NCBI RefSeq assembly: GCF_004310285.1
Contig: NZ_SISF01000026.1
Location: forward strand, 62,001-126,000
Source of the DNA: Agrobacterium cavarae
Lineage (GTDB): Bacteria > Pseudomonadota > Alphaproteobacteria > Rhizobiales > Rhizobiaceae
DNA: 64,000 nucleotides
Direction: 5' to 3'
Shown here: one piece after another, positions 1-64,000 of the stretch
Numbering within the stretch: position 1 is the stretch's first letter
Layout of the letters: every line of letters starts with the position of its first letter
Made by a program: the position numbers and the translations under genes
The notes under the pieces: generated by a model
What the model saw: the letters and a program-made list of their open reading frames with translations, nothing else
The model's database searches: none
Told to the model about the DNA's origin: nothing

Positions 1-171
1 CTCGCAAATGCGGCGCAGGTGTCAACTCAAACCGTGACTCGCCTTGAGAGAGGTGAGGAGTTACGGGCTTCGACGCTCGCGCGAATTCGGAAAGTGCTGG
101 AGGACGGCGGTATTGAGTTCATCCCCGAGAATGGCGGCGGAGTTGGCGTTCGTTTCAGGAAACCAGGCTGA
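1..171 (+). CDS. XRE-type helix-turn-helix regulator, C-terminal part (5' end cut by window)
   Basis: The frame is open from base 1 and stops with TGA at 169-171, giving 56 residues. It contains VSTQTVTRLERGEE, the second half of a classic XRE helix-turn-helix (recognition helix followed by the E-R-G signature), then a short tail GIEFIPENGGGVGVRF that is very common at the end of small rhizobial XRE regulators. It would be a DNA-binding repressor. Its target is not visible because the upstream gene or promoter lies outside the window. Seen: the HTH remnant. Inferred: regulator role. Confidence 0.75.
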   Translation, partial: LANAAQVSTQTVTRLERGEELRASTLARIRKVLEDGGIEFIPENGGGVGVRFRKPG

Positions 172-278
172 CCGTGGCTACTCGGACAGCCTGACTACGA
201 AATAGTTTGAAGCTGCTTTTATTTTTCAACATCGCCGCCGAGGGGCAACCAACAATAACTTGTCCATTGACAACTTAA

Positions 279-557
279 TTGCCGGAACCTAAATTGGCAC
301 GTAAGAAACACAAATCGAAGGAAATCGAGGCCGTCCTTAAAGAGCTGGAAGCGCTTGGCTGGAGTGTCGTGGAAGGCCAGGGGCACGCATGGGGTCTTTT
401 GCGTTGCCCGATCAACAGCAGCGACTGCAGATGTGGAGAGTTCTGCCAGATGTCGGTCTGGTCGACGCCCAAGGATCCCGAGAGACACGCGAAGAAGCTG
501 AGGCAGAAAGCGCTTGCCTGCACGAAACAGGACGAAAAAAGTGAAGAAGATGACTGA
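279..557 (+). CDS. Small basic HicA-like protein, possible toxin of a two-gene unit
   Basis: A 92-residue protein using a TTG start. It opens with a lysine-rich stretch (KKHKSKEIEAVLKELEALGW) followed by GHAWGLLRCP, a layout resembling the small double-stranded-RNA-binding-like fold of HicA toxins (helix, then strand with a G-H motif), and has several cysteines in the middle (CRCGEFC). Its last eight bases overlap the next gene, so the two are translationally linked. A toxin role is an inference from size, charge and overlap with a DNA-binding partner. I do not recognise the exact family. Confidence 0.55.
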   Translation: MPEPKLARKKHKSKEIEAVLKELEALGWSVVEGQGHAWGLLRCPINSSDCRCGEFCQMSVWSTPKDPERHAKKLRQKALACTKQDEKSEEDD

Positions 558-1095
558 ACAATTCGAATTCGAACTGGTTTTCGCTCTTCCCGCCGGGCAG
601 CACGACGCTTTGGAACTGTCCAACGCCGTCTTCGAGGCTGGCTTTGAAGATTCATTGGTCGGCACAGGAATCCCCGGACTTCTCGGCGTTGAGGTCGAAG
701 CGGACGGCGAGGATGCGGAGAGTGCTATTCTCGCAACGGCGCGTGCACTTCTGAAGCATCTTCCCGCAGGCACACAGCTCCGCGAGGTACGTCCCGACCT
801 GGTTAGTCTTGCCGACGTGGCCGAGAAGCTGAACATCAAGCGCCAGGCGCTGCAGCAGCGCGAGATGCCTCTGCCCAGTGTTGGTGGATTGTACCGTATC
901 GATGAACTTGCCTCCGCCCTGGAGAAAGCGACCAAGCCCGAGGACGGGAAGCGCCGGCCGCGTTTCGACATCGCGAATGCCGCGAAGTGGCTCAGAGCCG
1001 GTTATGGCGCTCGCTTGATCAATGCAAAGCTAACGATCCGCGAGATCGATCCGTTTTCGCTCGAGATGCCTGACATGAGGTCGATGAAAGGGTGA
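550..1095 (+). CDS. DNA-binding protein paired with the HicA-like gene, possible antitoxin
   Basis: 181 residues from the ATG at 550, chosen because a purine-rich AAGAAG lies just upstream and the start overlaps the previous stop. The N-terminal half (about residues 1-85) is an acidic alpha/beta domain. Residues around 90-125 (DLVSLADVAEKLNIKRQALQQRE) form a helix-turn-helix of the kind found in antitoxins and excisionase-like proteins, and the C-terminus is basic. It probably binds its own promoter and the 279-557 product. The pairing is seen; the antitoxin role is inferred. Confidence 0.6.
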   Translation: MTEQFEFELVFALPAGQHDALELSNAVFEAGFEDSLVGTGIPGLLGVEVEADGEDAESAILATARALLKHLPAGTQLREVRPDLVSLADVAEKLNIKRQALQQREMPLPSVGGLYRIDELASALEKATKPEDGKRRPRFDIANAAKWLRAGYGARLINAKLTIREIDPFSLEMPDMRSMKG

Positions 1096-1882
1096 TGTTT
1101 GGGTCGGGATGAAATGGACTGCTGCGCATTGATCGCAGTCGGGCCGTTGACTTTTTTATCGGTCGGGACGTCCGCATCATAGCCGAGGCGGGTGGTTTCC
1201 TGCCTGTCAGCTTCCGGCAACAACTTTTTGCAGAGCTGCCAAGTGCTGCGCTCTTTATCATCGGAACAAACATGCCTCCGCCGAAGGCTGTTCGCGGGAA
1301 CGTAGGCGGCGAAAACCCTCCTCCCGTATCCTCATCCACGATTCGGACGCGCTTCGCCTGAGCATCTCGTATAACCGAGGCAGCGAGTGTCCGCTGTTTG
1401 ATCACCGGTTTCGTTGAGAATGGCTGGGAAGGGTCAAAAGGCGATCACAATCTTCCGAGGCACGCAACACAGAAGCAGCCATTCCGGCAGCTCTTCGTCA
1501 TGTGGACTTGCGGACAAGTAGGACGGTTCCCGTAGGGTCATCAAATGTGCTCGCGAACGCGGCTGGCTTGCACGCCAGCGCCTCAAGACGAAGCCATCGA
1601 TAGGCATCGACCTCCTCCATCGAACCGCCTGATCAAGATGTCCGTTTCTCCATATTGTGACCGCTTGCTTGCACTTCATCTTCTCATTCGCCAAACCTTG
1701 CTCTCGGGCCAGAATGAACGTGCCGAGGCGTTTGACAATACCCAGGATAGTCATTCCGCATCTAAAATGCCCGAGTTTGCCTCCTAAAACTATTCTCACC
1801 GTGGACCTTATTCCGGATCTATCAAGTACCGGCCGGAGCCAGCACCGACACCAAATTGGTGTCCCCAACCATCTCTCGAGGA
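1096..1882. other. Unassigned stretch, no supported gene
   Basis: No convincing gene is present. A plus-strand open stretch at about 1121-1362 without a good start reads like decayed coding sequence. A minus-strand reading of about 106 codons (1434-1754) lies downstream of the 466-residue gene. Neither shows a recognisable motif or ribosome binding site. It could hold remnants of an older gene. Confidence 0.4.
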
Positions 1883-3283
1883 TCAAGCCCATTGCCATTC
1901 GACGGAGTCCAAAAGGGTATCTCCCAAAGCAACATGCCGACCGATTTGACCCCATATGGGATCGCTGGTGAAGCAAGTGAGATCGCCGCAGGCCCGCTCC
2001 AGTGAGCGCTCGCCGAATTCTGAAAGCAAAGCGGCAGCAGATCCAACCTCGTTGAGCGCGGCGAAAGGTCGGCCGTCGGCAGGTCGCAGCACCCGATGCC
2101 CCCACATCCCCGGCAGCACATCTTTCCGAAGTGAAGCCAACAGTTCGCGCTCGCCTGCCCTTTCGAGTGCGCAGGCAAAGACGTATCGCATGAGCGGATA
2201 GTAGACAGTCTGACGACAGCCGCCAAGAACCCTCGTCCCAGGGAGGATCGACATAACGATGAACGATAGCAAAAGGCTCGGCACGATCTGTCGCAGACGT
2301 AGAGACTCAGACAATGCGGCCGGGGTGAAACGGAGTTCGGCCGAACTCTTGCCTTCCGTGACGAGAACACCGTCATTCAGACGGAGCGGGTAGAGACGGC
2401 CGTTCTCCAATCGCCAGAACAAGTCAGTCGTGCAGCGTATCCATCCAGCCCATGGTCCTTGGTTGAGTTCCGCGGCAATCTGCAACATCTCGCAGGCGAT
2501 GCCGCCCTCGATAAACCGTCGACAAAGCCAAGAGTCTGGATCCTCGAAATGGTCGGCGACCAGTTCGGCAACGTCGATGTCGTCGAGCTGGACGAGGCGT
2601 ATATCAGGCGGAAAGAACGTCTTCCAGAGTGAGTCGTTTCCGGCTTTGATCGCATCGGCAGCCGACCGGTACTGCAGCTCAGGCAAAATCAATTTAAGAC
2701 GCTCAGCCATGAGGTTGACGCGTTTATCGTCGCCATGCGGACGCAGAGTGAAGCGATAAGGCCCGCGTTCACCGCAAACGTTGAAAGAGTCCATACGGCT
2801 GCGTGGCAGACCGAAGACGTTTATGAGTTCACCTTCGAGTGTAAGCCATCCCGGGCCTTTCCCTGGCTTCTCTATGAACTTGACAGTCGACGCGCCATAC
2901 CAGAAATGCCAGCGGAGCCGTTGACTTCGAATGCCCAGCAGGCTGAACAGATGGGTGTAAAATGCATCCGGCTCCATAATCAGATGGCAATGCGGGCCGG
3001 TCTGAATGATCGGCGCGCCCATGAACTGAGAGCCAGCATCGTTCGCGTCGTCGTCCGTGACACCTGTTCTGATAGCAACCCTTGTTAGAAGGGTGCAAAG
3101 TCGCAGAAGAGCATCATTTCGGTCGATTGCCTGTAATCGAATTGGGTCGACGTCGTAGACGGCTCTCGCATAGTCTCCCAATGGCCGCTGCCAAAATGTG
3201 CGTAAGTGCGGGAAGAGTGATGTAAGCGTCGATTTTATGTTATCAGCGGAGAGCTCACTGCCACGTTGATGCTGGTTTGCCAT
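1883..3283 (-). CDS. Unknown 466-residue protein in a LuxR-linked gene cluster
   Basis: I do not recognise this family. The protein is 466 residues, soluble-looking for most of its length, with one short hydrophobic stretch near residue 345 (IVPSLLLSFIVMSIL) and scattered cysteine and histidine residues (for example TGPHCHLIMEP near residue 115). It starts 45 bases after the methyltransferase gene on the same strand, so the two are probably one transcript. The context of a methyltransferase and a LuxR-type regulator suggests a density-regulated biosynthetic or modification function. No catalytic motif was found, so no reaction is proposed. Confidence 0.7.
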   Translation of the reverse strand: MANQHQRGSELSADNIKSTLTSLFPHLRTFWQRPLGDYARAVYDVDPIRLQAIDRNDALLRLCTLLTRVAIRTGVTDDDANDAGSQFMGAPIIQTGPHCHLIMEPDAFYTHLFSLLGIRSQRLRWHFWYGASTVKFIEKPGKGPGWLTLEGELINVFGLPRSRMDSFNVCGERGPYRFTLRPHGDDKRVNLMAERLKLILPELQYRSAADAIKAGNDSLWKTFFPPDIRLVQLDDIDVAELVADHFEDPDSWLCRRFIEGGIACEMLQIAAELNQGPWAGWIRCTTDLFWRLENGRLYPLRLNDGVLVTEGKSSAELRFTPAALSESLRLRQIVPSLLLSFIVMSILPGTRVLGGCRQTVYYPLMRYVFACALERAGERELLASLRKDVLPGMWGHRVLRPADGRPFAALNEVGSAAALLSEFGERSLERACGDLTCFTSDPIWGQIGRHVALGDTLLDSVEWQWA

Positions 3284-3328
3284 ATCACAGATATTCCCGT
3301 GCTCATTGCCGTCTCTGAACGCTAATTC

Positions 3329-4375
3329 TCAGATTTGAAACGGCGGGCTGGACGAACGCCAGACCCAGTTCAAGGGGACAGGTCTCTCCGAACCGTCGCT
3401 CCAGAAACGGACGATGTTCTCGTAGCAAAATTCTGGGGGAACTGCTGGAGGGATCATAAGCCTAACAATGTGCCCCAGCGCCTCGAGGGAGTTCGACGAC
3501 ATGATTGTATAGAAGTTCCCGCAATTCCACGTGAGAACGGAAAACGAGAACTCAAGCGACAAGGCCGCGATGGTGGATTTCAAGCTCACCTCGCACTCTT
3601 CCATCGTTCTCAGAATTTCGCTTCTCTTCAAATCAATCTGTGAGCTTGAGAAAAACCGCGACTTAAATTGCTCATCTTTCTGTCGCTCCCGAAGGGCGTA
3701 AGCGCTCGGCTCTGGATGCGACAGCTTCTCCACCTGAATGAGAATTCCGCCAGGGCGGACGCGAGGAGCAATGAACGCGAGCTGAGCAGCGCGGTCTGGT
3801 CCATACATCTGAAACGTCGTGTCCTCCATTAAGAGATCGAAACCATCTTGGAATATCTGAAGCGACGGATCAGCGGCATACCGCGCTGCGTCCAATTCAA
3901 AAAACGCTCCCAGGAAAAAATGCGCGTACTCGCTGCCGCGCTTGGCGTTGAAGCTGGCCTGGTTGGCAGGCGTTGGGCTACAGTTAAGCGTGAGGATCCG
4001 CCCGTCGCCTATCTTCGCTAGAGTTCTGGCGAGGCAACCTGTCCCAGCGCCCAATGTATAGACGGATGCAGCGCGTTGGTCACGCCCCCACAAATTCTGA
4101 ACATAGCGCAGGATCGCCGAGCCCAAACGGGCCTCTTCTTCGAGCCGGAACGGAATACTAGCAAAATAGTGATGATCGAACGCACCCCATAACCGTCGTT
4201 GGGTGTCGAGGAATAGCTGACAGTCAAGGTCTTCCCCAATGAGCTCAGTATCAGGCCAGACGTCGCCGAGATCAGGTTTCCCTGTCATGCCCCTGGCGGT
4301 TTCCTCGAAAAACGACGCGAACGCATTAAGCCGCGGGCCGGTTCTCCAGCCTTGGAAGGTTGACCTGTTTGGCAT
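3329..4375 (-). CDS. SAM-dependent methyltransferase
   Basis: 348 residues from the ATG at 4375, which has a strong GAGAGG ribosome site eight to nine bases upstream; an upstream in-frame start would add 18 residues without such a site. The Rossmann SAM-binding motif I is visible as VYTLGAGTGCLARTLAKIG, followed by an acidic strand end (FDLLMEDTTFQMYGPDRAAQLAFIAPRVRPGGILI) matching motifs II to III of class I methyltransferases. The phrase LLMEDTTF resembles the acidic loop of protein-arginine-type enzymes, but the substrate is unknown. It lies between a LuxR regulator and the unknown 466-residue gene. Confidence 0.8.
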   Translation of the reverse strand: MPNRSTFQGWRTGPRLNAFASFFEETARGMTGKPDLGDVWPDTELIGEDLDCQLFLDTQRRLWGAFDHHYFASIPFRLEEEARLGSAILRYVQNLWGRDQRAASVYTLGAGTGCLARTLAKIGDGRILTLNCSPTPANQASFNAKRGSEYAHFFLGAFFELDAARYAADPSLQIFQDGFDLLMEDTTFQMYGPDRAAQLAFIAPRVRPGGILIQVEKLSHPEPSAYALRERQKDEQFKSRFFSSSQIDLKRSEILRTMEECEVSLKSTIAALSLEFSFSVLTWNCGNFYTIMSSNSLEALGHIVRLMIPPAVPPEFCYENIVRFWSDGSERPVPLNWVWRSSSPPFQI

Positions 4376-4499
4376 AGCAATGGTCCTCTCACGATTGCCG
4401 CCATCGACATCGGATGTGAATAGAAGCATGGTAGATGCATCAGTTTTCGGCTGGCAGCGTGCCGAATGGGCTTATTGTCGGCAGTAATCGATCAGCTAA

Positions 4500-4515
4500 C
4501 AACTTGCCAAAGTTG
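4500..4515. promoter_or_regulatory. Palindrome upstream of methyltransferase gene, candidate LuxR operator
   Basis: Perfect inverted repeat CAACTT-GCCA-AAGTTG, about 125 bases upstream of the methyltransferase ATG and downstream of the luxR stop. Size and symmetry fit a LuxR-type operator, but only one copy is seen and the arms are short. Binding is inferred. Confidence 0.35.
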
Positions 4516-4573
4516 ACAGATTGACTGCCTCTCCAGAACTTTTATCTCCCGGGGCAGCCGATATTTATCGCTA

Positions 4574-5296
4574 TTATTCCAACACATTAATTAGCCCGAG
4601 CGCGTTTGCTATCGCTATGGCCTGATAAGTGGTGGTTGCTTTGAGTTTATGCTTCGCCGATTTTAGGTAATGTCGGATGGCGCTCTCGGAAATTTTTAAC
4701 GTCGCAGCTATCTGCTTTGGTATTTTTCCGCGACCAAGAAGCTCCAAGCATTCCGTCTCGCGTCTCGACAAAGTTTTTAACGAGGGGTCCGCCCCCCCGA
4801 ATCGAAATATTCGGTCGTGCAGATGCAAGGCGAGAATCTGAAGCTCGTAATTTATGGAGAGCTTCAAGTATTGCCACTCATTGAGAGTCAGGCCAGACGC
4901 CACACTAAATAACCCTCTCTGACCAAACGGACCCCAAGTGGGCACGCTTAATCCCTGTCCACCGACACCAAAAGAGAGCGCGTCGTCAAAGAAGTATTGT
5001 GCGTCTTTGCAATCTCGGCGAAGTGAATCCCAATCTGCAGGCAAAACTCCTCGCGTCATCAGCTTGATGGTGGGATCAATATCGATGTAGCTCCTCAAGT
5101 TGTATCGCTCGCACCAGACCGTCGGATAGGTGGACACGCAGGAAGGCTGGCAACCATTGCACGCTTGGTGGAGGAAGGCGGCATGATCCACGCCATAATA
5201 TCGGCAGATATCCGAAAGCACACTCCGGATAGCAATTGCGTCGTCGCAACGATCGAGAAGCCCGCGTATGACATCTAGACGCTTAAATGTGGACAT
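4574..5296 (-). CDS. LuxR-family autoinducer-binding transcription regulator
   Basis: About 240 residues from the ATG at 5296; a TTG at 5338 would add 14 residues. The N-terminal autoinducer-binding domain keeps the conserved pocket set W-Y-D-P-W-G (VWCERYNLRSYIDIDP, ADWDSL, FGVGGQGL). The C-terminal LuxR helix-turn-helix reads LSRRETECLELLGRGKIPKQIAATLKISES. It should therefore sense an acyl-homoserine lactone and bind DNA. It begins 63 bases after the coupling-protein gene, so it may be read through from the transfer operon. No luxI is adjacent; the synthase at 21.8 kb is the likely signal source. Confidence 0.9.
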   Translation of the reverse strand: MSTFKRLDVIRGLLDRCDDAIAIRSVLSDICRYYGVDHAAFLHQACNGCQPSCVSTYPTVWCERYNLRSYIDIDPTIKLMTRGVLPADWDSLRRDCKDAQYFFDDALSFGVGGQGLSVPTWGPFGQRGLFSVASGLTLNEWQYLKLSINYELQILALHLHDRIFRFGGADPSLKTLSRRETECLELLGRGKIPKQIAATLKISESAIRHYLKSAKHKLKATTTYQAIAIANALGLINVLE

Positions 5297-5358
5297 GGGA
5301 AAATCACACGTAAAGTACTGAAACTGGTAATGGAGCAATGATCTCAGGACCTTTCGGA

Positions 5359-7797
5359 CTAGCCGCCGCCAATCACTAACCCTGCGTGCTTGCCGCTATC
5401 CTCCTCGGCAGTGAGGATGCCTGCCGGCAGCAAGTCATCAGTCGCTTCCACCATCGAGCGGTCAAAGCCCGCTCGAATGTCTTCTAGCGCACGCACCAAA
5501 GCGGAGGCATCGGCGACACGGTCGCTGCCGATCTCCTCGCCAACCAAATCGGAAATCTCGCCAAGCACACGACCGCCGTCCTCGAACGATAGCTCGAGAC
5601 GATTGTCCTCCTCTTGGTCCATCTGCGCCTCTTCGTCCATCTGTGCCGCTTCGTCAGCGATTTCCGTCTCTGTCACCGGCGTAGTCCCCGGCGCAAAATA
5701 GAGAACAGGCGATGGCGAAGCGGCATCGAGCCGCCTCCGCGCCACATTCCAGCGGGCGGCAACCATTGCCTCGCGCAATGGCCACACCGCCTCGAGGGCT
5801 GCTTTCCGCTCCCTTCTCCCCTCCCGACCGAACAGGCTTCGATCCCATCTCAGTCTCCCAATCGTGTCGGGTGCCGTCCGCAAGCGAAGCAGCAGCTCGG
5901 TCATCGCTTCGTCGCCAGTCGCCTCGACGGCCAGGCGGTAGGCGTGAATGAAGGGAGCAGGATCGGCGAACACGTCCCGGGCGCGCAATGCGACGGCAGC
6001 ATCGTGGTCGTAGCCTGGTTTCGCTTCGACGGTCATCTCAATAGCAGGCTCAACAAGCCCTACCGGGCAAGGCGTAAACAACGGCCATTCCGCTTGCGGC
6101 GTGAGATCAGGAATATGGAGATCTTTTGAATGCGGTGCGACCGCTCGCCGCCGGGCGACAAAACGGTCGTCGGTGTAAAAGTTGAGTTTGTTCAGGATTG
6201 CGCCATAGCCGCTGCGCACTTGCAGGATCGTCCTGGTGTCCTCCAGGCGTTGAACCGCATCCGGATCCATCAGAGGCACGAGCTCGAAGCGACCCTGGGA
6301 CGCCGTTTTTGCCGTCAGGACGCCTCTGTTCCGTCCCCACCCCTCACGCTCCTCATACGTCTTGCCCAGGCTGCCCGAGACAAAGCGTGCTGTCGCTTCA
6401 TCACCAACGCCGATGTAGAGTTTGACGTCCATGTTGCCGATCAGGGCATCCCGTGCCTTCGTCCCATAGCGCTCGTCGATCTGCGGCAGGTTCTGGGCGA
6501 TCAGGGCGATGGTCAAGCCATAGCCGGCAACGAGCGGTGCGCGCTTGACGATCTCGGGCAGGCGCTCGAACTGGTAGAACTCGTCGAGCATCATCAGCAC
6601 ACGATTTGGCTCGTCAGGCCCTGGAAGCTGGCGCAGCATGATGTCGTGGATCTGCTGGATCAGCAGGCGGATCAGCGGTTCGACCGTTCCAAAATCGGAG
6701 ACCGGACTTGCGATGAACAGCGAGAAGGGCTTGCGCCGCAAGTCGCGAATATCGAAGTCACTTACCGCGCAGGCTTCCGCCAACAAGCGGTTGTTGAAGG
6801 GTGCAAGCGCTGTGATGACGTGGCTCTCGAAAGAGGGGCGCTGCTCCTCGTCTCGTGCGAGGTGCTGGCGGAAACCGGCCAGAACGAAGTCGTTGAGATC
6901 TGGCTCTTCAGCGAGGACCCTCGTCACCACATCGGAAAACTTCTCCCCCGTCGATAGCAGGCGCAGAACAGAACGCAGGGTGCGGCGGCCCTCCATCGTG
7001 GCGGAGTCCGTCACATAGCCCAGAAGGGTCGCCATCAGGCCGCGCGCTGTCTGTTTCCAGTAGGCATCCTCCTTCTCGCCGATCGGCAGGAGGCTTGTCG
7101 CAAGATTGAGAAGATCGGTCGCTCGCTCAGGCCAGCTGCGCACGAAGTCCAGGGGATTCCAACGGTGAGACTTGGCCGAGCCCGGTGCGAAGACGAAACA
7201 TTTCTGGCCCATGGCCAGACGCGCGGCTCCGGTCAAGACAAAGTTCTCGAGCTTCACATCGAGAACGATGGCCGAGCCCTGGAACTCAAGAAGGTTGGTC
7301 ATGACGAAGCCACGGCCCTTGCCGGAGCGAGAGGGGCCGTTGACGTAGAAATGGCTGTCGCCACTGTAGCGCACATCAACTGCCGAGCGCCCCTCGCCAA
7401 ACGTGCCAAGCAGGATGGACCGGCCCGGTTCTCCGCCGATCAGGCCGACTTGTTCGAGGTCCTTGAGTGTGGCGAAACGCGAGCCGTCCTTTGGCGGGCG
7501 AACCTCCCAGGGACGGAAGACGAGCAACAAAATGCCGCCTGTCACGGCAACCGCTTCAATGCCTGTCGCCACGGATGCGATGACGATCAGCCGTCTCACA
7601 GTTGTGTTGCCAAAATACACCCACGCCTGCCTGGCGGGCATCAGCAGATCGTCGCCGGTGAAGGCGTTCCACATCGCGCTGGACTTCAGAAGGAAGAAGG
7701 AAGCCGCCGCGTAGTTCGCAGACCATGCGAAGAACAGCCCAGCGGCGACGACGACGGGTCCGAGGAAGACGAGCGCGATTTTCTCGTACCGCTTCAT
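5359..7797 (-). CDS. virD4-like: VirD4/TraG-type type IV coupling protein
   Basis: 812 residues, start chosen at 7797 because its ATG overlaps the TGA of virB11 (ATGA). Two N-terminal membrane segments (about residues 8-30 and 70-94) anchor it. Walker A is GPSRSGKG (about 154-161) and Walker B is MMLDEFYQF, as in the hexameric ATPases that hand the relaxase-DNA complex to the secretion channel. The C-terminal 150 residues are acidic and extend beyond the conserved ATPase. It is the last gene of the virB operon, unlike the separate traG of many rhizobial plasmids. Function is firm from the motifs; substrate choice is inferred. Confidence 0.92.
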   Translation of the reverse strand: MKRYEKIALVFLGPVVVAAGLFFAWSANYAAASFFLLKSSAMWNAFTGDDLLMPARQAWVYFGNTTVRRLIVIASVATGIEAVAVTGGILLLVFRPWEVRPPKDGSRFATLKDLEQVGLIGGEPGRSILLGTFGEGRSAVDVRYSGDSHFYVNGPSRSGKGRGFVMTNLLEFQGSAIVLDVKLENFVLTGAARLAMGQKCFVFAPGSAKSHRWNPLDFVRSWPERATDLLNLATSLLPIGEKEDAYWKQTARGLMATLLGYVTDSATMEGRRTLRSVLRLLSTGEKFSDVVTRVLAEEPDLNDFVLAGFRQHLARDEEQRPSFESHVITALAPFNNRLLAEACAVSDFDIRDLRRKPFSLFIASPVSDFGTVEPLIRLLIQQIHDIMLRQLPGPDEPNRVLMMLDEFYQFERLPEIVKRAPLVAGYGLTIALIAQNLPQIDERYGTKARDALIGNMDVKLYIGVGDEATARFVSGSLGKTYEEREGWGRNRGVLTAKTASQGRFELVPLMDPDAVQRLEDTRTILQVRSGYGAILNKLNFYTDDRFVARRRAVAPHSKDLHIPDLTPQAEWPLFTPCPVGLVEPAIEMTVEAKPGYDHDAAVALRARDVFADPAPFIHAYRLAVEATGDEAMTELLLRLRTAPDTIGRLRWDRSLFGREGRRERKAALEAVWPLREAMVAARWNVARRRLDAASPSPVLYFAPGTTPVTETEIADEAAQMDEEAQMDQEEDNRLELSFEDGGRVLGEISDLVGEEIGSDRVADASALVRALEDIRAGFDRSMVEATDDLLPAGILTAEEDSGKHAGLVIGGG

Positions 7798-8870
7798 GCA
7801 CCCGGCCACTTGTTGACGTAGATCTCACTCACGCCGCGCTTCATTGTCAGCGGATCACGGCGAACCTGCACGATCACGGGCACCACGAAGCGCACGAACT
7901 CCAGGAGCTCGGCTTTCGACAGGCCCAATCCCGCCTGCATCGTCGCCATGGCGAGCCGTTCGTAAGCGCCGTGCGGATTGTCGGCGTGTAAGGTCGACAT
8001 CGATCCCGGGTGGCCGGTGTTGACGGCCTGCAGAAACGAGAACGCTTCAGCGCCGCGGATCTCGCCCATGAAGATACGATCGGGTCGCAGGCGAAGTGCG
8101 GCTTCGAGGCAGTCCTGGATGGTAATTCTTGCCCTCCCCTGCCCGCCTTTCGAGGCGACGAGCGCCAGATGGTTGGGCTGCGGCGGCCTGAGTTCGCGGG
8201 TGTCCTCGATGGTGATCAACCGCTCCCATTCCGGAATATCCTTGAGAAGGCCATTGAAGAATGTCGTCTTGCCCGACGATGTGCCGCCGGAGATCAGCAT
8301 CGTCACCCGGTTCTCGACCGCAAAACGGCACCATTCGCGGCAGGCCTTGGGTGAGGGATCGCGTAGACGATCGATCAGCTCACGTTCGAGCTCCGAGAGC
8401 TCCCCATCGACCGCTCTTGGGCCGATGACTTTAATGCGGTCGAACCCGCCGAGCTCGGCGTAATCGTCGAGGCTCATGTCACGGATGACCTGCTTTCGAA
8501 TGGCAAAGGCTGAACCGGACGCGGCAACCGGCGCCAGCACGGCCTGGAACCTTTCGCCATGCGGCATGGCCGCCGACAGCAATGGGGTTTCCTCGTTGAC
8601 GTTCTGCTGTGTCGAGCCGGCGATCATCTGGGCGAGCGAACGGATCGCCCGTTCATCGAGGGACGATACTTCGTGGCGGACCATCCTGGCGCTGTCCATC
8701 CGCTCGACCCAGATTTCGCCAGGGCGGTTGCACATGATTTCGATGACAGCGGGATCTTCCAGCAAAAAACGGAGCGGCTGCGCCATCTGCCGAAAGAAGA
8801 CCGGCAGATTGTCCCACAGCGAGACGACATCAGCGCCGCGGTTTGTCTGGTGGCGCATGGCGGAGTTCAT
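7794..8870 (-). CDS. virB11: VirB11-type secretion ATPase
   Basis: 358 residues. The start at 8870 has an excellent AAGGAGG site seven bases upstream and overlaps the end of virB10 by about 40 bases; the longer open frame is not used. Walker A GGTSSGKT (about 195-202), the Asp box region ERLITIEDTREL, Walker B RPDRIFMGEIRG and the His box NTGHPGSMSTLHAD identify the cytoplasmic traffic ATPase of type IV secretion. It powers pilus assembly and substrate transfer together with VirB4 and the coupling protein. Overlap with both neighbours shows tight translational coupling. Confidence 0.95.
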   Translation of the reverse strand: MNSAMRHQTNRGADVVSLWDNLPVFFRQMAQPLRFLLEDPAVIEIMCNRPGEIWVERMDSARMVRHEVSSLDERAIRSLAQMIAGSTQQNVNEETPLLSAAMPHGERFQAVLAPVAASGSAFAIRKQVIRDMSLDDYAELGGFDRIKVIGPRAVDGELSELERELIDRLRDPSPKACREWCRFAVENRVTMLISGGTSSGKTTFFNGLLKDIPEWERLITIEDTRELRPPQPNHLALVASKGGQGRARITIQDCLEAALRLRPDRIFMGEIRGAEAFSFLQAVNTGHPGSMSTLHADNPHGAYERLAMATMQAGLGLSKAELLEFVRFVVPVIVQVRRDPLTMKRGVSEIYVNKWPGA

Positions 8871-10077
8871 AAAGTGCCTCCTTGACGGGATCGGGATAGA
8901 GGGAGGAGAAATCGAGGTCGCGCCGGACGAACACCATGATCTGTTTGCCCTGATCGACATGGATGGTCGGCGGAATGTTGATGCTATCCTTGAGCGCCAT
9001 GTTCGCCATCTCGGCCATGGTCTGCGAGACGGTCTGCTGGGCCTGGGTCTGGGCATTCATTCCAATCTGCGAGGACGAGGACGATCCGGCCGACGAGCTA
9101 CCGTCGGCGTTCAACCCCGCGATGAAGGAGGACACACCCCCGACGAGGCTCAGCATCGAGGCGGCCACGAAGCGCTCAAGGAAATGCTTATCGATGACAC
9201 CGTCCAGGCCGGATCGGCCGAGATCGTCGGTCCCGTAAGAACCGAGGGCAACGGAGGTGCCATCAGACCGCAGTGCCCGCGTCCAGATGATCAGGACCCG
9301 CGTCTGGCCGCGAGCAAGCCCGCTCTTATATTCGCCGGTCAGCATCGTGCCTTTCGGCAGCAGAACCCTTCGACCGTCGAAGGAGTAGACATCCGTGGTG
9401 ATCACGGCGCGGACCATGCCCGGTAGATCGGATTGGATCGCGGTCTCCAGAACGCCTCGGATCATCGTGCCTTGCGGGATCAGCGCATCGATCCGGTCGT
9501 TACGGGTTGCCTTGACGGTCTCGACATCCTGCGCCGACACGGCGGCTGCAAATTTCCGGTTCGGGTCATCATCGGCCGGAAACCCGGACGCGGCTGAAGA
9601 CGACATAGCCGTGAAGCTGCCAGGCATGCTGCCCTGTTGCCCCTGATCGACAATAATCATGCTGGAGCGCAGACGCGCCTGCCTGAGTTCCTCCGCCTTG
9701 CGGGCCCGTTCCGCCTCTTCTGCCGCGAGACGCGCCGCGGTATCATCCACCGGCGGGGCCGTGACGACGACCGGCTGGACCGCCGGTTGCTCGACGGGGA
9801 CAGGGGGCGGTGCGATCACCAGCTTGTTGTCCGGCGGTTCGACGGGTTCTCCCGGATCGAAATGCAGATGCGCCGAGCGGCTCGCAGTCTTGAATTCCTC
9901 ATGCTCCTTGCCAGCACCTTGGGATGGCGCTTTTCCGAATGAGACATAGGCGGCGTAGGCCAGAACGCAGAGCGCCGCCGATCCAAGCAGGATCGGCACC
10001 AGCCGCCCGCTTGCTCCGCTCCGAGGACGGGCGACGGTTTCGGTGATCCTGGCTTCCTCTTCAAAATCAACGCTCAT
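8830..10077 (-). CDS. virB10: VirB10-type channel scaffold protein
   Basis: 415 residues from the ATG at 10077 with GGAG nine bases upstream (an in-frame ATG at 10089 is possible). Single N-terminal membrane span (about residues 28-50), a proline-rich periplasmic linker (APPPVPVEQPAVQPVVV) and a C-terminal TrbI/VirB10 beta-barrel domain beginning near LIPQGTMIRGVLETAIQSDLPG, with the later LLPKGTMLTGEYK. This protein spans both membranes and gates the channel. It overlaps the virB9 stop. All expected features are present. Confidence 0.95.
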   Translation of the reverse strand: MSVDFEEEARITETVARPRSGASGRLVPILLGSAALCVLAYAAYVSFGKAPSQGAGKEHEEFKTASRSAHLHFDPGEPVEPPDNKLVIAPPPVPVEQPAVQPVVVTAPPVDDTAARLAAEEAERARKAEELRQARLRSSMIIVDQGQQGSMPGSFTAMSSSAASGFPADDDPNRKFAAAVSAQDVETVKATRNDRIDALIPQGTMIRGVLETAIQSDLPGMVRAVITTDVYSFDGRRVLLPKGTMLTGEYKSGLARGQTRVLIIWTRALRSDGTSVALGSYGTDDLGRSGLDGVIDKHFLERFVAASMLSLVGGVSSFIAGLNADGSSSAGSSSSSQIGMNAQTQAQQTVSQTMAEMANMALKDSINIPPTIHVDQGKQIMVFVRRDLDFSSLYPDPVKEALYELRHAPPDKPRR

Positions 10078-10870
10078 GGGAGGCTCCATGATGATCGGAG
10101 CCGACCATGACGACGGGGTTTTGCGTCGTCTTCTTCATTTTGAAGACACAGGTCACGACATCACCGTTGCGCAGCGTCCATTGGGCCGACACCTTGTCGA
10201 TGACGATGTAATCGCCTTCCTGCCGAAAATTGACCAAGGTCTCTCTGCCATCGGCCTTGACGGCGAAGAAAGCGGGAAGCTCGCCAGAAAACTGGAAAAA
10301 GGTCTTCTTGCCGTCGTCGAAAACCGAGGTCGGACGATTGTCGACCGCGCCTCTATAGCCATAGTCGTAATTAAGCCCATTGGGGTTCGCGAGTGCCGCC
10401 TTCAGGTTCGGCATGGCGGCGTTTTCCTTTGCCGCCGCCAGGAGCTTTGCGTTGCCGGCATCTTCCGGATAGGAGAAGCGCAGCTTGATCACGGCGGTGC
10501 GGGTGTTGCCCGGTTTCGCGCCCGTCAGCATGAACGTGTAGACCCGCTTCGTGGTCACAACATTCATATTGGTGACGGCGTTGGGTTCGAGCGGCTTGAT
10601 GAACAGAAACTGTTTGGATTGGTCGGGGACGGCCTGCCAGCCGACGGTGTCGCCCATGGCGACGGTTGCAATGCGCTCGTCTTCATTGAAGACGATCATG
10701 GTCGACACACCCATCATGCCAGCGAGATAGACGATGTTGTCCCGCTGGAACGGCACGGTACGGATCCGCTCGTCGGTCTGGACCGAGCGGGGCTGGATTT
10801 CCGAGCGGGCGGCTCCAGCGACTGCCGTGAGAACGCAGGCCAGAAGGAATGCCTTGTCGAGACGCATCAT
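10067..10870 (-). CDS. virB9: VirB9/TrbG-type outer-membrane-complex protein
   Basis: 267 residues with a Sec signal peptide (KAFLLACVLTAVAGAARSEI). The mature part has the CagX/VirB9 pattern: RDNIVYLAGMMGVSTMIVFNEDERI near the N-terminus and LNYDYGYRG ... PTSVFDDGKKTFFQF ... near the C-terminus. It forms the outer-membrane core complex with VirB7 and VirB10. The ATG overlaps the virB8 stop and its own stop overlaps virB10, consistent with a single polycistronic message. Confidence 0.95.
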   Translation of the reverse strand: MMRLDKAFLLACVLTAVAGAARSEIQPRSVQTDERIRTVPFQRDNIVYLAGMMGVSTMIVFNEDERIATVAMGDTVGWQAVPDQSKQFLFIKPLEPNAVTNMNVVTTKRVYTFMLTGAKPGNTRTAVIKLRFSYPEDAGNAKLLAAAKENAAMPNLKAALANPNGLNYDYGYRGAVDNRPTSVFDDGKKTFFQFSGELPAFFAVKADGRETLVNFRQEGDYIVIDKVSAQWTLRNGDVVTCVFKMKKTTQNPVVMVGSDHHGASHER

Positions 10871-11607
10871 TGGCTCTCCCCGGTGATGACGGTTTCCTGA
10901 TCCCGGCGATACTCGGTCACTTGAAACCCGAGCGGGTTGTCGAAGCGCCAGTCGTTGCGCATCGGCTCGGAGGTGTATCTGAACCGGACGTTGGCGACCC
11001 AGTGTCTCGTCTCGGTCGAAGCCCCTCGGCTCGTTCGGGTGGTGGAAAAGCGGACGGCTGCCGTCTGCTCGTTGAGGAAGATGATGCTCTTCACGGCGAC
11101 CGAAACGATGGTGTCGGCGCCATAGAGCTTGACGGGGTTGTTCGGGTTGGCGCCCGAGAAGGTGTTGGCGAGATCGTCCGCCGCCTTGCCGGTCGAATAG
11201 AGCGAGGCGAGATCGAAATTGTCGCGCAGGCTCTTCGGGTCATAGGTTTCGCGGGCGCGCAGGAAGCGCACGATATTGGCGCGCGTCACCGCTTCGTTCT
11301 GGGTGAGATTGCCAGCTTCCCGGAGAGGCCGGCTCGCCTCGACGTAGCCGGTCGTCCGGTCAACCTCGAGCACGACGACATCGAAGGTTCTGAGCGGTAG
11401 CGTTGCCCACAGGAGCCCGACCATGGCGATCAGCGCCGCAGCAAGCAGGACGGCGACCGTCCGCCAAACCCCACGGGACGCGGCGACGGAACGATAGACC
11501 GATTTTTCCCAGCGCTCCCCTTCCTGATAATAGCGGGGATCAATTCCGGCGTCTGTTCTGGCGCGTTCCGCCGTCCCCATGGCGGCGATGTCATTTCCTG
11601 CCTGCAT
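10867..11607 (-). CDS. virB8: VirB8-type inner-membrane assembly factor
   Basis: 246 residues. One membrane span (about residues 47-67) follows a short cytoplasmic tail and the tract YYQEGERWEKSVYRSVAASR. The periplasmic NTF2-like VirB8 domain includes NEAVTRANIVRFLRARETYDPKSLRDNFDLASLYST, close to the family consensus. It nucleates the inner-membrane part of the type IV apparatus. It sits between virB6 and virB9, in the usual gene order. Confidence 0.94.
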   Translation of the reverse strand: MQAGNDIAAMGTAERARTDAGIDPRYYQEGERWEKSVYRSVAASRGVWRTVAVLLAAALIAMVGLLWATLPLRTFDVVVLEVDRTTGYVEASRPLREAGNLTQNEAVTRANIVRFLRARETYDPKSLRDNFDLASLYSTGKAADDLANTFSGANPNNPVKLYGADTIVSVAVKSIIFLNEQTAAVRFSTTRTSRGASTETRHWVANVRFRYTSEPMRNDWRFDNPLGFQVTEYRRDQETVITGESQ

Positions 11608-11626
11608 TCACCCTATTCCCCTGAAA

Positions 11627-12631
11627 CTACCGTCGGCCGTTGAGTGCGGCTGATGTCACCAATGCCCTGTCCGCGCTTCCGTCCGTGACGGTCCCGGTCC
11701 CTCCGGCCATCATCCTCGACAGGGCGTACCGACCGCCTCTGTAGGCGCCGCGCGCACCCACGATTCCGAAACGCCGTGCATTGAACAGCGCGAGGCTAGT
11801 GGCGGATTCGATGCGCGGGCCACCACCCGCGATCGCCGCGGCAAGGCCGACCACCTCCTTCAGGAGCAGCGTCGTCGCCGCGCACATGAACAGAAACGGC
11901 ATAACGGTGCTCAGGCTCGGCTCTCCCGCCTGCAGCGCGCTTACCGTATTGCCAAGCAGGCTGGTCATCAGGCCAAGCACGGTGTAGACGAGCACCGGCA
12001 GCAAGGCGTAGGTCGCAAGAGATCGGATCCAGCCGTCGACCACGCCGGACGTGACGTTGAACAGCGCGCAGCACATCACGATCGGGCCGATCCCCAAGAG
12101 AACGAACATCGTCATCTTGCCCATGATCAGGATGACGGCGGCCGTGACGCAGAGGATCAGCGTGAAGAGCAAAACACCGCCCGCCAGCAGATAGAGAAAC
12201 CAGCCGAAGACGCCACCTTGTGCGACCATAGATGAAGCGCCCTGCATCCCGGCATGCCAGATGTCGGAGAGCCCCTGCCCTATCGAGGCGCCGTTGGCCC
12301 CGCATCCCTGGCCGCCCGCCGCCTCGCAAACGACCGTTGCAACCGCATCCGGCGCTTGCACCAGCGGCGTGACGATCAGCGGCTGGTAGGTCGCCCAGGA
12401 AACGATCATGCTGTAGCAGAGGAAAACGCGGCCGAACTTCCAGACGAATGCGCCTGCCGTCATCGGCGCCCGGCCGAACAGCATCTCATAGCCCCACCAG
12501 ACGACGTAGACCGCAAGACCGGCCAGAAACAGTGGACCGAGATAGTTGGAGAGCGCCTGATACATGTTCTGGACCGCCGACGTGCCCATGGCGTCGACTT
12601 TCCCGAACAGGACGTCGAAGATGTCGTTCAT
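11627..12631 (-). CDS. virB6: VirB6/TrbL-type polytopic membrane protein
   Basis: 334 residues from the ATG at 12631, which has GGAGAAGG about nine bases upstream; the longer open frame has an arginine-rich unlikely N-terminus. Five to six hydrophobic segments are visible (for example LGPLFLAGLAVYVVWWGYEML, LLAGGVLLFTLILCVTAAVILIMGKMTMFVLLGIGPIVM, LLPVLVYTVLGLMTSLLG), matching TrbL/VirB6. It lines the inner-membrane channel that contacts transferred DNA. Next to virB8 and the lipoprotein gene as expected. Confidence 0.93.
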   Translation of the reverse strand: MNDIFDVLFGKVDAMGTSAVQNMYQALSNYLGPLFLAGLAVYVVWWGYEMLFGRAPMTAGAFVWKFGRVFLCYSMIVSWATYQPLIVTPLVQAPDAVATVVCEAAGGQGCGANGASIGQGLSDIWHAGMQGASSMVAQGGVFGWFLYLLAGGVLLFTLILCVTAAVILIMGKMTMFVLLGIGPIVMCCALFNVTSGVVDGWIRSLATYALLPVLVYTVLGLMTSLLGNTVSALQAGEPSLSTVMPFLFMCAATTLLLKEVVGLAAAIAGGGPRIESATSLALFNARRFGIVGARGAYRGGRYALSRMMAGGTGTVTDGSADRALVTSAALNGRR

Positions 12632-12641
12632 GACCTTCTCC

Positions 12642-12830
12642 TCAGAAGACGCTGACGCCGTTTTGGCGGATGAGCGGACCGCAAGGCGTCGACGCGGCAT
12701 AGGCCGACGAGAACGGGATTTCTGCCGTCTCCTCCGGCCCACAGGGCGCTTTCAGCTCCTTGTGACCGGCGCATCCGGAAGCGGTGAGCAACAGCAGGCT
12801 CAGCATGAGGATCGAGAGTGAACGCCGCAT
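12642..12830 (-). CDS. Small lipoprotein, VirB7-like
   Basis: 62 residues with a lipoprotein signal: a basic start, the hydrophobic run SILMLSLLLLTASG and a lipobox cysteine at about residue 20. The mature peptide has two further cysteines. Its place between virB5 and virB6 is where many VirB-type operons carry a small entry-exclusion or VirB7-like lipoprotein. VirB7 normally stabilises VirB9 at the outer membrane; a TrbK-type exclusion role is the alternative. Sequence is too short to decide. Confidence 0.75.
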   Translation of the reverse strand: MRRSLSILMLSLLLLTASGCAGHKELKAPCGPEETAEIPFSSAYAASTPCGPLIRQNGVSVF

Positions 12831-12833
12831 CCT

Positions 12834-13580
12834 TCATCGACCTCCCGTCAGGCTGACATTGCCGGGGTCATAGGCCATGAACTCAGCCGTGGCGGCCTGG
12901 GCGGCCAGCTCCTGCATCTGCTGGGCGTTGAGGGCTGCGTTACCGGCATTGACCGCGCCGACCAGTTCGTTGACGGTCTGTGCAGTTTGGGTCTGGACCT
13001 GCGAATTCTGATCGATCGAGCCTTTGATATCGGGCGCCGTGCCGATCTGGCCTTCGACAGCTTGGAATGCCTGTGAACGCTGCTGCGTGCTGGCCTGCAG
13101 GCCGGAGATCGTCGCGGTCAGCGCCGTCGCCGTGTTGACGAGTGCCTGATAGGACTTGTCGCCGCGCGTGAGCCTCGCCTTGTCGGTCTGGCCGGACAGC
13201 GTCTTGACCAGATTGAGCCCGTTCAGGAACTTTGTCGCGGCATTGCCATATGCGCCCAACTGGCCCCAGGCCATCTGCCCGGCCATAAGCGACGAGAAAT
13301 CCGGGGCCGCCCCGATGGAGAAGCCTCCACCCAGCGCTGCGCCAGCAATCTCGGCTGTCGAGCGATTTCCTGTCACGGCGGCAAGAGTCTTGTTGACCGT
13401 CTGCAGGATCTGGCCGTTGCTGTTCATGATCTCGGCCGTGTGCTCAGCCGTCTGCTTGGCTTGCGCCAGCGTCGCATCATCGATGACTGGAACCTGGGCA
13501 AAAGCTGGTGTGGTAAACACGATCGGAAAAAATGCAAACCGGATTGCCCATCGCCCGCAATGATTGGATAGCATCGACAT
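12834..13580 (-). CDS. virB5: VirB5-type minor pilin, second copy
   Basis: 248 residues with a signal peptide ending FTTPAFA. The mature protein is long, mostly helical and alanine/glutamine-rich, as in VirB5/TrbJ adhesin-like pilus tips (ATLAQAKQTAEHTAEIMNSN, NAQQMQELAAQAATAEFMAYDP). AAGGAGAG precedes the start, which directly follows the stop of the upstream VirB5-like gene. Both neighbours end with a similar YDP motif, so they look like tandem paralogues. It likely sits at the pilus tip. Confidence 0.85.
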   Translation of the reverse strand: MSMLSNHCGRWAIRFAFFPIVFTTPAFAQVPVIDDATLAQAKQTAEHTAEIMNSNGQILQTVNKTLAAVTGNRSTAEIAGAALGGGFSIGAAPDFSSLMAGQMAWGQLGAYGNAATKFLNGLNLVKTLSGQTDKARLTRGDKSYQALVNTATALTATISGLQASTQQRSQAFQAVEGQIGTAPDIKGSIDQNSQVQTQTAQTVNELVGAVNAGNAALNAQQMQELAAQAATAEFMAYDPGNVSLTGGR

Positions 13581-14228
13581 CTATTGTCTCTCCTTGTGCT
13601 CAGGCTCTGTCAGCATCGTCTTCGACGGATCGTAGGCCCCTGTTTTTGCTGTTGCGCTTGCCGCTGCGCTCATGTCGAGAAGGCGCTGATTGCGCAGCTG
13701 AACGGTGGTCGAAATGGCCTGAATGGCCTGGTTCCAGATCTGCGCGTTGGTGAGCCGCGTAATGCCGTTCTGCTCGAAGGCGCCCTTCAGGGTGTTCGCC
13801 TGCCCGATTGTCTGCGACTGCGCCGATAGCGTCTGTCCATTTGCCGAAATCGCAGAGGCGACGGCGGCCAGCGCACTGATCGCCTGACCGACATTCTTCG
13901 ACTTGATGGCCTGCACGGTGCTCGCAACAGCCATCAGCACCGCAAAATCATTGCCGCTGATCGTCGAGCCGGACAGCGGCGCACCCACAACAGTTCCACC
14001 GGCCACGGCGCGCATGCCGCCGGTGTCATTGCTTCCTGTGACGCTGCCATGGATGTCGCGGGTTGGTGATACGGTCGATTGTTTGAAGGTGCGGGCGCGC
14101 CGCATGCAGACGGCAGTGTTGGTCTCCGTGCCCGTCCGCTCGGCATCATTGACCGGCACTTGGGCGAAGGCGGGGGTGGCAGCAAGAGAAAGCAACGTCA
14201 CGACAAAAGAGAGAGCCACGAGACGCAT
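13581..14228 (-). CDS. VirB5-like exported protein, first copy
   Basis: 215 residues from the ATG at 14228, whose first base is inside the virB4 stop (TGATG). A signal peptide (VALSFVVTLLSLAATPAFA) leads into the same cleavage context as the next gene (AFAQVPV). The C-terminal half is helical and ends SATAKTGAYDPSKTM, resembling the FMAYDP tail of the following VirB5. It may form part of the pilus tip with it. Naming it VirB5-like rests on position and this resemblance. Confidence 0.75.
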   Translation of the reverse strand: MRLVALSFVVTLLSLAATPAFAQVPVNDAERTGTETNTAVCMRRARTFKQSTVSPTRDIHGSVTGSNDTGGMRAVAGGTVVGAPLSGSTISGNDFAVLMAVASTVQAIKSKNVGQAISALAAVASAISANGQTLSAQSQTIGQANTLKGAFEQNGITRLTNAQIWNQAIQAISTTVQLRNQRLLDMSAAASATAKTGAYDPSKTMLTEPEHKERQ

Positions 14229-16639
14229 CACCGCTCCTCCTTCCAGCCGCAGAAATAGGGAAGCCATCCTTCGGGAGCGTCGCCAAATCTCTCGCGAAGG
14301 CGTTCGCATTCAGCGACGGTTTCCGTGCGCCCGGACAGGACCTTGATGAACTCGGGGAGCTGTGAGAGATCGAGTTTCGCGATGACGCTATCGTGGTCGT
14401 GTTTCACCAAGAACTGTCGGCTGGTGGAGGATGTCGACTTCACCCAGTCGAATTCGGTTTCGGACAGGCCGAAGGCGCCGACATAGCTTTCGCGGTCCGC
14501 CTTCGGGTTCGGAAAGAAGAGCGTGGTCGGGCTCTGCTCCAGCAGGGTATGGGAAATCTTGGCCGTGGTGATATCGCGCGGCGACTGCGTGCCGAGCCCG
14601 ACGATCCCGTTCTTCTTGCGGATGGTCTTCAGCTGATCGTTCAGGAATGCGCCGGCCTTCTCGTCGCCGAGCAGTTTCCAGCCCTCGTCGATGAACAGCA
14701 TCATCGGACGCACACCGTCGAGCATGTCGCCGATCCGGTGGAAGATATATCCAAGCGCCGCAGTGCGAATATCGGGATCGTCGAGGAGCGCGGTCAGGTC
14801 GAAACCGAAGATACCACGGTCCGCATCCCACGCATCGACCGGATTATCGAACAGCCAGCCATGGGTGTCGCACCAGACCTCGAAGCGTGAGGCGAGATCG
14901 TCCCGGCCGGCAGCCTCTGCGCCACGCAGAAGATGGATCACGTCGCGAAACCGTCGCTCACGGAGCGGCACGGCAAAGATCTGCTCCACCGCCGTCGTCA
15001 GGATCCTGTCCTGCTCGGCCGAGAGCTTGTCGCCGTCGCTCCGCGGCCTGACGAGGAAGCTCAGCAGGTCATACAGGAAAGTCCGGCTTCCCGGTGTGTC
15101 CTCGATCTGAAGAGGATTGAAGCCGGTGGCGACACCGGGCTTCAGCACTTCGTATTGGCCACCACAGGCGCGGATGAAGATTTCTCCGCCCCTGTCCTTG
15201 TCGAACAGCGCGCAACGGGGTTGCGGGCTGGTGCGCATCGCCTGCGACAGAAGGAAGAGGAGACTGACGGTCTTGCCCGATCCGGTCGGCCCTGTGACAA
15301 TGAAATTGCCCACCTCCCCTTTGTGGAAGTTGAAGAAGTAGGGTGTCATCGAGGTGGTCTGGAGGAGCGCGATCGCCGGTCCCCATCGATTGCCGGTCGG
15401 GCGGCCGAGCGCGAAATTATGGCCGGAGGCCATGCCGCAGAAATTCCGGGACGAAATCAGCGCACGCCGTGCGATATAGCTGAAATTTCCCGGAAGCTGC
15501 GCCCAGAAGACCGGTTCGGCATTGAGATCCTCGCGCACCACGACGAGGCCGGCATTCTGCAATTCCTTGGTGATCGCCTGCGAGCAGGACTCGGTCTCGC
15601 GGATACTATCACCGAGCGCCATGACCGAGAGGTGGTGGTAGCCCATGACGGCGCGGCCGCTGACGAGCTCGTCCTTGGCAGTCGTAATCGCACTCTCCAG
15701 ACTGGTGCCGCGTTCGTCGGAAACGCTGATCTGGCGCTCGATCCTGTCCATCTCGGAAAGGATAGGAGCACGATCCTGAAGCGCGAAACTCTGCGTCAGG
15801 ACGAACTCGCCCGGAACTTTAAGAAGGCCATCGACCATGCCGGCAGCCGTGAAGGACGGATATTCGCGCACCGACAGCATCGCGCCAAAGCGCACGTCCG
15901 TCTCGGCGTTTCCGCGCATTTCCAGGAGGCGGCGGCCGAAGGTGATGCGCCGGGTGGGAAGATATTCGTTGAGCGGCATGCGCGGCAACAGCATCCAGAC
16001 CGGCATTGCGCCGTTCAGAAGCTGACCTAAAAATTCGAGGGGTTCGGAAAAGGCACTGCCGTCCCGCATGGCAACCGTCAGCAGGCGGGCGCCGTAGCCT
16101 TCCAGCCCTTTGACGATATTGGCGGCGTGATCGCGCAGTTCCTGGCGCGCTTCGAGATCGAGCGATCTTTCCGACACCCCGCCAGCCTTGCGAAACCGTG
16201 AGAAAACGCTGTCCGCCAGCCCCACCTTTCCCTGAAACCCACGCCGGATGAGGGTCAGATAGAGCTCGTTCGAATACATCCTGTTCTCAGACAGGGCATC
16301 CATGTAACGCTCGTTGAGCGCCTTGCAGAAATCGATGGAAAAGGAGCCCTTGATCGGTGGCAGAATGCGCCGGCGTATGATGTGAGAATAGACAGCGAAG
16401 CGGCTATCGGAGAGAGCGCGTAAAAGCGTGTTGCGGTTGGCAGCCTCGGCGTCGATGACCGCCTGATCGGCGGTCTGATGGCAGAAACCATCGAGCCGCA
16501 CGATCGAGAGCAGCATGCCGTCGCGGGTGCGCAGGGTCGCCTCATCCACATGACGCAAATAAGGAATGTGATGGGAAACCGGCTTTTCCCGCGCGATTTG
16601 CGAGCCGAACTTCAGGTCCTTGCGAACGGCATGCTGCAT
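14228..16639 (-). CDS. virB4: VirB4-type secretion ATPase
   Basis: 803 residues, full family length. Walker A GPTGSGKT is at about 450-457 and Walker B is MMLFIDEGWKLL, followed by the conserved QLKTIRKKNGIVGLGTQSPRDI segment. The N-terminal CagE/TrbE-like domain starts SHHIPYLRHVDEATLRTRDGMLLSIVRLDG. VirB4 drives pilus biogenesis and feeds VirB6/VirB8. It lies 12 bases after virB3, with TGATG overlap to the next gene. Confidence 0.95.
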   Translation of the reverse strand: MQHAVRKDLKFGSQIAREKPVSHHIPYLRHVDEATLRTRDGMLLSIVRLDGFCHQTADQAVIDAEAANRNTLLRALSDSRFAVYSHIIRRRILPPIKGSFSIDFCKALNERYMDALSENRMYSNELYLTLIRRGFQGKVGLADSVFSRFRKAGGVSERSLDLEARQELRDHAANIVKGLEGYGARLLTVAMRDGSAFSEPLEFLGQLLNGAMPVWMLLPRMPLNEYLPTRRITFGRRLLEMRGNAETDVRFGAMLSVREYPSFTAAGMVDGLLKVPGEFVLTQSFALQDRAPILSEMDRIERQISVSDERGTSLESAITTAKDELVSGRAVMGYHHLSVMALGDSIRETESCSQAITKELQNAGLVVVREDLNAEPVFWAQLPGNFSYIARRALISSRNFCGMASGHNFALGRPTGNRWGPAIALLQTTSMTPYFFNFHKGEVGNFIVTGPTGSGKTVSLLFLLSQAMRTSPQPRCALFDKDRGGEIFIRACGGQYEVLKPGVATGFNPLQIEDTPGSRTFLYDLLSFLVRPRSDGDKLSAEQDRILTTAVEQIFAVPLRERRFRDVIHLLRGAEAAGRDDLASRFEVWCDTHGWLFDNPVDAWDADRGIFGFDLTALLDDPDIRTAALGYIFHRIGDMLDGVRPMMLFIDEGWKLLGDEKAGAFLNDQLKTIRKKNGIVGLGTQSPRDITTAKISHTLLEQSPTTLFFPNPKADRESYVGAFGLSETEFDWVKSTSSTSRQFLVKHDHDSVIAKLDLSQLPEFIKVLSGRTETVAECERLRERFGDAPEGWLPYFCGWKEER

Positions 16640-16650
16640 TCTCTTAATCC

Positions 16651-16944
16651 TCAGGCGCGGTAGGAGTTACCGCCCCAGAAATGCCGGTTGCGGACCCAGG
16701 GGCATTTGGCGAAACGCAACCGCACCACGTCCGCCATGTGCGGATCGCGTACGGTCATGACATAGGCTGCGGCATGCAGCGGCAGGAAAAGCAGGAATGT
16801 TGCGAGCTGCTTGGTGTTGAGGAAGGTCATGACGACGATCATCAATTCCCCGACGAACAGGCCGATCGGAACGCCCCACATCATCCGGGGACGCGTCAGA
16901 GCGACCACGAGCGGCGCGACCTGCGGCTTCTCCTGTTCAGCCAT
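16651..16944 (-). CDS. virB3: VirB3-type inner-membrane protein
   Basis: 97 residues from the ATG at 16944, which overlaps the virB2 stop (TGATG); the longer open frame is antisense extension. It contains ALTRPRMMWGVPIGLFVGELMIVVMTF, the typical VirB3 opening, two hydrophobic segments and a PHMADVVRLRF end. VirB3 anchors pilus assembly with VirB4. Length and position are standard. Confidence 0.92.
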   Translation of the reverse strand: MAEQEKPQVAPLVVALTRPRMMWGVPIGLFVGELMIVVMTFLNTKQLATFLLFLPLHAAAYVMTVRDPHMADVVRLRFAKCPWVRNRHFWGGNSYRA

Positions 16945-17288
16945 CAACCACCGAGCCCCGACTGCATGGACGCGACCAGTTGAGATCCGCCGAAGATGAA
17001 GGCGATGCCGACGATGATCGAGAAGCACCAGCTCCACGGGATCCGCGACGTCAGCGCGAGATAGCCGACGGCCGCACAGGCGATCGTCGCGGCTGTGGTC
17101 GCGAAGGTCCCGGTCATGAAGTTGAGAAGTGTGGTGAACACCGACTGGATCGGCTGGAAGACGTCACCGGCGGCAAGGGCGAGATCGGCCTGGCCGATGA
17201 GCATGACAGCAAGCGCCATGCCATGGATTGCGATCTGACGGTTGCGGCTGGAGCCGGCGATCTCCTTGAGGCGGTGAGTGATGGTCAT
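16944..17288 (-). CDS. virB2: VirB2-type major pilin
   Basis: 114 residues from the ATG at 17288, with GAGGAG seven bases upstream. A long signal segment (HGMALAVMLIGQADLALA) is followed by a mature pilin of two hydrophobic helices (TTAATIACAAVGYLALTS and WCFSIIVGIAFIFGGSQLV), as in VirB2/TrbC pilins. It polymerises into the conjugative pilus. It follows the lytic transglycosylase gene by 13 bases. Confidence 0.93.
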   Translation of the reverse strand: MTITHRLKEIAGSSRNRQIAIHGMALAVMLIGQADLALAAGDVFQPIQSVFTTLLNFMTGTFATTAATIACAAVGYLALTSRIPWSWCFSIIVGIAFIFGGSQLVASMQSGLGG

Positions 17289-17301
17289 CGGGAACTCCTC
17301 T

Positions 17302-17979
17302 TTACTCGACATACAGAACTGACCCTCCGATCCAGGTCCGGTCGGAGGATCTCGGGGTGTTGGGATTGGTGGGGATGGGCTTGTCACCGACGGATCCGGT
17401 CGTCAGAAGATCGACGCCCGTCTCCGCCGTCATTGGCGCAGTCGCGGGCGTCGCAACCCGTCGCGCCCGCTGAAGCGCGTTGTCGAAGCCGAAATAGGCG
17501 TTCGCCACGAGCGCGACGTAGTTCACGGTCTCCGCTATCGGCGGCACGCCACGAGCCCGAAGAACCCTGTCCTCGCCCGCATTATAGGCAGCGACGACGA
17601 GGAAGATGTTGCCGCCGAAGCGGTCGCTCAGATCCTTCAGATAGCTGACGCCGCCGCGGATGTTCTGCGAGGCGTCGCAGATATCGGCGACGCCGTAATG
17701 GGCTGCGGTTTCCGGCATCAACTGCATGACCCCGCGCGCGCCGGCGGGCGAGTTGACGCGCTGGCCGAAGCCCGACTCCTGCCCGGACACCGCAAGCGCC
17801 AACTTCACGTCGAAGCCTTGCCGCTGACTTTCCTTGCGGATGAGGTTCTGCACGACGTCCACGGCCATGGCGCCATCCACGCAGGTCGGCGGCTGACCTG
17901 CGCCTGTCTCTGCTGCTGAAAGAGGAACCACACCCATCGAAATTGCCATCCAGGCGAAGATAAGAGGTCGTGCATTCAT
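17302..17979 (-). CDS. virB1: VirB1-type lytic transglycosylase
   Basis: 225 residues from the ATG at 17979. A signal peptide (LIFAWMAISMGVVPLSA) precedes a lysozyme-like SLT domain with the catalytic glutamate in VSGQESGFGQ, the GVMQLMP motif and the C-terminal AAYNAGEDRV motif. It cuts peptidoglycan locally so the secretion apparatus can assemble. It is the first gene of the twelve-gene virB unit, so the operon promoter should lie just upstream, in 17980-18063. Confidence 0.94.
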   Translation of the reverse strand: MNARPLIFAWMAISMGVVPLSAAETGAGQPPTCVDGAMAVDVVQNLIRKESQRQGFDVKLALAVSGQESGFGQRVNSPAGARGVMQLMPETAAHYGVADICDASQNIRGGVSYLKDLSDRFGGNIFLVVAAYNAGEDRVLRARGVPPIAETVNYVALVANAYFGFDNALQRARRVATPATAPMTAETGVDLLTTGSVGDKPIPTNPNTPRSSDRTWIGGSVLYVE

Positions 17980-18063
17980 GATGTTCACCTGCACTTGAAT
18001 AACTCATATACATCATTATTATGCCTACGCAATCGTTAAAGAAAAATTGCGGGAGCTCAGATC
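17980..18063. promoter_or_regulatory. Divergent promoter region of virB operon and 18064 operon
   Basis: This 84-base AT-rich gap separates two divergent operons and must hold both promoters. It contains an inverted repeat CGCAAT (18028-18033) and ATTGCG (18046-18051) with a 12-base spacer, a possible operator. No clear lux-box-like palindrome was seen here, so any quorum control of virB may be indirect. Confidence 0.45.
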
Positions 18064-18564
18064 GTGTTAAGGTTAAGATCCATCGTGCTCGGCCTCGCCG
18101 CCCTCGTCGCCGCGGCAGGCAGCAGTCCGGTCGCCAAGGCCGCGGACGCCGATTGGGGCTGCCAGGTTCTGCTATGCGCGGCATCGTCGGCTCCGTCCTG
18201 GCATCAGGTTCCCTATTGTGTCCCACCGATGATGAAGCTGATCACGGCCATGGCGCGACCGCATTATTCCTGGCCGCTCTGCCATGGCGCAGGTACGGAA
18301 GCGCCCGGGTTTGAGCGTTACGAGGCGTGTCCCACAGGTTTTTCGATTGGCTACAGTTCGCAAGGAAGCGACCACAACTGGAACCGCGAGCCCGACGTCT
18401 GCATCAAGAGAGTCGATCGCTGCAGCCGGGGGTTCAACTATGAACGCAACGAATGCATCGAAACGGTCACGCAACCTCGCCCACTCAGGGCCAAGCCCTA
18501 TTTTTTCGATATCCGACAATCCTCCGGGAAAGCGGAGCGCTTTTGGTTCGACTTGAACGAATAG
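18064..18564 (+). CDS. Exported cysteine-rich protein of the transfer region
   Basis: 166 residues with a signal peptide (SIVLGLAALVAAAGSSPVAKA). The mature part has ten or so cysteines spread through motifs such as DWGCQVLLC, PYCVPPM, YEACPTGF, DVCIKRVDRCSRGF and NECIE, so it is probably disulfide-bonded in the periplasm. It opens a five-gene plus-strand operon divergent from virB. Genes of this shape accompany VirB-type systems on rhizobial plasmids, but I cannot give a function. Confidence 0.75.
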   Translation: MLRLRSIVLGLAALVAAAGSSPVAKAADADWGCQVLLCAASSAPSWHQVPYCVPPMMKLITAMARPHYSWPLCHGAGTEAPGFERYEACPTGFSIGYSSQGSDHNWNREPDVCIKRVDRCSRGFNYERNECIETVTQPRPLRAKPYFFDIRQSSGKAERFWFDLNE

Positions 18565-18610
18565 GTGTGTTAAATTATCTATATAAATAACATTAGGAAG
18601 AGCCGCGCGT

Positions 18611-18979
18611 ATGCGACAATCGCCGATCGTCATCTATGAACCCGTCCGCAAAACCGATCCGGAAGAGATCGCTTTCTGGAATTTCGTGTTCACGCCGTTT
18701 CTCTTCGCGATTGTCGCGGGGGCGATGCATTGGATGTGGATCGAAGCTGCTGCCGTCGCCAGACACCCCTTTGCCGCCCCCCTGCACACCCTGACGATCG
18801 GCGCCATCTGGCTCACCGTCAACGGCCTGATGCTCTGGGGTCTCTGGCGGGTTCTGAAGGTCGTCTGGAAGATCGTGTGCGCTTTGGGATTGTTCGTCAG
18901 CGATCTCGGTTGGGCAATCTCCGATCGCTGCGGCAGCCTGCGTTACGCACTTGCCAAAGCCTGGCGGTCGCGCCGATGA
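18611..18979 (+). CDS. Small membrane protein of the transfer region
   Basis: 122 residues, two clear membrane segments (FVFTPFLFAIVAGAMHWMW and LTIGAIWLTVNGLMLWGLW) and a third hydrophobic, basic-ended helix. AGGAAGAG lies upstream of the ATG. Its stop overlaps the next start (ATGA). No family recognised. Operon position suggests an accessory role in mating or surface exclusion; this is inference. Confidence 0.7.
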   Translation: MRQSPIVIYEPVRKTDPEEIAFWNFVFTPFLFAIVAGAMHWMWIEAAAVARHPFAAPLHTLTIGAIWLTVNGLMLWGLWRVLKVVWKIVCALGLFVSDLGWAISDRCGSLRYALAKAWRSRR

Positions 18980-19425
18980 AGCCTCACCATGCCTTCCTGC
19001 TTCTCGCGATCGTCTCGATCGTCCTGCCGTCAGGTCCGGCCTCGGCGCAGGATGGCTACAGGCTCAAGCTTACCTTGACCGGTCCGGACGCGCGGCACGA
19101 TCCCGATGACGTCTGGTCCGACAATGATCTCGCATTCATCCGGCAATCCGGAAAGACGCCTGCGATCTATACCGCACGGCTAACGACCCCCAAGGGGGAA
19201 TGGCTGCTCTCACAAACCAATGGCGACTGCAACATGCAGGGCATGTGTACAGCACTGCTTGTGCTGCGCAAACAGGGAGCAGAGCCGGTCACGATGGCCA
19301 ACCCCCAGCTTCCGCTCGGAGGGACGGCTACCCTGTCACTAAACTACAGGAAGCTCACCACCGAGGAGATCGACCAGAACGGCAAGCCGTTCGACGGTTC
19401 CTATGACGTGGCGCCGATCCCGTGA
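18976..19425 (+). CDS. Exported protein of the transfer region
   Basis: 149 residues from the ATG at 18976 that overlaps the preceding TGA. A signal peptide (AFLLLAIVSIVLPSGPASA) is followed by a beta-rich domain (YRLKLTLTGPDA, GEWLLSQTNGDCNMQGMCTALLVLR) with one likely disulfide. No known domain is evident. It ends in GTGATGA, overlapping the following gene, so the five plus-strand genes are translationally coupled. Confidence 0.72.
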   Translation: MKPHHAFLLLAIVSIVLPSGPASAQDGYRLKLTLTGPDARHDPDDVWSDNDLAFIRQSGKTPAIYTARLTTPKGEWLLSQTNGDCNMQGMCTALLVLRKQGAEPVTMANPQLPLGGTATLSLNYRKLTTEEIDQNGKPFDGSYDVAPIP

Positions 19426-20084
19426 TGACCGCGGCGTTCACCTCCACCCTATCCCGGTTGCGGCCGAACCGGCGCGATGTCGGTGCAAACATCGGCCTTG
19501 TCCTCGGTTTCACAGCGACGCTCGCTTTCGCCGGAGAGTCTGCCGTCAGCCTCATCATGGCCGGCATGCCGGCCGACTGTGCAGAATATGCTTCGAATGT
19601 CACGGCGAGCGAGGGCAGCTTCGGTAGCATTTCCCCGTCCGTCAATGGTGTGCGCTGCTACGGCGCATTCCAGTTCTGCGACAGCGGCACACTGCAAGCC
19701 TACTGGTCCGGGACGAGAGAAGGATTTCTGGCCGATCCCTCGGCTCAGGTCGCGGCATGGCGCCAGTATCAACAGGACGAATGGAGCAAGGCCGGCCGGC
19801 TGGGGATGACGAGCCTGATCGGACAGCAGGTCTGTTACAAGGGAACCTGCGCGGTCATATCCCAATCCAGCATTCTGAAGGCCTGCCAGTTCGGTTGCGG
19901 AAAAGGCGGCAAGCTCTACAATCTCATGCAGTCCGGGCTCGATTGCAGTGCGGCTGGCACGCGCGACGGAGCTGGCACGAGCGTCTGCTCCTACCTGATC
20001 TCCGGCGCAGGCTACAACGTCGCCTGTGTTACCAACTCGAACGACGGGATCGATTGCCTCCCGGCCTCACCGAAAGGTGGATGA
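19422..20084 (+). CDS. Exported lysozyme-like protein of the transfer region
   Basis: 220 residues with one hydrophobic N-terminal segment (ANIGLVLGFTATLAFAG). The region TASEGSFGSISPSVNGVRCYGAFQFCDSGTL has a candidate catalytic glutamate followed by a G-A-F-Q-F motif, the layout of lysozyme/transglycosylase folds, and several cysteines suggest disulfides. It would be a second peptidoglycan-cutting enzyme beside VirB1. The enzymatic call is moderate: the Glu and GAFQF are seen, the fold is inferred. Confidence 0.6.
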   Translation: MMTAAFTSTLSRLRPNRRDVGANIGLVLGFTATLAFAGESAVSLIMAGMPADCAEYASNVTASEGSFGSISPSVNGVRCYGAFQFCDSGTLQAYWSGTREGFLADPSAQVAAWRQYQQDEWSKAGRLGMTSLIGQQVCYKGTCAVISQSSILKACQFGCGKGGKLYNLMQSGLDCSAAGTRDGAGTSVCSYLISGAGYNVACVTNSNDGIDCLPASPKGG

Positions 20085-20088
20085 CCCG

Positions 20089-20637
20089 ATGATGGCACGC
20101 CGGTTGAAAAGCAGCGCCGTGTTCGCGGCTTGCTGCCTGATGTCGTCATCAGCTACGGCGCAGCAGGGATCGACACCCTCTTTCGATGTTCCGCAATCGG
20201 GTGTCACCGTCCTGACCGGCGACAGTTGGCGGCAGGGAGCCCAGTTGGTCCGCCTTTACGGAATTCAGGCCTGCATGCGCGACACGTCCTACACCGATGA
20301 TGCAGGAAAGCCGCAAGATTGCGGTGCGGTGTCCGCATCGATGCTCGCAGCCCTGCTTCGCGATACCAGACCGCGATGCAGGGCTGTCGCACAGGTTGCT
20401 TCGTCGATCTCCGCACCCTCGACGACGCTGGTCGTCTGTTCGGCGCAGATCAGCTCGAACGTGCTCGATCTCGGTTCGATCATGATCAGTCAAGGCTTTG
20501 CCTTTGCCGCTCTCGACAGCACGCAGCGGCCGGTCTATCCGCCCTACCTCGCACTTGAATTGCTGGCCGGGAAAGCTCGGGCTGGTCTCTGGAAGTTCAG
20601 CGACGTGCCTCACCCCAATTCTCGCCTGTTCAAATAA
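20089..20637 (+). CDS. Exported staphylococcal-nuclease-like (thermonuclease family) protein
   Basis: 182 residues from ATGATG at 20089 with AAAGGTGG upstream. A signal peptide (FAACCLMSSSATA) leads to a domain with LVRLYGIQAC, then DCGAVSASMLAALL and MISQGFAFAAL..YLALELLAGKARAGLW, the strand-helix pattern of SNase folds (RLxGIDAP, AxExLxxL, GxAxVY, A..xx.GLW). Several of the SNase catalytic arginines are not obvious, so it may be a binding rather than cutting version. Last gene of the divergent operon. Confidence 0.7.
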   Translation: MMARRLKSSAVFAACCLMSSSATAQQGSTPSFDVPQSGVTVLTGDSWRQGAQLVRLYGIQACMRDTSYTDDAGKPQDCGAVSASMLAALLRDTRPRCRAVAQVASSISAPSTTLVVCSAQISSNVLDLGSIMISQGFAFAALDSTQRPVYPPYLALELLAGKARAGLWKFSDVPHPNSRLFK

Positions 20638-20679
20638 GCGCCAACCGCTTCGCAGCGAATTTGCAATAAGAATCTGCCC

Positions 20680-20708
20680 CGTCCACGCCATTTAACATGG
20701 CGTGGACG
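20680..20708. promoter_or_regulatory. Perfect 12-base inverted repeat before the regulator gene
   Basis: Arms CGTCCACGCCAT (20680-20691) and ATGGCGTGGACG (20697-20708) flank the loop TTAAC. It lies 43 bases after the SNase-like gene and 51 bases before the regulator start. It could be the terminator of the operon, although no T-run follows, or an operator for the 20760 regulator. Confidence 0.6.
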
Positions 20709-20759
20709 AAATTTGCGCATTAAAACGAAACCTCCGAATGGCCGAACAGATGGATCGCT

Positions 20760-21413
20760 ATGACGCAGGGCTCACGATATTCCGACCAACAGAGGAAATG
20801 GTGGAAAGAGAGCCTTGGCGAAAACCTGGTGGATTCACGAACGATCCTGCCCCGCGAAGGTCACAATCGCATCAGGGTTCTCGCCGAGCAGCTCGGCGAG
20901 AGAATTCCGATCCTTCTCGGAAAGTTCGTAATGGCGAGCCTCTCCATGTTCGATAAAGGAACCATGGAACCCCCGAGGTTCGACGTGTCCGGCGAGACGG
21001 CTTCAGCTTCCCCCAATCGAACAGAAACACCGGTCCTTCTAGACAGCGATATTTTCGACCTCTGCTTTGCGATCGTCTCCTCACGGTTTCCCGAAGACAA
21101 TGGCGCCATTCGTATGCGCCAGGCCGCCCTCGTGATGACTGTCGCCAAAGAAACTGCGGCCGGGCGGAAACCGACGACATCGAGCATCGGGCGGATCACC
21201 GGCAACCGTCCATCGCAGATGATCCTCCTTGCCAAGCCGCTCGAGGATCGCGGCGTGTTGACCCGGACACGAATGTCCGCGGTCAACAGCGGCAAGTCCG
21301 CCAAGGTGCTACGCGTTCGTCCGGACGCGCTCGAGGCGCTTGAGGCCGCTCATGTCGCAGCTACCGGCCAGCCAATTCCACGGACCGATCCGGATACCGT
21401 GGAAGAAGCCTGA
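20760..21413 (+). CDS. Winged-helix-like transcription regulator of the transfer region
   Basis: 217 residues. The C-terminal half shows a winged-helix layout: FDLCFAIVSSRFPEDNGAIRMRQAALVMTVAKETAAGRKPTTSSIGRITGNRPSQMILLAKPLEDRGVLTRTRM, that is a helix, a recognition-type helix around TSSIGRITGNRPSQM and a short wing. The N-terminus is basic. Rhizobial plasmids often encode a winged-helix repressor of conjugation (RctA type) next to the virB region; this is a candidate for that role by position, not by proven similarity. The start is uncertain; an overlapping frame begins slightly upstream. Confidence 0.6.
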   Translation: MTQGSRYSDQQRKWWKESLGENLVDSRTILPREGHNRIRVLAEQLGERIPILLGKFVMASLSMFDKGTMEPPRFDVSGETASASPNRTETPVLLDSDIFDLCFAIVSSRFPEDNGAIRMRQAALVMTVAKETAAGRKPTTSSIGRITGNRPSQMILLAKPLEDRGVLTRTRMSAVNSGKSAKVLRVRPDALEALEAAHVAATGQPIPRTDPDTVEEA

Positions 21414-21465
21414 CCTCTCGCGAAGTCGGGGCGACCATAACGCCTTTGCGACCCGCACGTCACTC

Positions 21466-21750
21466 CTACACGCCTCTGTCCCTGGTCGAAATCACCGATA
21501 TCGACAGCTCGTATCCGAATGTCGTTGCACAGACGCCCGGCTCCTGTTGCTCGGCTGCGTCGAGATCGTCGACCGCTTCAACGTAGCCGGCGATGGATTT
21601 GCCTTGCAGGAAATGCGATGCGGCCCATTCTGCGAACGTCGGTAAGCCCTGCTTTCTGGCGAACTGGTCAAGTGCAAATCCAAGACCGGACAGTGCCGTC
21701 AGTCCGTGATTTGGGATCTGCTCCATGAATGTCGTCAACTCTTCAATCAT
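21466..21750 (-). CDS. Small protein downstream of luxI
   Basis: 94 residues, on the same strand as luxI and 69 bases after it, so probably co-transcribed. It is acidic and has no membrane segment; the tract IEELTTFMEQIPNHGLTALSGLGFALDQFARKQGLPTFAEW looks helical. I know no family. Small proteins co-expressed with AHL synthases can act as anti-repressors (CinS in Rhizobium), but similarity to CinS is not visible. It could also be non-coding. Confidence 0.5.
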   Translation of the reverse strand: MIEELTTFMEQIPNHGLTALSGLGFALDQFARKQGLPTFAEWAASHFLQGKSIAGYVEAVDDLDAAEQQEPGVCATTFGYELSISVISTRDRGV

Positions 21751-21819
21751 TAATCGTCGATTTCCGTTTGCAATACAGGATTCCCGCGATCATGCCGCGA
21801 TCCGGTTTGACCGGTGCGA

Positions 21820-22461
21820 TCAGGCAACGCATAAGTCTCGCATCTCACCAGAATGTCCCAGTAGAGGCTGATCGATCGCCCCAGTGGCGGCGATATTACT
21901 CCACATCTCCTCGTTGATCTCGAAAAGACCGGCATAGGTCATGACGCGTCCGATCCGGGTTGGAACACCGATGACATCGGCGGGACAGTTCGATGCCTTG
22001 AATATCCGTGCCATACGGGCGTCGTAGACAGAGACGATGTGGCTTAATCCCGCGCGAAGCCCAACCTCCACCAGACCGCAGAGGAGCTCCGTCGTCACCC
22101 GATGGATGCGCCCCTCCACGAGCCTTGCCGTGTCAGGCTCGATACAGAACCGCGAGCTCTCCCAGATGATGGGACTTTCCACGACCATGCCATCCGGAAG
22201 GAGGACTGAGAAAACGTCGCGCAGCATGTTGGGTCCGGTCGTGGGCAACAGCCGGACGCTTCCCTCCAAATGACCGGTCGTATTGTTCACCGACAGAATG
22301 TAGAGCGGGTCCGCGTCGTCAAAAACGTCGATCTCCTTGCCGTCCTCGACATGAACATCCCATTGAAGCCGGTCCTTGAATACGCGCGCTCTGAGCTTGA
22401 ACATCTCTTCGAGCAGAGAGGCGTAGTTGGGTCTGTTATGAGTTTCGACGATATGCAGCAT
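21820..22461 (-). CDS. Acyl-homoserine-lactone synthase (LuxI family)
   Basis: 213 residues. Family signatures are in place: MFKLRARVFKDRLQWDV (conserved Arg, Phe, Trp), EIDVFDDADPLYIL (two Asp), GSVRLLPTTGPNMLRDVF (Arg, Pro) and ESPIIWESSRFCIE (Glu, Ser, Arg). It makes an N-acyl-homoserine lactone from SAM and an acyl carrier protein. It is divergent in function but co-oriented with luxR, whose stop is 88 bases upstream. A strong palindrome sits where a lux box should be, so positive feedback is likely. Chain length cannot be told. Confidence 0.95.
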   Translation of the reverse strand: MLHIVETHNRPNYASLLEEMFKLRARVFKDRLQWDVHVEDGKEIDVFDDADPLYILSVNNTTGHLEGSVRLLPTTGPNMLRDVFSVLLPDGMVVESPIIWESSRFCIEPDTARLVEGRIHRVTTELLCGLVEVGLRAGLSHIVSVYDARMARIFKASNCPADVIGVPTRIGRVMTYAGLFEINEEMWSNIAATGAIDQPLLGHSGEMRDLCVA

Positions 22462-22528
22462 AGCTGATTATCCCTGGTTGTGCGTGGTTGCTACACGACA
22501 AGGGATATTCGCCTGATCGACCGCCGCA

Positions 22529-22550
22529 AACCCGGTCGTTCGACCGGGTT
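22529..22550 (-). promoter_or_regulatory. Candidate lux box of luxI
   Basis: Arms AACCCGGTCG and CGACCGGGTT form a perfect 10-base inverted repeat with a two-base centre. It ends 67 bases before the luxI ATG, and a GAATAT that may serve as -10 lies 18 bases further, so the palindrome would overlap the -35, as in LuxR-activated promoters. It also overlaps the luxR stop codon and might double as a weak terminator. Confidence 0.65.
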
Positions 22551-23287
22551 CAATGTGCAATCGCAAACAGATTATAGCTCATAGCTTTTGCAATCGCGTG
22601 CGTTGTATTCGACGCGTTGAGCTTAACCCTGGCGGTCTCGAGATAACAGGCGACGGTCTTGGCCGAAATCCCCATGATCTGGGCGGTGGACCAGTTACAC
22701 TTTCCCGCCGCTCGCCATTTGAGACATTCCAGCTCACGCGGGGCAAGCTTGGGCGCAGGCCTCTCTACGCCCCGAGCCTTCAGAATGCGCTGATGCAAAT
22801 GGAACGCCAGCATCTGAAAATCCCTTTCGAAGCGCTTCTGGGAGCCGCTCCAATCGACAAGGTTTTGGTCACTGGTGATTGTGAACAAAGCACGGTCGCC
22901 GTTTCGCCCGCGGATCGGTATGGTCAGGCCGCGCTTGCCGATACCAAACTCCGCCGCCTCCCCGAAGAAGCGCTTCAGTCGCGTAGTCCGCGCATCGTAT
23001 GCGCTCCACACAATCGGGAGCAAGCTCGAAAAGCCTTTAGAAATGACAGGATCGATATCGACAAAACTCTGGATTTTATAGTGAGCGACCCATTCGGACG
23101 AATAGGTCACGGCGAGAAGCGGTTCTTCTGATCCCTCGCCGGAAAGGTTCACACCGAAATAGGCTGCTGATTTGAGATCATACAGAGAGCAGACAGTCCG
23201 TAATAAGTCCGGGACGGATTCGAACGACGCGGTTTCGTCATCGAGAGAATCAACGACACGGTAAAATGCGCTTTCCAAATTGGGCAT
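22550..23287 (-). CDS. LuxR-family autoinducer-binding transcription regulator
   Basis: 245 residues. Autoinducer-binding pocket residues W-Y-D-P-W-G are kept (EWVAHYKIQSFVDIDP, IVWSAY, FGIGKRGL). The C-terminal HTH reads LAPRELECLKWRAAGKCNWSTAQIMGISAKTVACYLETARVKL. It is directly upstream of luxI on the same strand and is its probable receptor-activator. Together with the 4574-5296 regulator the plasmid has two LuxR proteins and one synthase. Confidence 0.94.
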   Translation of the reverse strand: MPNLESAFYRVVDSLDDETASFESVPDLLRTVCSLYDLKSAAYFGVNLSGEGSEEPLLAVTYSSEWVAHYKIQSFVDIDPVISKGFSSLLPIVWSAYDARTTRLKRFFGEAAEFGIGKRGLTIPIRGRNGDRALFTITSDQNLVDWSGSQKRFERDFQMLAFHLHQRILKARGVERPAPKLAPRELECLKWRAAGKCNWSTAQIMGISAKTVACYLETARVKLNASNTTHAIAKAMSYNLFAIAH

Positions 23288-24120
23288 ACATTCAATCCTG
23301 AATTAAAAAACTTCCCAAGAATACTACCAGAGCCTGAAAGAGCGAGCTACAAAATCATAGTCTTAAGTTGCCGTTCCACTCAGAGCGACACCATTTTATC
23401 ATACTGCATGAACAGAGACGGTCATCACAGGACACCCTTGAGCTGTAGGCGCTGGTCCGCGACGCGCACGGCTGGAGTAGCTCTGACTCATTAACCAGAC
23501 CATCACGGCCTATGTCAGAGTTGCGCGAGCCGCGTGATGAAAAGGCTGTCGAAAATGTTGGTCAAAACGGCGAACGTGGCGAGTTCAGAGTAGGCATCTC
23601 TGCCTCAATGCAATGGTCGACAGCGCTGTTATAGACCGCCACACATTCCCTATTGGGGATGCGGGACATATAAGGGGTGCCGTCGAAATCGGCATTGGAA
23701 TCCACGGCTCGGCTCAGCTGGCAGCCAGCGGACTGCGCTTCGCCTCGCACTGCATGATCGACCCGCCCAGCGAACTTGGCTCCATCTTAGCGTAGATGGA
23801 GCACGGGCGAGTTTAGGATCGCCGCGATTGAGTACCGGTCGAGATCCTCAAGGCGGAGGAATCGATCGGCTTCCTTCTCATTGCGGTCGCCTACGATTGT
23901 CTCGGCGACCGCGGCCATCTGTTTTTGCGAGATAAAAAGGGCGAACCCACATAGGCCCGCAGAACGACCCGAACACGTTTGATGGTCGAAGCGGTAAATC
24001 CCGTTCGCCAGCTCAAGGTGAAACATAAAAGAGCGTAAAATCCTGCTGTAATTCAACATACTGCCGACATCAGCCTGATAAACCCATATCCAAACCGCTG
24101 CTTGGTCTTTTTGCTGGCGA
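23288..24120. other. Long stretch without a supported gene
   Basis: About 830 bases. Minus-strand readings at 23562-23750 (62 codons) and 23787-24062 (about 91 codons, starting MLNYSRILRSF) have somewhat protein-like composition, but neither has a ribosome site or known motif. The stretch may hold decayed genes between the quorum region and the toxin-antitoxin pair. Confidence 0.4.
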
Positions 24121-24165
24121 GGATATGCAAAATGGGATATGATTATATCCTCGAAAGGATATGCC
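24121..24165 (+). promoter_or_regulatory. Operator/promoter of the VapBC pair
   Basis: A perfect palindrome GGATAT-GATT-ATATCC (24135-24150) is flanked by two direct copies of GGATATGC (24121-24128 and 24158-24164 region). The last copy includes the ribosome site of vapB. VapBC complexes repress their own promoter at such repeats, so this is a likely autoregulatory site. Confidence 0.65.
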
Positions 24166-24405
24166 ATGCCTCTCTATATCAAGGACCCGGAGGTGGATCG
24201 CCTCACCGAGGAGCTGATCGGCCTTACCCACACCAGCAAGGTCGATGCGGTGAAGAACGCTCTGAAGCGCGAGATTGCGACCCGTAAGGCGGCATTGCCG
24301 ATCCGCGACCGCTTGGCGAAATCTCTGGCATTGGCGCGTGAGGCCGGGCCGTTCGCACCCGGCGACCACAAGCGCGAGATGGATGACATGTGGGGCGAGG
24401 AGTAA
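24166..24405 (+). CDS. vapB: VapB-type antitoxin
   Basis: 79 residues from the ATG at 24166 with AAAGGA upstream. The protein begins PLYIKDPEVDRLTEELIGLTHTSKVDAVKNALKREI, the typical PSK-type (Rv0623) antitoxin N-terminus with ribbon-helix-helix character, then RDRLAKSLALAREAGPFAPG and an acidic toxin-binding tail. The stop shares a base with the vapC start (TAATG). It neutralises VapC and represses the operon. Confidence 0.93.
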   Translation: MPLYIKDPEVDRLTEELIGLTHTSKVDAVKNALKREIATRKAALPIRDRLAKSLALAREAGPFAPGDHKREMDDMWGEE

Positions 24406-24848
24406 TGCTTTTCGTGGATGCCTCGGTCATCGTCGCCATCCTTGCCCAGGAAGACGATGCTGCCTTTCTGATCGACCGGCTCGAGCAGGCCGGTGGCCCG
24501 TTCTACGTCTCACCCGTCGTGCGCGTCGAAGCAACGCTTTCGCTCACGCGCCGATTGGCCGAGGCCCGCGGTAAGGACAAACCCGCAACGCCCGACATGA
24601 TGGAAGCTGCCAGCCGCATGGTCGACCAGTTTGCGGCCGATCTCGATTGCAAGGACGCGGTCATATCCGCTGATGTGGGGAGCAGAACTCTCGATGCTGC
24701 TCAACGATACGGCAAGATCATGAACCATCCGGCCAAGCTCAATATGGGCGACTGCTTCGCCTATGCCTGCGCCGAAGCCTACGGGCTGAAGATTGCCTTT
24801 AAGGGCGACGATTTCGTCCACACCGACCTGGGATGGCAGAACCACTAG
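24405..24848 (+). CDS. vapC: VapC-type PIN-domain ribonuclease toxin
   Basis: 147 residues from ATG overlapping the vapB stop. PIN-domain acidic residues are visible: MLFVDASVIVAIL (Asp5), VVRVEATLSL (Glu), LNMGDCFAYACA (Asp) and KGDDF (Asp). VapC toxins cut tRNA or rRNA when free of antitoxin. The pair likely stabilises the plasmid. All catalytic residues appear intact. Confidence 0.94.
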   Translation: MLFVDASVIVAILAQEDDAAFLIDRLEQAGGPFYVSPVVRVEATLSLTRRLAEARGKDKPATPDMMEAASRMVDQFAADLDCKDAVISADVGSRTLDAAQRYGKIMNHPAKLNMGDCFAYACAEAYGLKIAFKGDDFVHTDLGWQNH

Positions 24849-24883
24849 CCAGTGTTGGGCGCGGCCTGTAAATCGGCAGGCCG

Positions 24884-25030
24884 CAATCTGCCCGGACCGT
24901 CTGTTCGATCAGGGAAGTGGCGCGTCTCGTCAAGAAGGCGGTCTTGGCCGCCGGTGTACGCCCGGACCTTACCCAGACCGAGAGGGCTGAAAAGTTCTCA
25001 GGCCACTCGCTGCGCGCCGGCATCGCCCTC
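24884..25030 (+). pseudogene. Remnant of a tyrosine recombinase (integrase C-terminal piece)
   Basis: Reading the plus strand from about 24902 gives IREVARLVKKAVLAAGVRPDLTQ followed by FSGHSLRAGIALAE. The GHSLRAG motif is the H-x-x-R box of phage-type integrases, and the preceding helix matches the same family. No start is present and the piece ends where IS1182-like sequence begins at about 25030, before the catalytic tyrosine. It is a truncated relic. Confidence 0.65.
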
Positions 25031-25655
25031 GCCGAGCCGCTTCATATAGCCGACTCGCTTCTCTTCGGCCTCTCGGATGAACTTTGAAAGCGCGCCTCGC
25101 GTGAAGTTCTTGTCCTTGTTGTTCACCGCCTTGATACGTGTGCCATCGACCGCCAGAAGCTCACGCCCGAAAAGGTCTACTTGCCGGCACAGCAGCACCA
25201 ACTCGCGAAACACCTGACGGAAGGCCATGCGGTTGTTGCTACGGAAATCAGCGATCGTTGAAGTCAGGCTTCAGATGCCGAAGCAGCCAGATTACCTCGA
25301 TGTCGCGATGCGTCTCGGCTTCGAGCCGCCGGCTCGACCGCACCAGGTTGAGATAGCCATAGATATAAAGCTTCAGAAGGTCAGCCGGATTGGATCCGGG
25401 TCGACCCGTCGCCTTCGCCACCACACGGATGAGCTCGGCCGACGTCAGGTCAAGTTGGTCTACAAAAGCTTCGCCGAAACGGACTGGATTCTCCGGCCCG
25501 ACATAATCGTCCACTGCCTCGGGCAAGAGCAAAATCTGCGAGCAGTGTGTTCCGAAGAGATGCGCGATGGCAGATCCTACCATGATGTGCCGCTTGGGAG
25601 AATCCCTGCCGGATACCGTTTCTGGATGCGGCATCAGTCCGGAAATTCTTCCCAC
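24998..25655 (-). pseudogene. IS1182-family transposase, frameshifted and truncated
   Basis: The minus strand encodes LLLPEAVDDYVGPENPVRFGEAFVDQLDL ... ATGRPGSNPADLLKLYIYGYLNLVRSSRRLEAETHRDIEVIWLLRHLKPDF, the conserved N-terminal DUF772 part of IS1182-type transposases. At about 25250-25255 one base is missing; restoring it gives KPDFKTIADFRSNNRMAF and joins the second half (LCRQVDLFGRELLAVDGTRIKAVNNKDKNF). The protein then stops after about 210 residues, well before the DDE core ends. It is inactive. Confidence 0.85.
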
Positions 25656-26134
25656 GCTTCGGCATAGGATTTGAACCCGATGCGTTCATAGGTGGATTTT
25701 GCTTTCGGATGGTCATTGGTGTCCGTGTGAAGCCATATGCGGTCAGGTCGGTCGCTCCATATAGCTCGGAGGGACCAATCCAACAGATACGGTCCCAGAC
25801 GGCGGCCTTGAGCAGCTGGGATCAGGCCAAAGTGTTTTAGCTCTACCTCCCTCTCACCAAAACCATCGAACTCGCACAGCCAAAGTGCTTGCCCGTCGTG
25901 CCGCAAAATATAGAGAGCGGTGGAAGGGCTGCGCAAGAACGTCGAAAGCTCATTCATTGGCATTCGGAGACGCTCATCCCATTGCAGGGTTGCACCTACG
26001 CAATGATAGAGCTGAAGATAATCTTCAGCGTCAGGGCTTTCCTTCGCGATGCGGGCACCAGCAACTGGCGGTGACAAAGCAGCACCGTGCGGGGGCTCAA
26101 CTTGTTCCATATATGTGACGAGGAGACGGACCAT
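25634..26134 (-). CDS. GNAT-family N-acetyltransferase
   Basis: 166 residues. The GNAT acetyl-CoA loop is seen as ELKHFGLIPAAQGRRLGPYLLDWSLRAIW, followed by the beta5/alpha4 segment RIWLHTDTNDHPKAKSTYERIGFKSY, both standard. Substrate is unknown. The gene end overlaps the IS1182 remnant by about 20 bases, so its last residues may have been changed by that insertion. No operon partner. Confidence 0.85.
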   Translation of the reverse strand: MVRLLVTYMEQVEPPHGAALSPPVAGARIAKESPDAEDYLQLYHCVGATLQWDERLRMPMNELSTFLRSPSTALYILRHDGQALWLCEFDGFGEREVELKHFGLIPAAQGRRLGPYLLDWSLRAIWSDRPDRIWLHTDTNDHPKAKSTYERIGFKSYAEAWEEFPD

Positions 26135-26617
26135 AATTCGCGGTAGGCTCGATAATTGCCAATGAATAGCTGATCCGGTTTATATAATCGACTTCTCACA
26201 CGGTCTGTGGGAGTTTTGCGGAAGTTTCTTCCGACGAAGCGTGGGCTCCGAGACCTATCGTCGTTTGTCAGTCTTATTCTTCCTTGACACGCTCCGCTTT
26301 CCCACGACCCCCACGAGTGTCTGGCAATATGGGCGTGGACCAAATGCCTTTTCGTGCGATTTACTTAGCCCTGTTGTGAATACTCCACCGGCTGAAGCCG
26401 GTGGCTTCCGGTTACGGCTCGAAGCCGGATCGGTCCGCCGTCCGGCGTACGGGGTGCAAAACAAAAACCTATGCGGTTCTTATCGAATTACCGGCACCGC
26501 CGAGCACGTAAATCAGCTCAACCGAATTTCTGTACTCAAGCGCATAAATGCGATCTTCAATCCCATGCCGGCTAAAGCCGTGGGGTTTACGGATCCCCTA
26601 TCGGGGACTCTAAATCC
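26135..26617. repeat. Gene-free stretch with GC-rich hairpins next to the relaxase gene
   Basis: No gene is seen. It contains a perfect hairpin CCACCGGC-TGAA-GCCGGTGG (26385-26404), a related imperfect hairpin around 26567-26590 (GCCGGC-TAAA-GCCG), and TCCCC-TATC-GGGGA near 26594-26607, which may end the relaxase message. The two GCCGGC hairpins resemble the end hairpins of IS200/IS605-like or REP-type elements, but no transposase is present. Confidence 0.5.
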
Positions 26618-29600
26618 TCAATGGCGCTGCCTCGGCTTCTGCTTTCGAGCCTGCGTCTGGCGGTTTGCCTCCTTCTCGGAGAGAAGCTCCTTTTGATCGA
26701 GGCGCTGACGCTCGATTTCAGGCGACTGAGCGGCATCTGCCGGGATCGGTTTGGTGGGGTTCTGTTCGATAGCCTTTTCGGCTCGAACAGCGGCTGAGGC
26801 TTCTGCTTTCGTCCGGTAGGCATGATCGTCGCCACCGCCATCGATCGGTCGTTCTCCGGTCTTTGCGGTGCGTTTTGCCTGCTTCACCTCACGAGCGGCC
26901 TCAGCCTCTGTTTTCTCCTTCACCGTTTGGAGCGCCATCCCGATTTCCGCGTCGGTCCGGCGGACAGCTGGCGCCGCTTCAGCGCCATCGACGAAGCCGA
27001 GCTGCTTGCGCTCGCGGGCGCGCTCTTTCTCCTGCCGCTCCTCGACCTTCGCGCGGGCTGCTGTGAGTTTCTCCTGAAGCTCGGGGTTGGACAGCCTGAA
27101 GCCATGCTCTGCGGCGAGTTCGACGGCGATCGCCTTGTCACGCTCGGAGCCATTGACAGCGACAATACCCCACTTTTCCGACGCCACCCGCATCGCCTCG
27201 AGGATCGAAGCGCGCTCACGATCTGTCGGCTTCACCTTATCGCCTGTATCGAGCGGCGTCTTTGGCCCGTCCGGCGTCTGGGTGGACGCCAGCTCGACTT
27301 TCGCACCCGCCTCTGGCTGGATCACTTGTTCCTCCCGCTTCTGTCGCGCTGCGGCGGCAGGCGTGAATGCCAGTACAGCGTCCCGAAGGTTGGGAGTCTG
27401 AGTCCGATCAAGATGCGCACCGCCAGCACCCTCGGCATCTCGCCGGTCTGTCTGCCGCGTCTGTGTCTGCGTCACGCCCGGAAGGACGCTTGCCTGCTCC
27501 GGACGTTCGCGCGCGATCCGATCCTGGGCGGCGGCAAGCTTCTCCTGGAGCTCCGGATTGGTCAGCTGGAAACCGTGTTCCGCGGCCAGTTCGACAGCCA
27601 GTATCTTGTAGCGATCGGGACCGCCGACACGCACGGCTCCCCACTTTTCCGCGCCGAGTTGGAGAGCTGCGAGCACGGCCTCACGATCCCGAGAGCGGCT
27701 GACCTCCACGCGATCGCCATGATCGGTAAACGCGACAGCGCCGATCCGACCCTCCGGCGCTCGCTGGCTGTAGCGGATATCCTCACCGCGCTTTTCTGCA
27801 ACGAAGCCGACAAAGCTCTGCGGGACAGGCTGAACCCAGGTTTCCCCTTCGATCCGGCCGCGTTTCGCCTCGATTGCGGTCAGAGCCTCGATCATCTTCG
27901 TCTGGCTCACATTCAGCTTCTGACGCAGGCCATCGAACTCCGCAAGCCGCTTTGGCGGCAGGTTCTTCGCCAAGGTATCGAGATTGGTCTCCATCTCGGC
28001 AAATGCCGAGGACATCGTCTCCAGGTCCGCCATGTCAGGCTCCTTTGCTGTCGTAAATTTATGGAAGTATCGTTCGGTCGCTGCCACCACACCGCTCAGG
28101 ACGGCCTCAAGGGTCCGCCGCTGGAAATGGCGTATGGTGTCCGGGGGACCCGCATGACCGGACTCTGCGATCTGCAACTGACCACTCCAGCCAGCAGCAC
28201 TTTCCACGGCATGTCTCAGCCCCTCCTGCCGTGTCGGGATGTGGACGACCTGCTGGCGGACAGCCTCGACGCGGCGACGAACCGTCTCGGAAGCATCACC
28301 CCTCTCAACGCGCCGAATATCCTTCATCTTGAAGCCCGGCGGATTGGCGCGTTCGAAGCGACTGACAGCGTCCATCGGGATGTTTCGTTCGCGTGCCTCC
28401 TGCGCCAGGGCCGCACGCCAGCGCCTGAGATCCTCGATCTTCGGATGCAGTTGCTTGCCGGTCTCCGACACCATCTTTACCACCGCATGGATATGGAGGT
28501 GATTGCGATCTTCGTGCAGCGTGAACAGAAAGCGATGGTCGGCAAACTCCCTGGCGAGCATGGCGCGGGCGGCGCCGACAAAAGCCTCCTTCGACGTCCC
28601 CGGCTTGGCGCTGAGCACGATATGGGCGACATCGCGCCGCTGCTGCGAGCGCAAATCCCGCTTCCAGTCCCGTGCCTCATCCAGAATCGAGTATTCGCCG
28701 CCGACCTCGTGCTGCCCAACAAAAGCGCCGGCCTTGTCCATTCGGACCGCGGTGATCGTGTGGCGGCCAGCCTTCTGCAGCTGGCCGAGCGCGCGTGCGA
28801 CGCCCTCGACCCCGTGACTGAAGCCATGCACGTCGACACGCGCCTCCGCCCCAAAAGCACCTTTCAACCGCGCTTCAAGGTCCCGCAGCGATTTGCGGTT
28901 ATCGAATATCCGGCCAGCTCGCGTCTCCCCCTCCAGGCGCCGCCGCGCGGCACTGATCACCAGCTCGACACGCCGGCCATCCCCGCCAACATCGCTTTGC
29001 CAGGCGATCCTGTGACCGGTAAGGGCGCCTTTCAGTCTCTCACCGACTACATCATGCGATAAATCTTCCGACGAAGGCAGGGTGAGTGATAGGCGCAGCA
29101 CGTCCTTTGAGGGCTTGCGGCCATCCTCTTCGGCCCAATCGTTCGCCAACGCCTTGATCCAGTCGCGCCCCTCGAGCAACTCGCCGGCTTCGTTCTCGAC
29201 GGGGAGTTCACCATCGCGGCTCTGATAGCCGAGCAACTTGCCAACCCGCGTCTTCCCAGCCGCAAAGCTGACGAGCTTGACCACGGCGGGCTGAGAGACT
29301 CGTGCAATGGACCGCCGGAAAACCGCAGGCCTATCCGACAGGGCAGTCGCACTTGCCCCCGCCTCATCCTGGCTCCTCTGTCCAACACGGCGTGAAGTGG
29401 CTTTCCGGCCACCGGAACCACTGCCGGGGCGCCGGCGCAACTCATCGTCGAACAGCACTGGCTGCGACGTTGGACCGGTCCAGGGGCGGCCACCCGATTG
29501 CGGTCGCCCCTCGTACGTCACTGGCGGACGCCCGCGCTTTCGGATCCCGTCGGCCTTGCCTGCATCGAGACCTGGCAGGCTTGCCAGAGGCCGCTTCTTG

Positions 29601-29647
29601 CGCTCCGCCTCATCCAGCAATGCCAGAAAGCCGCCGAGATCAAACAT
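26618..29647 (-). CDS. VirD2-class conjugative relaxase
   Basis: 1009 residues. The relaxase histidine triad is intact in HEDRNHLHIHAVVK (H383, H385, H387). A candidate catalytic tyrosine lies in KLLGYQSRDGE (Y141), matching the YxxRDG motif of MOBP relaxases. Between them residues 117-290 and 295-400 look like two related half-domains. The C-terminal 600 residues carry two similar segments (EKWGAVRV.. and EKWGIVAV..ELAAEHGF) like LPD-type plasmid domains. It cuts the oriT at 30145 and leads DNA to the coupling protein. The start overlaps the MobC-like gene by eight bases. Confidence 0.88.
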   Translation of the reverse strand: MFDLGGFLALLDEAERKKRPLASLPGLDAGKADGIRKRGRPPVTYEGRPQSGGRPWTGPTSQPVLFDDELRRRPGSGSGGRKATSRRVGQRSQDEAGASATALSDRPAVFRRSIARVSQPAVVKLVSFAAGKTRVGKLLGYQSRDGELPVENEAGELLEGRDWIKALANDWAEEDGRKPSKDVLRLSLTLPSSEDLSHDVVGERLKGALTGHRIAWQSDVGGDGRRVELVISAARRRLEGETRAGRIFDNRKSLRDLEARLKGAFGAEARVDVHGFSHGVEGVARALGQLQKAGRHTITAVRMDKAGAFVGQHEVGGEYSILDEARDWKRDLRSQQRRDVAHIVLSAKPGTSKEAFVGAARAMLAREFADHRFLFTLHEDRNHLHIHAVVKMVSETGKQLHPKIEDLRRWRAALAQEARERNIPMDAVSRFERANPPGFKMKDIRRVERGDASETVRRRVEAVRQQVVHIPTRQEGLRHAVESAAGWSGQLQIAESGHAGPPDTIRHFQRRTLEAVLSGVVAATERYFHKFTTAKEPDMADLETMSSAFAEMETNLDTLAKNLPPKRLAEFDGLRQKLNVSQTKMIEALTAIEAKRGRIEGETWVQPVPQSFVGFVAEKRGEDIRYSQRAPEGRIGAVAFTDHGDRVEVSRSRDREAVLAALQLGAEKWGAVRVGGPDRYKILAVELAAEHGFQLTNPELQEKLAAAQDRIARERPEQASVLPGVTQTQTRQTDRRDAEGAGGAHLDRTQTPNLRDAVLAFTPAAAARQKREEQVIQPEAGAKVELASTQTPDGPKTPLDTGDKVKPTDRERASILEAMRVASEKWGIVAVNGSERDKAIAVELAAEHGFRLSNPELQEKLTAARAKVEERQEKERARERKQLGFVDGAEAAPAVRRTDAEIGMALQTVKEKTEAEAAREVKQAKRTAKTGERPIDGGGDDHAYRTKAEASAAVRAEKAIEQNPTKPIPADAAQSPEIERQRLDQKELLSEKEANRQTQARKQKPRQRH

Positions 29648-30029
29648 CGCCGGTCACCCTCTGGCGGGCGACACGCTGCTCCTCATCGCACATCGCGCGG
29701 ATCTCGGATGCCTGGTCGTTTACCAGCCGTGCCAGACGGCCAATCCCATCGATCAACACTTCGAAGGCGGGATCGTCCTTGCCGCTCAAGCCGCGCGCAA
29801 TCCGGTCGAGGCTGCCACCAACCTGCCGGAGCTCCTCGGCATGGACGCGAACAGCGAAACCACCCTCCCCGTCCAGTGTCGCCCCAAAGCCACCGGCCCG
29901 GCGGGACAGCCGCCGCAGGACCTCGCTGACACTCAACCCGACATCCACGCTGAACGTCCGAAGAGCGAGAAACTCTGCCTCGCTCAGGCGCACATGCACG
30001 ACTTTCTGTCGGGTGGAATGCCTCGCCAT
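29640..30029 (-). CDS. MobC-like relaxosome accessory protein
   Basis: 129 residues. The start KVVHVRLSEAEFLALRTFSVDVGLSVSEVLRRLSRRA is a ribbon-helix-helix opening as in MobC/TraJ-like nicking accessory proteins, followed by a helical half LRQVGGSLDRIARGLSGKDDPAFEVLIDGIGRLARLV typical of MobC. It binds oriT next to nic and loads the relaxase. It is the first gene after the oriT on that side and overlaps the relaxase start. Confidence 0.85.
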   Translation of the reverse strand: MARHSTRQKVVHVRLSEAEFLALRTFSVDVGLSVSEVLRRLSRRAGGFGATLDGEGGFAVRVHAEELRQVGGSLDRIARGLSGKDDPAFEVLIDGIGRLARLVNDQASEIRAMCDEEQRVARQRVTGDV

Positions 30030-30115
30030 GATCCTTGCTCACCGCCTCTTCTTCTCTCCTGGTCGCGGCTTCCGCGACTGCCGGGAGGATCTTTTCGCCC
30101 GTTTCGGGCACACGC

Positions 30116-30148
30116 CAGTTTTGTATCACCAAAACTGCTATCCTGCCA
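30116..30148 (+). other. oriT: Origin of transfer, nic region
   Basis: An inverted repeat CAGTTTTG (30116-30123) / CAAAACTG (30130-30137) is followed after one base by TATCCTG (30139-30145) and then CCA. TATCCTG^C is the nick consensus of RP4-class relaxases, and TATCCTGCCA is the core of the T-DNA border. The nick would fall between 30145 and 30146, eight bases from the repeat, the same distance as in RP4. It lies 87 bases from the MobC-like gene. The nick itself is inferred. Confidence 0.85.
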
Positions 30149-30184
30149 TCCAAAAATAGAGAAAAATTCAATTATTTCCGTGGG

Positions 30185-30543
30185 TTAAGTGGCTCTATAG
30201 CCATGTGCGGCCCGCCTGGCTGTAGTGGCTCATGAGGCTCAGGGCGTGCCCTGGAACGAAGTCGTCGGATTTCGGGTCTTTGTAGGCGCGGCCGACGCGC
30301 TGACAGCTAAATGTTCAACCAATGACCGAGTTTCCAACGACTTGAGTGGCCGTATAACCTAGTGCTGCTCGTCGTGGCGGTTGCGACCGTCGAGGCTAAA
30401 TGACGGCCTTGCGATAGTGCAGCCTTATTGCAGGGCCGTTGCCGGCATAGCCGGAGCCCTGCCGCCCAAATGCAGGGATTTCCGGCAATTAGCGTGGCTG
30501 TTCGGCCATCTGTGGCTCGTCTGGCCGCAATGGCCCAACGGGC
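30185..30543 (+). repeat. Three imperfect ~53-base repeats beside oriT
   Basis: Copies begin at 30185, 30342 and 30489, about 150 bases apart. They share the framework GTGGC-n-GT ... CC-n-GTG-n-GGCTCGTC ... TGGC ... CA-n-GAGGCT. Two copies contain short hairpins of the TGGCT-loop-AGCCA kind. No gene spans them (oriT to virC1-like gene, 30149-30818). They could be protein-binding sites of the relaxosome or a structured RNA. Confidence 0.55.
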
Positions 30544-30818
30544 TTGTTCGACCGCATTGGCACACCGATCGGATGATTTAATATGACATATATGAATAAT
30601 TGTTAGTGAGTTCGTCAGTCTTCGACCAGAGTTGAGGGCAGCCCCATTCGAGGGTCCATGCGGGGAATACCTACCAGTCTCTACGCGCGCCAAGAAGGCC
30701 TAGTCAATAACGGGCCGCGTTGGCTCGTGGGCCACGCGTGACTTATCAGCCTTGGCAGCCTGTCCGTTTACTGTTATATTACGTATATGACTATTTATCA
30801 TGCTTATCGTGAGGGCCG

Positions 30819-31508
30819 ATGACGATCCTTGCTTTCGCTCATTCAAAGGGCGGGGTCGGCAAGTCGACCTTATGCCTGTTGATTGCCTCCGAACTCGCGC
30901 GCAGCGGAACACGCGTGCTCATCATCGATGCAGACCATCTGCAGCAATCCTGCCTGCAATGGACCGAGCGCTGCCGCGCAGCGAACTCTCTCGCGGCCAC
31001 CCTGTCAACGGAGCCTGCCTCCAAGCCCGACGACCTGAAACGGATTCTCAAGTCTACCAAAGCCGACATCGTTCTCATCGACGTCCAAGGCTCCATGCAC
31101 GATCTCCTTATCGCGGCGATCGTCGCGAGTGATCTCACGCTGGTCCCCTCCAAGGCGAACGTCATGGAGATGATAGAAACGGTGAAGCTCTTCGAATGGG
31201 CAACCATCCTGAAGCGCGCGCCGCTCCGCCTCGTACTCAATCGCGTCGACGGTATCGACACCAATACGACAGCGTTCCGGGATGCCGTCCGCATGATCCG
31301 CGAGCATAGACTTCCGGCCCTGCCGACCTTCGTCCGCGCCCGCAAGATCTACGAGCAATTCACCCGCGATGCCGGTTCGCTCCACCACATCGCCCGAGAC
31401 CCCTCCAAGGCGGAGCAGGTGGTCAAGGCACGGGCCAACATCCTTGGTCTTATCGCAGACATCACCGCGGCGATCGATCTCCCCGCATCAAAGGACGGCT
31501 CCGAATGA
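30819..31508 (+). CDS. virC1-like: VirC1/ParA-like ATPase
   Basis: 229 residues, nearly the same as VirC1 of Agrobacterium. The deviant Walker A is SKGGVGKST at the N-terminus, Walker A-prime LIIDADHLQQS and Walker B DIVLIDVQGS follow. VirC1 binds next to T-DNA borders and promotes relaxosome assembly and delivery to the cell pole; a ParA partition role is the alternative, but the plasmid already has RepA. It starts 670 bases from nic, with GTGAGGG upstream of the ATG, and overlaps the next gene. Confidence 0.8.
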   Translation: MTILAFAHSKGGVGKSTLCLLIASELARSGTRVLIIDADHLQQSCLQWTERCRAANSLAATLSTEPASKPDDLKRILKSTKADIVLIDVQGSMHDLLIAAIVASDLTLVPSKANVMEMIETVKLFEWATILKRAPLRLVLNRVDGIDTNTTAFRDAVRMIREHRLPALPTFVRARKIYEQFTRDAGSLHHIARDPSKAEQVVKARANILGLIADITAAIDLPASKDGSE

Positions 31509-31819
31509 CACAATTTCCTCCCCTTCCCAGAGGTCGCCGCAATCTCGATGACCTCGACGCCCTGATCGACGCTTCCATCGGCCAGTCCGAAGTCGGTCAG
31601 GACCAGCGTCATGGCAGCACGACCAGTGTCTCCCCGATACAAGTCGATCGTGAGCGGCCGCAAGCCGCATCGCACCCCGGCGCAGGCCCCGAACGGTTTC
31701 GTGTCATGATCGACCCCGCCGTGATCGTCGCGACCAAGCATCTCGCTCTTGAAAGAAAAGTCGCCCCCTCGGAGATCGTCGAGCTGGCGCTGCGGCAGTA
31801 TCTCAACCTCGAAACATGA
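31505..31819 (+). CDS. Ribbon-helix-helix protein, VirC2-like
   Basis: 104 residues, ATGA overlap with the VirC1-like gene. The C-terminal 40 residues (RFRVMIDPAVIVATKHLALERKVAPSEIVELALRQYL) form a ribbon-helix-helix; the N-terminus is low-complexity. VirC2 is a longer double RHH protein that works with VirC1 at border sequences. Here the order virC1-virC2 and proximity to a border-like nic support the same role, but only one RHH is visible. Confidence 0.65.
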   Translation: MTQFPPLPRGRRNLDDLDALIDASIGQSEVGQDQRHGSTTSVSPIQVDRERPQAASHPGAGPERFRVMIDPAVIVATKHLALERKVAPSEIVELALRQYLNLET

Positions 31820-31875
31820 CCGTCTCTCGCGCGTGCGCGTGCACTCGAGGCACCCAGAGAGAACTGGAAAACTAA

Positions 31876-32111
31876 ATGGCGAAAGAACCGGACTTGAAGG
31901 AACTGGTTGAGGAGATCGAAGACATCGTGGATGACACGCACGACCTTAACACCCAAAAGGCGGGGTGTACAAGAAGGCGCGATCCAAAGGCTACGATGTG
32001 CGAACTCTCAAAAAGGTCGTCAGCCAACGGCGGAGACGTGGTCACGGTGGTCAGGCGAAAATTCAGGTCCATGACAGCACTGTCGAGCGATACCACGCCT
32101 TGCTGGAATGA
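31876..32111 (+). pseudogene. Frameshifted small gene with GapR/DUF2312-like end
   Basis: The ATG at 31876 opens an acidic frame (DLKELVEEIEDIVDDTHDLNTQ). After the AAAAGGCGGGG tract near 31960 the frame that looks coding shifts and reads GVYKKARSKGYDVRTLKKVVSQRRR ... VERYHALLE, similar to the DUF2312/GapR motif (VYAEAK-GYDxKxLRxIVxxRK). The apparent 86-codon frame is therefore probably a shifted relic. Sequencing error cannot be excluded. Confidence 0.5.
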
Positions 32112-32142
32112 GCGACCGAGTACCTGGACATCATGAACTCTC

Positions 32143-33360
32143 TCACGATGCCGACCTTTGGCCGTCCGCGCCAGCAGCACGCAGCAGTGCCATCAGCATC
32201 GGCCCAAGTGAGAACTCACCTTGTTCCGCCCTTCGCGTCAGGTCGCGGAGATATCCACCGGCCGAGTTGATATGCCCTGCCCTTTCGAGGATACAGGCGA
32301 TGGCCGTGGCGGCATTTTCAGGCCCCATGACCTCGCAGGCAAGCTGATATGCCGACGGGCTCACCCCCAGCATCGATCGGACCACAACGGCTGCAGCCAT
32401 CAGGTCGCGCCACCGCTCCACTTTGCCGTCCGGACTGTAGTCGGCTATTTGCGGGCAAGCCCTCAAAACCATCCCCAATGGGAAAGCCGTCAGCGTCTCA
32501 CGCTTTGGCTTCTGATTTGTCGCAACGGTCACGCCCTGCTCTTTTTCGGAGCTAGGTTCAAGTTCATTAAGGGATTCGGGTTTTGAATTCTGTATGTGGC
32601 ACCCATCTTGGACATCATTGCCGTCTGTTTTTTGTGTTTTAAGCTGAATTTCCAATTGGTTGAGAATCTCCTCACGAAGGACGCTCATCTCGTTGAGAAC
32701 AATTTCGATATCTGTGCGGGAAGGATGTCGCGGCAGACGGGAAACCAGATCGACATAGATGGCCTCAATGGCTGTCCAGTCACCCTCAGCACCCTCCTCA
32801 ATGGCAGCGCTGATCAGCTTGCGGACGTCGCGGCGGCAGATGGTCAAGGCTTCTCTGGCGAGCTTGTAGCGGCGCCTTTCGGCGACCACATCCTGTGCGC
32901 GCTGAGCCAACTCCTCAGCTCTTACGAGGAGCGGAGAGAGATCGAAACCGTAGGCCGCCTCAATCTCCCCTGCCCCGTCCCGATGGACATAGCGTTTGCC
33001 ATTCGGGCTGTCGCGGCGCTGGATAAGGCCGGCCTCGACAAGCGCTGCTAGGTGACGACGCAGGGTCGTCCCCGCAATCCCATGGGCGCGGAGGGAGAGC
33101 TGTTGGTTCGACGGGAAGACCACAAGGCCCTGCTCTACCGACAGTTCCTTCTCAGGATAAAAGCTCAGCAATGCGTCAAGCACGGCTAGGGCACGATCCT
33201 GAAGCCCCAGAGTCTCTCTCGCCTCGCATGCGTCTCGGAAAACACGCCACTTATCGACAGGTCTGGCATCCTGATTTCGAGCCGCTTCGAACTGGCCTTT
33301 TACCAAGGCAAGCTTCGCTGGCCGCCGCCCGAACGGCGTCGTCACATTTCCACTTTGCAT
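32143..33360 (-). CDS. repC: RepC replication initiator
   Basis: 405 residues, the family's usual length. It starts with the RepC opening (TPFGRRPAKLALVKGQ) and contains FRDACEARETLGLQDRALAVLDALLSFYPE, SNQQLSLRAHGIAGTTLRRHLAALVEAGLIQRRDSPNGKRY, a winged helix, all strongly diagnostic. The C-terminus has the domain QIADYSPDGKVERWRDLMAAAVVVRSMLGVSPSAY. The replication origin of repABC plasmids lies inside repC. Expression is probably limited by the antisense RNA upstream. Confidence 0.97.
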   Translation of the reverse strand: MQSGNVTTPFGRRPAKLALVKGQFEAARNQDARPVDKWRVFRDACEARETLGLQDRALAVLDALLSFYPEKELSVEQGLVVFPSNQQLSLRAHGIAGTTLRRHLAALVEAGLIQRRDSPNGKRYVHRDGAGEIEAAYGFDLSPLLVRAEELAQRAQDVVAERRRYKLAREALTICRRDVRKLISAAIEEGAEGDWTAIEAIYVDLVSRLPRHPSRTDIEIVLNEMSVLREEILNQLEIQLKTQKTDGNDVQDGCHIQNSKPESLNELEPSSEKEQGVTVATNQKPKRETLTAFPLGMVLRACPQIADYSPDGKVERWRDLMAAAVVVRSMLGVSPSAYQLACEVMGPENAATAIACILERAGHINSAGGYLRDLTRRAEQGEFSLGPMLMALLRAAGADGQRSAS

Positions 33361-33413
33361 CTTCCTTCACCTTTCAAAAGGCAAAAGAAATTCGCTCACC
33401 AAAACGGCGCTAA

Positions 33414-33520
33414 ATGCTTGACAGCGATTCCGGGAAATGCGAATCTCGATCTTGCTAGAGAATACGAGAAGGGCTTCCACGGCTTAGGTCGATTGGGGGC
33501 CTTTTTCTTTTGCGGACTTG
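33414..33520 (+). ncRNA. Probable counter-transcribed RNA between repB and repC
   Basis: The repB-repC gap of repABC plasmids encodes an antisense RNA (ctRNA, incA) on the strand opposite to rep. Here the plus strand has TTGACA at 33418-33423 as a -35 candidate and, at about 33470-33506, a stem (AAGG-G-CTTCC pairing with GGGGGCCTT) followed by TTTTT, a Rho-independent terminator. The -10 is weak by eye (GAATCT). Ends are approximate. Confidence 0.6.
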
Positions 33521-33538
33521 TCTCCATTTTCGAATTAA

Positions 33539-33554
33539 ATTGTCAGATGACAAT
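33539..33554. promoter_or_regulatory. Palindrome after repB, candidate partition site (copy 1)
   Basis: ATTGTCA-GA-TGACAAT is a perfect 7+7 palindrome five bases after the repB stop. The same palindrome with one central change lies upstream of repA. RepB-binding parS sites of repABC plasmids are palindromes in these positions, but the usual GTT...AAC form is not matched. Confidence 0.5.
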
Positions 33555-33558
33555 TCGC

Positions 33559-34554
33559 TTAAGTGTCTGCCTTCGTGGACATTTCTTTTTCGAAGGCTGT
33601 AACGAGATCCGGCATGCGACTCGAAAGAAACGCAGCAAACTCTTTCGACGTCACCGCGAGTTTAGATGCGCGCGATCCGTGCTCAAACGATCCGAGAACC
33701 CGGCCATCTTCGGTCCGTATCGGCTCTTTTCGGTTCGGTTTTGTCGGGACGGGCTCCTGAACGCTTTTCCAGAGCCGCTCGAAACGAGTGTTAGAATCTG
33801 CTTCGACAAACTCAGGAGAACGAATTTCAGACTGCACCCGCTGCGCTACAGTGACGCTCTTCAAGCGTTCGACAATTGCGAGCCAACGTGGTCGGCCTAC
33901 CTTGGGTGCAGGGCCAATGGCCAAAATAATATCTTGACCCACACCTTCTGCTACCTGAAGCAAGCGAGACGTTTCGGGCTTATCGACAGACAAAGCTTTC
34001 GCGATCGTGTCGCGATCGAAACCGTGCGTTTCAAGCCGCTGGGCAAACAACGCCTTTTCGATAAAGCTCAGATCTACACGAGGACCGTTTTCTTGGCCTT
34101 GCGCCAAAACCACTTCTTCATCTGACAACGCTTTCACAACCGCCCTGACGGGGCGGCCTGTCAGGGCGGCGACGCGCAAGCGGCGATGACCGTATGCGGC
34201 TTGGTAACGTCCTGGATTAGAAGGATGCGGCCTCACAAGGATCGGAACCTGTTGACCGCTCTCTGAGATAGACGACACCAAGCGATCGAATTCTGGATCA
34301 TTCTGTTCCGCGATGCGATCTTGTACAAATGCGGCATCAACAAATGCCGGGTCGAGTTCGACGACTTTGTCACCTGCGGCGAGCACCTGCCGCAGCTCCT
34401 TGGCCGCTGCGGCCTCTCCACTTAGACGCTCCATGGATAGATTCATCGCACGAACCGCCCCACTTGGTTTGTGGGGCTGCGGTGCTACCTGGACACCACC
34501 TGTGCTTTGACCGGACTCACTGATCAAGGTTTTAAGGACATCCCTCGCCTTCAT
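33559..34554 (-). CDS. repB: RepB partition protein (ParB family)
   Basis: 331 residues. MKARDVLKTLISES opens the protein as in other RepB. The ParB nuclease-like box is QQVPILVRPHPSNPGRYQAAYGHRRLRVAALTGRPVRAVVK, followed by the helix-turn-helix LETHGFDRDTIAKALSVDKPETSRLLQVAEGV. It binds parS and works with RepA to segregate the plasmid. The ATG overlaps the repA stop (ATGA). Confidence 0.97.
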   Translation of the reverse strand: MKARDVLKTLISESGQSTGGVQVAPQPHKPSGAVRAMNLSMERLSGEAAAAKELRQVLAAGDKVVELDPAFVDAAFVQDRIAEQNDPEFDRLVSSISESGQQVPILVRPHPSNPGRYQAAYGHRRLRVAALTGRPVRAVVKALSDEEVVLAQGQENGPRVDLSFIEKALFAQRLETHGFDRDTIAKALSVDKPETSRLLQVAEGVGQDIILAIGPAPKVGRPRWLAIVERLKSVTVAQRVQSEIRSPEFVEADSNTRFERLWKSVQEPVPTKPNRKEPIRTEDGRVLGSFEHGSRASKLAVTSKEFAAFLSSRMPDLVTAFEKEMSTKADT

Positions 34555-35768
34555 GCTCTACTCCATGCATCGCGCACTAATGCTTCGACCTCAGCGTTGA
34601 CACTGTCCATCGCCTCGACAGCTCGATCATAGGTCTGCCGGTTCATCGTCTCCCGACCCGCCTCGTAGATCGTCTGCTTGGAAAGGCCGGCGTCCGAAAC
34701 AGCGGTCGATTTCACCATCATGGAGGTTAGGACGCGCTCACCAAAAATACTCCTGAGAAAAGCAACGATTTGCGCCTGCGGCCCATCATTCGGCTCATAG
34801 CGCGTGACCAGATAGCGCATCCAGTCGTAGTCGAGGTTCCCGCCTGCCTCTCTCACTACATTCAAAAGATCCGATGTCATCGACAGAAATTGGTTCATCG
34901 AAGCCACGTCCAACATTTGCGGGTGCACGGTGATCAGGACGGCCGTCGCGGCACAGAGGGCCGACAAGGTGAGAAACCCGAGCGTCGGAGGGCAATCGAT
35001 TACGACGACATCATAATTGCCTTGCACCTCCGTCAGTGCCGAACTGACACGCATGAAGAACATATCGGTATCGTCACCGTCTCGTGAGGCGAGAGCACGC
35101 GGGGTGTCGTGCTCAAACTCGTGAAGCTCTAAGTTACCGGGGATAAGATCCAAGCCTGAGAAATAGGTCTTCCTGACGATCTCTGTGACAGACCGTCGAT
35201 GCTCGTCGTATCGGATAGCACCATAAAGAGTCTGATTTTCATCGACATCGAATTCCGGCTGAAAGCCCAGCATCGCCGACATCGATGCCTGTGGATCCAA
35301 GTCCACCGCAAGCACGCGATAACCGCGCAGAGCTAAATATTGGGCGAGATGGATGGCAGTGGTCGTCTTCCCTGAGCCGCCTTTGAAATTCGTGACAGCG
35401 ATGACTTGTAGGTGGTCATTTTCACGACGACCAGGTAGGTAGGTTGGCTTCGTCCGTCCGAGAATTTGGCGGATCGTATGAACCTCGCTGAGCGAGAATG
35501 TTCTCTTGCCCGAAGCAGTCTTTTCTGAGGTGACCGCATCTTCCTGAGTGGCTATGTGCCTGACGTAACTGTCCGTGACGCCAAGAAGCTTTGCGGTCTC
35601 GCTGCTGCTGAACCGCCGAAGCGACTTTTTTGAGCTTGGAGAGAACAACCGCTCAAAAAGCTCTTGTAGCTTCGAGCTCAGGACGGCAGAATCTGTCCCA
35701 ATGGTTTCGTCGATCGAAACACGATTGCCTTTTTCCATTTTCACGGAAATTGCCGCCCTATTCGCCAT
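34551..35768 (-). CDS. repA: RepA partition ATPase (ParA family)
   Basis: 405 residues. An N-terminal helix-turn-helix (SSSETAKLLGVTDSYVRHIA) precedes the ParA ATPase: Walker A NFKGGSGKTTTAIHLAQYLALRG, A-prime VLAVDLDPQASMSAMLGF, Walker B VVIDCPPTLGFL. RepA segregates the plasmid with RepB and represses the repABC promoter. It is the first gene of the operon; the AT-rich region 35769-36000 should hold the promoter. Confidence 0.97.
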   Translation of the reverse strand: MANRAAISVKMEKGNRVSIDETIGTDSAVLSSKLQELFERLFSPSSKKSLRRFSSSETAKLLGVTDSYVRHIATQEDAVTSEKTASGKRTFSLSEVHTIRQILGRTKPTYLPGRRENDHLQVIAVTNFKGGSGKTTTAIHLAQYLALRGYRVLAVDLDPQASMSAMLGFQPEFDVDENQTLYGAIRYDEHRRSVTEIVRKTYFSGLDLIPGNLELHEFEHDTPRALASRDGDDTDMFFMRVSSALTEVQGNYDVVVIDCPPTLGFLTLSALCAATAVLITVHPQMLDVASMNQFLSMTSDLLNVVREAGGNLDYDWMRYLVTRYEPNDGPQAQIVAFLRSIFGERVLTSMMVKSTAVSDAGLSKQTIYEAGRETMNRQTYDRAVEAMDSVNAEVEALVRDAWSRA

Positions 35769-35906
35769 TCACGCCATTCCTAAAAATTCCTGATATTTTG
35801 CGTGAATGATGATCATGCGTATCGTATCGTCAAGCTATTTTTAGTTAAAGCGTCTAAACGACTTTGCGCTCAACCCGATATCTTTGTTTTTCAATGCCTT
35901 ACAATG

Positions 35907-35922
35907 ATTGTCAGGTGACAAT
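35907..35922. promoter_or_regulatory. Palindrome upstream of repA, candidate partition site or operator (copy 2)
   Basis: ATTGTCA-GG-TGACAAT, identical in both arms to the palindrome downstream of repB. It lies about 140 bases before the repA start, in the operon's promoter region. Two matching copies bracketing repAB suggest a RepB or RepA binding site. Confidence 0.5.
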
Positions 35923-36642
35923 TTTTGCCGACCGATATTCGAAGGAAATTCAATACGCGAGAATCGGATAGAATCGCTTCTGTTTATTGGAGGGTTTAGT
36001 CAGCGCCCTCCTTGATCTTGGAATCAACAAGATACCGGCGCATACGCATCTAAGGCTGCGTGGTTGGCATGCAAGTTACACTAGGATTCGGTAGGTAATA
36101 GATGATGACGGCGGGCAGGTCAGGCCCTCTTCCGCACAGTTCCGAAACGGTAAGTTTTCTTACCCAATGCAGTGAGCCGAGAAACTCGTAGTCGTGACGG
36201 TCTCCGCAATGCGGCAATCCCCGGCGTCATCGATATGCGCGTGTCGGCCAACGGTGTAAGGATGGTCGTTGCGAGCCAATAGCGCTCCAGCCCCCGGTGA
36301 CGGATGTTCTGCTTCATGATCCAAAACCATCCTGATGGCACTTTCACGGACTTCAGCTGAAAACTTCTTCCTTGTCTTGCTAATAATGGCTCCCGTCTCT
36401 CAGAAGTTGGAACCTCCGGCAGACGCGGGCGGTTCAACCGTTAGCGGTTGGCAATGCCTCCAATGGCAGCGGCGACGAGATGGAGCGAGGCGACAAGCGC
36501 CCTGGCCGCTCTTGCGGCCGGAGCCTTCGCCATCACCTCGGCGCTAGTTGGGAGCGCGGCTACGGCTCCAGAGCAGCTCAGCCTAGGTGAGATGTCGGGT
36601 GAAAATGCGAAGCTTGAACATTTGGCTGTCCGAGGGGTGGGG
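35923..36642. other. Stretch without a supported gene
   Basis: About 700 bases between the rep promoter and the broken methylase. Open frames on both strands (for example 36120-36437 minus, 36448-36717 plus) lack ribosome sites and known motifs. I see nothing I can assign. Confidence 0.4.
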
Positions 36643-37493
36643 TTAGGGGACCCCTCGGTAACGCTTCGGCCGAAGGCTGGCCGTGAGATCGCGGCGACCA
36701 GACCGTACGCGACATAAAAACAAACTGAGCTGGCCGCGCATATCGGCTGTGTAAGTCGCAACCGTAGTGGATGTGGGCTTTGGGGTATCTCCGGTGCCGG
36801 CGTCTCGGATCGCAAATCGCGCTGCTGCCTCTGGCGCATCGTCCATCTTTCTGAGCTTACCAGCCCATCCGCCGAGAACATGGGCGCAGGTCGCCCATTC
36901 CTCCCGAAACTCCATTCTGAGAATATCACCCTTGATGACGAGGGCGGGGATGTGCATCAACGCGAATTGAATATAGGCCATGTGGACCACCCGGCGATCA
37001 ACATCAACCGCCGTCACGTGAAGGCATTGTTGATAATTGAAGCCAGCCTCCCTGACGGCTCGGCCAAAGCGATGATCATGGTGCCAGATCCGCACGCCGG
37101 TTCCTGGGCGCACATGAAACCCCTCCCCTTCAGTTTCTGCGTGATCGTCTGTCCCATCATCTGGTAGATCGGACACGGGGTGAAAAACTGGCCGCGCGCC
37201 GTGTTGTGAAGCTCAAGAGCATGGAACACCGGACCGAGGATGTCGGTCGGGCTTGCTTCGAAAGCCTGAATGAGTTCGCCCATGATCTGTGGGAAAAGGT
37301 CTAGCGCCTCGCAGTCATACCGCGTGATGATTTCGATATAACGGCTCTCGCGCTTTTCTCTGTGACGGAGATCGACAGCGTTGCTGAACGAGATCGCCGC
37401 ACAATCGCACCAGTCGCCGAAGACCGTATAGAGGTCATGGCTGTAGCGCATCGCTTGAAACAGCTTCACGATGGATTGGGTATATTGTGTCAT
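36643..37493 (-). pseudogene. N-6 DNA methyltransferase, frameshifted
   Basis: From the ATG at 37493 the protein reads MTQYTQSIVKLFQAMRYSHDLYTVFGDWCDCAAISFSNAVD ... HALELHNTARGQFFTPCPIYQMMGQ ... EPACGSGTMIIALAE, an HsdM-like methylase common on rhizobial plasmids with SAM motif PACGSGTM. At about 37065-37070 a base is missing; in the next frame it continues VREAGFNYQQCLHVTAVDVDRRVVHMAYIQFALMHIP and ends near GQLSLF. The catalytic NPPF/DPPY motif is not found. One frameshift breaks an otherwise recognisable enzyme; it may be a sequencing error or a real decay. Confidence 0.8.
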
Positions 37494-38138
37494 CTCGTCC
37501 GATCCCGATTGTTCGCGCCAGTGGCTTTTCCTTGCCCCTCTCGGCAGGGGCTGCGCTCCTGCTCCCCGATCTCGTGCGGAACAGCGGGGGTTGGGGGGGG
37601 CAAGGAGAAAGTCGGTAGGGGGATCGCCCACCCGAAGGGCAGCGCGGACCTGCGCATGTCCTGCACGACCGGAGCGCAGCGACGGGAGGAAGGATGGGGA
37701 AACCGGAATTTGTCCTTGTGGAGGATGGGGAGCAGCGTTCCCCATCCTCCTCCTAAGAAAAAATGAGAGCATCGGAGAAATCAGCATAGCGGCGACCGAC
37801 GGGCGGATTTCGGGAATTCTCGCACGCTGGCGCGGAGACAGGGCAGCCGCAGGAGACTTAGCATAGCGCCACGAAGCGGAAGCCGGGACCGACTGCCCCC
37901 GCGCCGGCGTTCGGTGCGAAAAGTCGAAGGTGCTTCAGCGCCCGCTTCCTGACGATGGCCTGGTGCTGCTTCCCGTCGAGAACGAGAGCAAGCCACTTGA
38001 TCTGTTCGGGTGACAGGGTGGGTGGGGAGTTCGAGGGGCGGGGCCGACAGGGGGAGCCCTTCGAAGGCGGCCGGGTTCGTCGTGAAAACCCGGCCTGATC
38101 GGGTCCGCCGCGCCTGATGGCGTTCCTGTCTTCGTTCT
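37494..38138. other. Stretch without a supported gene
   Basis: GC-rich and repetitive (runs of G near 37590). A minus-strand frame at 37858-38196 ends with LSPEQIKWLALVLDGKQHQAIVRKRALKHLRLF and could be a degraded gene, but its start is proline/arginine-rich and it overlaps 38139-38450. No assignment. Confidence 0.4.
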
Positions 38139-38450
38139 CTAACAAACGATCTCCAGCGTCAACGACGATCGCTCGCAGAGCTGCGCGGCGATGCATTCTG
38201 CGTCATGGAAACTGATGCAATCGGTGATGGCTTCGCAACCACCAGCGATCAGCCTCCCGTAGATCGTGAAAAACTGCGCCTCGTCGCGGGATATTCCACC
38301 TTCGATCATCGTTCCGCTCTCGCCATCCTCGGCAGCATCGATGCACCCGCCAAGCTCTAGATCGGAGAATGTTCTCCAATCAGGCTCTTTCAGGTCCGTG
38401 CAGCAGTTGAACAGAATGTTAGGTGCGAAGGTTGCGGAATCGGGGCGCAT
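38139..38450 (-). CDS. Small protein after the DUF932 gene
   Basis: 103 residues, acidic, seven cysteines, no membrane segment. Its ATG overlaps the stop of the DUF932 gene (TGATG), so it is translated from the same message. Tracts such as EDGESGTMIEGGISRDEAQFFTIYGRLIAGGCEAITDC are unlike anything I recognise. Context suggests a plasmid-establishment or anti-defence accessory role; this is inference. Confidence 0.6.
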   Translation of the reverse strand: MRPDSATFAPNILFNCCTDLKEPDWRTFSDLELGGCIDAAEDGESGTMIEGGISRDEAQFFTIYGRLIAGGCEAITDCISFHDAECIAAQLCERSSLTLEIVC

Positions 38451-39304
38451 CAGCGCGCCCCTTTCAGCTTTGCCATCTCCTCACCAAGAAGCCACAGCGC
38501 TTTGTTGAGTCTGATATCCTGATCGATCCCGGTGACAGCACGGGATTTGACACGGCGAGGGCGTCCAAGGTCGTCGCGGCCAACTGCCCGAATCCCGCCT
38601 TTGATCGCATTCTCCTGCACGACGTTCCATGTGCTCCAAAGATCATTTCCGAGATCGCCGGAGCGGCGTTGCGTCAAAAGCTGCTCAGGCTTGATGGGCG
38701 TCGTTACTTCGCCGCTGCTGTCGCCAAAGCGCAGAAGATGGGCACTCCTTGCGAGGATCTCCCGCTCGTCGCGATTGAGCTGCATGTTCGACCAGTCCTG
38801 TGGGGCAACAAGTGCCTGCTCGGCAGCCTTCAGGACAGTATAGGTCCCATCGATCACCTTGCCCTGCACGTCCCCGGAATGGCGCACCTTGATTTCCTCC
38901 ACCTTGCCGGTCTTGGCGACAAGCGAGTTGAGGCAACGGATGCGAAACAGACCCGCCATCAATTCATAGGCGCTTGTCCCGTCATTCGCGTTCTTCAGAA
39001 GGATTTCGCAGACGGTATCGCCAACATTGTAGGTCTTGCCATCGTCGATGCGGCGAAGACGGATAAGATGTTTCGTAAACTCTGCTTTGCCCTCGGTGCG
39101 ACTGGTGGCCTGTCGAGCGCCGACGGGCACAAAACCTTCCTTCGTCAGCCCACGCAAAATCTCGATGGTCGGAATAGGCTGAAAGCGTTCCGAACGGCTT
39201 TCATGTGCGGACAAGGCAAAGATGGATGGCGCGACCTTGCGCATTTCATCCTCGGTCAAGGCGCGGCCAGTGTCGAAACGTGCTGTGTCTGTGTAGATGC
39301 TCAT
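38450..39304 (-). CDS. DUF932 (phage/plasmid-related) protein
   Basis: 284 residues from the ATG at 39304, with GGAG ten bases upstream. Typical DUF932 features are present: ALTEDEMRKVAPSIFALSAHESRSERFQPIPTIEILRGLTKEGFVPVGARQ near the N-terminus and LNRDEREILARSAHLLRFG later. The family is frequent next to plasmid transfer and anti-restriction genes; its activity is not established. It is preceded by a long leader that is nearly identical to the leader of the ParB-like gene. Confidence 0.88.
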   Translation of the reverse strand: MSIYTDTARFDTGRALTEDEMRKVAPSIFALSAHESRSERFQPIPTIEILRGLTKEGFVPVGARQATSRTEGKAEFTKHLIRLRRIDDGKTYNVGDTVCEILLKNANDGTSAYELMAGLFRIRCLNSLVAKTGKVEEIKVRHSGDVQGKVIDGTYTVLKAAEQALVAPQDWSNMQLNRDEREILARSAHLLRFGDSSGEVTTPIKPEQLLTQRRSGDLGNDLWSTWNVVQENAIKGGIRAVGRDDLGRPRRVKSRAVTGIDQDIRLNKALWLLGEEMAKLKGAR

Positions 39305-39307
39305 GAT

Positions 39308-39654
39308 GGTATCTCCAACGGTTCCCGATATCCGAGAGAGCAAGCCCCGCAGTGGGCGAAGCCTTTCGCCACCGTTTCGGTGGATGTGCCCTCACATCCT
39401 CCGGAACGAAGGGGAAAGGGCGAAGCCCGCTCCCCGTTGGTCTGTCGGGCTAGTCATGGGTCCGGACGGCTGAAAAACGGAAGGTTCGGCGCGCAAGCGG
39501 TGAAAGCCGCTTTTTCTGACGGCCGGACAGGCGAAGCCTGCTTGCCCATTGGCGAGACCGGGAGACCATCATAGAGCGGGGAAACAGACAGGAAGAAGGG
39601 CAGCAAGCACGAGCAGCTGCACCGTGCGGAAGAGAGCGCCGGAGGGCGGTCACG
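39308..39654 (-). repeat. Leader sequence, copy A (matches 47896-48240)
   Basis: About 345 bases directly upstream of the DUF932 start. By eye about nine of ten positions match the sequence at 47896-48240 in the same orientation relative to its gene. It holds several short hairpins (for example ACCG-TTTC-GGT and CCGGACAGG) and no long open frame. A shared promoter/leader, possibly active on single-stranded DNA, is inferred. Confidence 0.8.
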
Positions 39655-39721
39655 TCGTTGTTATGAAAAGATTTTAATTGAAGAAGCTGTCCACGGCCTT
39701 AATCGCAACCACGAGGGTAAA

Positions 39722-39982
39722 ATGAACCGTCTTCATTGTATGCTTACTGCAGCCACATTCGTTGCTATGGCGGGTGCTTCCACCATCGCCCATGCGATGG
39801 GCAACCCTGCTTCCGCCTTCTGCAATGAAATGGGCGGACGATCAGAAACCGCGACATTGAAATCAGGCGACGAGATTGGTCTGTGCTATCTTCCAGGCAA
39901 GAAGGTCGTTGAAGAGTGGACCCTATTTCACATGTTCGATGGAAAGGTCCCATCAGACGATGACAATCCGTTTCTCGACTGA
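39722..39982 (+). CDS. Small exported DUF333-like protein
   Basis: 86 residues with a signal peptide (LTAATFVAMAGASTIAHA). The mature part begins MGNPASAFCNEMGGRSETA and has GLCYLPGKKVVEEWTLF, the pattern of DUF333 proteins (NPAS-x-x-C-x-x-x-G-G, C-x-x-P-x-G-x-x-C-x-x-W). These are small periplasmic or lipid-anchored proteins of uncertain role. A clear terminator follows at 40012-40037. Confidence 0.8.
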   Translation: MNRLHCMLTAATFVAMAGASTIAHAMGNPASAFCNEMGGRSETATLKSGDEIGLCYLPGKKVVEEWTLFHMFDGKVPSDDDNPFLD

Positions 39983-40011
39983 CATGGCCTGAGCAAGGCA
40001 GAGAATTATAA

Positions 40012-40037
40012 GGGAGCGTTCTTACGCTCCCTTTTTT
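40012..40037 (+). terminator. Rho-independent terminator of the DUF333-like gene
   Basis: GGGAGCG (40012-40018), loop TTCTTA, CGCTCCC (40025-40031), then TTTTTT. It is 30 bases after the 39982 stop. Confidence 0.9.
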
Positions 40038-40194
40038 GTTTAATGGAGCGCTCGCTCTCGGGGTCGTCTCTCTGAGGAACCACTCAGTGGCTCATGGTCT
40101 GATGCCGTTATCGATCATTTACGTGAATCATGACCAGCGAACTGATTCAAAACTCTGATTGGACACGAGCAGCCGTAACGGCGAGAATCGCCGC

Positions 40195-40437
40195 ATGCCG
40201 ATACAGCCTTCGCCCTTTTACGCCGAACGCCTCGATCCTGCCCGCAACATGGCGCGGTTCTACGCGCTTGAGGTTTGCGAGGATCTGTTTGGCACGATCT
40301 GGCTCGAGCGACGTTGGGGCCGGATCGGAAGCCGCGGCCAAATCAAGGTCGAGCTGATCGGCAGAGGCGAGGATCCGTTCACGCGTCTTGCAGCGCTGGC
40401 GCGCAAAAAGACGCAGCGCGGCTATCAACAAAAGTAA
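40195..40437 (+). CDS. WGR-domain protein
   Basis: 80 residues from the ATG at 40195 (an in-frame TTG at 40159 is possible). The sequence MARFYALEVCEDLFGTIWLERRWGRIGSRGQIKVELIGRGEDPFTRLAALARKKTQRGY is a single complete WGR domain, with the W-G-R signature. WGR domains bind DNA ends or nucleic acid in PARPs and, as stand-alone plasmid proteins, have no defined role. A strong hairpin follows at 40487-40510. Confidence 0.88.
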   Translation: MPIQPSPFYAERLDPARNMARFYALEVCEDLFGTIWLERRWGRIGSRGQIKVELIGRGEDPFTRLAALARKKTQRGYQQK

Positions 40438-40486
40438 TGTCCGCCGACTGGCGGTCCTTCTTCAGGCCGACCGACGATAAGACGAT

Positions 40487-40510
40487 GCCCCCGGCTTTTG
40501 GCCGGGGGGC
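40487..40510. terminator. GC-rich hairpin between convergent genes
   Basis: CCCCCGGC-TTTT-GGCCGGGGG lies between the convergent WGR and DUF736 genes, 50 bases after one and 11 after the other. It probably ends transcripts from both sides, although no T-run follows. Confidence 0.65.
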
Positions 40511-40520
40511 TGTCGAGCTG

Positions 40521-40841
40521 TCAGTCCCACGCGATGACGGCCATCAGCTCGTCATCGTCCTGTCCGGGATAGCGGCCGAGATTGGCGTTGAGCTTGCCAT
40601 AGCCTGTGTTAACGGAGAGGGTGAAGTAGTCGCCGCCGTTCTGGTTCTTCTTCTGCCAGATGCCGCCGATTTCGACACGGCGGCCACGGGGCGTCTTGGC
40701 GAAGAGGCGATAGACCGGAGCCTTGGCGTTGGTGCTGTCGAATTCTTCACCGAAAATATCGAGGTCGTATGCGAGCGATGCGATGTTGCCGGTGAGCGTG
40801 TTGTTGTCGTTGAAGCGGATGAAGTTGACGAGATCGGTCAT
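40521..40841 (-). CDS. DUF736 family protein
   Basis: 106 residues from the ATG at 40841 with AAGGAG upstream; the longer open frame has no site. The protein reads FIRFNDNNTLTGNIASLAYDLDIFGEEFDSTNAKAPVYRLFAKTPRGRRVEIGGIWQKKNQNGGDYFTLSVN, matching the compact DUF736 fold widespread on plasmids of alphaproteobacteria. Function unknown. Its 5' region (40842-41212) is long and gene-free, as for the DUF932 and ParB-like genes. Confidence 0.88.
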   Translation of the reverse strand: MTDLVNFIRFNDNNTLTGNIASLAYDLDIFGEEFDSTNAKAPVYRLFAKTPRGRRVEIGGIWQKKNQNGGDYFTLSVNTGYGKLNANLGRYPGQDDDELMAVIAWD

Positions 40842-41212
40842 GGCGGTGTCTCCTTGGTTTGCGTTGCCGATGGTCACGACAGAGCGGCCGGAAGACGGGC
40901 TGATTGCACCCGAAGGGGCAGAGCGGATGCGGAGCACCGCAGGCAGCAAGGAATTTGCTTCGCGAGGAATGGCGTCCGCCAGGGGAAATTCGTTGATGAG
41001 TGCGGTTGCTGTCAGACTGGCCGGCCGCAGTGACCCATCGACTGAGGCAACGCGACCCAAGGAGAGACCGGGTTCTCTCGATCACGTCTCATCCCCTTCG
41101 ATGATAACGACACGCTCACCGGGATCATCCGCCGCTCATTAAGGGCGATATCTTCGGTGAAGAATTTGCCAGCGCGATGACCCAAGCAATAGCTCTTTCT
41201 CTCTGCCCACTC

Positions 41213-41510
41213 AGGCTCCGGGACCGCTTCTCGTCTATTATGGAGGGCATTTGGAGAAGAGGAACCGGTAGGAACGGCGTTGGTCTGCTGCAGTCTCGCA
41301 ACATATTGTCGTGCATTTCGACGCCAGCCTTACCGCCAATCCGAGTTGATGTTGAGCCTCCGTAGCTCATGTCTAAAACACCATTCCAACAGCCTCTGGC
41401 CTAAAGCCGGGGGCGTCGTCATTCCATCGACGGAAGATTTCCATACGGGCGGGCAGGGGTGCGCGAGGGGAAGGGCCGAAGGGGGTTCCCCTCGCCCGAG
41501 TCAGCGGCCC
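41213..41510 (-). repeat. Diverged repeat, copy 1 (matches about 44676-44960)
   Basis: A roughly 290-base block beginning CCGCTTCTCGTC and ending in the GC-rich run CCGAAGGGGGTTCCC is recognisably the same as 44676-44960 (shared: CCGCTTCTCGTCT, CGTTGGT, CATGTCTAA, ACACCAT, CCATACGGGCGGGCAGGGG, GGGCCGAAGGGGGTTCC). It lies downstream of the dead TumA gene, as copy 2 lies downstream of the intact one. Confidence 0.75.
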
Positions 41511-41876
41511 TCACGCTGCTAACTTAAAGGTCACATCGAATTCAAAGTGAATTCCATCATAAGGAAACTCAACACCCTTTTCATGTCGCTCAAGAACATC
41601 GCTGTTGATGAGCGTCGTGATGTCGCGGTGAACAGCTTGTACATCGCGATTGACACGTCTTGCGACTTCGCGGATCGCAAGTGGTCCCTGAGCGGTCAGC
41701 GCCTTTACGATATCGAGCCGCAACGGAGCGAGAATACGATGCATGTCCTCGTAAGTTTCAAATCCGAGGGTGGGCGCAGCGTCTGTCAGTTTTCAAGACT
41801 TGGCGAGATCGGCCTTGGCGAGAATCTCAGTTTCCAGATCATCGAAGGTACTCAAACGTACGGTCAGTTTGGTCAT
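41511..41876 (-). pseudogene. TumA-type antitoxin, interrupted by one stop codon
   Basis: From the ATG at 41876: MTKLTVRLSTFDDLETEILAKADLAKS, then TGA at 41793-41795, then in the same frame KLTDAAPTLGFETYEDMHRILAPLRLDIVKALTAQGPLAIREVARRVNRDVQAVHRDITTLI. The second part is a winged helix-turn-helix like the antitoxin at 45006-45377. A single nonsense codon separates two otherwise intact halves; internal restart at 41744 could still make the DNA-binding part. Confidence 0.8.
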
Positions 41877-42166
41877 GCCAGAATCCTTTCGATGCCTGTT
41901 CTGAATGCCCTTAAGCAGGCTGCGCAGATTGTTGAGCTCGATTGGTTCTTCGCGTCCCTCTATGTGGCATGGTCCCTTTCCCGTGCTCATTGTCATACCG
42001 AAGAACACAAACGCCCTTCACGACAAGAGCAAGGCGATATTTCCTGAGTATGGACACTACCGGGAACCAGCTTGGGCAATTCCCACAACACGATCTCGTA
42101 GAATGAGCGCTCGGAAAGAGCGACGCAAGATTTCTGAATGAGAACTGCTTTCATGTTGTTGGCCAT
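41873..42166 (-). pseudogene. TumE-type toxin, multiple frameshifts
   Basis: Pieces in different minus-strand frames align to the intact TumE at 45374: MKAVLIQKSCVALSERSFYEIVLWELPK, then KYRLALVVKGVCVLRYDNEHGKG, then REEPIELNNLRSLL and LRAFRTGIERILA ending in a TGA that overlaps the antitoxin ATG. At least two frameshifts are needed, so no working toxin is made. Confidence 0.75.
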
Positions 42167-42218
42167 AACAACAGAGATGCCCGTTGTCAGCAAAAACAAC
42201 AGACGCTTTCATCGATAA

Positions 42219-42292
42219 GTCGGACGCGGCAATGGCGTCCCGGCGGAGCGCTGCCTTGATGGTATAGCTGTTGCGGTTCCATGATGGACTCC
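42219..42292 (-). pseudogene. Fragment of a ParB-like gene
   Basis: The minus strand reads SWNRNSYTIKAALRRDAIAASD, almost identical to an internal piece of the ParB-like protein at 45762-47789. It abuts the dead TumE gene and has neither start nor end. It marks the far edge of the old duplication. The following 42293-42672 is AT-rich with no gene seen. Confidence 0.75.
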
Positions 42293-42672
42293 ACCAAGTC
42301 TTCATCTTGCGAAAAGGTTTTGATGGTGTCCCCAAATATTTAGTTCACGTTGTTCTAGGTAGCGTCGAAGAGCAGTCCCGCAAGGTCACTACGCTTCATC
42401 TAATCAGGCCGTAAGGCACGCATTCCGCGTTGCAGAGAAGAAACGCGAAACCTTCCAGAAGCATTCTGAATTTTCCCCTTGTGTTCGCAATAGGGAGAAG
42501 TTCCTCATTATGTAAGATCATAGTGATAACCAATAAATATCTTTAACTCCTTACCACTAACAGAGACCAGAAGACCGGCTGCAGTTGCCATCAAAGAAGG
42601 TAGTTCGGGAATTGTCGGAGGTGACTTTCAACCGCAGCACTACGAGCCTCCGGCCTGAACGGTCGATTTAAT

Positions 42673-44652
42673 GTGAGCATTTTCATGAATGAGATTAGTT
42701 TGCGTGATGCGGTCCTCACGGATCAACTGTTTGCCGTCAGAAAAACGGTCGCAATATCAATTCCCGTGAACATGCTCCTGGGATTAGCATCTTTGCTGGT
42801 GGCGATCCACGACAATAAGACGGTCATCGCATCGTTTTGGTTTGCCTGCTCGTCCATTGTTAATATTTTTCGTTTGGCACTCTGCCGGCTTCCCGTCCAA
42901 CGGCGCGGACGGCAGGCGGGCGCGACGATCTTGGGAGTGCCGTGCCTCGGCGTTTCGAGCCATCTTCGGATCCACACCGCCCTCGCTTTCGTATCCGGTC
43001 TAGTTTGGGGCTTCATCCCCGTTCTGTGCAACTGGTATACATCGCCTCACACTCTCTTTTACCTGACGGTGGTCTGCGGCATTACCGCGGGCGCTGTGAC
43101 GCACGGATTTGCCTATGCTCGTATTCCTGTGTGCTTCATCACCCCACCCCTGCTCTCTGTCGTCATGTGTCTGGTGTTAGCAGGTGGCTTTGATCGATAC
43201 ATGCTGGCAGCAGCCGTAGCGCTTTATTTAGTGGCGCAAGTCCGCAGCACACGCGATGGACAGGCGTTTGTCATCAACGATATCAAACAGAAGCACCAAG
43301 CCACTGCGTTATCCCGATCACTTGAGATCGCAAATCAACAAAAGACTTCGTATGCTGAGGAGATGCAACGAAGAGCAGCCGAAGATCCATTGACCGGTCT
43401 TTTGAATCGTCGTGGATTTATGGAAGTGCTTGAAGAAAAGATTGGACAAAATAACTTTGGCTCTCTCATGCTCCTTGACCTAGATGGCTTCAAGTCGGTC
43501 AACGACTCGTTCGGGCACAAAGCTGGTGATCAGGTCCTGATCGAAGTGGCGAAAAGATTGAAAGACGTCATTCCGGATGACGTGCTACTTGCCCGCATGG
43601 GGGGCGACGAATTTGCGATCTTGCTCAACCATCGAGCAACGAAGGAAAATGCAGAGACAATTGCCGAGCAGATAATGATGGCCATCTCCGTGCCATTCCC
43701 GAAACTGAACGTCGGGCGCGTGGGCGCCAGTGTCGGTATTTACATCGGCTCACTAAACGAAATCGAAAAGGCTCTCGTGTATGCGGACACTGCACTTTAT
43801 GCCGCCAAGAAACAAGGTCGCAACTGTTGGCGCCTGTTCGATCAGGAACTACAAACGCAGGCCGAGCTCTTTCATGACATTGAGAGGGATCTTGCTCAGG
43901 CGTTGCTCAACGAAGCGCTGGAAGTTCACTATCAACCAATCGTTGGCGATGGCGGAAAACGGGTAGATACATTGGAAGCGCTCCTGCGCTGGCATCATTA
44001 TCAACATGGATGGGTCGCTCCGCCGACTGTCGTCGAGATAGCTTCCAGGACAGGGCTTGCCGAGGCACTGCTCCGCTTCATCATAAGCGAGGCGGTCAAA
44101 ATGGCGCTAGTCGTGAAGGAGATGAACGCAGGTGACGTACGGATTGCTGTCAATGTGTCTCCCCGGGAGCTTGCACAACTCGCGGTAGACGACTTGATCT
44201 TCGCGGCGCTCAATGAAGCTGGGCTAAGCCCCTCAGCGCTAGAGGTGGAAATAACCGAGGATGTCGGGATCGATCTGAGGGCTGTCCAGTCCAAAATCGA
44301 GCGGCTCTCTAAGGCCGGTGTCCGTATCGCGATCGATGATTTCGGTACGGGGTACTCATCACTTGGCTCACTCCATGACATCCGTGCTGATCGCGTCAAG
44401 ATCGATAAAATCTTAGTCACGGGGACAACACTTGTATCGGCTTCGAGGTCCCTGATTGACGCCATCTTGCTCGTTTCCCAAGCGTACGGCTTCGATGTTG
44501 TAGCGGAGGGTGTGGAAACCGAGGAGGATCTTAAAACAATGAAGACGCTTAATTGCGCTCTGTTGCAGGGCTACCTTTTTGCACCCGCGATGCCGAAAGA
44601 CAGGGCTGTCGCTTGGCTTCTAGAAACGCCGAGGAACATGAACAGTTTATAA
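42673..44652 (+). CDS. Membrane GGDEF-EAL cyclic-di-GMP enzyme
   Basis: 659 residues from a GTG (ATG at 42685 is an alternative). About six membrane segments occupy residues 27-190. The diguanylate cyclase domain has DPLTGLLNRRGF and an intact GGDEF at 310-314. The phosphodiesterase domain has EALLRW (EAL at about 434-436), the metal-binding and loop motifs DDFGTGYSSL and VAEGVETEEDL. Both activities could be live. It lies alone between the two halves of a segmental duplication, so it may be an insertion. Confidence 0.93.
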   Translation: MSIFMNEISLRDAVLTDQLFAVRKTVAISIPVNMLLGLASLLVAIHDNKTVIASFWFACSSIVNIFRLALCRLPVQRRGRQAGATILGVPCLGVSSHLRIHTALAFVSGLVWGFIPVLCNWYTSPHTLFYLTVVCGITAGAVTHGFAYARIPVCFITPPLLSVVMCLVLAGGFDRYMLAAAVALYLVAQVRSTRDGQAFVINDIKQKHQATALSRSLEIANQQKTSYAEEMQRRAAEDPLTGLLNRRGFMEVLEEKIGQNNFGSLMLLDLDGFKSVNDSFGHKAGDQVLIEVAKRLKDVIPDDVLLARMGGDEFAILLNHRATKENAETIAEQIMMAISVPFPKLNVGRVGASVGIYIGSLNEIEKALVYADTALYAAKKQGRNCWRLFDQELQTQAELFHDIERDLAQALLNEALEVHYQPIVGDGGKRVDTLEALLRWHHYQHGWVAPPTVVEIASRTGLAEALLRFIISEAVKMALVVKEMNAGDVRIAVNVSPRELAQLAVDDLIFAALNEAGLSPSALEVEITEDVGIDLRAVQSKIERLSKAGVRIAIDDFGTGYSSLGSLHDIRADRVKIDKILVTGTTLVSASRSLIDAILLVSQAYGFDVVAEGVETEEDLKTMKTLNCALLQGYLFAPAMPKDRAVAWLLETPRNMNSL

Positions 44653-44675
44653 GAAATTCATAGTACAAACACCCG

Positions 44676-44960
44676 GCCGCTTCTCGTCTGTGTAGGGTAT
44701 TGGCAGAAGGCGAACCGGCAGGAAACGCGTTGGTGTACTGCACTTCTCGCAACTTGATGTCGTGCATATCGACGCCTGCTTCCTGTCAGTCCAGCGGGGT
44801 TAATGCTGAGGCTCCGTAACCGCATGTCTAAGACACCATCCCGACAGCCCATGGCCAAAAGCCGGGATCATCGTCATGCCGGTGACGGAAGAATTCCATA
44901 CGGGCGGGCAGGGGAGCGCGAGGGGAGGGGCCGAAGGGGGTTCCCTCGCTGCGGTTTCCC
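44676..44960 (-). repeat. Diverged repeat, copy 2 (matches about 41213-41510)
   Basis: Same block as at 41213, located just after the GGDEF-EAL gene and downstream of the intact TumA. The match is interrupted by many substitutions and small gaps, so the duplication is old. Confidence 0.75.
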
Positions 44961-45005
44961 AAACACGCAGCGCTAAATGAAAGCTTCAGCGCCACTTCGA
45001 TGAAA

Positions 45006-45377
45006 TCACGCCACTCTTCTGGACGATGCCATCATCATGTCGACATGGATGTTCTCGAAGGGGCAATTTAGAGCGCCGCGTTCGTCCTTCTCGATCAGGC
45101 CTAACTCGACCAAGGTCGAAGCGTCTTCGTGAACGCGTTTCACATCCCGTCCCAATCTGCGCGCAAGTTCACGCACACCGACTGTGCCGCTACCCAACAA
45201 TGCGTCCAGTAACTCCCAACGCCGCTCGGTCAAGCGAGAGAAGAACGCACCGGGTGTCTCAAAATTAAGCGTCTCACCCTGATACTCACCAGTTCTAAGG
45301 CCGGTCACGGCACGCTTACCTGCTGCGCGCAACGCGGTTTTCCAATCTGGATTTGTCGTGATCGTCAGTGTTCTCAT
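45006..45377 (-). CDS. TumA-type winged-helix antitoxin
   Basis: 123 residues. The protein has a helical opening, then ERRWELLDALLGSGTVGVRELARRLGRDVKRVHEDASTLVELGLIEKDERGALNCPFENIHVDM, a MarR-like winged helix with a wing. Proteins of this kind follow TumE toxins. It starts inside the stop of the toxin gene (ATGA), the order toxin-then-antitoxin being usual for this family. It should bind TumE and the pair's promoter. Confidence 0.85.
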   Translation of the reverse strand: MRTLTITTNPDWKTALRAAGKRAVTGLRTGEYQGETLNFETPGAFFSRLTERRWELLDALLGSGTVGVRELARRLGRDVKRVHEDASTLVELGLIEKDERGALNCPFENIHVDMMMASSRRVA

Positions 45378-45667
45378 GACTGCCTCCGCTTTTCTACTTC
45401 CGACAGAAAGTCTTCGATGAGTTGGTCGATGGTTTGGAACTGATAGGGATACTCCCCGCCGTCCAAATGCATATGGTCGCCTTTTCCTCTCTCATTGTCG
45501 AAGCCCACAACGCGTTCACCGTTCCTTATGTAGACCAGCCGGTATTTGAACCCGTGCTCAGTGGGCGGTACAGGTGTTGGCACTTTCCAGATCACAAACT
45601 GGATAATGCTTCCATCCGCCTCAATGCTCTTATGCTCTGTGATCTTCTGCGCCTTCATGTTGTCCAT
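45374..45667 (-). CDS. TumE-type toxin
   Basis: 97 residues from the ATG at 45667 (45658 possible). It carries FKYRLVYIRNGERVVGFDNERGKGDHMHLDGGEYPYQFQTIDQLIEDFLSEVEKR, the TumE (DUF6516) signature with the strictly kept YDNERGKGDH-like tract. The activity is thought to be toxic to RNA metabolism, but the mechanism is not secured. The gene is intact, unlike its paralogue at 41873-42166. Confidence 0.85.
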   Translation of the reverse strand: MDNMKAQKITEHKSIEADGSIIQFVIWKVPTPVPPTEHGFKYRLVYIRNGERVVGFDNERGKGDHMHLDGGEYPYQFQTIDQLIEDFLSEVEKRRQS

Positions 45668-45761
45668 AATGCCAACATTCCTCATTGTTGTCAAGTCCGC
45701 CAACATCAATGACGGAAAGCCGGTCGCAGCTTGGAGTGTCTGCGACCGGCGACGGCTGGCG

Positions 45762-47789
45762 TTACTCAGCCGCCTCGGGGAAGCCCACCATGTCGGGGTC
45801 TTCGATCATGTCAGCGTCATCGATCACGCTGTCGTCTGCCTCGTCTGTGGTGTGCGCTACGCCAGCCACCGCCGATGACCCTTTGCCCGTGTCGGTCTTG
45901 GCGATCGCGGCACGGATAGGGGAGGGGAGCCATGCGCTGCCTTTGGTCTGGGCCTCGGCATAGGCTGCGGCTTCGGCCTTCTTCATCCGCCCGATCCCGC
46001 TGGCAAACTCCGGTCCCTTGATGTCAGTCAGCGCCGCTTCGATGCCATCGCGGGTGAGGTGGTTGAAGTAGCTCTCTGCCGTGGCTTCGAAGTAGTTGGT
46101 CATGTCGAGATCGAGCGCCTGCGCCAGAACCTCGGCATGAGCGCGCTGCGTTTTGCGGTAATCGTACTTGTCCTTGACCGCGTCGATGGCATGGGACGCG
46201 ACGAAGGCCAGCAGTTCGACAAGCTCGTGCTGATCGCGTTCCAAGCACCATTCGAAGATATCGGCAGGGTTGCTGGGAACATGATCGCCAAAGCGCTCTG
46301 CCAATTCGGCAAGGCCAGCGATGGCGAGATTGGTTGCCGGTGCCTTCATGCTGGCTTCCAGCGATCTGCTGGTCAAGACGATATCGAGGCAAGTGTGATC
46401 GCGGGAATGCGTCAAAACGGTCTGCAACAGGAGTGCATGGACGACGCTTGCCAGCGCCACATGATGGTTGTTGGCAAATTCCAGACGCAGTGCTGCCGTG
46501 CGCTGCGCCGTCAGATCTTCGACAAGCGTTGCGGAATGCACGAGCGCAGGGGCGGCAGGAGCCTGCGGTGTGGCACCTGCATTTTCTCCCGTAGCATCAT
46601 CGCCGTTGCCTTGGGACTGATCAGCTTCGCCATCGCTGTCACGGTCCTGGGGCCGCACATAGCCACGATAGACAATGGGGCTTCCTCCGTAGTCTAGCGA
46701 GACGATAGCACCCGCCCATGCCAGATCGTCGGATGCATAGACTTCCCGCTCAAGTTCTTCCATGCGGGCTGCGATTTCGGCAATGCGCGCCTCAGTCCCC
46801 TCATCACCATCACCGCTCTCAACCACTGCTTCCAGCTCGTCCTGTTCTTCCTGCAGGCGGTCGAGTTCTGCCTGCTCAGCTTCCGTCTTCTCCTCCTGCA
46901 CGGGATAGACACGGCCAAAGCCGTTCAGGTCACGCCAGTCGATTTCCGGGCGAATGTCCACCCATGCCCAACCCTCGGCGCGCAGATCGGCGGCAAGCGT
47001 TTCCAACTTCTCGGCGGCAAGGCGTTCGACAAGGGCGACATCGAGGGCATAACCTTGGGCGCGCTCGTCAAAGAGATCGCGCTTTACCTCGCCGCCTGCC
47101 TGTTCATAGGCTTCCATGCCCCCAATGAGGCGAATGCGCTTGTCTGACGCGGAAATGGCATCTCGGCGAAGCGCTGCCTTGATGGTGTAGCTATTGCGGT
47201 TCCATGATGGAATGCTCTCCCACACCCGCATTTGCTCGTCATGGTCATCGCTGATCGTGAAGGCTGACAGCTGTTCGAAACTCATCTCCTCATTGCGGTA
47301 GAGTTCCAGGAGGGCAGGGGCAACCCGCGCCAAGGCCAGACGACGCCTGACGATGGTTTCGGTGGTTGCGAAGCGGGCGGCGATATCGATGACGGAAACG
47401 CCTTCCTCTGCCAGCACCTTGAAGGCCTCGTATTGATCGGCCGGGTGCATGTCCTCGCGCATGACGTTCTCGGCAAGGCTGATGCCTGTTGCGTCGGCCT
47501 CATCGCGCAAACGGGCATCCACGGCAAAATCCTTGGGCATCTCGCCTGCCTCGGCCAAGAGCGTAAGGGCAAGGCGGCGACGTTCGCCGGCGATGACGAA
47601 GAAGCGCCCGCGCTTGTCGCCCTTGCGCACGACGATGTTCTGCAACAGGCGAAAACCGTCCGCCCGGATATTGGCGGCGAGTTCTTCGATACCCTCCTTG
47701 CGATAGGTCTTGCGGACGTTTTTGGGATCGCGGTCGAGTTTGTCGAGTGCGATGGTGATGATCTCGGACTGTGTGTTCTGATTGGTCAT
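45762..47789 (-). CDS. Large ParB-like nuclease-domain protein
   Basis: 675 residues from the ATG at 47789 with GGGAG upstream. The ParB/Srx box is ALDKLDRDPKNVRKTYRKEGIEELAANIRADGFRLLQNIVVRKGDKRGRFFVIAGERRRLAL, then a helix-turn-helix (EGVSVIDIAARFATTETIVRRRLALARVAP). The middle has an acidic coiled-coil (about 300-360) and the C-terminus is unique to plasmid forms. Such proteins are typical of leading regions of conjugative plasmids, separate from the partition RepB. Shares a duplicated leader with the DUF932 gene. Confidence 0.92.
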   Translation of the reverse strand: MTNQNTQSEIITIALDKLDRDPKNVRKTYRKEGIEELAANIRADGFRLLQNIVVRKGDKRGRFFVIAGERRRLALTLLAEAGEMPKDFAVDARLRDEADATGISLAENVMREDMHPADQYEAFKVLAEEGVSVIDIAARFATTETIVRRRLALARVAPALLELYRNEEMSFEQLSAFTISDDHDEQMRVWESIPSWNRNSYTIKAALRRDAISASDKRIRLIGGMEAYEQAGGEVKRDLFDERAQGYALDVALVERLAAEKLETLAADLRAEGWAWVDIRPEIDWRDLNGFGRVYPVQEEKTEAEQAELDRLQEEQDELEAVVESGDGDEGTEARIAEIAARMEELEREVYASDDLAWAGAIVSLDYGGSPIVYRGYVRPQDRDSDGEADQSQGNGDDATGENAGATPQAPAAPALVHSATLVEDLTAQRTAALRLEFANNHHVALASVVHALLLQTVLTHSRDHTCLDIVLTSRSLEASMKAPATNLAIAGLAELAERFGDHVPSNPADIFEWCLERDQHELVELLAFVASHAIDAVKDKYDYRKTQRAHAEVLAQALDLDMTNYFEATAESYFNHLTRDGIEAALTDIKGPEFASGIGRMKKAEAAAYAEAQTKGSAWLPSPIRAAIAKTDTGKGSSAVAGVAHTTDEADDSVIDDADMIEDPDMVGFPEAAE

Positions 47790-47814
47790 GACAAAGGCTC
47801 CCAAAGCAACGGGG

Positions 47815-47892
47815 TCAGGCAAAGGCGGCGGCGATGATGATCGCGGCGCTCACAAAGGCGGTCAGGCTAAAAGCTTCACAGACAAGTTTCAT
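47815..47892 (-). CDS. 25-residue hydrophobic peptide between leader and ParB-like gene
   Basis: The ATG at 47892 follows the leader's ribosome site GGAGACACCACC, the same site that serves the DUF932 gene in copy A. The peptide starts MKLVCEAFSLT and continues as one membrane helix (SAAIIIAAAFA) before TGA at 47815-47817, 25 bases before the ParB-like start. It is too short for usual gene finders. A leader peptide or small membrane protein is possible. Confidence 0.55.
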   Translation of the reverse strand: MKLVCEAFSLTAFVSAAIIIAAAFA

Positions 47893-47895
47893 GGT

Positions 47896-48240
47896 GGTGT
47901 CTCCAACGGTTCCCGATATCCGAGAGAGCAAGCCCCGCAGTGGGCGAAGCCTTTACCCACCGTTCCGGTGGATGTGCTCTCACATCCTCCGGAACGAAGG
48001 GGAAAGGGCGAAGCCCGCTCCCCATTGGTCTGTCGGGCTAGTCATGGGTCCGGACGGCTGAAAAACGGAAGGTTCGGCGCGTAAGCGATGAAAGCCGTTT
48101 TTCTGACGGCCGGACAGGCGAAGCCTGCTTGCCCATTGGCGAGACCGGCGGACCATCGTAGAGCGGGGAAACGGACAGGAAGAAGGGCAGCAAGCGAAGC
48201 GGCTACACCGCGCGAAAGAGAGCGCAAAGCGGCGATCACC
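47896..48240 (-). repeat. Leader sequence, copy B (matches 39308-39654)
   Basis: Upstream of the small peptide and the ParB-like gene. Almost all of the sequence matches copy A, including CGAGAGAGCAAGCCCCGCAG, the hairpin ACCG-TTCC-GGT and CTAGTCATGGGTCCGGACG. Differences are single-base. Strong conservation in a non-coding block implies function or recent duplication. Confidence 0.8.
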
Positions 48241-48426
48241 GTGTCAGCGTAGCGTCAGGACAAGCGATCGTTACCGGTATCGGCGGAGACGGCCGGAGGC
48301 TGGCTTCGTGGCGAAGGCATAGAGCGCGGTCGCCAAAGGAGATGTCCAAAAATGAACCGCATGCAGACTTGAACTCAGTTTTATCTGCATTTACGAATGC
48401 AACATATAGTTGATCCAGGGGCTGTC

Positions 48427-49776
48427 ATGAACATCAATATGGAATTGAGATGCAACGAATGTTCGAACCAAACAAACTGTAGAGTGGGCCTCAGTAACCG
48501 CGACGTACAGCCCTTGAAGTTTTCCTGCAAGCGGTGCGGCACTCTAATTGGTATATACTTGACTGCCAAGAATGCTGACACGCTTGACACCAGAGCAATG
48601 GAGGCGATGAAGAAAGGCATACGCGGCTTCAACCCCCACGAAGGCGTTCACTGGTCGATTACAAATGCTACCCAACTTGCTCAAATGGGCCCTTTCGACC
48701 CCCAATACGACTTCGTGGATTTGCACTTGGATTTCCCAGTAGCTTTCGGAACTTACGTTCCGGGGCAAACTCCCTATTTGCAGGCTGCTACGCGAGTGGG
48801 CCCAATTAACGCAGACGCTCATCGAGTGAGACTTGGTATTATCAACGAAGAGTACAAGAAGTATCCGCAAGTCGCTGAACTCATCTCGAAGTATGCAAAA
48901 GGGTACTACGGGCCGTTTGCGGAGTATGCGAAAAAGCGGTTCAAGATCCAGGTGAAGTCAGACAAAATGGAGGACGTTAACGCAACGCTCTACAAAGTAG
49001 TCAGCCACTATGTTCGTCCCTTTACGCTTCCAGATGATACCAGTGAAATTGTCCGAATGTTAACCAAGGTTCTCATCGATTTAATGCAAAGCAAGCCGGA
49101 GGCAATCGCAGCCTTTCTGCAGGAACTGTTCGACACTGACTTCCTCTCAAACCTTCAGCGCGATTGTCTCAAATTGTACAAACCAATTTTCGAAGCGGAG
49201 CTGCCGCTTCGGCCAGCCTTGTTTCTGGACTTCGACAAGACTTCCATTGATAGGAAGACCGCTATGCGGGTCAGCTCTCAAGACTTTCTGGACTACCGCG
49301 AGGTCTATAAGGACATGGCGGAGGTGCTTAACCGTCAGCTTGTGTTGGTAGCTGGTGTCGGAAATCTGATCGAGCGTAGCGATCACAATGCTTTTGCAAT
49401 GCGCGTTAGCAGACAACAGAAGCACCTACAGCCAGCATCTTTAAGTGATTACGCTGATGTGGCGCTCGGCAACAAGCTACAGGACCTAGACAGCGCGTGG
49501 TATACGGTTGATCCGCTGGCTCATGACAATGAGCTTAGAAATGCGATAGCCCACAACAAAATCGATTATGATGACGTTTCGCAGGTGATCACTTATTATC
49601 CCAAGATGGAAGGCATGGAGCGAGAGAAGAAGCGCGAAATCCTCCTTCTCGACTACATGCATCGGCTTCTCGCGCTTTTTCGCGAGATGCACCGTTTGCA
49701 CCATTTGGTCAAATGTCTAAACTACGCACTTCTCATTGAGCCTGGCGCAGGAATGATCAAGAGACCGCCGAAATAA
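48427..49776 (+). CDS. Zinc-ribbon and HEPN-like protein, candidate RNase or defence factor
   Basis: 449 residues from the ATG at 48427, with AGGGG upstream. The N-terminus has paired cysteines (C9, C12, C34, C37; also C18), a likely zinc ribbon. Near the C-terminus RNAIAH (R371 to H376) followed by NKIDYDD is the R-x4-H motif of HEPN ribonucleases, next to a helical tail. It stands alone on the plus strand with no toxin partner. Many anti-phage systems use HEPN effectors; here that role is inferred. The middle (40-350) matches nothing I recognise. Confidence 0.7.
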   Translation: MNINMELRCNECSNQTNCRVGLSNRDVQPLKFSCKRCGTLIGIYLTAKNADTLDTRAMEAMKKGIRGFNPHEGVHWSITNATQLAQMGPFDPQYDFVDLHLDFPVAFGTYVPGQTPYLQAATRVGPINADAHRVRLGIINEEYKKYPQVAELISKYAKGYYGPFAEYAKKRFKIQVKSDKMEDVNATLYKVVSHYVRPFTLPDDTSEIVRMLTKVLIDLMQSKPEAIAAFLQELFDTDFLSNLQRDCLKLYKPIFEAELPLRPALFLDFDKTSIDRKTAMRVSSQDFLDYREVYKDMAEVLNRQLVLVAGVGNLIERSDHNAFAMRVSRQQKHLQPASLSDYADVALGNKLQDLDSAWYTVDPLAHDNELRNAIAHNKIDYDDVSQVITYYPKMEGMEREKKREILLLDYMHRLLALFREMHRLHHLVKCLNYALLIEPGAGMIKRPPK

Positions 49777-50045
49777 TCGTATGGATTGGGTAGCGTTATC
49801 TCGTCTACGAATACGTGCCGAGAGATCCTCTAGCTAAGGGAAGCTGACGTTTTTTAACAAACAGAGCTCATTGGGTCCGCCTATTCAAACCCGCAGCGGT
49901 GAGTTTTTTTGTGTTCTGATTGAGTTGTAAGCATGCCTATCATCACATTATCCGGTCTATGCAAAGGCTCAGCGAGCTCGCCAACACTCTTGATCTGAGT
50001 CTGCCGCTATGATGGAAACGGCCGATCCAAACAGCGGGAGCCCAG

Positions 50046-50282
50046 ATGATGGATTCGATACACGCACGCCGGAAGCACTACGAGGATAGGTTGGGAGCCG
50101 CGCTGCGCCAACTCAATGACGCGATCCGGGACGTGCATAAGTCTGGGCTGGATGTAGAGGTCAACACGTTGACGATGCACACGCAGCGCGGCCCGATGGT
50201 GCAATTAGACATATGTACTTTTCGCCTTGAAGGTGCGCCGCCCATTCTGAAATCGGTGAATGATAGTGAGCTGAAATTCTGA
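50046..50282 (+). CDS. Small unknown protein
   Basis: 78 residues, basic helical N-terminus (IHARRKHYEDRLGAALRQLNDAIRDVHKSG) and a beta-like second half. GGGAG lies just before the ATGATG start. No family recognised. The 270 bases before it (49777-50045) hold no gene. It may form a unit with the gene at 50359. Confidence 0.5.
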   Translation: MMDSIHARRKHYEDRLGAALRQLNDAIRDVHKSGLDVEVNTLTMHTQRGPMVQLDICTFRLEGAPPILKSVNDSELKF

Positions 50283-50358
50283 AACTCGGCGCGGACTCTT
50301 CCTCATGCAAGAGGTCATACTTGCACTCCCGCTGTAACCGGCGAAAGGAACTGCGCCG

Positions 50359-51162
50359 TTGACCAGTTTGATCGACGTTTGGGACATCACCACCTTTGAC
50401 GCGGATTTGATGGCTGTCCTGCAAAATAATGGCGATGTACTCCTCGACTACGAGCTTGTTGACCGGAAGAATTACGAGGAGCAGCAAGGTGCGGACAGGT
50501 GGGTTCCCCTTCCAGATAACCCATTTGCCATTGAGCGGATGCACATCCTCGAGGAGATCGTGTTGCCGGCGATGGAGCACCGGACAATCCGCGCGTGGCA
50601 TTACACACGGCTGACGGACGCCGAAGCGGATTGTCTCAGAGCAAGTGGGATCCACATGTCTGACGCGACGGGTGTCCGGCGGAGGCTTAACGCGCAGGTG
50701 GAAGCGGGAGCCTTCGATACCGAAACTGCCGATGCGATCTACCGAAAAAGTCCGTTTCATTCGCAAGCGGATTCCCGTTCCGGGAAGTTTTGGATGGTGT
50801 CGCATCCCTATCCTCAAACCGATGGAGGAGTGGAGCTGCTGTTACAACATTGGGGTGGAGAAGGAGTTTACTTTTGGCTGACTGATCCCGCCCATATTGA
50901 GTTGGTGCAGAAGATCGGTCGTCCGCGGATTCTCGAGGTGGCCGTGCCACTGTTCGTCACGACAAGCAGCTACTCGGCCGCCAAGGCCGTGGTCAGCACA
51001 TATGTAGAGTCGTTGGGTGCGAGGCCGGAGTGGTCTGCCTTCGATCTTTACGCGACAAGCCCCCTTGGCAAACATGCCATACTTGGCGTGCATACGATAG
51101 GCGATGCCAGTTTCGCCGCCATGGCTCGCGGGTATCCAGCAGGCTTCGCCAATCGTAACTAG
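50359..51162 (+). CDS. Unknown 267-residue protein, weak resemblance to ADP-ribosyltransferase folds
   Basis: The TTG start at 50359 has AAAGGAA nine bases upstream. The sequence holds RAWHYTRLTDAEADCLRASGIHMSD, where an aromatic-H-Y-T-R string followed by a G-I turn looks like the first strand of some ADP-ribosyltransferase-type toxins, and later YFWLTDP and TSSYSAAKAVVSTYVES. No full H-Y-E or R-S-E triad can be fixed by eye. Function is left open. Confidence 0.6.
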   Translation: MTSLIDVWDITTFDADLMAVLQNNGDVLLDYELVDRKNYEEQQGADRWVPLPDNPFAIERMHILEEIVLPAMEHRTIRAWHYTRLTDAEADCLRASGIHMSDATGVRRRLNAQVEAGAFDTETADAIYRKSPFHSQADSRSGKFWMVSHPYPQTDGGVELLLQHWGGEGVYFWLTDPAHIELVQKIGRPRILEVAVPLFVTTSSYSAAKAVVSTYVESLGARPEWSAFDLYATSPLGKHAILGVHTIGDASFAAMARGYPAGFANRN

Positions 51163-51180
51163 CTGCGGATCCGCTCCAGC

Positions 51181-52221
51181 CTACTCGGTGCGACAGACGT
51201 CGGCATTATCCTGGACGTCCCGCACTCCCTTGAAGGAGGCGTGCCTGAGCTTCCGGTCATGGGTCCAGCCGCGATAGTGTATTTCGACTATAATGGTTGG
51301 CTGAGCCCAGACGACATTGTTGCGCGCGCCATCATAGACGAGGGGAGGGCCCTTTCGTTTCAGCCGGTCAAGGGTTGAGCGCAGCTTGACGGCCTGCGCC
51401 TCGCTGAAACCTGTCCCGACTGATCCGACATAAACGATCTCATCACCCTGATAGGCTCCAAGAAGAAGCGCCCCAATCCCACCAAGGCCGCTCGAGGATG
51501 GCTCATAGCCGATGATGAAGAAGCTGTCGCTCTGGACGCATTTGATCTTCAGCCAGTCGCCTGTGCGACCGGAGCGATACGGACTGTCCCGATGCTTGGC
51601 GATAATCCCCTCGAGACCGAGTTCACAGGCATGCGCAAGCAACTGCTCGCCGTCGGCGTCGATGGTTTCGGAAAACAGGATGTCCGGCACGCCAGCGCCG
51701 ATCAGATCGTGCAGCATGTGCCGGCGTGATGACAGCTCCACCGACGTCAGGTCGTGACCATCGAAGTAGAGAAGATCAAACGCCACGAGAACAGCGTCGG
51801 CGGAAACGGCTTTGCCCGATCGACCGCCGAGGGACTTCTGCAGGAGGCTGAAGTCGGAGCGGCCTTCGGCGTCCATCACGACAGCTTCGCCATCGATGAT
51901 GGCGCTCGCGACCGGCAACTTGAGCGCTGCGGCCGCGATGGTGGGAAAGCGATGGGTCCAGTCGTGGCCGCCGCGGGTGAGGATCCGGACTTTGCCGAGC
52001 TCGATGTGAACGGCGATGCGATAGCCGTCCCATTTCACTTCGAACAGCCAATCATCACCTTTGGGCGGCGTTGCTTTCAGGAGCGCCAGACAGGGCTCAA
52101 TGCGACTTGGCATCGGATCGAGGAGGAGATTTGGCTGCGCTGGATCGCGCCGGCGCCTTGGGCGTGAGCGAAGCGGTTCGTCATGCCTCAAAAGAGGCTT
52201 GGAGGCCTTGGGCTTCTTCAT
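51181..52221 (-). CDS. ligD-like: ATP-dependent DNA ligase, LigD-type ligase domain
   Basis: 346 residues. The adenylation lysine is in EVKWDGYR (K63), followed by ligase motifs AIIDGEAVVMD (III), FDLLYFDGHDL, GLEGIIAKHRDSPYRSGRTGDWLKIKC (IV-V) and the C-terminal OB-fold. This is the ligase part of bacterial NHEJ ligase D, without polymerase or nuclease domains. Stand-alone forms are common on rhizobial plasmids, normally together with Ku, which is not in this window. It seals nicks in double-strand-break repair. Confidence 0.92.
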   Translation of the reverse strand: MKKPKASKPLLRHDEPLRSRPRRRRDPAQPNLLLDPMPSRIEPCLALLKATPPKGDDWLFEVKWDGYRIAVHIELGKVRILTRGGHDWTHRFPTIAAAALKLPVASAIIDGEAVVMDAEGRSDFSLLQKSLGGRSGKAVSADAVLVAFDLLYFDGHDLTSVELSSRRHMLHDLIGAGVPDILFSETIDADGEQLLAHACELGLEGIIAKHRDSPYRSGRTGDWLKIKCVQSDSFFIIGYEPSSSGLGGIGALLLGAYQGDEIVYVGSVGTGFSEAQAVKLRSTLDRLKRKGPPLVYDGARNNVVWAQPTIIVEIHYRGWTHDRKLRHASFKGVRDVQDNADVCRTE

Positions 52222-52475
52222 GCCATGCAGTGAAGCACAGAGGTGTTACGAAGAGATTTCCACGGGACGATCAGGATTCGCAAAAAAACAGACGAGTTTA
52301 GTTCGCTGATTCGAATAGGGAATCGCAAAAGGCGCGAAGCTTCGCGGAGCTCATCCCTGTTACACCCGCTTGACTCCATGCGTTAACAAGAACAAATATA
52401 GAACATCCAAGCTTGACGCGGCATGATGCCGACGTGCCGCAACCTGTAACGCGACCTGAAAGGGGGCCGTGAACG

Positions 52476-53228
52476 ATGACTGCTGCCCGCGACAGGGTGA
52501 TCGCCGACCTACGCGAGCGGGTTTCTTCATTGACGGCTGTATTTCCGAGAAAATCGAGCTGTCTCGCCTTTGGAGTCCCAGCCATCGACGCCGCCCTTCC
52601 AGGCGGTGGCCTGTCCTTCGGCGCACTCCATGAGTTTGCGGGAGGCGGAGCCGGCACTGTGGACGGTGCGGCGGCCGCTCTCTTCGCAGCCGGGATCGCA
52701 GCCCGCACGAAAGGACCTATCGTGTGGTGCCTGACCCGCCAGGATCTGTTTTTCCCGGCTCATGCTCAGGCGGGTCTCCATCCCGACCGGGTCATTTTCG
52801 TGGAGTCCGACAAGGAGGACGATGTGCTGGCGAACATGGAAGAGGGTCTATCGTTTGGTGGCTTGGGCGCCGTAGTCGGCGAGCTCGTCAGATTGCCGAT
52901 GGTAGCTTCCCGTCGCTTGCAGCTGGCGGCCGAGCGAACGGGAACCATGGCACTTGCTATACGGCGATGGCGACGGCAGACGGAAGCCAATGATTTTGGC
53001 CAGCCGACGGCCTCGACCACCAGATGGCGAGTGAGCGTCATGCCATCGGAAGAGCTGCCAGTGCCTGGAGTGGGGCGACCCCAGTGGTTTCTGGAATTGA
53101 TGCGCGTGAAAGCGGGTGAGTGTGCTGAGTTTCTCGTGAGGGCGTGCGATGACAAGGGTCGTCTCAATCTTTCTATCGGACCTGCCGACGGATCGCATTC
53201 GTCGGGCCGATCCCTCTATTCCGCCTGA
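52476..53228 (+). CDS. imuA: ImuA-like mutasome protein
   Basis: 250 residues. It reads CLAFGVPAIDAALPGGGLSFGALHEFAGGGAGTVDGAAAALFAAGIAARTKGPIVWCLTRQDLFFPAHAQAGLHPDRVIFVES, a RecA/SulA-like fold typical of ImuA. With ImuB and DnaE2 it makes the damage-induced mutagenic polymerase complex. It is followed by a decayed imuB and no dnaE2, so this copy may be orphaned. A possible LexA box was not found. Confidence 0.88.
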   Translation: MTAARDRVIADLRERVSSLTAVFPRKSSCLAFGVPAIDAALPGGGLSFGALHEFAGGGAGTVDGAAAALFAAGIAARTKGPIVWCLTRQDLFFPAHAQAGLHPDRVIFVESDKEDDVLANMEEGLSFGGLGAVVGELVRLPMVASRRLQLAAERTGTMALAIRRWRRQTEANDFGQPTASTTRWRVSVMPSEELPVPGVGRPQWFLELMRVKAGECAEFLVRACDDKGRLNLSIGPADGSHSSGRSLYSA

Positions 53229-53730
53229 GCAGGCAATCGCGGTGATCGCCAAAAGCGGATCAAACGATCGGTCTCGGCGGCCGACCCGGCTGCCAGAAAG
53301 GCAGGCGTCCTTGTCGGCATGCCAGCGGCAAAAGCGCAGTCGCTGTTTCGTGGCCTCATGCTGATGGACGCTGATCCACAAGCCGACGCCACGGCACTGG
53401 AGCGGATCACGCTCTGGGCGCTGACGATCTACTCGCCGATCGTCGCTGTCGATGGGATCGTCATGGATACCGAGGGCGCCGACCATCTGCAGGGCTATGA
53501 GTTGCAGGTGTCACGAAAATCGCCATCCAGTTTTTGGGGAGGAAGCTGACGGGACGGGTTGCTGTCGCCGACAGCTGGGCGCGGCGCATGCCTGTGCTCC
53601 TGCGATCAGTCGCGAGACCGTCGTCGTACTAGCCCGAGAAACAGTCGGAGCCGTGGAAACTGCTGGTCTCGCCTTTGCGCCTGCCAGCAAAGTTAGCTTC
53701 TCAAAGGTCACGCAAGCGGGATTAGACCAC
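53149..53730 (+). pseudogene. imuB: ImuB (Y-family polymerase-like), truncated and frameshifted
   Basis: It begins MTRVVSIFLSDLPTDRIRRADPSIPPEQAIAVIAKSGS, then must shift frame to read GMPAAKAQSLFRGLMLMDADPQADATALERITLWALTIYSPIVAVDG, then shift again to AISRETVVVLARETVGAVETAGLAFAP. All pieces fit ImuB. The remaining two thirds of the roughly 500-residue protein are absent. It overlaps the end of imuA, as normal for the intact operon. Confidence 0.85.
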
Positions 53731-53739
53731 CGAACATAA

Positions 53740-53960
53740 GCAAACAGAACTTTTCAGAGGGATAGATTTATTATGTTAGATTTTGATAAATTATATCCAT
53801 TTCGCGTTTCAAATATACAAATAACGCATGTCTTATACACGTTAATACGTCATAAATATAATAGATCTTATTTGTTTCACTATAAATCGTCCCGATTACA
53901 AATATTCTACTCGTTTTTCTTCGCTTCCCGTTCGTCTCGAGGGAGGTAGCAGGTCGAATG
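53740..53960 (+). promoter_or_regulatory. AT-rich region upstream of the chemoreceptor gene
   Basis: About 220 bases, clearly richer in A and T than the surroundings. It separates the imuB relic from the chemoreceptor gene and probably holds its promoter. Base composition suggests a junction of material of different origin. Confidence 0.5.
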
Positions 53961-54007
53961 AGTGGCGGATGACGGATTTACAATCTTGTTCTATGCGCGA
54001 GGAAATA

Positions 54008-55936
54008 ATGTTTCTTCTTCAAAATATGAAAATTCGTACAAAAGTGCTACTTCTGGTACTTCCCATCTGTTTCGTGGGCATTTTGGCGGCCTGTTTGCTT
54101 GCGGCGCAGTTAAAACGTGCTGACAGTGCATATGAGAAGCTTATAGGCCATCAAATTTTGGCATCTAATGACATGGCTCGCGCATCGCGCAATATGGTTG
54201 CGGTGCCTTACCGAGCTTACCAAATTCTGGAATATCCTTCAGAGACAGCCCAGATGGAACGAGCTGTGGCAGCTTACAAAGATGAGAAGTCCCGCCTTTT
54301 CCAACGTCTACAGAAGGTGAAGGCGGATCTTCCACTCGAAGCTAATCGAGTTGACGACTTGATCCAGCGCGTTAACGAGGTGAATCAGCTTTCCGATAAG
54401 GCTGTCGATTTTGGAAGCCGCGACGAGAATGATCAGGCGCGTTTGTTTTTGGCTCAGGCGGACGCACTCGTAAGCCCTCTTATTGAGGACGTGCGTAAGT
54501 GGCAGGACGAACTCACGAGTGCAGTCGATGCGGCGAGCTCCGATCTGTCGGCAACAACCTATCAAACAATCGCCTTTTCGCTTTCGGGTATTGGGATTGT
54601 GTTCAGCGTTGGAATCATCGCAGCACTGATACTCAGCGCGAAAGGCATTACAATGCCAATATCACGGTTGAACCAGCAAATGACGACACTGGCAACTGGA
54701 GATACGTCTGCAGAAATCGAAGGGGTTAACCGCGGAGATGAACTGGGAAGCATGGCATCCGCTGTGGCTGTTTTCCGAACAAACGCGCTGGAGCGTCAGC
54801 GTCTAGAGCGGGAAGCCGCAGAGATGCGCGACCTTTCTGAACAAGAACGCAATCTGCGTGAAGCGCAAAGGGCTGAAGAATCTGCCAATATTCAGTTTGC
54901 TGTGGATTCGTTAGCCGATGCGCTGGATCAGCTAGCCAATGGGAATGTTGACTATCGAATTGAGCACATCTTTGTAGGTCATCTCGACGCTGTTCGCGAT
55001 AACTTCAACTCATCATCTGCGAAACTCCAGGCAGTCCTGAGAGCCGTCGGGGAGAATGCGCGCGGTATCGATGCGGGCGCTAACGAAATCCGGGCGGCGG
55101 CAGACGATCTTTCGAAGCGAACCGAGCAACAGGCTGCCTCAGTAGAGGAAACAGCTGCCGCATTGGAACAGATCACCACGACAGTAAAAGATTCCAGCCG
55201 ACGCGCTGAAGAAGTAGGTCAGCTCGTTGCGCGCGCTCGAGCCAGCGCTGAGCGATCCGGCGGTGTCGTAAAAGAAGCAGTCGTTGCGATGCAGCAGATT
55301 GAACGTTCTTCCTCGGAAATTACCAACATCATCGGAGTGATTGACGAGATCGCGTTCCAGACGAATCTCCTGGCGCTCAATGCAGGCGTCGAAGCTGCTC
55401 GCGCAGGAGACGCGGGAAAGGGTTTTGCAGTGGTGGCACAGGAGGTGCGAGAATTGGCGCAGAGATCTGCGACTGCGGCAAAGGAAATTAAGGAGCTGAT
55501 TGTCACATCTGGCGCCCAGGTTCGCAACGGTGTCGAGCTGGTTGGTGAGACCGGAAACGCGCTGGAGGTGATTGTATCAGACGTACAGGAAATTAATCGT
55601 CACGTTTCTGCAATCGTTGACGCTTCCAAGGAACAAGCAACAGGTCTTCAGGAAATCAACACCGCGGTCAATACAATGGATCAGGGAACACAGCAGAATG
55701 CGGCGATGGTCGAGCAACAGACTGCGGCCAGCCACAGCCTAGCGAAAGAAGCAGCTTCACTTACCCGTCTTCTGGAACAATTTAACCTTGGTGACGTCCC
55801 GCAGGCAACCACAGGCAGCCCTACTCACTCACAAGCTCCTTCAACTCAAGCTTCGCCGGTGCATAGACTTGCGGGTCGTGTCCAGCGCGCTTTCTTCGGT
55901 AGCGCAGCGCGCCAGGAGGAATGGCGTGAGTTCTGA
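54008..55936 (+). CDS. Methyl-accepting chemotaxis protein
   Basis: 642 residues from the ATG at 54008, preceded by GAGGAAATA (in-frame ATG at 53969 possible). Two membrane helices (about residues 10-33 and 195-217) enclose a helical periplasmic sensor. HAMP domains follow, then the signalling hairpin tip [42 protein letters not shown]. The extreme C-terminus WREF resembles the CheR/CheB-binding pentapeptide. It links an unknown signal to the chromosomal Che pathway. Confidence 0.94.
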
Positions 55937-56129
55937 GTGAACGCAAGAAGGTATCCGCAAACTACAGCGGAGATTGCTCCTTACACGTTTGGACATAGTT
56001 GTGTTCATAGGTCGCGGCACTTTGCCCCCAAAAGCCGCGACAATGAAGCTTAGGGACTGGATTCGGACAGCAGACACAGGATGTCTCCTATGAATTCGTC
56101 ATGCACCATTTATTGAATAGGTACCCGTT

Positions 56130-56363
56130 GTGAATAATGTCCTATCGTTTCGGCCCAATAAAAAACCGGATACTCGCCAAGTCACAAGTCAGCCCGATCT
56201 GTTAATATTCCTTCTCAGGGATAGTTTGAGGGAACTTGTGTTGGAATTGGAATACCTCAAATCACATATTAATCAATGTGATGTCACTGAGATCGCTCCA
56301 GGTCTAAAAAGCAAGAAATTTGCTTCCGCAACCCCCGACCCTCGCGAGAGGGGGCGATCATGA
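56130..56363 (+). CDS. Small protein before the HD-GYP gene
   Basis: 77 residues from GTG. It has a helical core (LLIFLLRDSLRELVLELEYLKSHINQC) and a basic end. Its stop overlaps the HD-GYP start (ATGA), so they are translationally coupled. No family recognised; a regulatory partner of the HD-GYP protein is plausible. Confidence 0.6.
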   Translation: MNNVLSFRPNKKPDTRQVTSQPDLLIFLLRDSLRELVLELEYLKSHINQCDVTEIAPGLKSKKFASATPDPRERGRS

Positions 56364-57232
56364 AGCCAATCCGGCAATACTATTTAAAAGTTGGAAATGC
56401 GAACGAAGTTGGTTTTCATGAAAACGCGTCCACCGATTTATGTCTGGAGGAGCGGCGAGGGACCGTCAGGACGAACGCCAAAATAGCGGTGGTTGAGCAC
56501 AAGCAAAAGATTGCGGAGCGTTTTAGTCCGGACGATATCCAGAACGCCCAGAAGCGAATCTCGCAATCTATGCCAGTGGTCACAAAGCTTTTTGACCAAA
56601 TGAGAAATCGTGAGCGCCCATCTTTGAACGATGCCCATGCGTTCATCAAAGATTTGATGACGTCTGGTGAAAATGTCGCTGCCATATCTGCGCTTGCGAA
56701 ACTAAAGAACAGTGATGAAGCTTCGTTTCTCCATTCCCTGTCTGTCAGTGCGTTGATAATCGTTTTTGCCCGCGCTCTGAGGTTACCCGAACCCGTGATT
56801 CACGAGCTTGCTATGGGTGGGTTGGTGCACGATATCGGTAAGGCAGCTATTCCTATCTCCATACTACGAAAGCGAGGTAGGCTGACAGCTGGGGAAATCT
56901 GCATCGTTCAGAAGCATCCAGCATGTGGCTTTGAGATGCTAAAAAGCATCAGCGGCGTGAGTGACGAGGTGTTGGACATCACCCTGTATCATCACGAGAA
57001 AATTGACGGTACCGGATACCCCAAAGGATTGATGGGTGAAGCAATAACGATCAATGTGCGTATTGCGGCTATCTGCGATGTCTATGACGCCCTGACAAGC
57101 ATCAGGCCCTATAAACCGGCACTTTCACTAGACGAAAGCTTGTCGATGATGACGGCCGCCAAAGGTCATTTCGACCCCGTCTTACTTCGGGAATTCACAT
57201 CGCTCGTCATTGAGAGTGAGACCGTATTCTAA
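56360..57232 (+). CDS. HD-GYP domain phosphodiesterase
   Basis: 290 residues. HD-GYP motifs: HSLSVSAL (H125), LVHDIGKAAIP (HD at 157-158), KHPACGFEML, HHEKIDGTGYPKGL (211-224) and AAICDVYDALTSIRPYK. These bind a di- or tri-iron centre and hydrolyse cyclic-di-GMP. No receiver or membrane domain is attached. Metal-binding residues look complete, so activity is likely. Together with the GGDEF-EAL gene the plasmid brings c-di-GMP control. Confidence 0.93.
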   Translation: MKPIRQYYLKVGNANEVGFHENASTDLCLEERRGTVRTNAKIAVVEHKQKIAERFSPDDIQNAQKRISQSMPVVTKLFDQMRNRERPSLNDAHAFIKDLMTSGENVAAISALAKLKNSDEASFLHSLSVSALIIVFARALRLPEPVIHELAMGGLVHDIGKAAIPISILRKRGRLTAGEICIVQKHPACGFEMLKSISGVSDEVLDITLYHHEKIDGTGYPKGLMGEAITINVRIAAICDVYDALTSIRPYKPALSLDESLSMMTAAKGHFDPVLLREFTSLVIESETVF

Positions 57233-57465
57233 GTGAGGCGTATTTTGCAGATGCAATTACATTGATGGAAGCAGTTAAGGTGCGCCTTGGCGAGATCAGC
57301 ACATTAGCTGATTTCACCAAGTCAGTCGCCCTAAGCAAGAAGTGCGCTGCTCTGGTTTGCGCAATCGATAGAGTAGCGGGGGCTGAGTTTAGCCGCAGTC
57401 GAGCGAGTGGCTCAGGTCATCACTGATTTTGGTCAGATATAAAAAATGGATGATGAAGGGATCAA

Positions 57466-58431
57466 ATGCCTACGAACTTTAGATTTATTTCCCCATCCAT
57501 TGAGCCATTCGAACAATATATCAACAAGGCTTACGGTCCAGCACGCGTTTCGGCGCTAGCGAAACCCGCCGAAATGGGAAGGAGCGGGAAGCTGTTTTCT
57601 AATGACCACTTGTCGGTCGAATGGGCTCAGATGATTGGCAGTCATCGGATCGAACCCCTTTCGGAGCTCGATGGCATCATATTCAACAGACCCGTTTTGA
57701 AGGGGAGTGTGCACAGATTTAAGTCCCGGTCATTTGATGTGGAACCTGGCTTCGCGCTGGCCTACCGCGACCTCAAGAGCGTCGATATTTTTGACCAGAG
57801 CTATCACACGTCGGCTTTCATTCCGTGGCTCTCTCTGCGAAAAAGGCTGTCAGTATTGATGGACGACGAAATTTCGTTCGCCTTGAATTTTGAGACAACC
57901 CCTGTATCTACAAGAAGCATTGGCGCTCTGAGTAATTTGCTCGACGCAATCAAAGACCAGGAAATCATTGACATTGCAGTCAGGAGCGACAGGACAACCA
58001 GTTTCTCTGACTTCATAATCGATGCATTTTTACTGAATTATCCCAATAATTTTTCTTGCAAATTACTAGCTGGACCACCAGCGCTCGCACCCCGTCAAGT
58101 TAAACGGGCTATAGACTTTATGCATGCGCATCCTGGACGCGCGCTGACGGTCGAACTGATTGCGCGTGAAGCAGGCGCAAGCGTTCGAGCATTGCAGTCT
58201 GCGTTCCAGGAGTTCACTGGATTGACGCCTATGGCGTATTTCAGGACTCTTCGACTTAAGGGCGCACGCGCTTCCCTTCTATGCGCCGCAGATGGAGATA
58301 CGGTGGCCGCAATTGCCAACCAGTGGGGTTTTTTTCACCACGGACGGTTTTCAAAATTGTACCGTGAAGCCTTCGGAGAGGCACCTACCGACACTTTGAG
58401 AAATACAGAGTATCGAGACTCTGAAAATTGA
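57466..58431 (+). CDS. AraC-family transcription regulator
   Basis: 321 residues. The C-terminal 110 residues carry two helix-turn-helix motifs: RALTVELIARE AGASVRALQSAF with GLTPMAYFRTLRL, and DGDTVAAIANQWGFFHHGRFSKLYREAFGEAPT, the AraC signature. The N-terminal 200 residues resemble the ligand-sensing half of RhaS/OruR-type activators. Target genes are not evident; no divergent operon is adjacent. The 350 bases after it (58432-58782) show nothing I can assign. Confidence 0.92.
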   Translation: MPTNFRFISPSIEPFEQYINKAYGPARVSALAKPAEMGRSGKLFSNDHLSVEWAQMIGSHRIEPLSELDGIIFNRPVLKGSVHRFKSRSFDVEPGFALAYRDLKSVDIFDQSYHTSAFIPWLSLRKRLSVLMDDEISFALNFETTPVSTRSIGALSNLLDAIKDQEIIDIAVRSDRTTSFSDFIIDAFLLNYPNNFSCKLLAGPPALAPRQVKRAIDFMHAHPGRALTVELIAREAGASVRALQSAFQEFTGLTPMAYFRTLRLKGARASLLCAADGDTVAAIANQWGFFHHGRFSKLYREAFGEAPTDTLRNTEYRDSEN

Positions 58432-58782
58432 TCGACCTATCAATGAGAGAGAGGATTTCAAGCCTGCACCAACTGGGATTTTCGGGGGTTTAAGCGCAGT
58501 TCGGCGGACGGCCGATAGCGCTGTTGGCCAAAACTCGTTGCAGCCGTTATTCATCCAAATGGTGGCCCGATATTTGATCTGCCGGCAAAACCGAGCAATC
58601 GTCTTGACCACATCTTCGCTTTTTCGCTGGAGCGGTGACCTGCCGAGCCAGAGGCCTTGCTTGAGGGACGAGAGCGACAAAAGCCGGAGGGCGTAGGGCG
58701 TATCTCAAATACTTCTCGTTAGGTTGTGTTTTGCAAGCACAACAACTAAGAATCCCAGAGTGTATTTTGACGGGATGCGAGA

Positions 58783-59178
58783 ATGTGGACTTTGGTTAAA
58801 CGTGGACTGGGTATCGTTGTCTTGGGATATCTGGGTTACGCTGCATGGGACTACCATCGTGCCGGCTATTTTACACGCCCAGACATGCCTGAAGGGGCGT
58901 TTTCGATTTCTTACAAAAGCGGCCTCAGGGCAATTTTAATCGGTATCAAAAATGAACAGGAAAGCCGGAGATATTTAGGGTATCCGATGGATGTTCCGTT
59001 TTATCTTAAAGAGACTTGGGCAAAATGCAGTCCCCCTACTGAACAAGAGAAACCGAACGTTGAAGGCTTCATGGCCGAGCACAATATGCCGGGCCAGAGG
59101 TTTGAGGCGGTGTGCCGTATCCAAGCTGACAGCGACGTTGTCGTTCGCGGGTTAATTACAAGCGTACCACGTTTGTAG
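58783..59178 (+). CDS. Membrane-anchored small unknown protein
   Basis: 131 residues with one N-terminal membrane anchor (LGIVVLGYLGYAAW) and a soluble remainder that has two cysteines (AKCSPPTEQEKP, AVCRIQ). No known domain. It lies just upstream of the two-gene unit at 59260-60833 but 80 bases away, so linkage is uncertain. Confidence 0.65.
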   Translation: MWTLVKRGLGIVVLGYLGYAAWDYHRAGYFTRPDMPEGAFSISYKSGLRAILIGIKNEQESRRYLGYPMDVPFYLKETWAKCSPPTEQEKPNVEGFMAEHNMPGQRFEAVCRIQADSDVVVRGLITSVPRL

Positions 59179-59259
59179 ACGGTAACATTCTGAAGTTCGC
59201 CGCCAGTCGTGAAATCTCTGAGAAAGTAGCTGCTGAATCTAACTCATGAGGAGTTGTAC

Positions 59260-59886
59260 TTGGATCCCCTAGTTCCTGACAGACAGATGTTCGCGCAGGA
59301 CCCCTTCGGTTATAGCTCATCCGCGTGGCAGAGATGGGCCATGATTGGCGCCGCACTTGGTAAGGATGTGGACCCCACCTCCACGCCTAAAGCGGAGGAT
59401 CTGAAGAATCCAATCCTATGGCTTTCCCAAGCAGAAGCTATGAGCCAAGCAGCGAAAACCTTGATTGAAGCGCAACCATCATTTGAAAACATGCCTGTTC
59501 CAATCCAGGGCATTTGCGATAGCCAGTTTTCTGCGATCGCTATGATGCTTCTTGGCTATAGCTTGGAAATTTCGCTCAAAGCGATGCATATCTTGAAGCA
59601 CGGCGTCGATAAATTTATTGAGAACGAAAAGCAGTTCTATCATCACCGTCTTCGAGATTTGGCGGAATTCATTCCCGATCTGACCGAGAAAGATCGCGCC
59701 ATTCTGGACGTGTTGACTCACTTCACGATGTGGGCTGGGAGGTATCCAGACCCAGGCCGTGCGAATGTTAATAAGCACGAACTCGTATTCAGTCTTTCTG
59801 AGAAGCACGAGATTTGCTTAAGGGACGTACTCGATCTCGCTACAAGGGTTATGCGGCAAACGGCAAAGGTCACTACGGCTAACTAA
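59260..59886 (+). CDS. HEPN-like protein, first gene of a two-gene unit
   Basis: 208 residues from the TTG at 59260, six bases after GAGGAG. The helical half LLGYSLEISLKAMHILKHGVDKF ... HHRLRDLAEFIPDLTEKDRAILDVLTHFTMWAGRYPDP resembles HEPN-type proteins whose signature is H-x-L-x-x-L ... WAGRYP; the R-x4-H catalytic box is not seen. It probably binds RNA or acts as a scaffold. The next gene starts 74 bases later on the same strand. Confidence 0.6.
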   Translation: MDPLVPDRQMFAQDPFGYSSSAWQRWAMIGAALGKDVDPTSTPKAEDLKNPILWLSQAEAMSQAAKTLIEAQPSFENMPVPIQGICDSQFSAIAMMLLGYSLEISLKAMHILKHGVDKFIENEKQFYHHRLRDLAEFIPDLTEKDRAILDVLTHFTMWAGRYPDPGRANVNKHELVFSLSEKHEICLRDVLDLATRVMRQTAKVTTAN

Positions 59887-59960
59887 TGAAAGCCGCATCG
59901 GAGGAGAGGTGACTTGCACTCTGTTGCCATCCGATCATCTGCAATGCAGCGGGTAAGTTG

Positions 59961-60833
59961 ATGGTTGAACCGAGGGAATATTCCGAAATCGAGCAAGAAG
60001 CCATTGTCCTAGGCGCGGTCCTGAGTATGGTCGACGACATGGTGAACCATGCGATCTTCTGTCCTCTTGGCGAGAAGCGACACGACACTAATCTCCTTCC
60101 GCAAAGCTCTGGAAGTTTACGGCAGTTCGGGACACTACTTCGGGACTTCCTGTCGCCCGTAACTAGTAAAGGCGGATCACCCCTCCCGTTCGGTTTGCCG
60201 AAGCCCGCACCCGGAGAAAGCAAGACTGACTATACCACTCTCTATTATTTGAAACGGATCTGCATGAAGCCGTTGATCGGAACGAAGATCAATCACCTCA
60301 GCCGAATCGTCGAAGAGTTCAGCGGGTGGTTGGATACGTACGCATTCGTCGAGAACGTCCGGTTCGGTCACATCGAGAAAGAGGTAGATCTTCGTATAAG
60401 GCGGATCGACTTTATCCGCATGAGTGGAGACATCGGGAAGCATAATTTTTTGCGTCTCGGCGGGCAAGCTCATACACTTCGTAGGATCTTGGCTGAAAAC
60501 CACGTCGAAATCGATGAAGGTGACGCCTACCTGGCGCTGCCAGATTGCTGGGACTGGTTTCACACTCACTTGCTCGCCTACCACGCGAGCACGATTGCTG
60601 AGTTCCTGAACAACATCCGTTACGCAATCAGGCTGTACATTCACCCCGAGGCAATGAGACGATTTAGAGTAACGGCAATTGTAGACGGCCTGGAGCTGTA
60701 TACTTTTGAGCGGCCAGACGAGATCGTGAACAAGTTCGCTTGGGCCCAGTTTTTCGAACTGATGCAAACGTCGCGCAAACTACCGAATTTTCCGCACTTC
60801 ACAGTTGCCCAGACGATGAAGATGCGGTTCTAA
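59961..60833 (+). CDS. Unknown 290-residue protein, second gene of the unit
   Basis: 290 residues from the ATG at 59961 (a TTG directly before it is an alternative). Largely helical, for example LGAVLSMVDDMVNHAIF near the start and WFHTHLLAYHASTIAEFLNNIRYAI near the end; no membrane segment. I do not recognise it. A two-gene cassette near an integrase and with an HEPN-like first gene could be a defence or toxin-antitoxin unit, but evidence is only positional. Confidence 0.55.
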   Translation: MVEPREYSEIEQEAIVLGAVLSMVDDMVNHAIFCPLGEKRHDTNLLPQSSGSLRQFGTLLRDFLSPVTSKGGSPLPFGLPKPAPGESKTDYTTLYYLKRICMKPLIGTKINHLSRIVEEFSGWLDTYAFVENVRFGHIEKEVDLRIRRIDFIRMSGDIGKHNFLRLGGQAHTLRRILAENHVEIDEGDAYLALPDCWDWFHTHLLAYHASTIAEFLNNIRYAIRLYIHPEAMRRFRVTAIVDGLELYTFERPDEIVNKFAWAQFFELMQTSRKLPNFPHFTVAQTMKMRF

Positions 60834-60986
60834 CATCGGACTATGGCCGGTAGACATCCAGACAGCGCTCCGAGGCAGGCCACTGGCCCGCTGTGTTGTG
60901 TCAGGGGTAAATATCACGCTCCGGCCCTCGCAAACTACAGCTTCGGATCGTGGAGCCACCATAATCGGCCTACGCAATGAACCTGC

Positions 60987-62126
60987 TTAAATGAGACGCG
61001 CCGCTCGCCCGCTTCTGCGTGTAGCACTGTTATAATAGCTGGATGCTTGCTGGACGGATCGGTGGCGTGATTGCTCCATCGCCTCTGGCAACGGCACGCC
61101 ACGATTGGCAGCTTCCGTGAGATAGCCAGACCTTAGTCCGTGAGCGGAAAACTCCGCCGGGTCGAGACCGGCAAGCGCTGCACGTTGTTTGACGACATCG
61201 TTGACCGATTTCGGATCGAGAGGGCGGGACGACAGGTTTCCCCAACGATCGATTTTGCGGAAGATCGATCCTGACTTAATGCTGGCTGCCTCCATCCAGG
61301 CGTTCAGCGCCTCGACCGGACGACCCGTGAGATAGACGATCTCGTCGTGATCGGCGCCCGACGTTTTGGTCCGTCCAAGGTGGATCGACAGCGAGGGGAG
61401 GGGAGGACCGTCAGGGCGTTCGATCGGAGGTTCGTCTGTCAGTTGCTCTTTGCGTAGCCCTGCAATTTCACTGCGCCTGCGGCCACCCGATGCGAATGCC
61501 ACCATGAGGATAGCCCTGTCGCGGAGATCGCGCAGACTGCTCGAGCCGCATGAGGCAAGAAGCTTGGCCAACACATCTCCCGTCACAGCTTTTGCGCTCT
61601 TGCGCTTGCGTGGTCGCGGTGTGGCTCGAACGGCAAGACGAATGGCTTGCTTAAGGGCAGGTGAGGCGAACTCGCCGGTAAAGCCGCGCCATTTTGTGAG
61701 CGTCGACCAGGAGGCCAGCCGCCGGCGCACGGTGTCTGGCGCATGTGGACCAAGCGATTTGAGAAATCCCTGATCCCGTAACAACCGATCGACATTCTGC
61801 GGCATGCCGTGGCCGGAATCTTCACGCCGGCGCTCCGGATCCCACAGATGATGGGCAACGAATTTCAGGAGAAGTGCTTCCGGCGCGGGCCAGGGAAGAC
61901 TGTTTCCAGTCGACGCCAGACACCATGCCTGCAGATAAGCCAGGTCCGAGGTCAGTGCGCGAAGCGTGTTTTCGCCGATGCCTTCATTGACCAGGTGCCG
62001 GAGTGTTTCGATGTCCTGATCGGTCAGAAGCTCGGCCAGCTCGTCACGTCGCTCCATAGGCAGAACGGCCGCGATCGTGTCCAACTCCTCAGCGCGTCTG
62101 TCGACCGGATTGCGTGGTTTGCTCAT
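60987..62126 (-). CDS. Tyrosine recombinase/integrase
   Basis: 379 residues. Catalytic boxes: arginine in FASGGRRRSEIAGLRKEQL, the H-x-x-R box SAHGLRSGYLTEAANRG, histidine in MEQSRHRSVQQASSYY and the nucleophile tyrosine in the same YYNSATRR. The N-terminal SAM-like core-binding domain is present (ENTLRALTSDLAYLQAW). It could mobilise the adjacent cargo. No attachment-site repeat or tRNA gene was seen next to it. Confidence 0.93.
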   Translation of the reverse strand: MSKPRNPVDRRAEELDTIAAVLPMERRDELAELLTDQDIETLRHLVNEGIGENTLRALTSDLAYLQAWCLASTGNSLPWPAPEALLLKFVAHHLWDPERRREDSGHGMPQNVDRLLRDQGFLKSLGPHAPDTVRRRLASWSTLTKWRGFTGEFASPALKQAIRLAVRATPRPRKRKSAKAVTGDVLAKLLASCGSSSLRDLRDRAILMVAFASGGRRRSEIAGLRKEQLTDEPPIERPDGPPLPSLSIHLGRTKTSGADHDEIVYLTGRPVEALNAWMEAASIKSGSIFRKIDRWGNLSSRPLDPKSVNDVVKQRAALAGLDPAEFSAHGLRSGYLTEAANRGVPLPEAMEQSRHRSVQQASSYYNSATRRSGRAARLI

Positions 62127-62381
62127 TGCAGCCTTTCGAAATCTGCCATCAACACGGGGCTTGATACCGATTCTGAACGTGTCGATCCGCTTGATTAAGC
62201 GGAATCAATCTCGTTGGGATAATTCAGTTTATTGCCTGCCAGGATCATTGGAATTTTCCGTATTCGCCGGAATTCCCCGTTACGGACATGCAAGGTTAGC
62301 GTAATCAATCTTTCAAAGGGAGAGGTGTGACGCAGCTTAAAGGCTGATAAGACCGAACAAAGGGTACCGGACACAAGAAAA

Positions 62382-62807
62382 ATGACCAGAGAAGAAATTC
62401 TTAGCTACTCTCAAGCGGTTTGCGACGGCCTTCGCGAGGACGAAGACGGAGTTAGACGAGAGGTTCTAACGCACGCAGGAAATAGATGGTCGCTCGGCGT
62501 GATACACACTCTCGGGGTTTATGGCAGGCTTCGACACGCGGAAATTGGAAGACGAATGCACGGTGTCACGCAACGGATGCTGACCCGTACCCTGCGTCAA
62601 CTGGAAAGAGACGGTCTCGTCACGCGCTACGATCTGGTTGAGATGCCACCTCGCGTAGAATATGAACTCACGGAATTGGGCATGGGTCTTCTTATTCGCA
62701 TGATCCCACTTTGGACATGGGTCGTGGAGAATTCCGACCTGTTTCGAAAATCACGCGAGGATTATGATTCTCGTCCGCCAGAGAAGCCTTCCTGGCAGAC
62801 GTTTTAA
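62382..62807 (+). CDS. HxlR-family transcription regulator
   Basis: 141 residues. HAGNRWSLGVIHTLGVYGRLRHAEIGRRMHGVTQRMLTRTLRQLERDGLVTRYDLVEMPPRVEYELTELGMGLL is the complete winged-helix HxlR domain. Members sense redox or reactive compounds. It is convergent with the NmrA-like gene, which is the usual type of partner. The 255 bases before it hold its promoter. Confidence 0.93.
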   Translation: MTREEILSYSQAVCDGLREDEDGVRREVLTHAGNRWSLGVIHTLGVYGRLRHAEIGRRMHGVTQRMLTRTLRQLERDGLVTRYDLVEMPPRVEYELTELGMGLLIRMIPLWTWVVENSDLFRKSREDYDSRPPEKPSWQTF

Positions 62808-62865
62808 TATGAGGGCTGCGGCCGCTCGGCTAGGACCGCTGAGTACGCCGGGTGCTTAGGGCTAT

Positions 62866-63810
62866 CTAGTTGCTGCGAAGGTTCGCGTTAATCCAATCGG
62901 ACACATCCGTGACCTTAATGCCTTCGCGTACGTTGAAAGTGCTGGCCTTGTCCCATGCCATTCCGCGCCCGATGCCAAAGGCTGCTCGGTATTTGCGCAT
63001 CATGTTTTGGGGGTCATTTGCCAATTCTTCCATAAGAGCTGGAACAGTCCATTCGGACCTGTTGAAGGGCCGGTTCAAACCCGCCTCCAGCTTTTCAGCG
63101 AGCTCGCCATAGGTAACGGTATCACCTGCCAGGAAGACAATTTCGTTGCTGATGGTCGGCTCGTAGAAGACGATCTCAGCAGTGAGTACGCCGATGTCGT
63201 CGGGCGTCGTCACCGTGACAGCCGTATCGAAGCTGCCCAAGGCTTTCACGGCGTTCTTTTCCAGATCAACAACACCGAATTCCGGCTCGAAGAGATAGCT
63301 CATGAACATGCCGGTGGAAATGATGACCCATTCGGTCTTATCCTGTGAGCGCAGAAGTTCGCGGACATCAAGCTGCGCGTCGAAGATGTCCTGCGGACCG
63401 CCTCGACCGATCGCCTCGAAATCGACGCCGAACTGCCAAGGGAAATAGCGCGGTATTCCGGATTGCAACGCCGCCTTGGCGAGTTTCATCGGGGTGTTGA
63501 TCCCCGCCGCATAGCCCGTGCAGCCAATGACGGTATCGTACCGTGAAAACAGGGATGCCAGCTCGTCGATTGAGCTCTTCACCAGATCGCATATGACGAT
63601 CTCTATGCCCAAGTCACGGATCTCGCGGACGTCCCGCTGCTTTGTCGGCGCGCTGGACTCCACGGCGCTGGCGCGCAGCAGGACGCTTATCTTTGCTCCT
63701 TCGATGACCTTTGCGCGGCTAGCCAGATTGCGCAGGACAGGCATCCCAAGCTCACCTGCACCGAGCACGAGGATGTTGCGTGATTTCACGCCGGAAACGA
63801 AGTCATTCAT
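62866..63810 (-). CDS. NmrA-like NAD(P)-binding protein
   Basis: 314 residues. The N-terminal Rossmann motif is ILVLGAGELGMPVLRNLA (G-x-G-x-x-G). Then NmrA/isoflavone-reductase-like segments: EIVICDLVKSSIDELASLFSRYDTVIGCTGYA, GIPRYFPWQFGVDFEAIGRGG and TVTTPDDIGVLTAEIVFYEP. Such proteins are quinone reductases or redox sensors. Convergent with HxlR, a common pair in Rhizobiaceae. Confidence 0.9.
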   Translation of the reverse strand: MNDFVSGVKSRNILVLGAGELGMPVLRNLASRAKVIEGAKISVLLRASAVESSAPTKQRDVREIRDLGIEIVICDLVKSSIDELASLFSRYDTVIGCTGYAAGINTPMKLAKAALQSGIPRYFPWQFGVDFEAIGRGGPQDIFDAQLDVRELLRSQDKTEWVIISTGMFMSYLFEPEFGVVDLEKNAVKALGSFDTAVTVTTPDDIGVLTAEIVFYEPTISNEIVFLAGDTVTYGELAEKLEAGLNRPFNRSEWTVPALMEELANDPQNMMRKYRAAFGIGRGMAWDKASTFNVREGIKVTDVSDWINANLRSN

Positions 63811-64000
63811 TTTTCAAGCCTCTTTCAAATCGAATGAGGCCTCTAATTGGCGATATTGAATCTCAGTAAAAGAAGGCACACGGATGATACTCCATCGAAA
63901 ACGATGACGGACAGCGATCCGTTGTGTTTCTCTTTGTCGAGTGACGGCATGTCTTCTTTGGACGACAGCAGCCATTTTCGGTAGAATGGCGTCCGAGACC
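63811..64000. other. End of window, no assigned gene
   Basis: Contains the promoter side of the NmrA-like gene. A minus-strand frame is open from the window edge to about 63827 and could be the end of another gene, but it has no recognisable motif. Confidence 0.35.

Follow-up and report, generated by a model that had tools for sequence, protein, structure and literature searches.

The site at positions 30116–30148 of the window (the whole 64 000-nucleotide stretch analysed here) is very likely the oriT used by the conjugation system that a repABC plasmid itself encodes, a system with a Dtr of the rhizobial type IV (MOBP0, clade IVc), as judged from its sequence, its place and its relatives, and it belongs to an already known kind of oriT. 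Two arms on the + strand that are complementary at 8/8 positions, CAGTTTTG (30116–30123) and CAAAACTG (30130–30137), both read directly in the sequence, enclose a loop of 6 bases. A single base, C30138, separates the right arm from the nic core TATCCTG^CCA (+ strand, 30139–30148; i.e. TATCCTG at 30139–30145 and CCA at 30146–30148), which was assigned from the MOBP consensus and from the relatives. From the right arm to the predicted nick, 30145^30146 on the + strand, there are 8 bases, the same distance as from the repeat to the nick in the RP4 oriT. The original prediction, which named the repeat, the eight-base spacing, the core and their coordinates, was exact to the base.

The site thus has an inverted repeat followed by a (C/T)ATCCTG(C/T) core. 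This core is the MOBP nic consensus, and both TraI and VirD2 require ATCCTG in vitro, according to the accessible parts of PMC3772185. The same parts of that article describe a VirD2-like relaxase of H. pylori, with similar motifs and outside the MOBP clades, which cuts TATCCTGC and does so at an equal position in tfs4 and RP4 oligonucleotides; this protein also interacts with a VirC1-like ATPase, so that a ParA-type protein assisting at an oriT would not be without precedent.

The site lies in the gap between divergent parA-like and mobC–relaxase genes. On the − strand, mobC (29640–30029) encodes a candidate relaxosome accessory protein of the NikA/VirD1 kind, assigned by profile matches and hhalign; its product scores 24.9 bits with a NikA-like model (cut-off 27) and 20.9 bits with the VirD1 model (E 2.8e-4, cut-off 173). 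It is followed by the gene for a MOBP relaxase of 1009 aa (26618–29647, − strand), identified by Pfam matches, invariant residues and its place in a tree, with an N-terminal nuclease domain of the MobA/VirD2 type (PF03432, 56.1 bits) and an LPD7 domain (108.2 bits). The relaxase carries the motif HEDRNHLHIH, and a comparison of invariant residues points to Y141 as the presumed nicking tyrosine. Divergent from mobC, on the + strand, are the parA-like gene of a VirC1-type ATPase (30819–31508; profiles, search and tree) and a partner gene of 104 aa (31505–31819), which is not virC2 and was found at 20 other loci at E 1e-3.

Beyond these genes lies the repABC replication and partition region (32143–35768, − strand), with repC at 32143–33360, repB at 33559–34554 and repA at 34551–35768. 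VirB-type secretion genes (7794–16639, − strand) gave matches to VirB4, VirB5-like, VirB6, VirB8, VirB9, VirB10 and VirB11, in a search that covered VirB4–VirB6 and VirB8–VirB11. A coupling protein of the VirD4/TraG type is encoded at 5359–7809 (− strand; profile match) and weakly resembles, in its C-terminal part, a BID-type domain of Bartonella (26.8 bits, below the cut-off of 29.5). The stretch from the channel genes to the relaxase gene contains a LuxI/TraI-like (21820–22461) and a LuxR/TraR-like gene (22550–23287), from which quorum control of transfer seems plausible. The window belongs to a contig of 176 kb (C33) in a genome of 5.02 Mb. Among the listed matches with a named source, the relaxases closest to that of the window come from Xaviernesmea; in Xaviernesmea rhizosphaerae MH17 this relaxase family is represented by two loci (L016 and L017), on separate contigs.

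With the relaxase as query, tblastn matched 722 plasmid records, of which 20 reach a coverage of at least 80 %, and the comparison rests on 93 related loci, i.e. 14 plasmids and 79 loci on genome contigs (the best of 90). In a span from 700 bases upstream of the MobC frame to 150 bases inside it, TATCCTG was found in 90/93 loci, 87 times as TATCCTGCCA and once each with the ending CCC, CCG or CCT. The loci with no exact TATCCTG are L012, where TTTCCTGCCT follows a repeat of 10 that has one mismatch, L056, with TATTCTGCCA, and L026, where no core was found in that span. Three further TATCCTGATC sites some 600 bases upstream (L048, L051 and L057), probably inside the ParA frame, were not counted; the main site is also present at these loci. 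Besides L012 and L056, variant nic cores occur in L053 (TATCCTGCCC), L061 (TATCCTGCCG) and L080 (TATCCTGCCT), and these five loci offer natural tests of core specificity. Outside the Ti plasmids, nine plasmids of the wider family hold TGGCAGGATA in exactly one copy each, at the oriT place. The gene order is kept as well: a divergent ParA/VirC1 gene lies within 1300 bases at 87 of the 106 loci with a MobC/VirD1 gene, and none was seen within this distance at the other 19, of which 12 are Methylocystis-type; in one of the latter type (L010), a gene sits between ParA and MobC.

Many loci are near-copies, and the 91 sites, including that of the window, reduce to 60 unique sequences of 38 bases. 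Over these, the pairing of the repeat was 0.71 in register versus 0.21–0.49 in registers slid by no more than 7 bases. Six or more pairs in succession, without a break, were present in 85 % of the 60 sites, as compared with 1.3 % on average and 6.7 % at most in shuffled DNA; nine of the 60 have pair runs under 6. Two or more Watson–Crick types were found at 9/9 pairs, but slid registers reach up to 8/9, so strict covariation is only weakly tested. The repeat axis of the window is one base off that of most of the family. A repeat which persists with changing bases beside a constant core is, as far as sequences can tell, the pattern of an oriT. In view of its place, this core and the varying arms of the repeat, the original prediction that the site is an oriT of the MOBP/RP4 kind is very probably correct.

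It could be argued that the palindrome instead controls the divergent mobC and parA genes, as an operator or as part of a promoter, the nic-like bases being incidental. It is located around 90–120 bases ahead of mobC, between divergent genes, which is a common place for operators; we nevertheless consider this reading very improbable, since the arms differ among relatives while the adjoining TATCCTGCCA is constant, contrary to a single conserved operator, and since the core trails the repeat at a spacing that hardly varies. The two roles do not exclude each other.

Chance resemblance must be weighed as well. The ten-base core alone is not beyond chance in its own genome, where 8 copies were counted in 5.02 Mb, against 2 for a reversed-pattern control and about 9.6 expected (2L/4^10). 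The whole motif (31 bases, 6 of them free), in contrast, occurs a single time in the window at up to 3 mismatches, and had 0 matches in 100 shuffles at the same tolerance. Of the other seven genome copies of the core, six are preceded by perfect arms of no more than 4 bases. The seventh (L116, on contig C32; L144 2367–2400) has TGGCAGGATA alongside a 7-base inverted repeat with a loop of 2, and sits within a reading frame of 577 aa, at its end; this frame weakly matches a peptidase. In the two frames adjoining that copy, scanned out of 5 kb, no MobC or relaxase was seen, and the genome gave no second match to the relaxase of the window. Lying inside a reading frame, and judged by these two nearest frames, the L116 copy was taken as a chance occurrence rather than as a second oriT, which is not to say that it is disproved. 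It is because of its place and conservation that the site in the window stands above chance level; that it, too, is a chance resemblance has a negligible probability and is refuted by the conservation of the core.

As a single strand, the stretch 30090–30150 has a folding energy of −11.1 kcal/mol (z −4.5), a value that includes a second, G+C hairpin, GCCCG-TTT-CGGGC (30097–30109, + strand), upstream of the oriT repeat. This small hairpin may belong to the mobC leader or to the oriT itself. Of 21 close relatives, 20 have a short inverted repeat of G+C near its position; in three of the 20 the register or the bases differ.

For the observed sequence, gene layout and conserved repeat, MOBP systems suggest how transfer would proceed, and protein binding, nick position, direction and transfer itself are modelled here on those systems. 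MobC would bind the inverted repeat and open the DNA, with the right arm CAAAACTG as the presumed binding site, by analogy with TraJ of RP4. The tyrosine of the relaxase would then cut the + strand between G30145 and C30146 and remain on the 5′ end, and the coupling protein and the VirB-type channel would carry the strand into the recipient. With the 5′ end at C30146 leading, the parA side would enter first, and mobC, the relaxase gene and the channel genes last.

The assignment to clade IVc rests on the grouping of the relaxase, on a parA divergent from mobC–relaxase and on the presence of a VirB-type channel with a coupling protein. The available parts of PMC10410297 describe 'tumorigenes' Ti plasmids whose traA/mobC/parA genes, together with avhB, make up a type IV system, MOBP0, of a new clade IVc, and state that pAtK84c carries a type IV system. 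In our set, pTi6.2 is L007, pTiK1_93 is L008 and pAtK84c is L004. All three share with the window the order parA ← → mobC–relaxase and the motif at an equivalent place, and their relaxases have 49.8–53.0 % identity to that of the window (tblastn); they differ in plasmid and host, and, as noted above, in most of the family the repeat axis is one base away from that of the window. In a tree of 50 relaxases, which does not hold L004, L007, L012, L034 and L039, the window relaxase falls into a 12-row clade (99/100) with L008, within a 35-row group (100/99) that includes MobZ-like rows. The word oriT has zero occurrences in the text of PMC10410297.

A second set of relatives is formed by the MobZ-like systems. 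SM11 and RU11/001 have a Dtr resembling that of pSmeLPU88b, whose MobZ and its relatives are of type IVb, according to the accessible part of PMC13274422. Their relaxases show 59.7 % identity to a MobZ-like row of our tree (L066). Work by Giusti in 2012 reportedly located a functional oriT of pSmeLPU88b between parA and mobC. The order parA–mobC–relaxase of the window recurs in the GR4 locus L138, and both L138 and the SM11 locus L137, which is unannotated, have TATCCTG upstream, behind a repeat-like stretch. Their cores are different, i.e. TATCCTGCCT in L137 and TATCCTGCCC in L138, ending CCT or CCC and not CCA, and the MobZ-like rows form a sister branch with GG(K/R)RPH where the window has HEDRNH. 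The oriT of RP4 (MOBP11) has in common with the window the ATCCTG core, a 5′ repeat and a small accessory DNA-binding protein; it differs in the relaxase subfamily, in the C after CC and in its longer repeat (16 bp, as given in the accessible parts of PMC3772185).

As an oriT the site is ordinary for its class, and its value lies in the clade IVc prediction and in a pointer to another group of plasmids, those with VirC–VirD systems. The former amounts to an oriT predicted to the base for a large family of rhizobial plasmids, including some Ti plasmids with T-DNA borders, and through it mobilisable plasmids may become recognisable by sequence.

The latter follows from a comparison with T-DNA borders. 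The ten bases of the core are, as originally predicted, identical to the corresponding part of the border (TGGCAGGATA); the resemblance of oriT and border has long been known, going by the title of Cook and Farrand 1992, and the ten shared bases are the generic MOBP nic core. One could go further and see in the site an ancestor-like T-DNA border, and in the adjoining relaxosome the closest bacterial model of VirD1, VirD2, VirC1 and VirC2 on borders, which we regard as distinctly improbable. The divergent layout does resemble virC/virD, and TATCCTG^CCA is shared with the border along with VirD1-like and VirC1-like proteins. MobC is a relative of VirD1, the hhalign comparison of the MobC set of the family with 10 VirD1-type proteins (two Ti-type, eight Roseobacter-type) giving 97.9 %, and ParA resembles VirC1 (E 2e-11, 26 % identity over 130 residues), reaching 37.2 bits with PF07015 (cut-off 24) versus 97.8 bits with ParA_partition, where the cut-off of 180 is not reached.

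Against this stands, first, the border itself. The site matches 10/13 bases of the 13-base border core TGGCAGGATATAT; the scores against ATATATCCTGCCA are 10 for the site and equally 10 for RP4, 9 and 9 for S. meliloti and 8 for tfs4, and within the window family they are 9 (3 loci), 10 (82 loci) and 11 (5 loci). In contrast to a border, the site has no ATA before TATCC, no TGTAAA block and no copy to pair with, the ten-base sequence occurring once on contig C33, while none of the seven other genome copies continues as a border.

Second, the proteins group elsewhere. VirD2 (171 residues compared) and the window relaxase share 34 % identity over 62 residues, whereas the next relatives of VirD2, after those on vir-bearing Rhizobiaceae plasmids, are relaxases of the Roseobacter group with 40–41 % (in a spread selection of 60 out of 564 plasmid records). 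In the 50-row tree VirD2 and the Roseobacter-group relaxases form a 14-row group (100/99), separated from the side of the window by a branch of 1.85, which is long and has full support. Constraining Ti VirD2 to group with L131, the window family and the Methylocystis/Microvirga kin, with the MobZ-like rows opposite, was rejected (−110 log units, AU p 5e-101), in a test whose group was chosen after an earlier tree, in which VirD2 fills 44 % of the columns and branches are long, so that the exact p is unreliable. On the plasmid-record search, the pairwise identity and the tree, the window relaxase was ruled out as the nearest kin of VirD2. Likewise, Ti VirC1 clusters with the Roseobacter-type VirC1 (99/99), apart from the ParA of the window, in a tree that has one very long outgroup row and is without 8 wanted rows which have no divergent ParA.

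Third, the claim of VirC-like genes beside the site held for the ParA/VirC1-type ATPase and failed for VirC2. The partner gene had no match in Pfam, and hhalign of 18 partner genes against 8 VirC2-type proteins gave 0.8 %, which rules it out as virC2; a search of the genome at E 1 gave no VirC2 either. Taken together, a border-core score no higher than that of RP4, a relaxase far from VirD2 and the lack of VirC2 speak against the proposal that this site is a good model for the origin of T-DNA transfer, and the reading as a clade IVc oriT is preferred.

Two of the Ti plasmids hold both kinds of site. TGGCAGGATA occurs four times in pTi6.2 and six times in pTiK1_93, with one copy at the oriT in each; of the other eight copies five continue as a border or nearly so, while those in L103 and L107 have the core without the TGTAAA block and that in L105 is not border-like. 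L007 and L008 thus carry a clade IVc oriT plus T-DNA borders that share ten bases with it, and cross-cutting of either by the relaxase of the other may be possible. The ten-base pattern recovers the borders of both Ti plasmids; a 25-base border pattern with up to 2 mismatches, whose spacing does not fit the borders of either, gave no match in 11 plasmids. A relic oriT in the virC–virD gap of Ti plasmids was not accepted: GCAGGATA precedes virC1 in one of three gaps (present in L100, absent in L098 and L099) and adjoins AAGGA, which resembles a ribosome-binding site.

The mostly marine VirC–VirD plasmids are a better model of the border than the window; they combine the true virC2–virC1/virD1–virD2 order with an oriT-like site in between. 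Among the proteins examined, and leaving aside those on vir-bearing Rhizobiaceae plasmids, theirs come closest to the proteins of Ti plasmids. The Ti order partner–VirC1 ← → VirD1–relaxase was found in the Roseobacter-type loci L118, L119, L127–L130 and L132, with VirD4 next in L118, L119 and L128–L130; the relaxase of L127 is cut short by insertion elements, and the stretch of L132 is without an annotated VirD4. NCBI names the partner VirC2 in L127, L130 and L132, and the Pfam VirC2 model is above its cut-off only in L127 and L132 (28.5 and 30.5 bits), weak in L119, L128 and L130, and absent in L118 and L129. Regardless, hhalign of Ti-type VirC2 (L100 and L131) against six Roseobacter-type partners gave 99.1 %.

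As in the window, the site of these Roseobacter, Acuticoccus and Jiella systems lies between a divergent VirC1-type ATPase and a pair of accessory protein and relaxase; they differ in their core, ATATATCCTGC[CT], and in their VirC2-like partner. In L118, L119, L127–L130, L132 and L133 the gap between VirC1 and VirD1 contains a repeat-like stretch, e.g. AAAAGT-TCT-ACTTTT, with arms judged by eye, and then this core. Border-core matches in eight of the nine VirC–VirD loci are 11/13 (one locus), 12/13 (six) and 13/13 (L133). The L133 site, TGGCAGGATATATGTAAAAG, agrees with the border core at all 13 bases, its repeat arm GTAAAA recalls the TGTAAA block of the border, and the 75 kb contig has matches to VirB8–VirB11, VirD4, VirD2, VirD1, VirC1 and VirC2, with the core present once. 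Per VirC–VirD plasmid, GCAGGATATA occurs once in six of eight, twice in one and not at all in that of L131. This last locus (A. vitis pRvVAR0630c, 1906–5933) has the order VirC2–VirC1/VirD1–relaxase, a VirC2 match of 152.5 bits and the VirC1 closest to Ti VirC1, but no nic core was found in its VirC1–VirD1 gap, which counts against a simple rule. The set is small, with 19 records found and 8 taken, the remainder being mostly near-copies.

It is therefore tempting to speculate, although we would give this somewhat less than an equal chance of being correct, that the borders descend from the oriT of a conjugative plasmid with a full VirC2–VirC1/VirD1–VirD2 relaxosome, now found mostly in marine Alphaproteobacteria, and that the system of the window is a cousin and not the source. 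If so, the border would be a VirC–VirD oriT moved out of the virC–virD gap and stripped of its repeat, and a preference of VirD2 and the Roseobacter-type enzyme, unlike the window enzyme, for ATATATCCTG would favour this descent. The question of T-DNA origin is thereby redirected, from ten shared bases that are generic to the VirC–VirD plasmids as a testable bacterial model. We found no published description of the oriTs of these plasmids, in a search with most of the subscription literature outside its scope, and the main text of PMC4886583, PMC5613091 and PMC11481893, as far as accessible, mentions neither oriT nor VirC.

Roseobacter-type oriTs had 0 matches in viral contigs, and TATCCTG was not found in the stretches examined at three loci with other VirD2-like relaxases (L120, L134 and L136). 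Further loci of this kind have TATCCTGCC upstream (L121 and L135) or AATCCTGCCC (L122). Class-wide, the Roseobacter-type relaxase was present in 4/385 genomes at E 1e-10, and in the family of G148 in one of 17.
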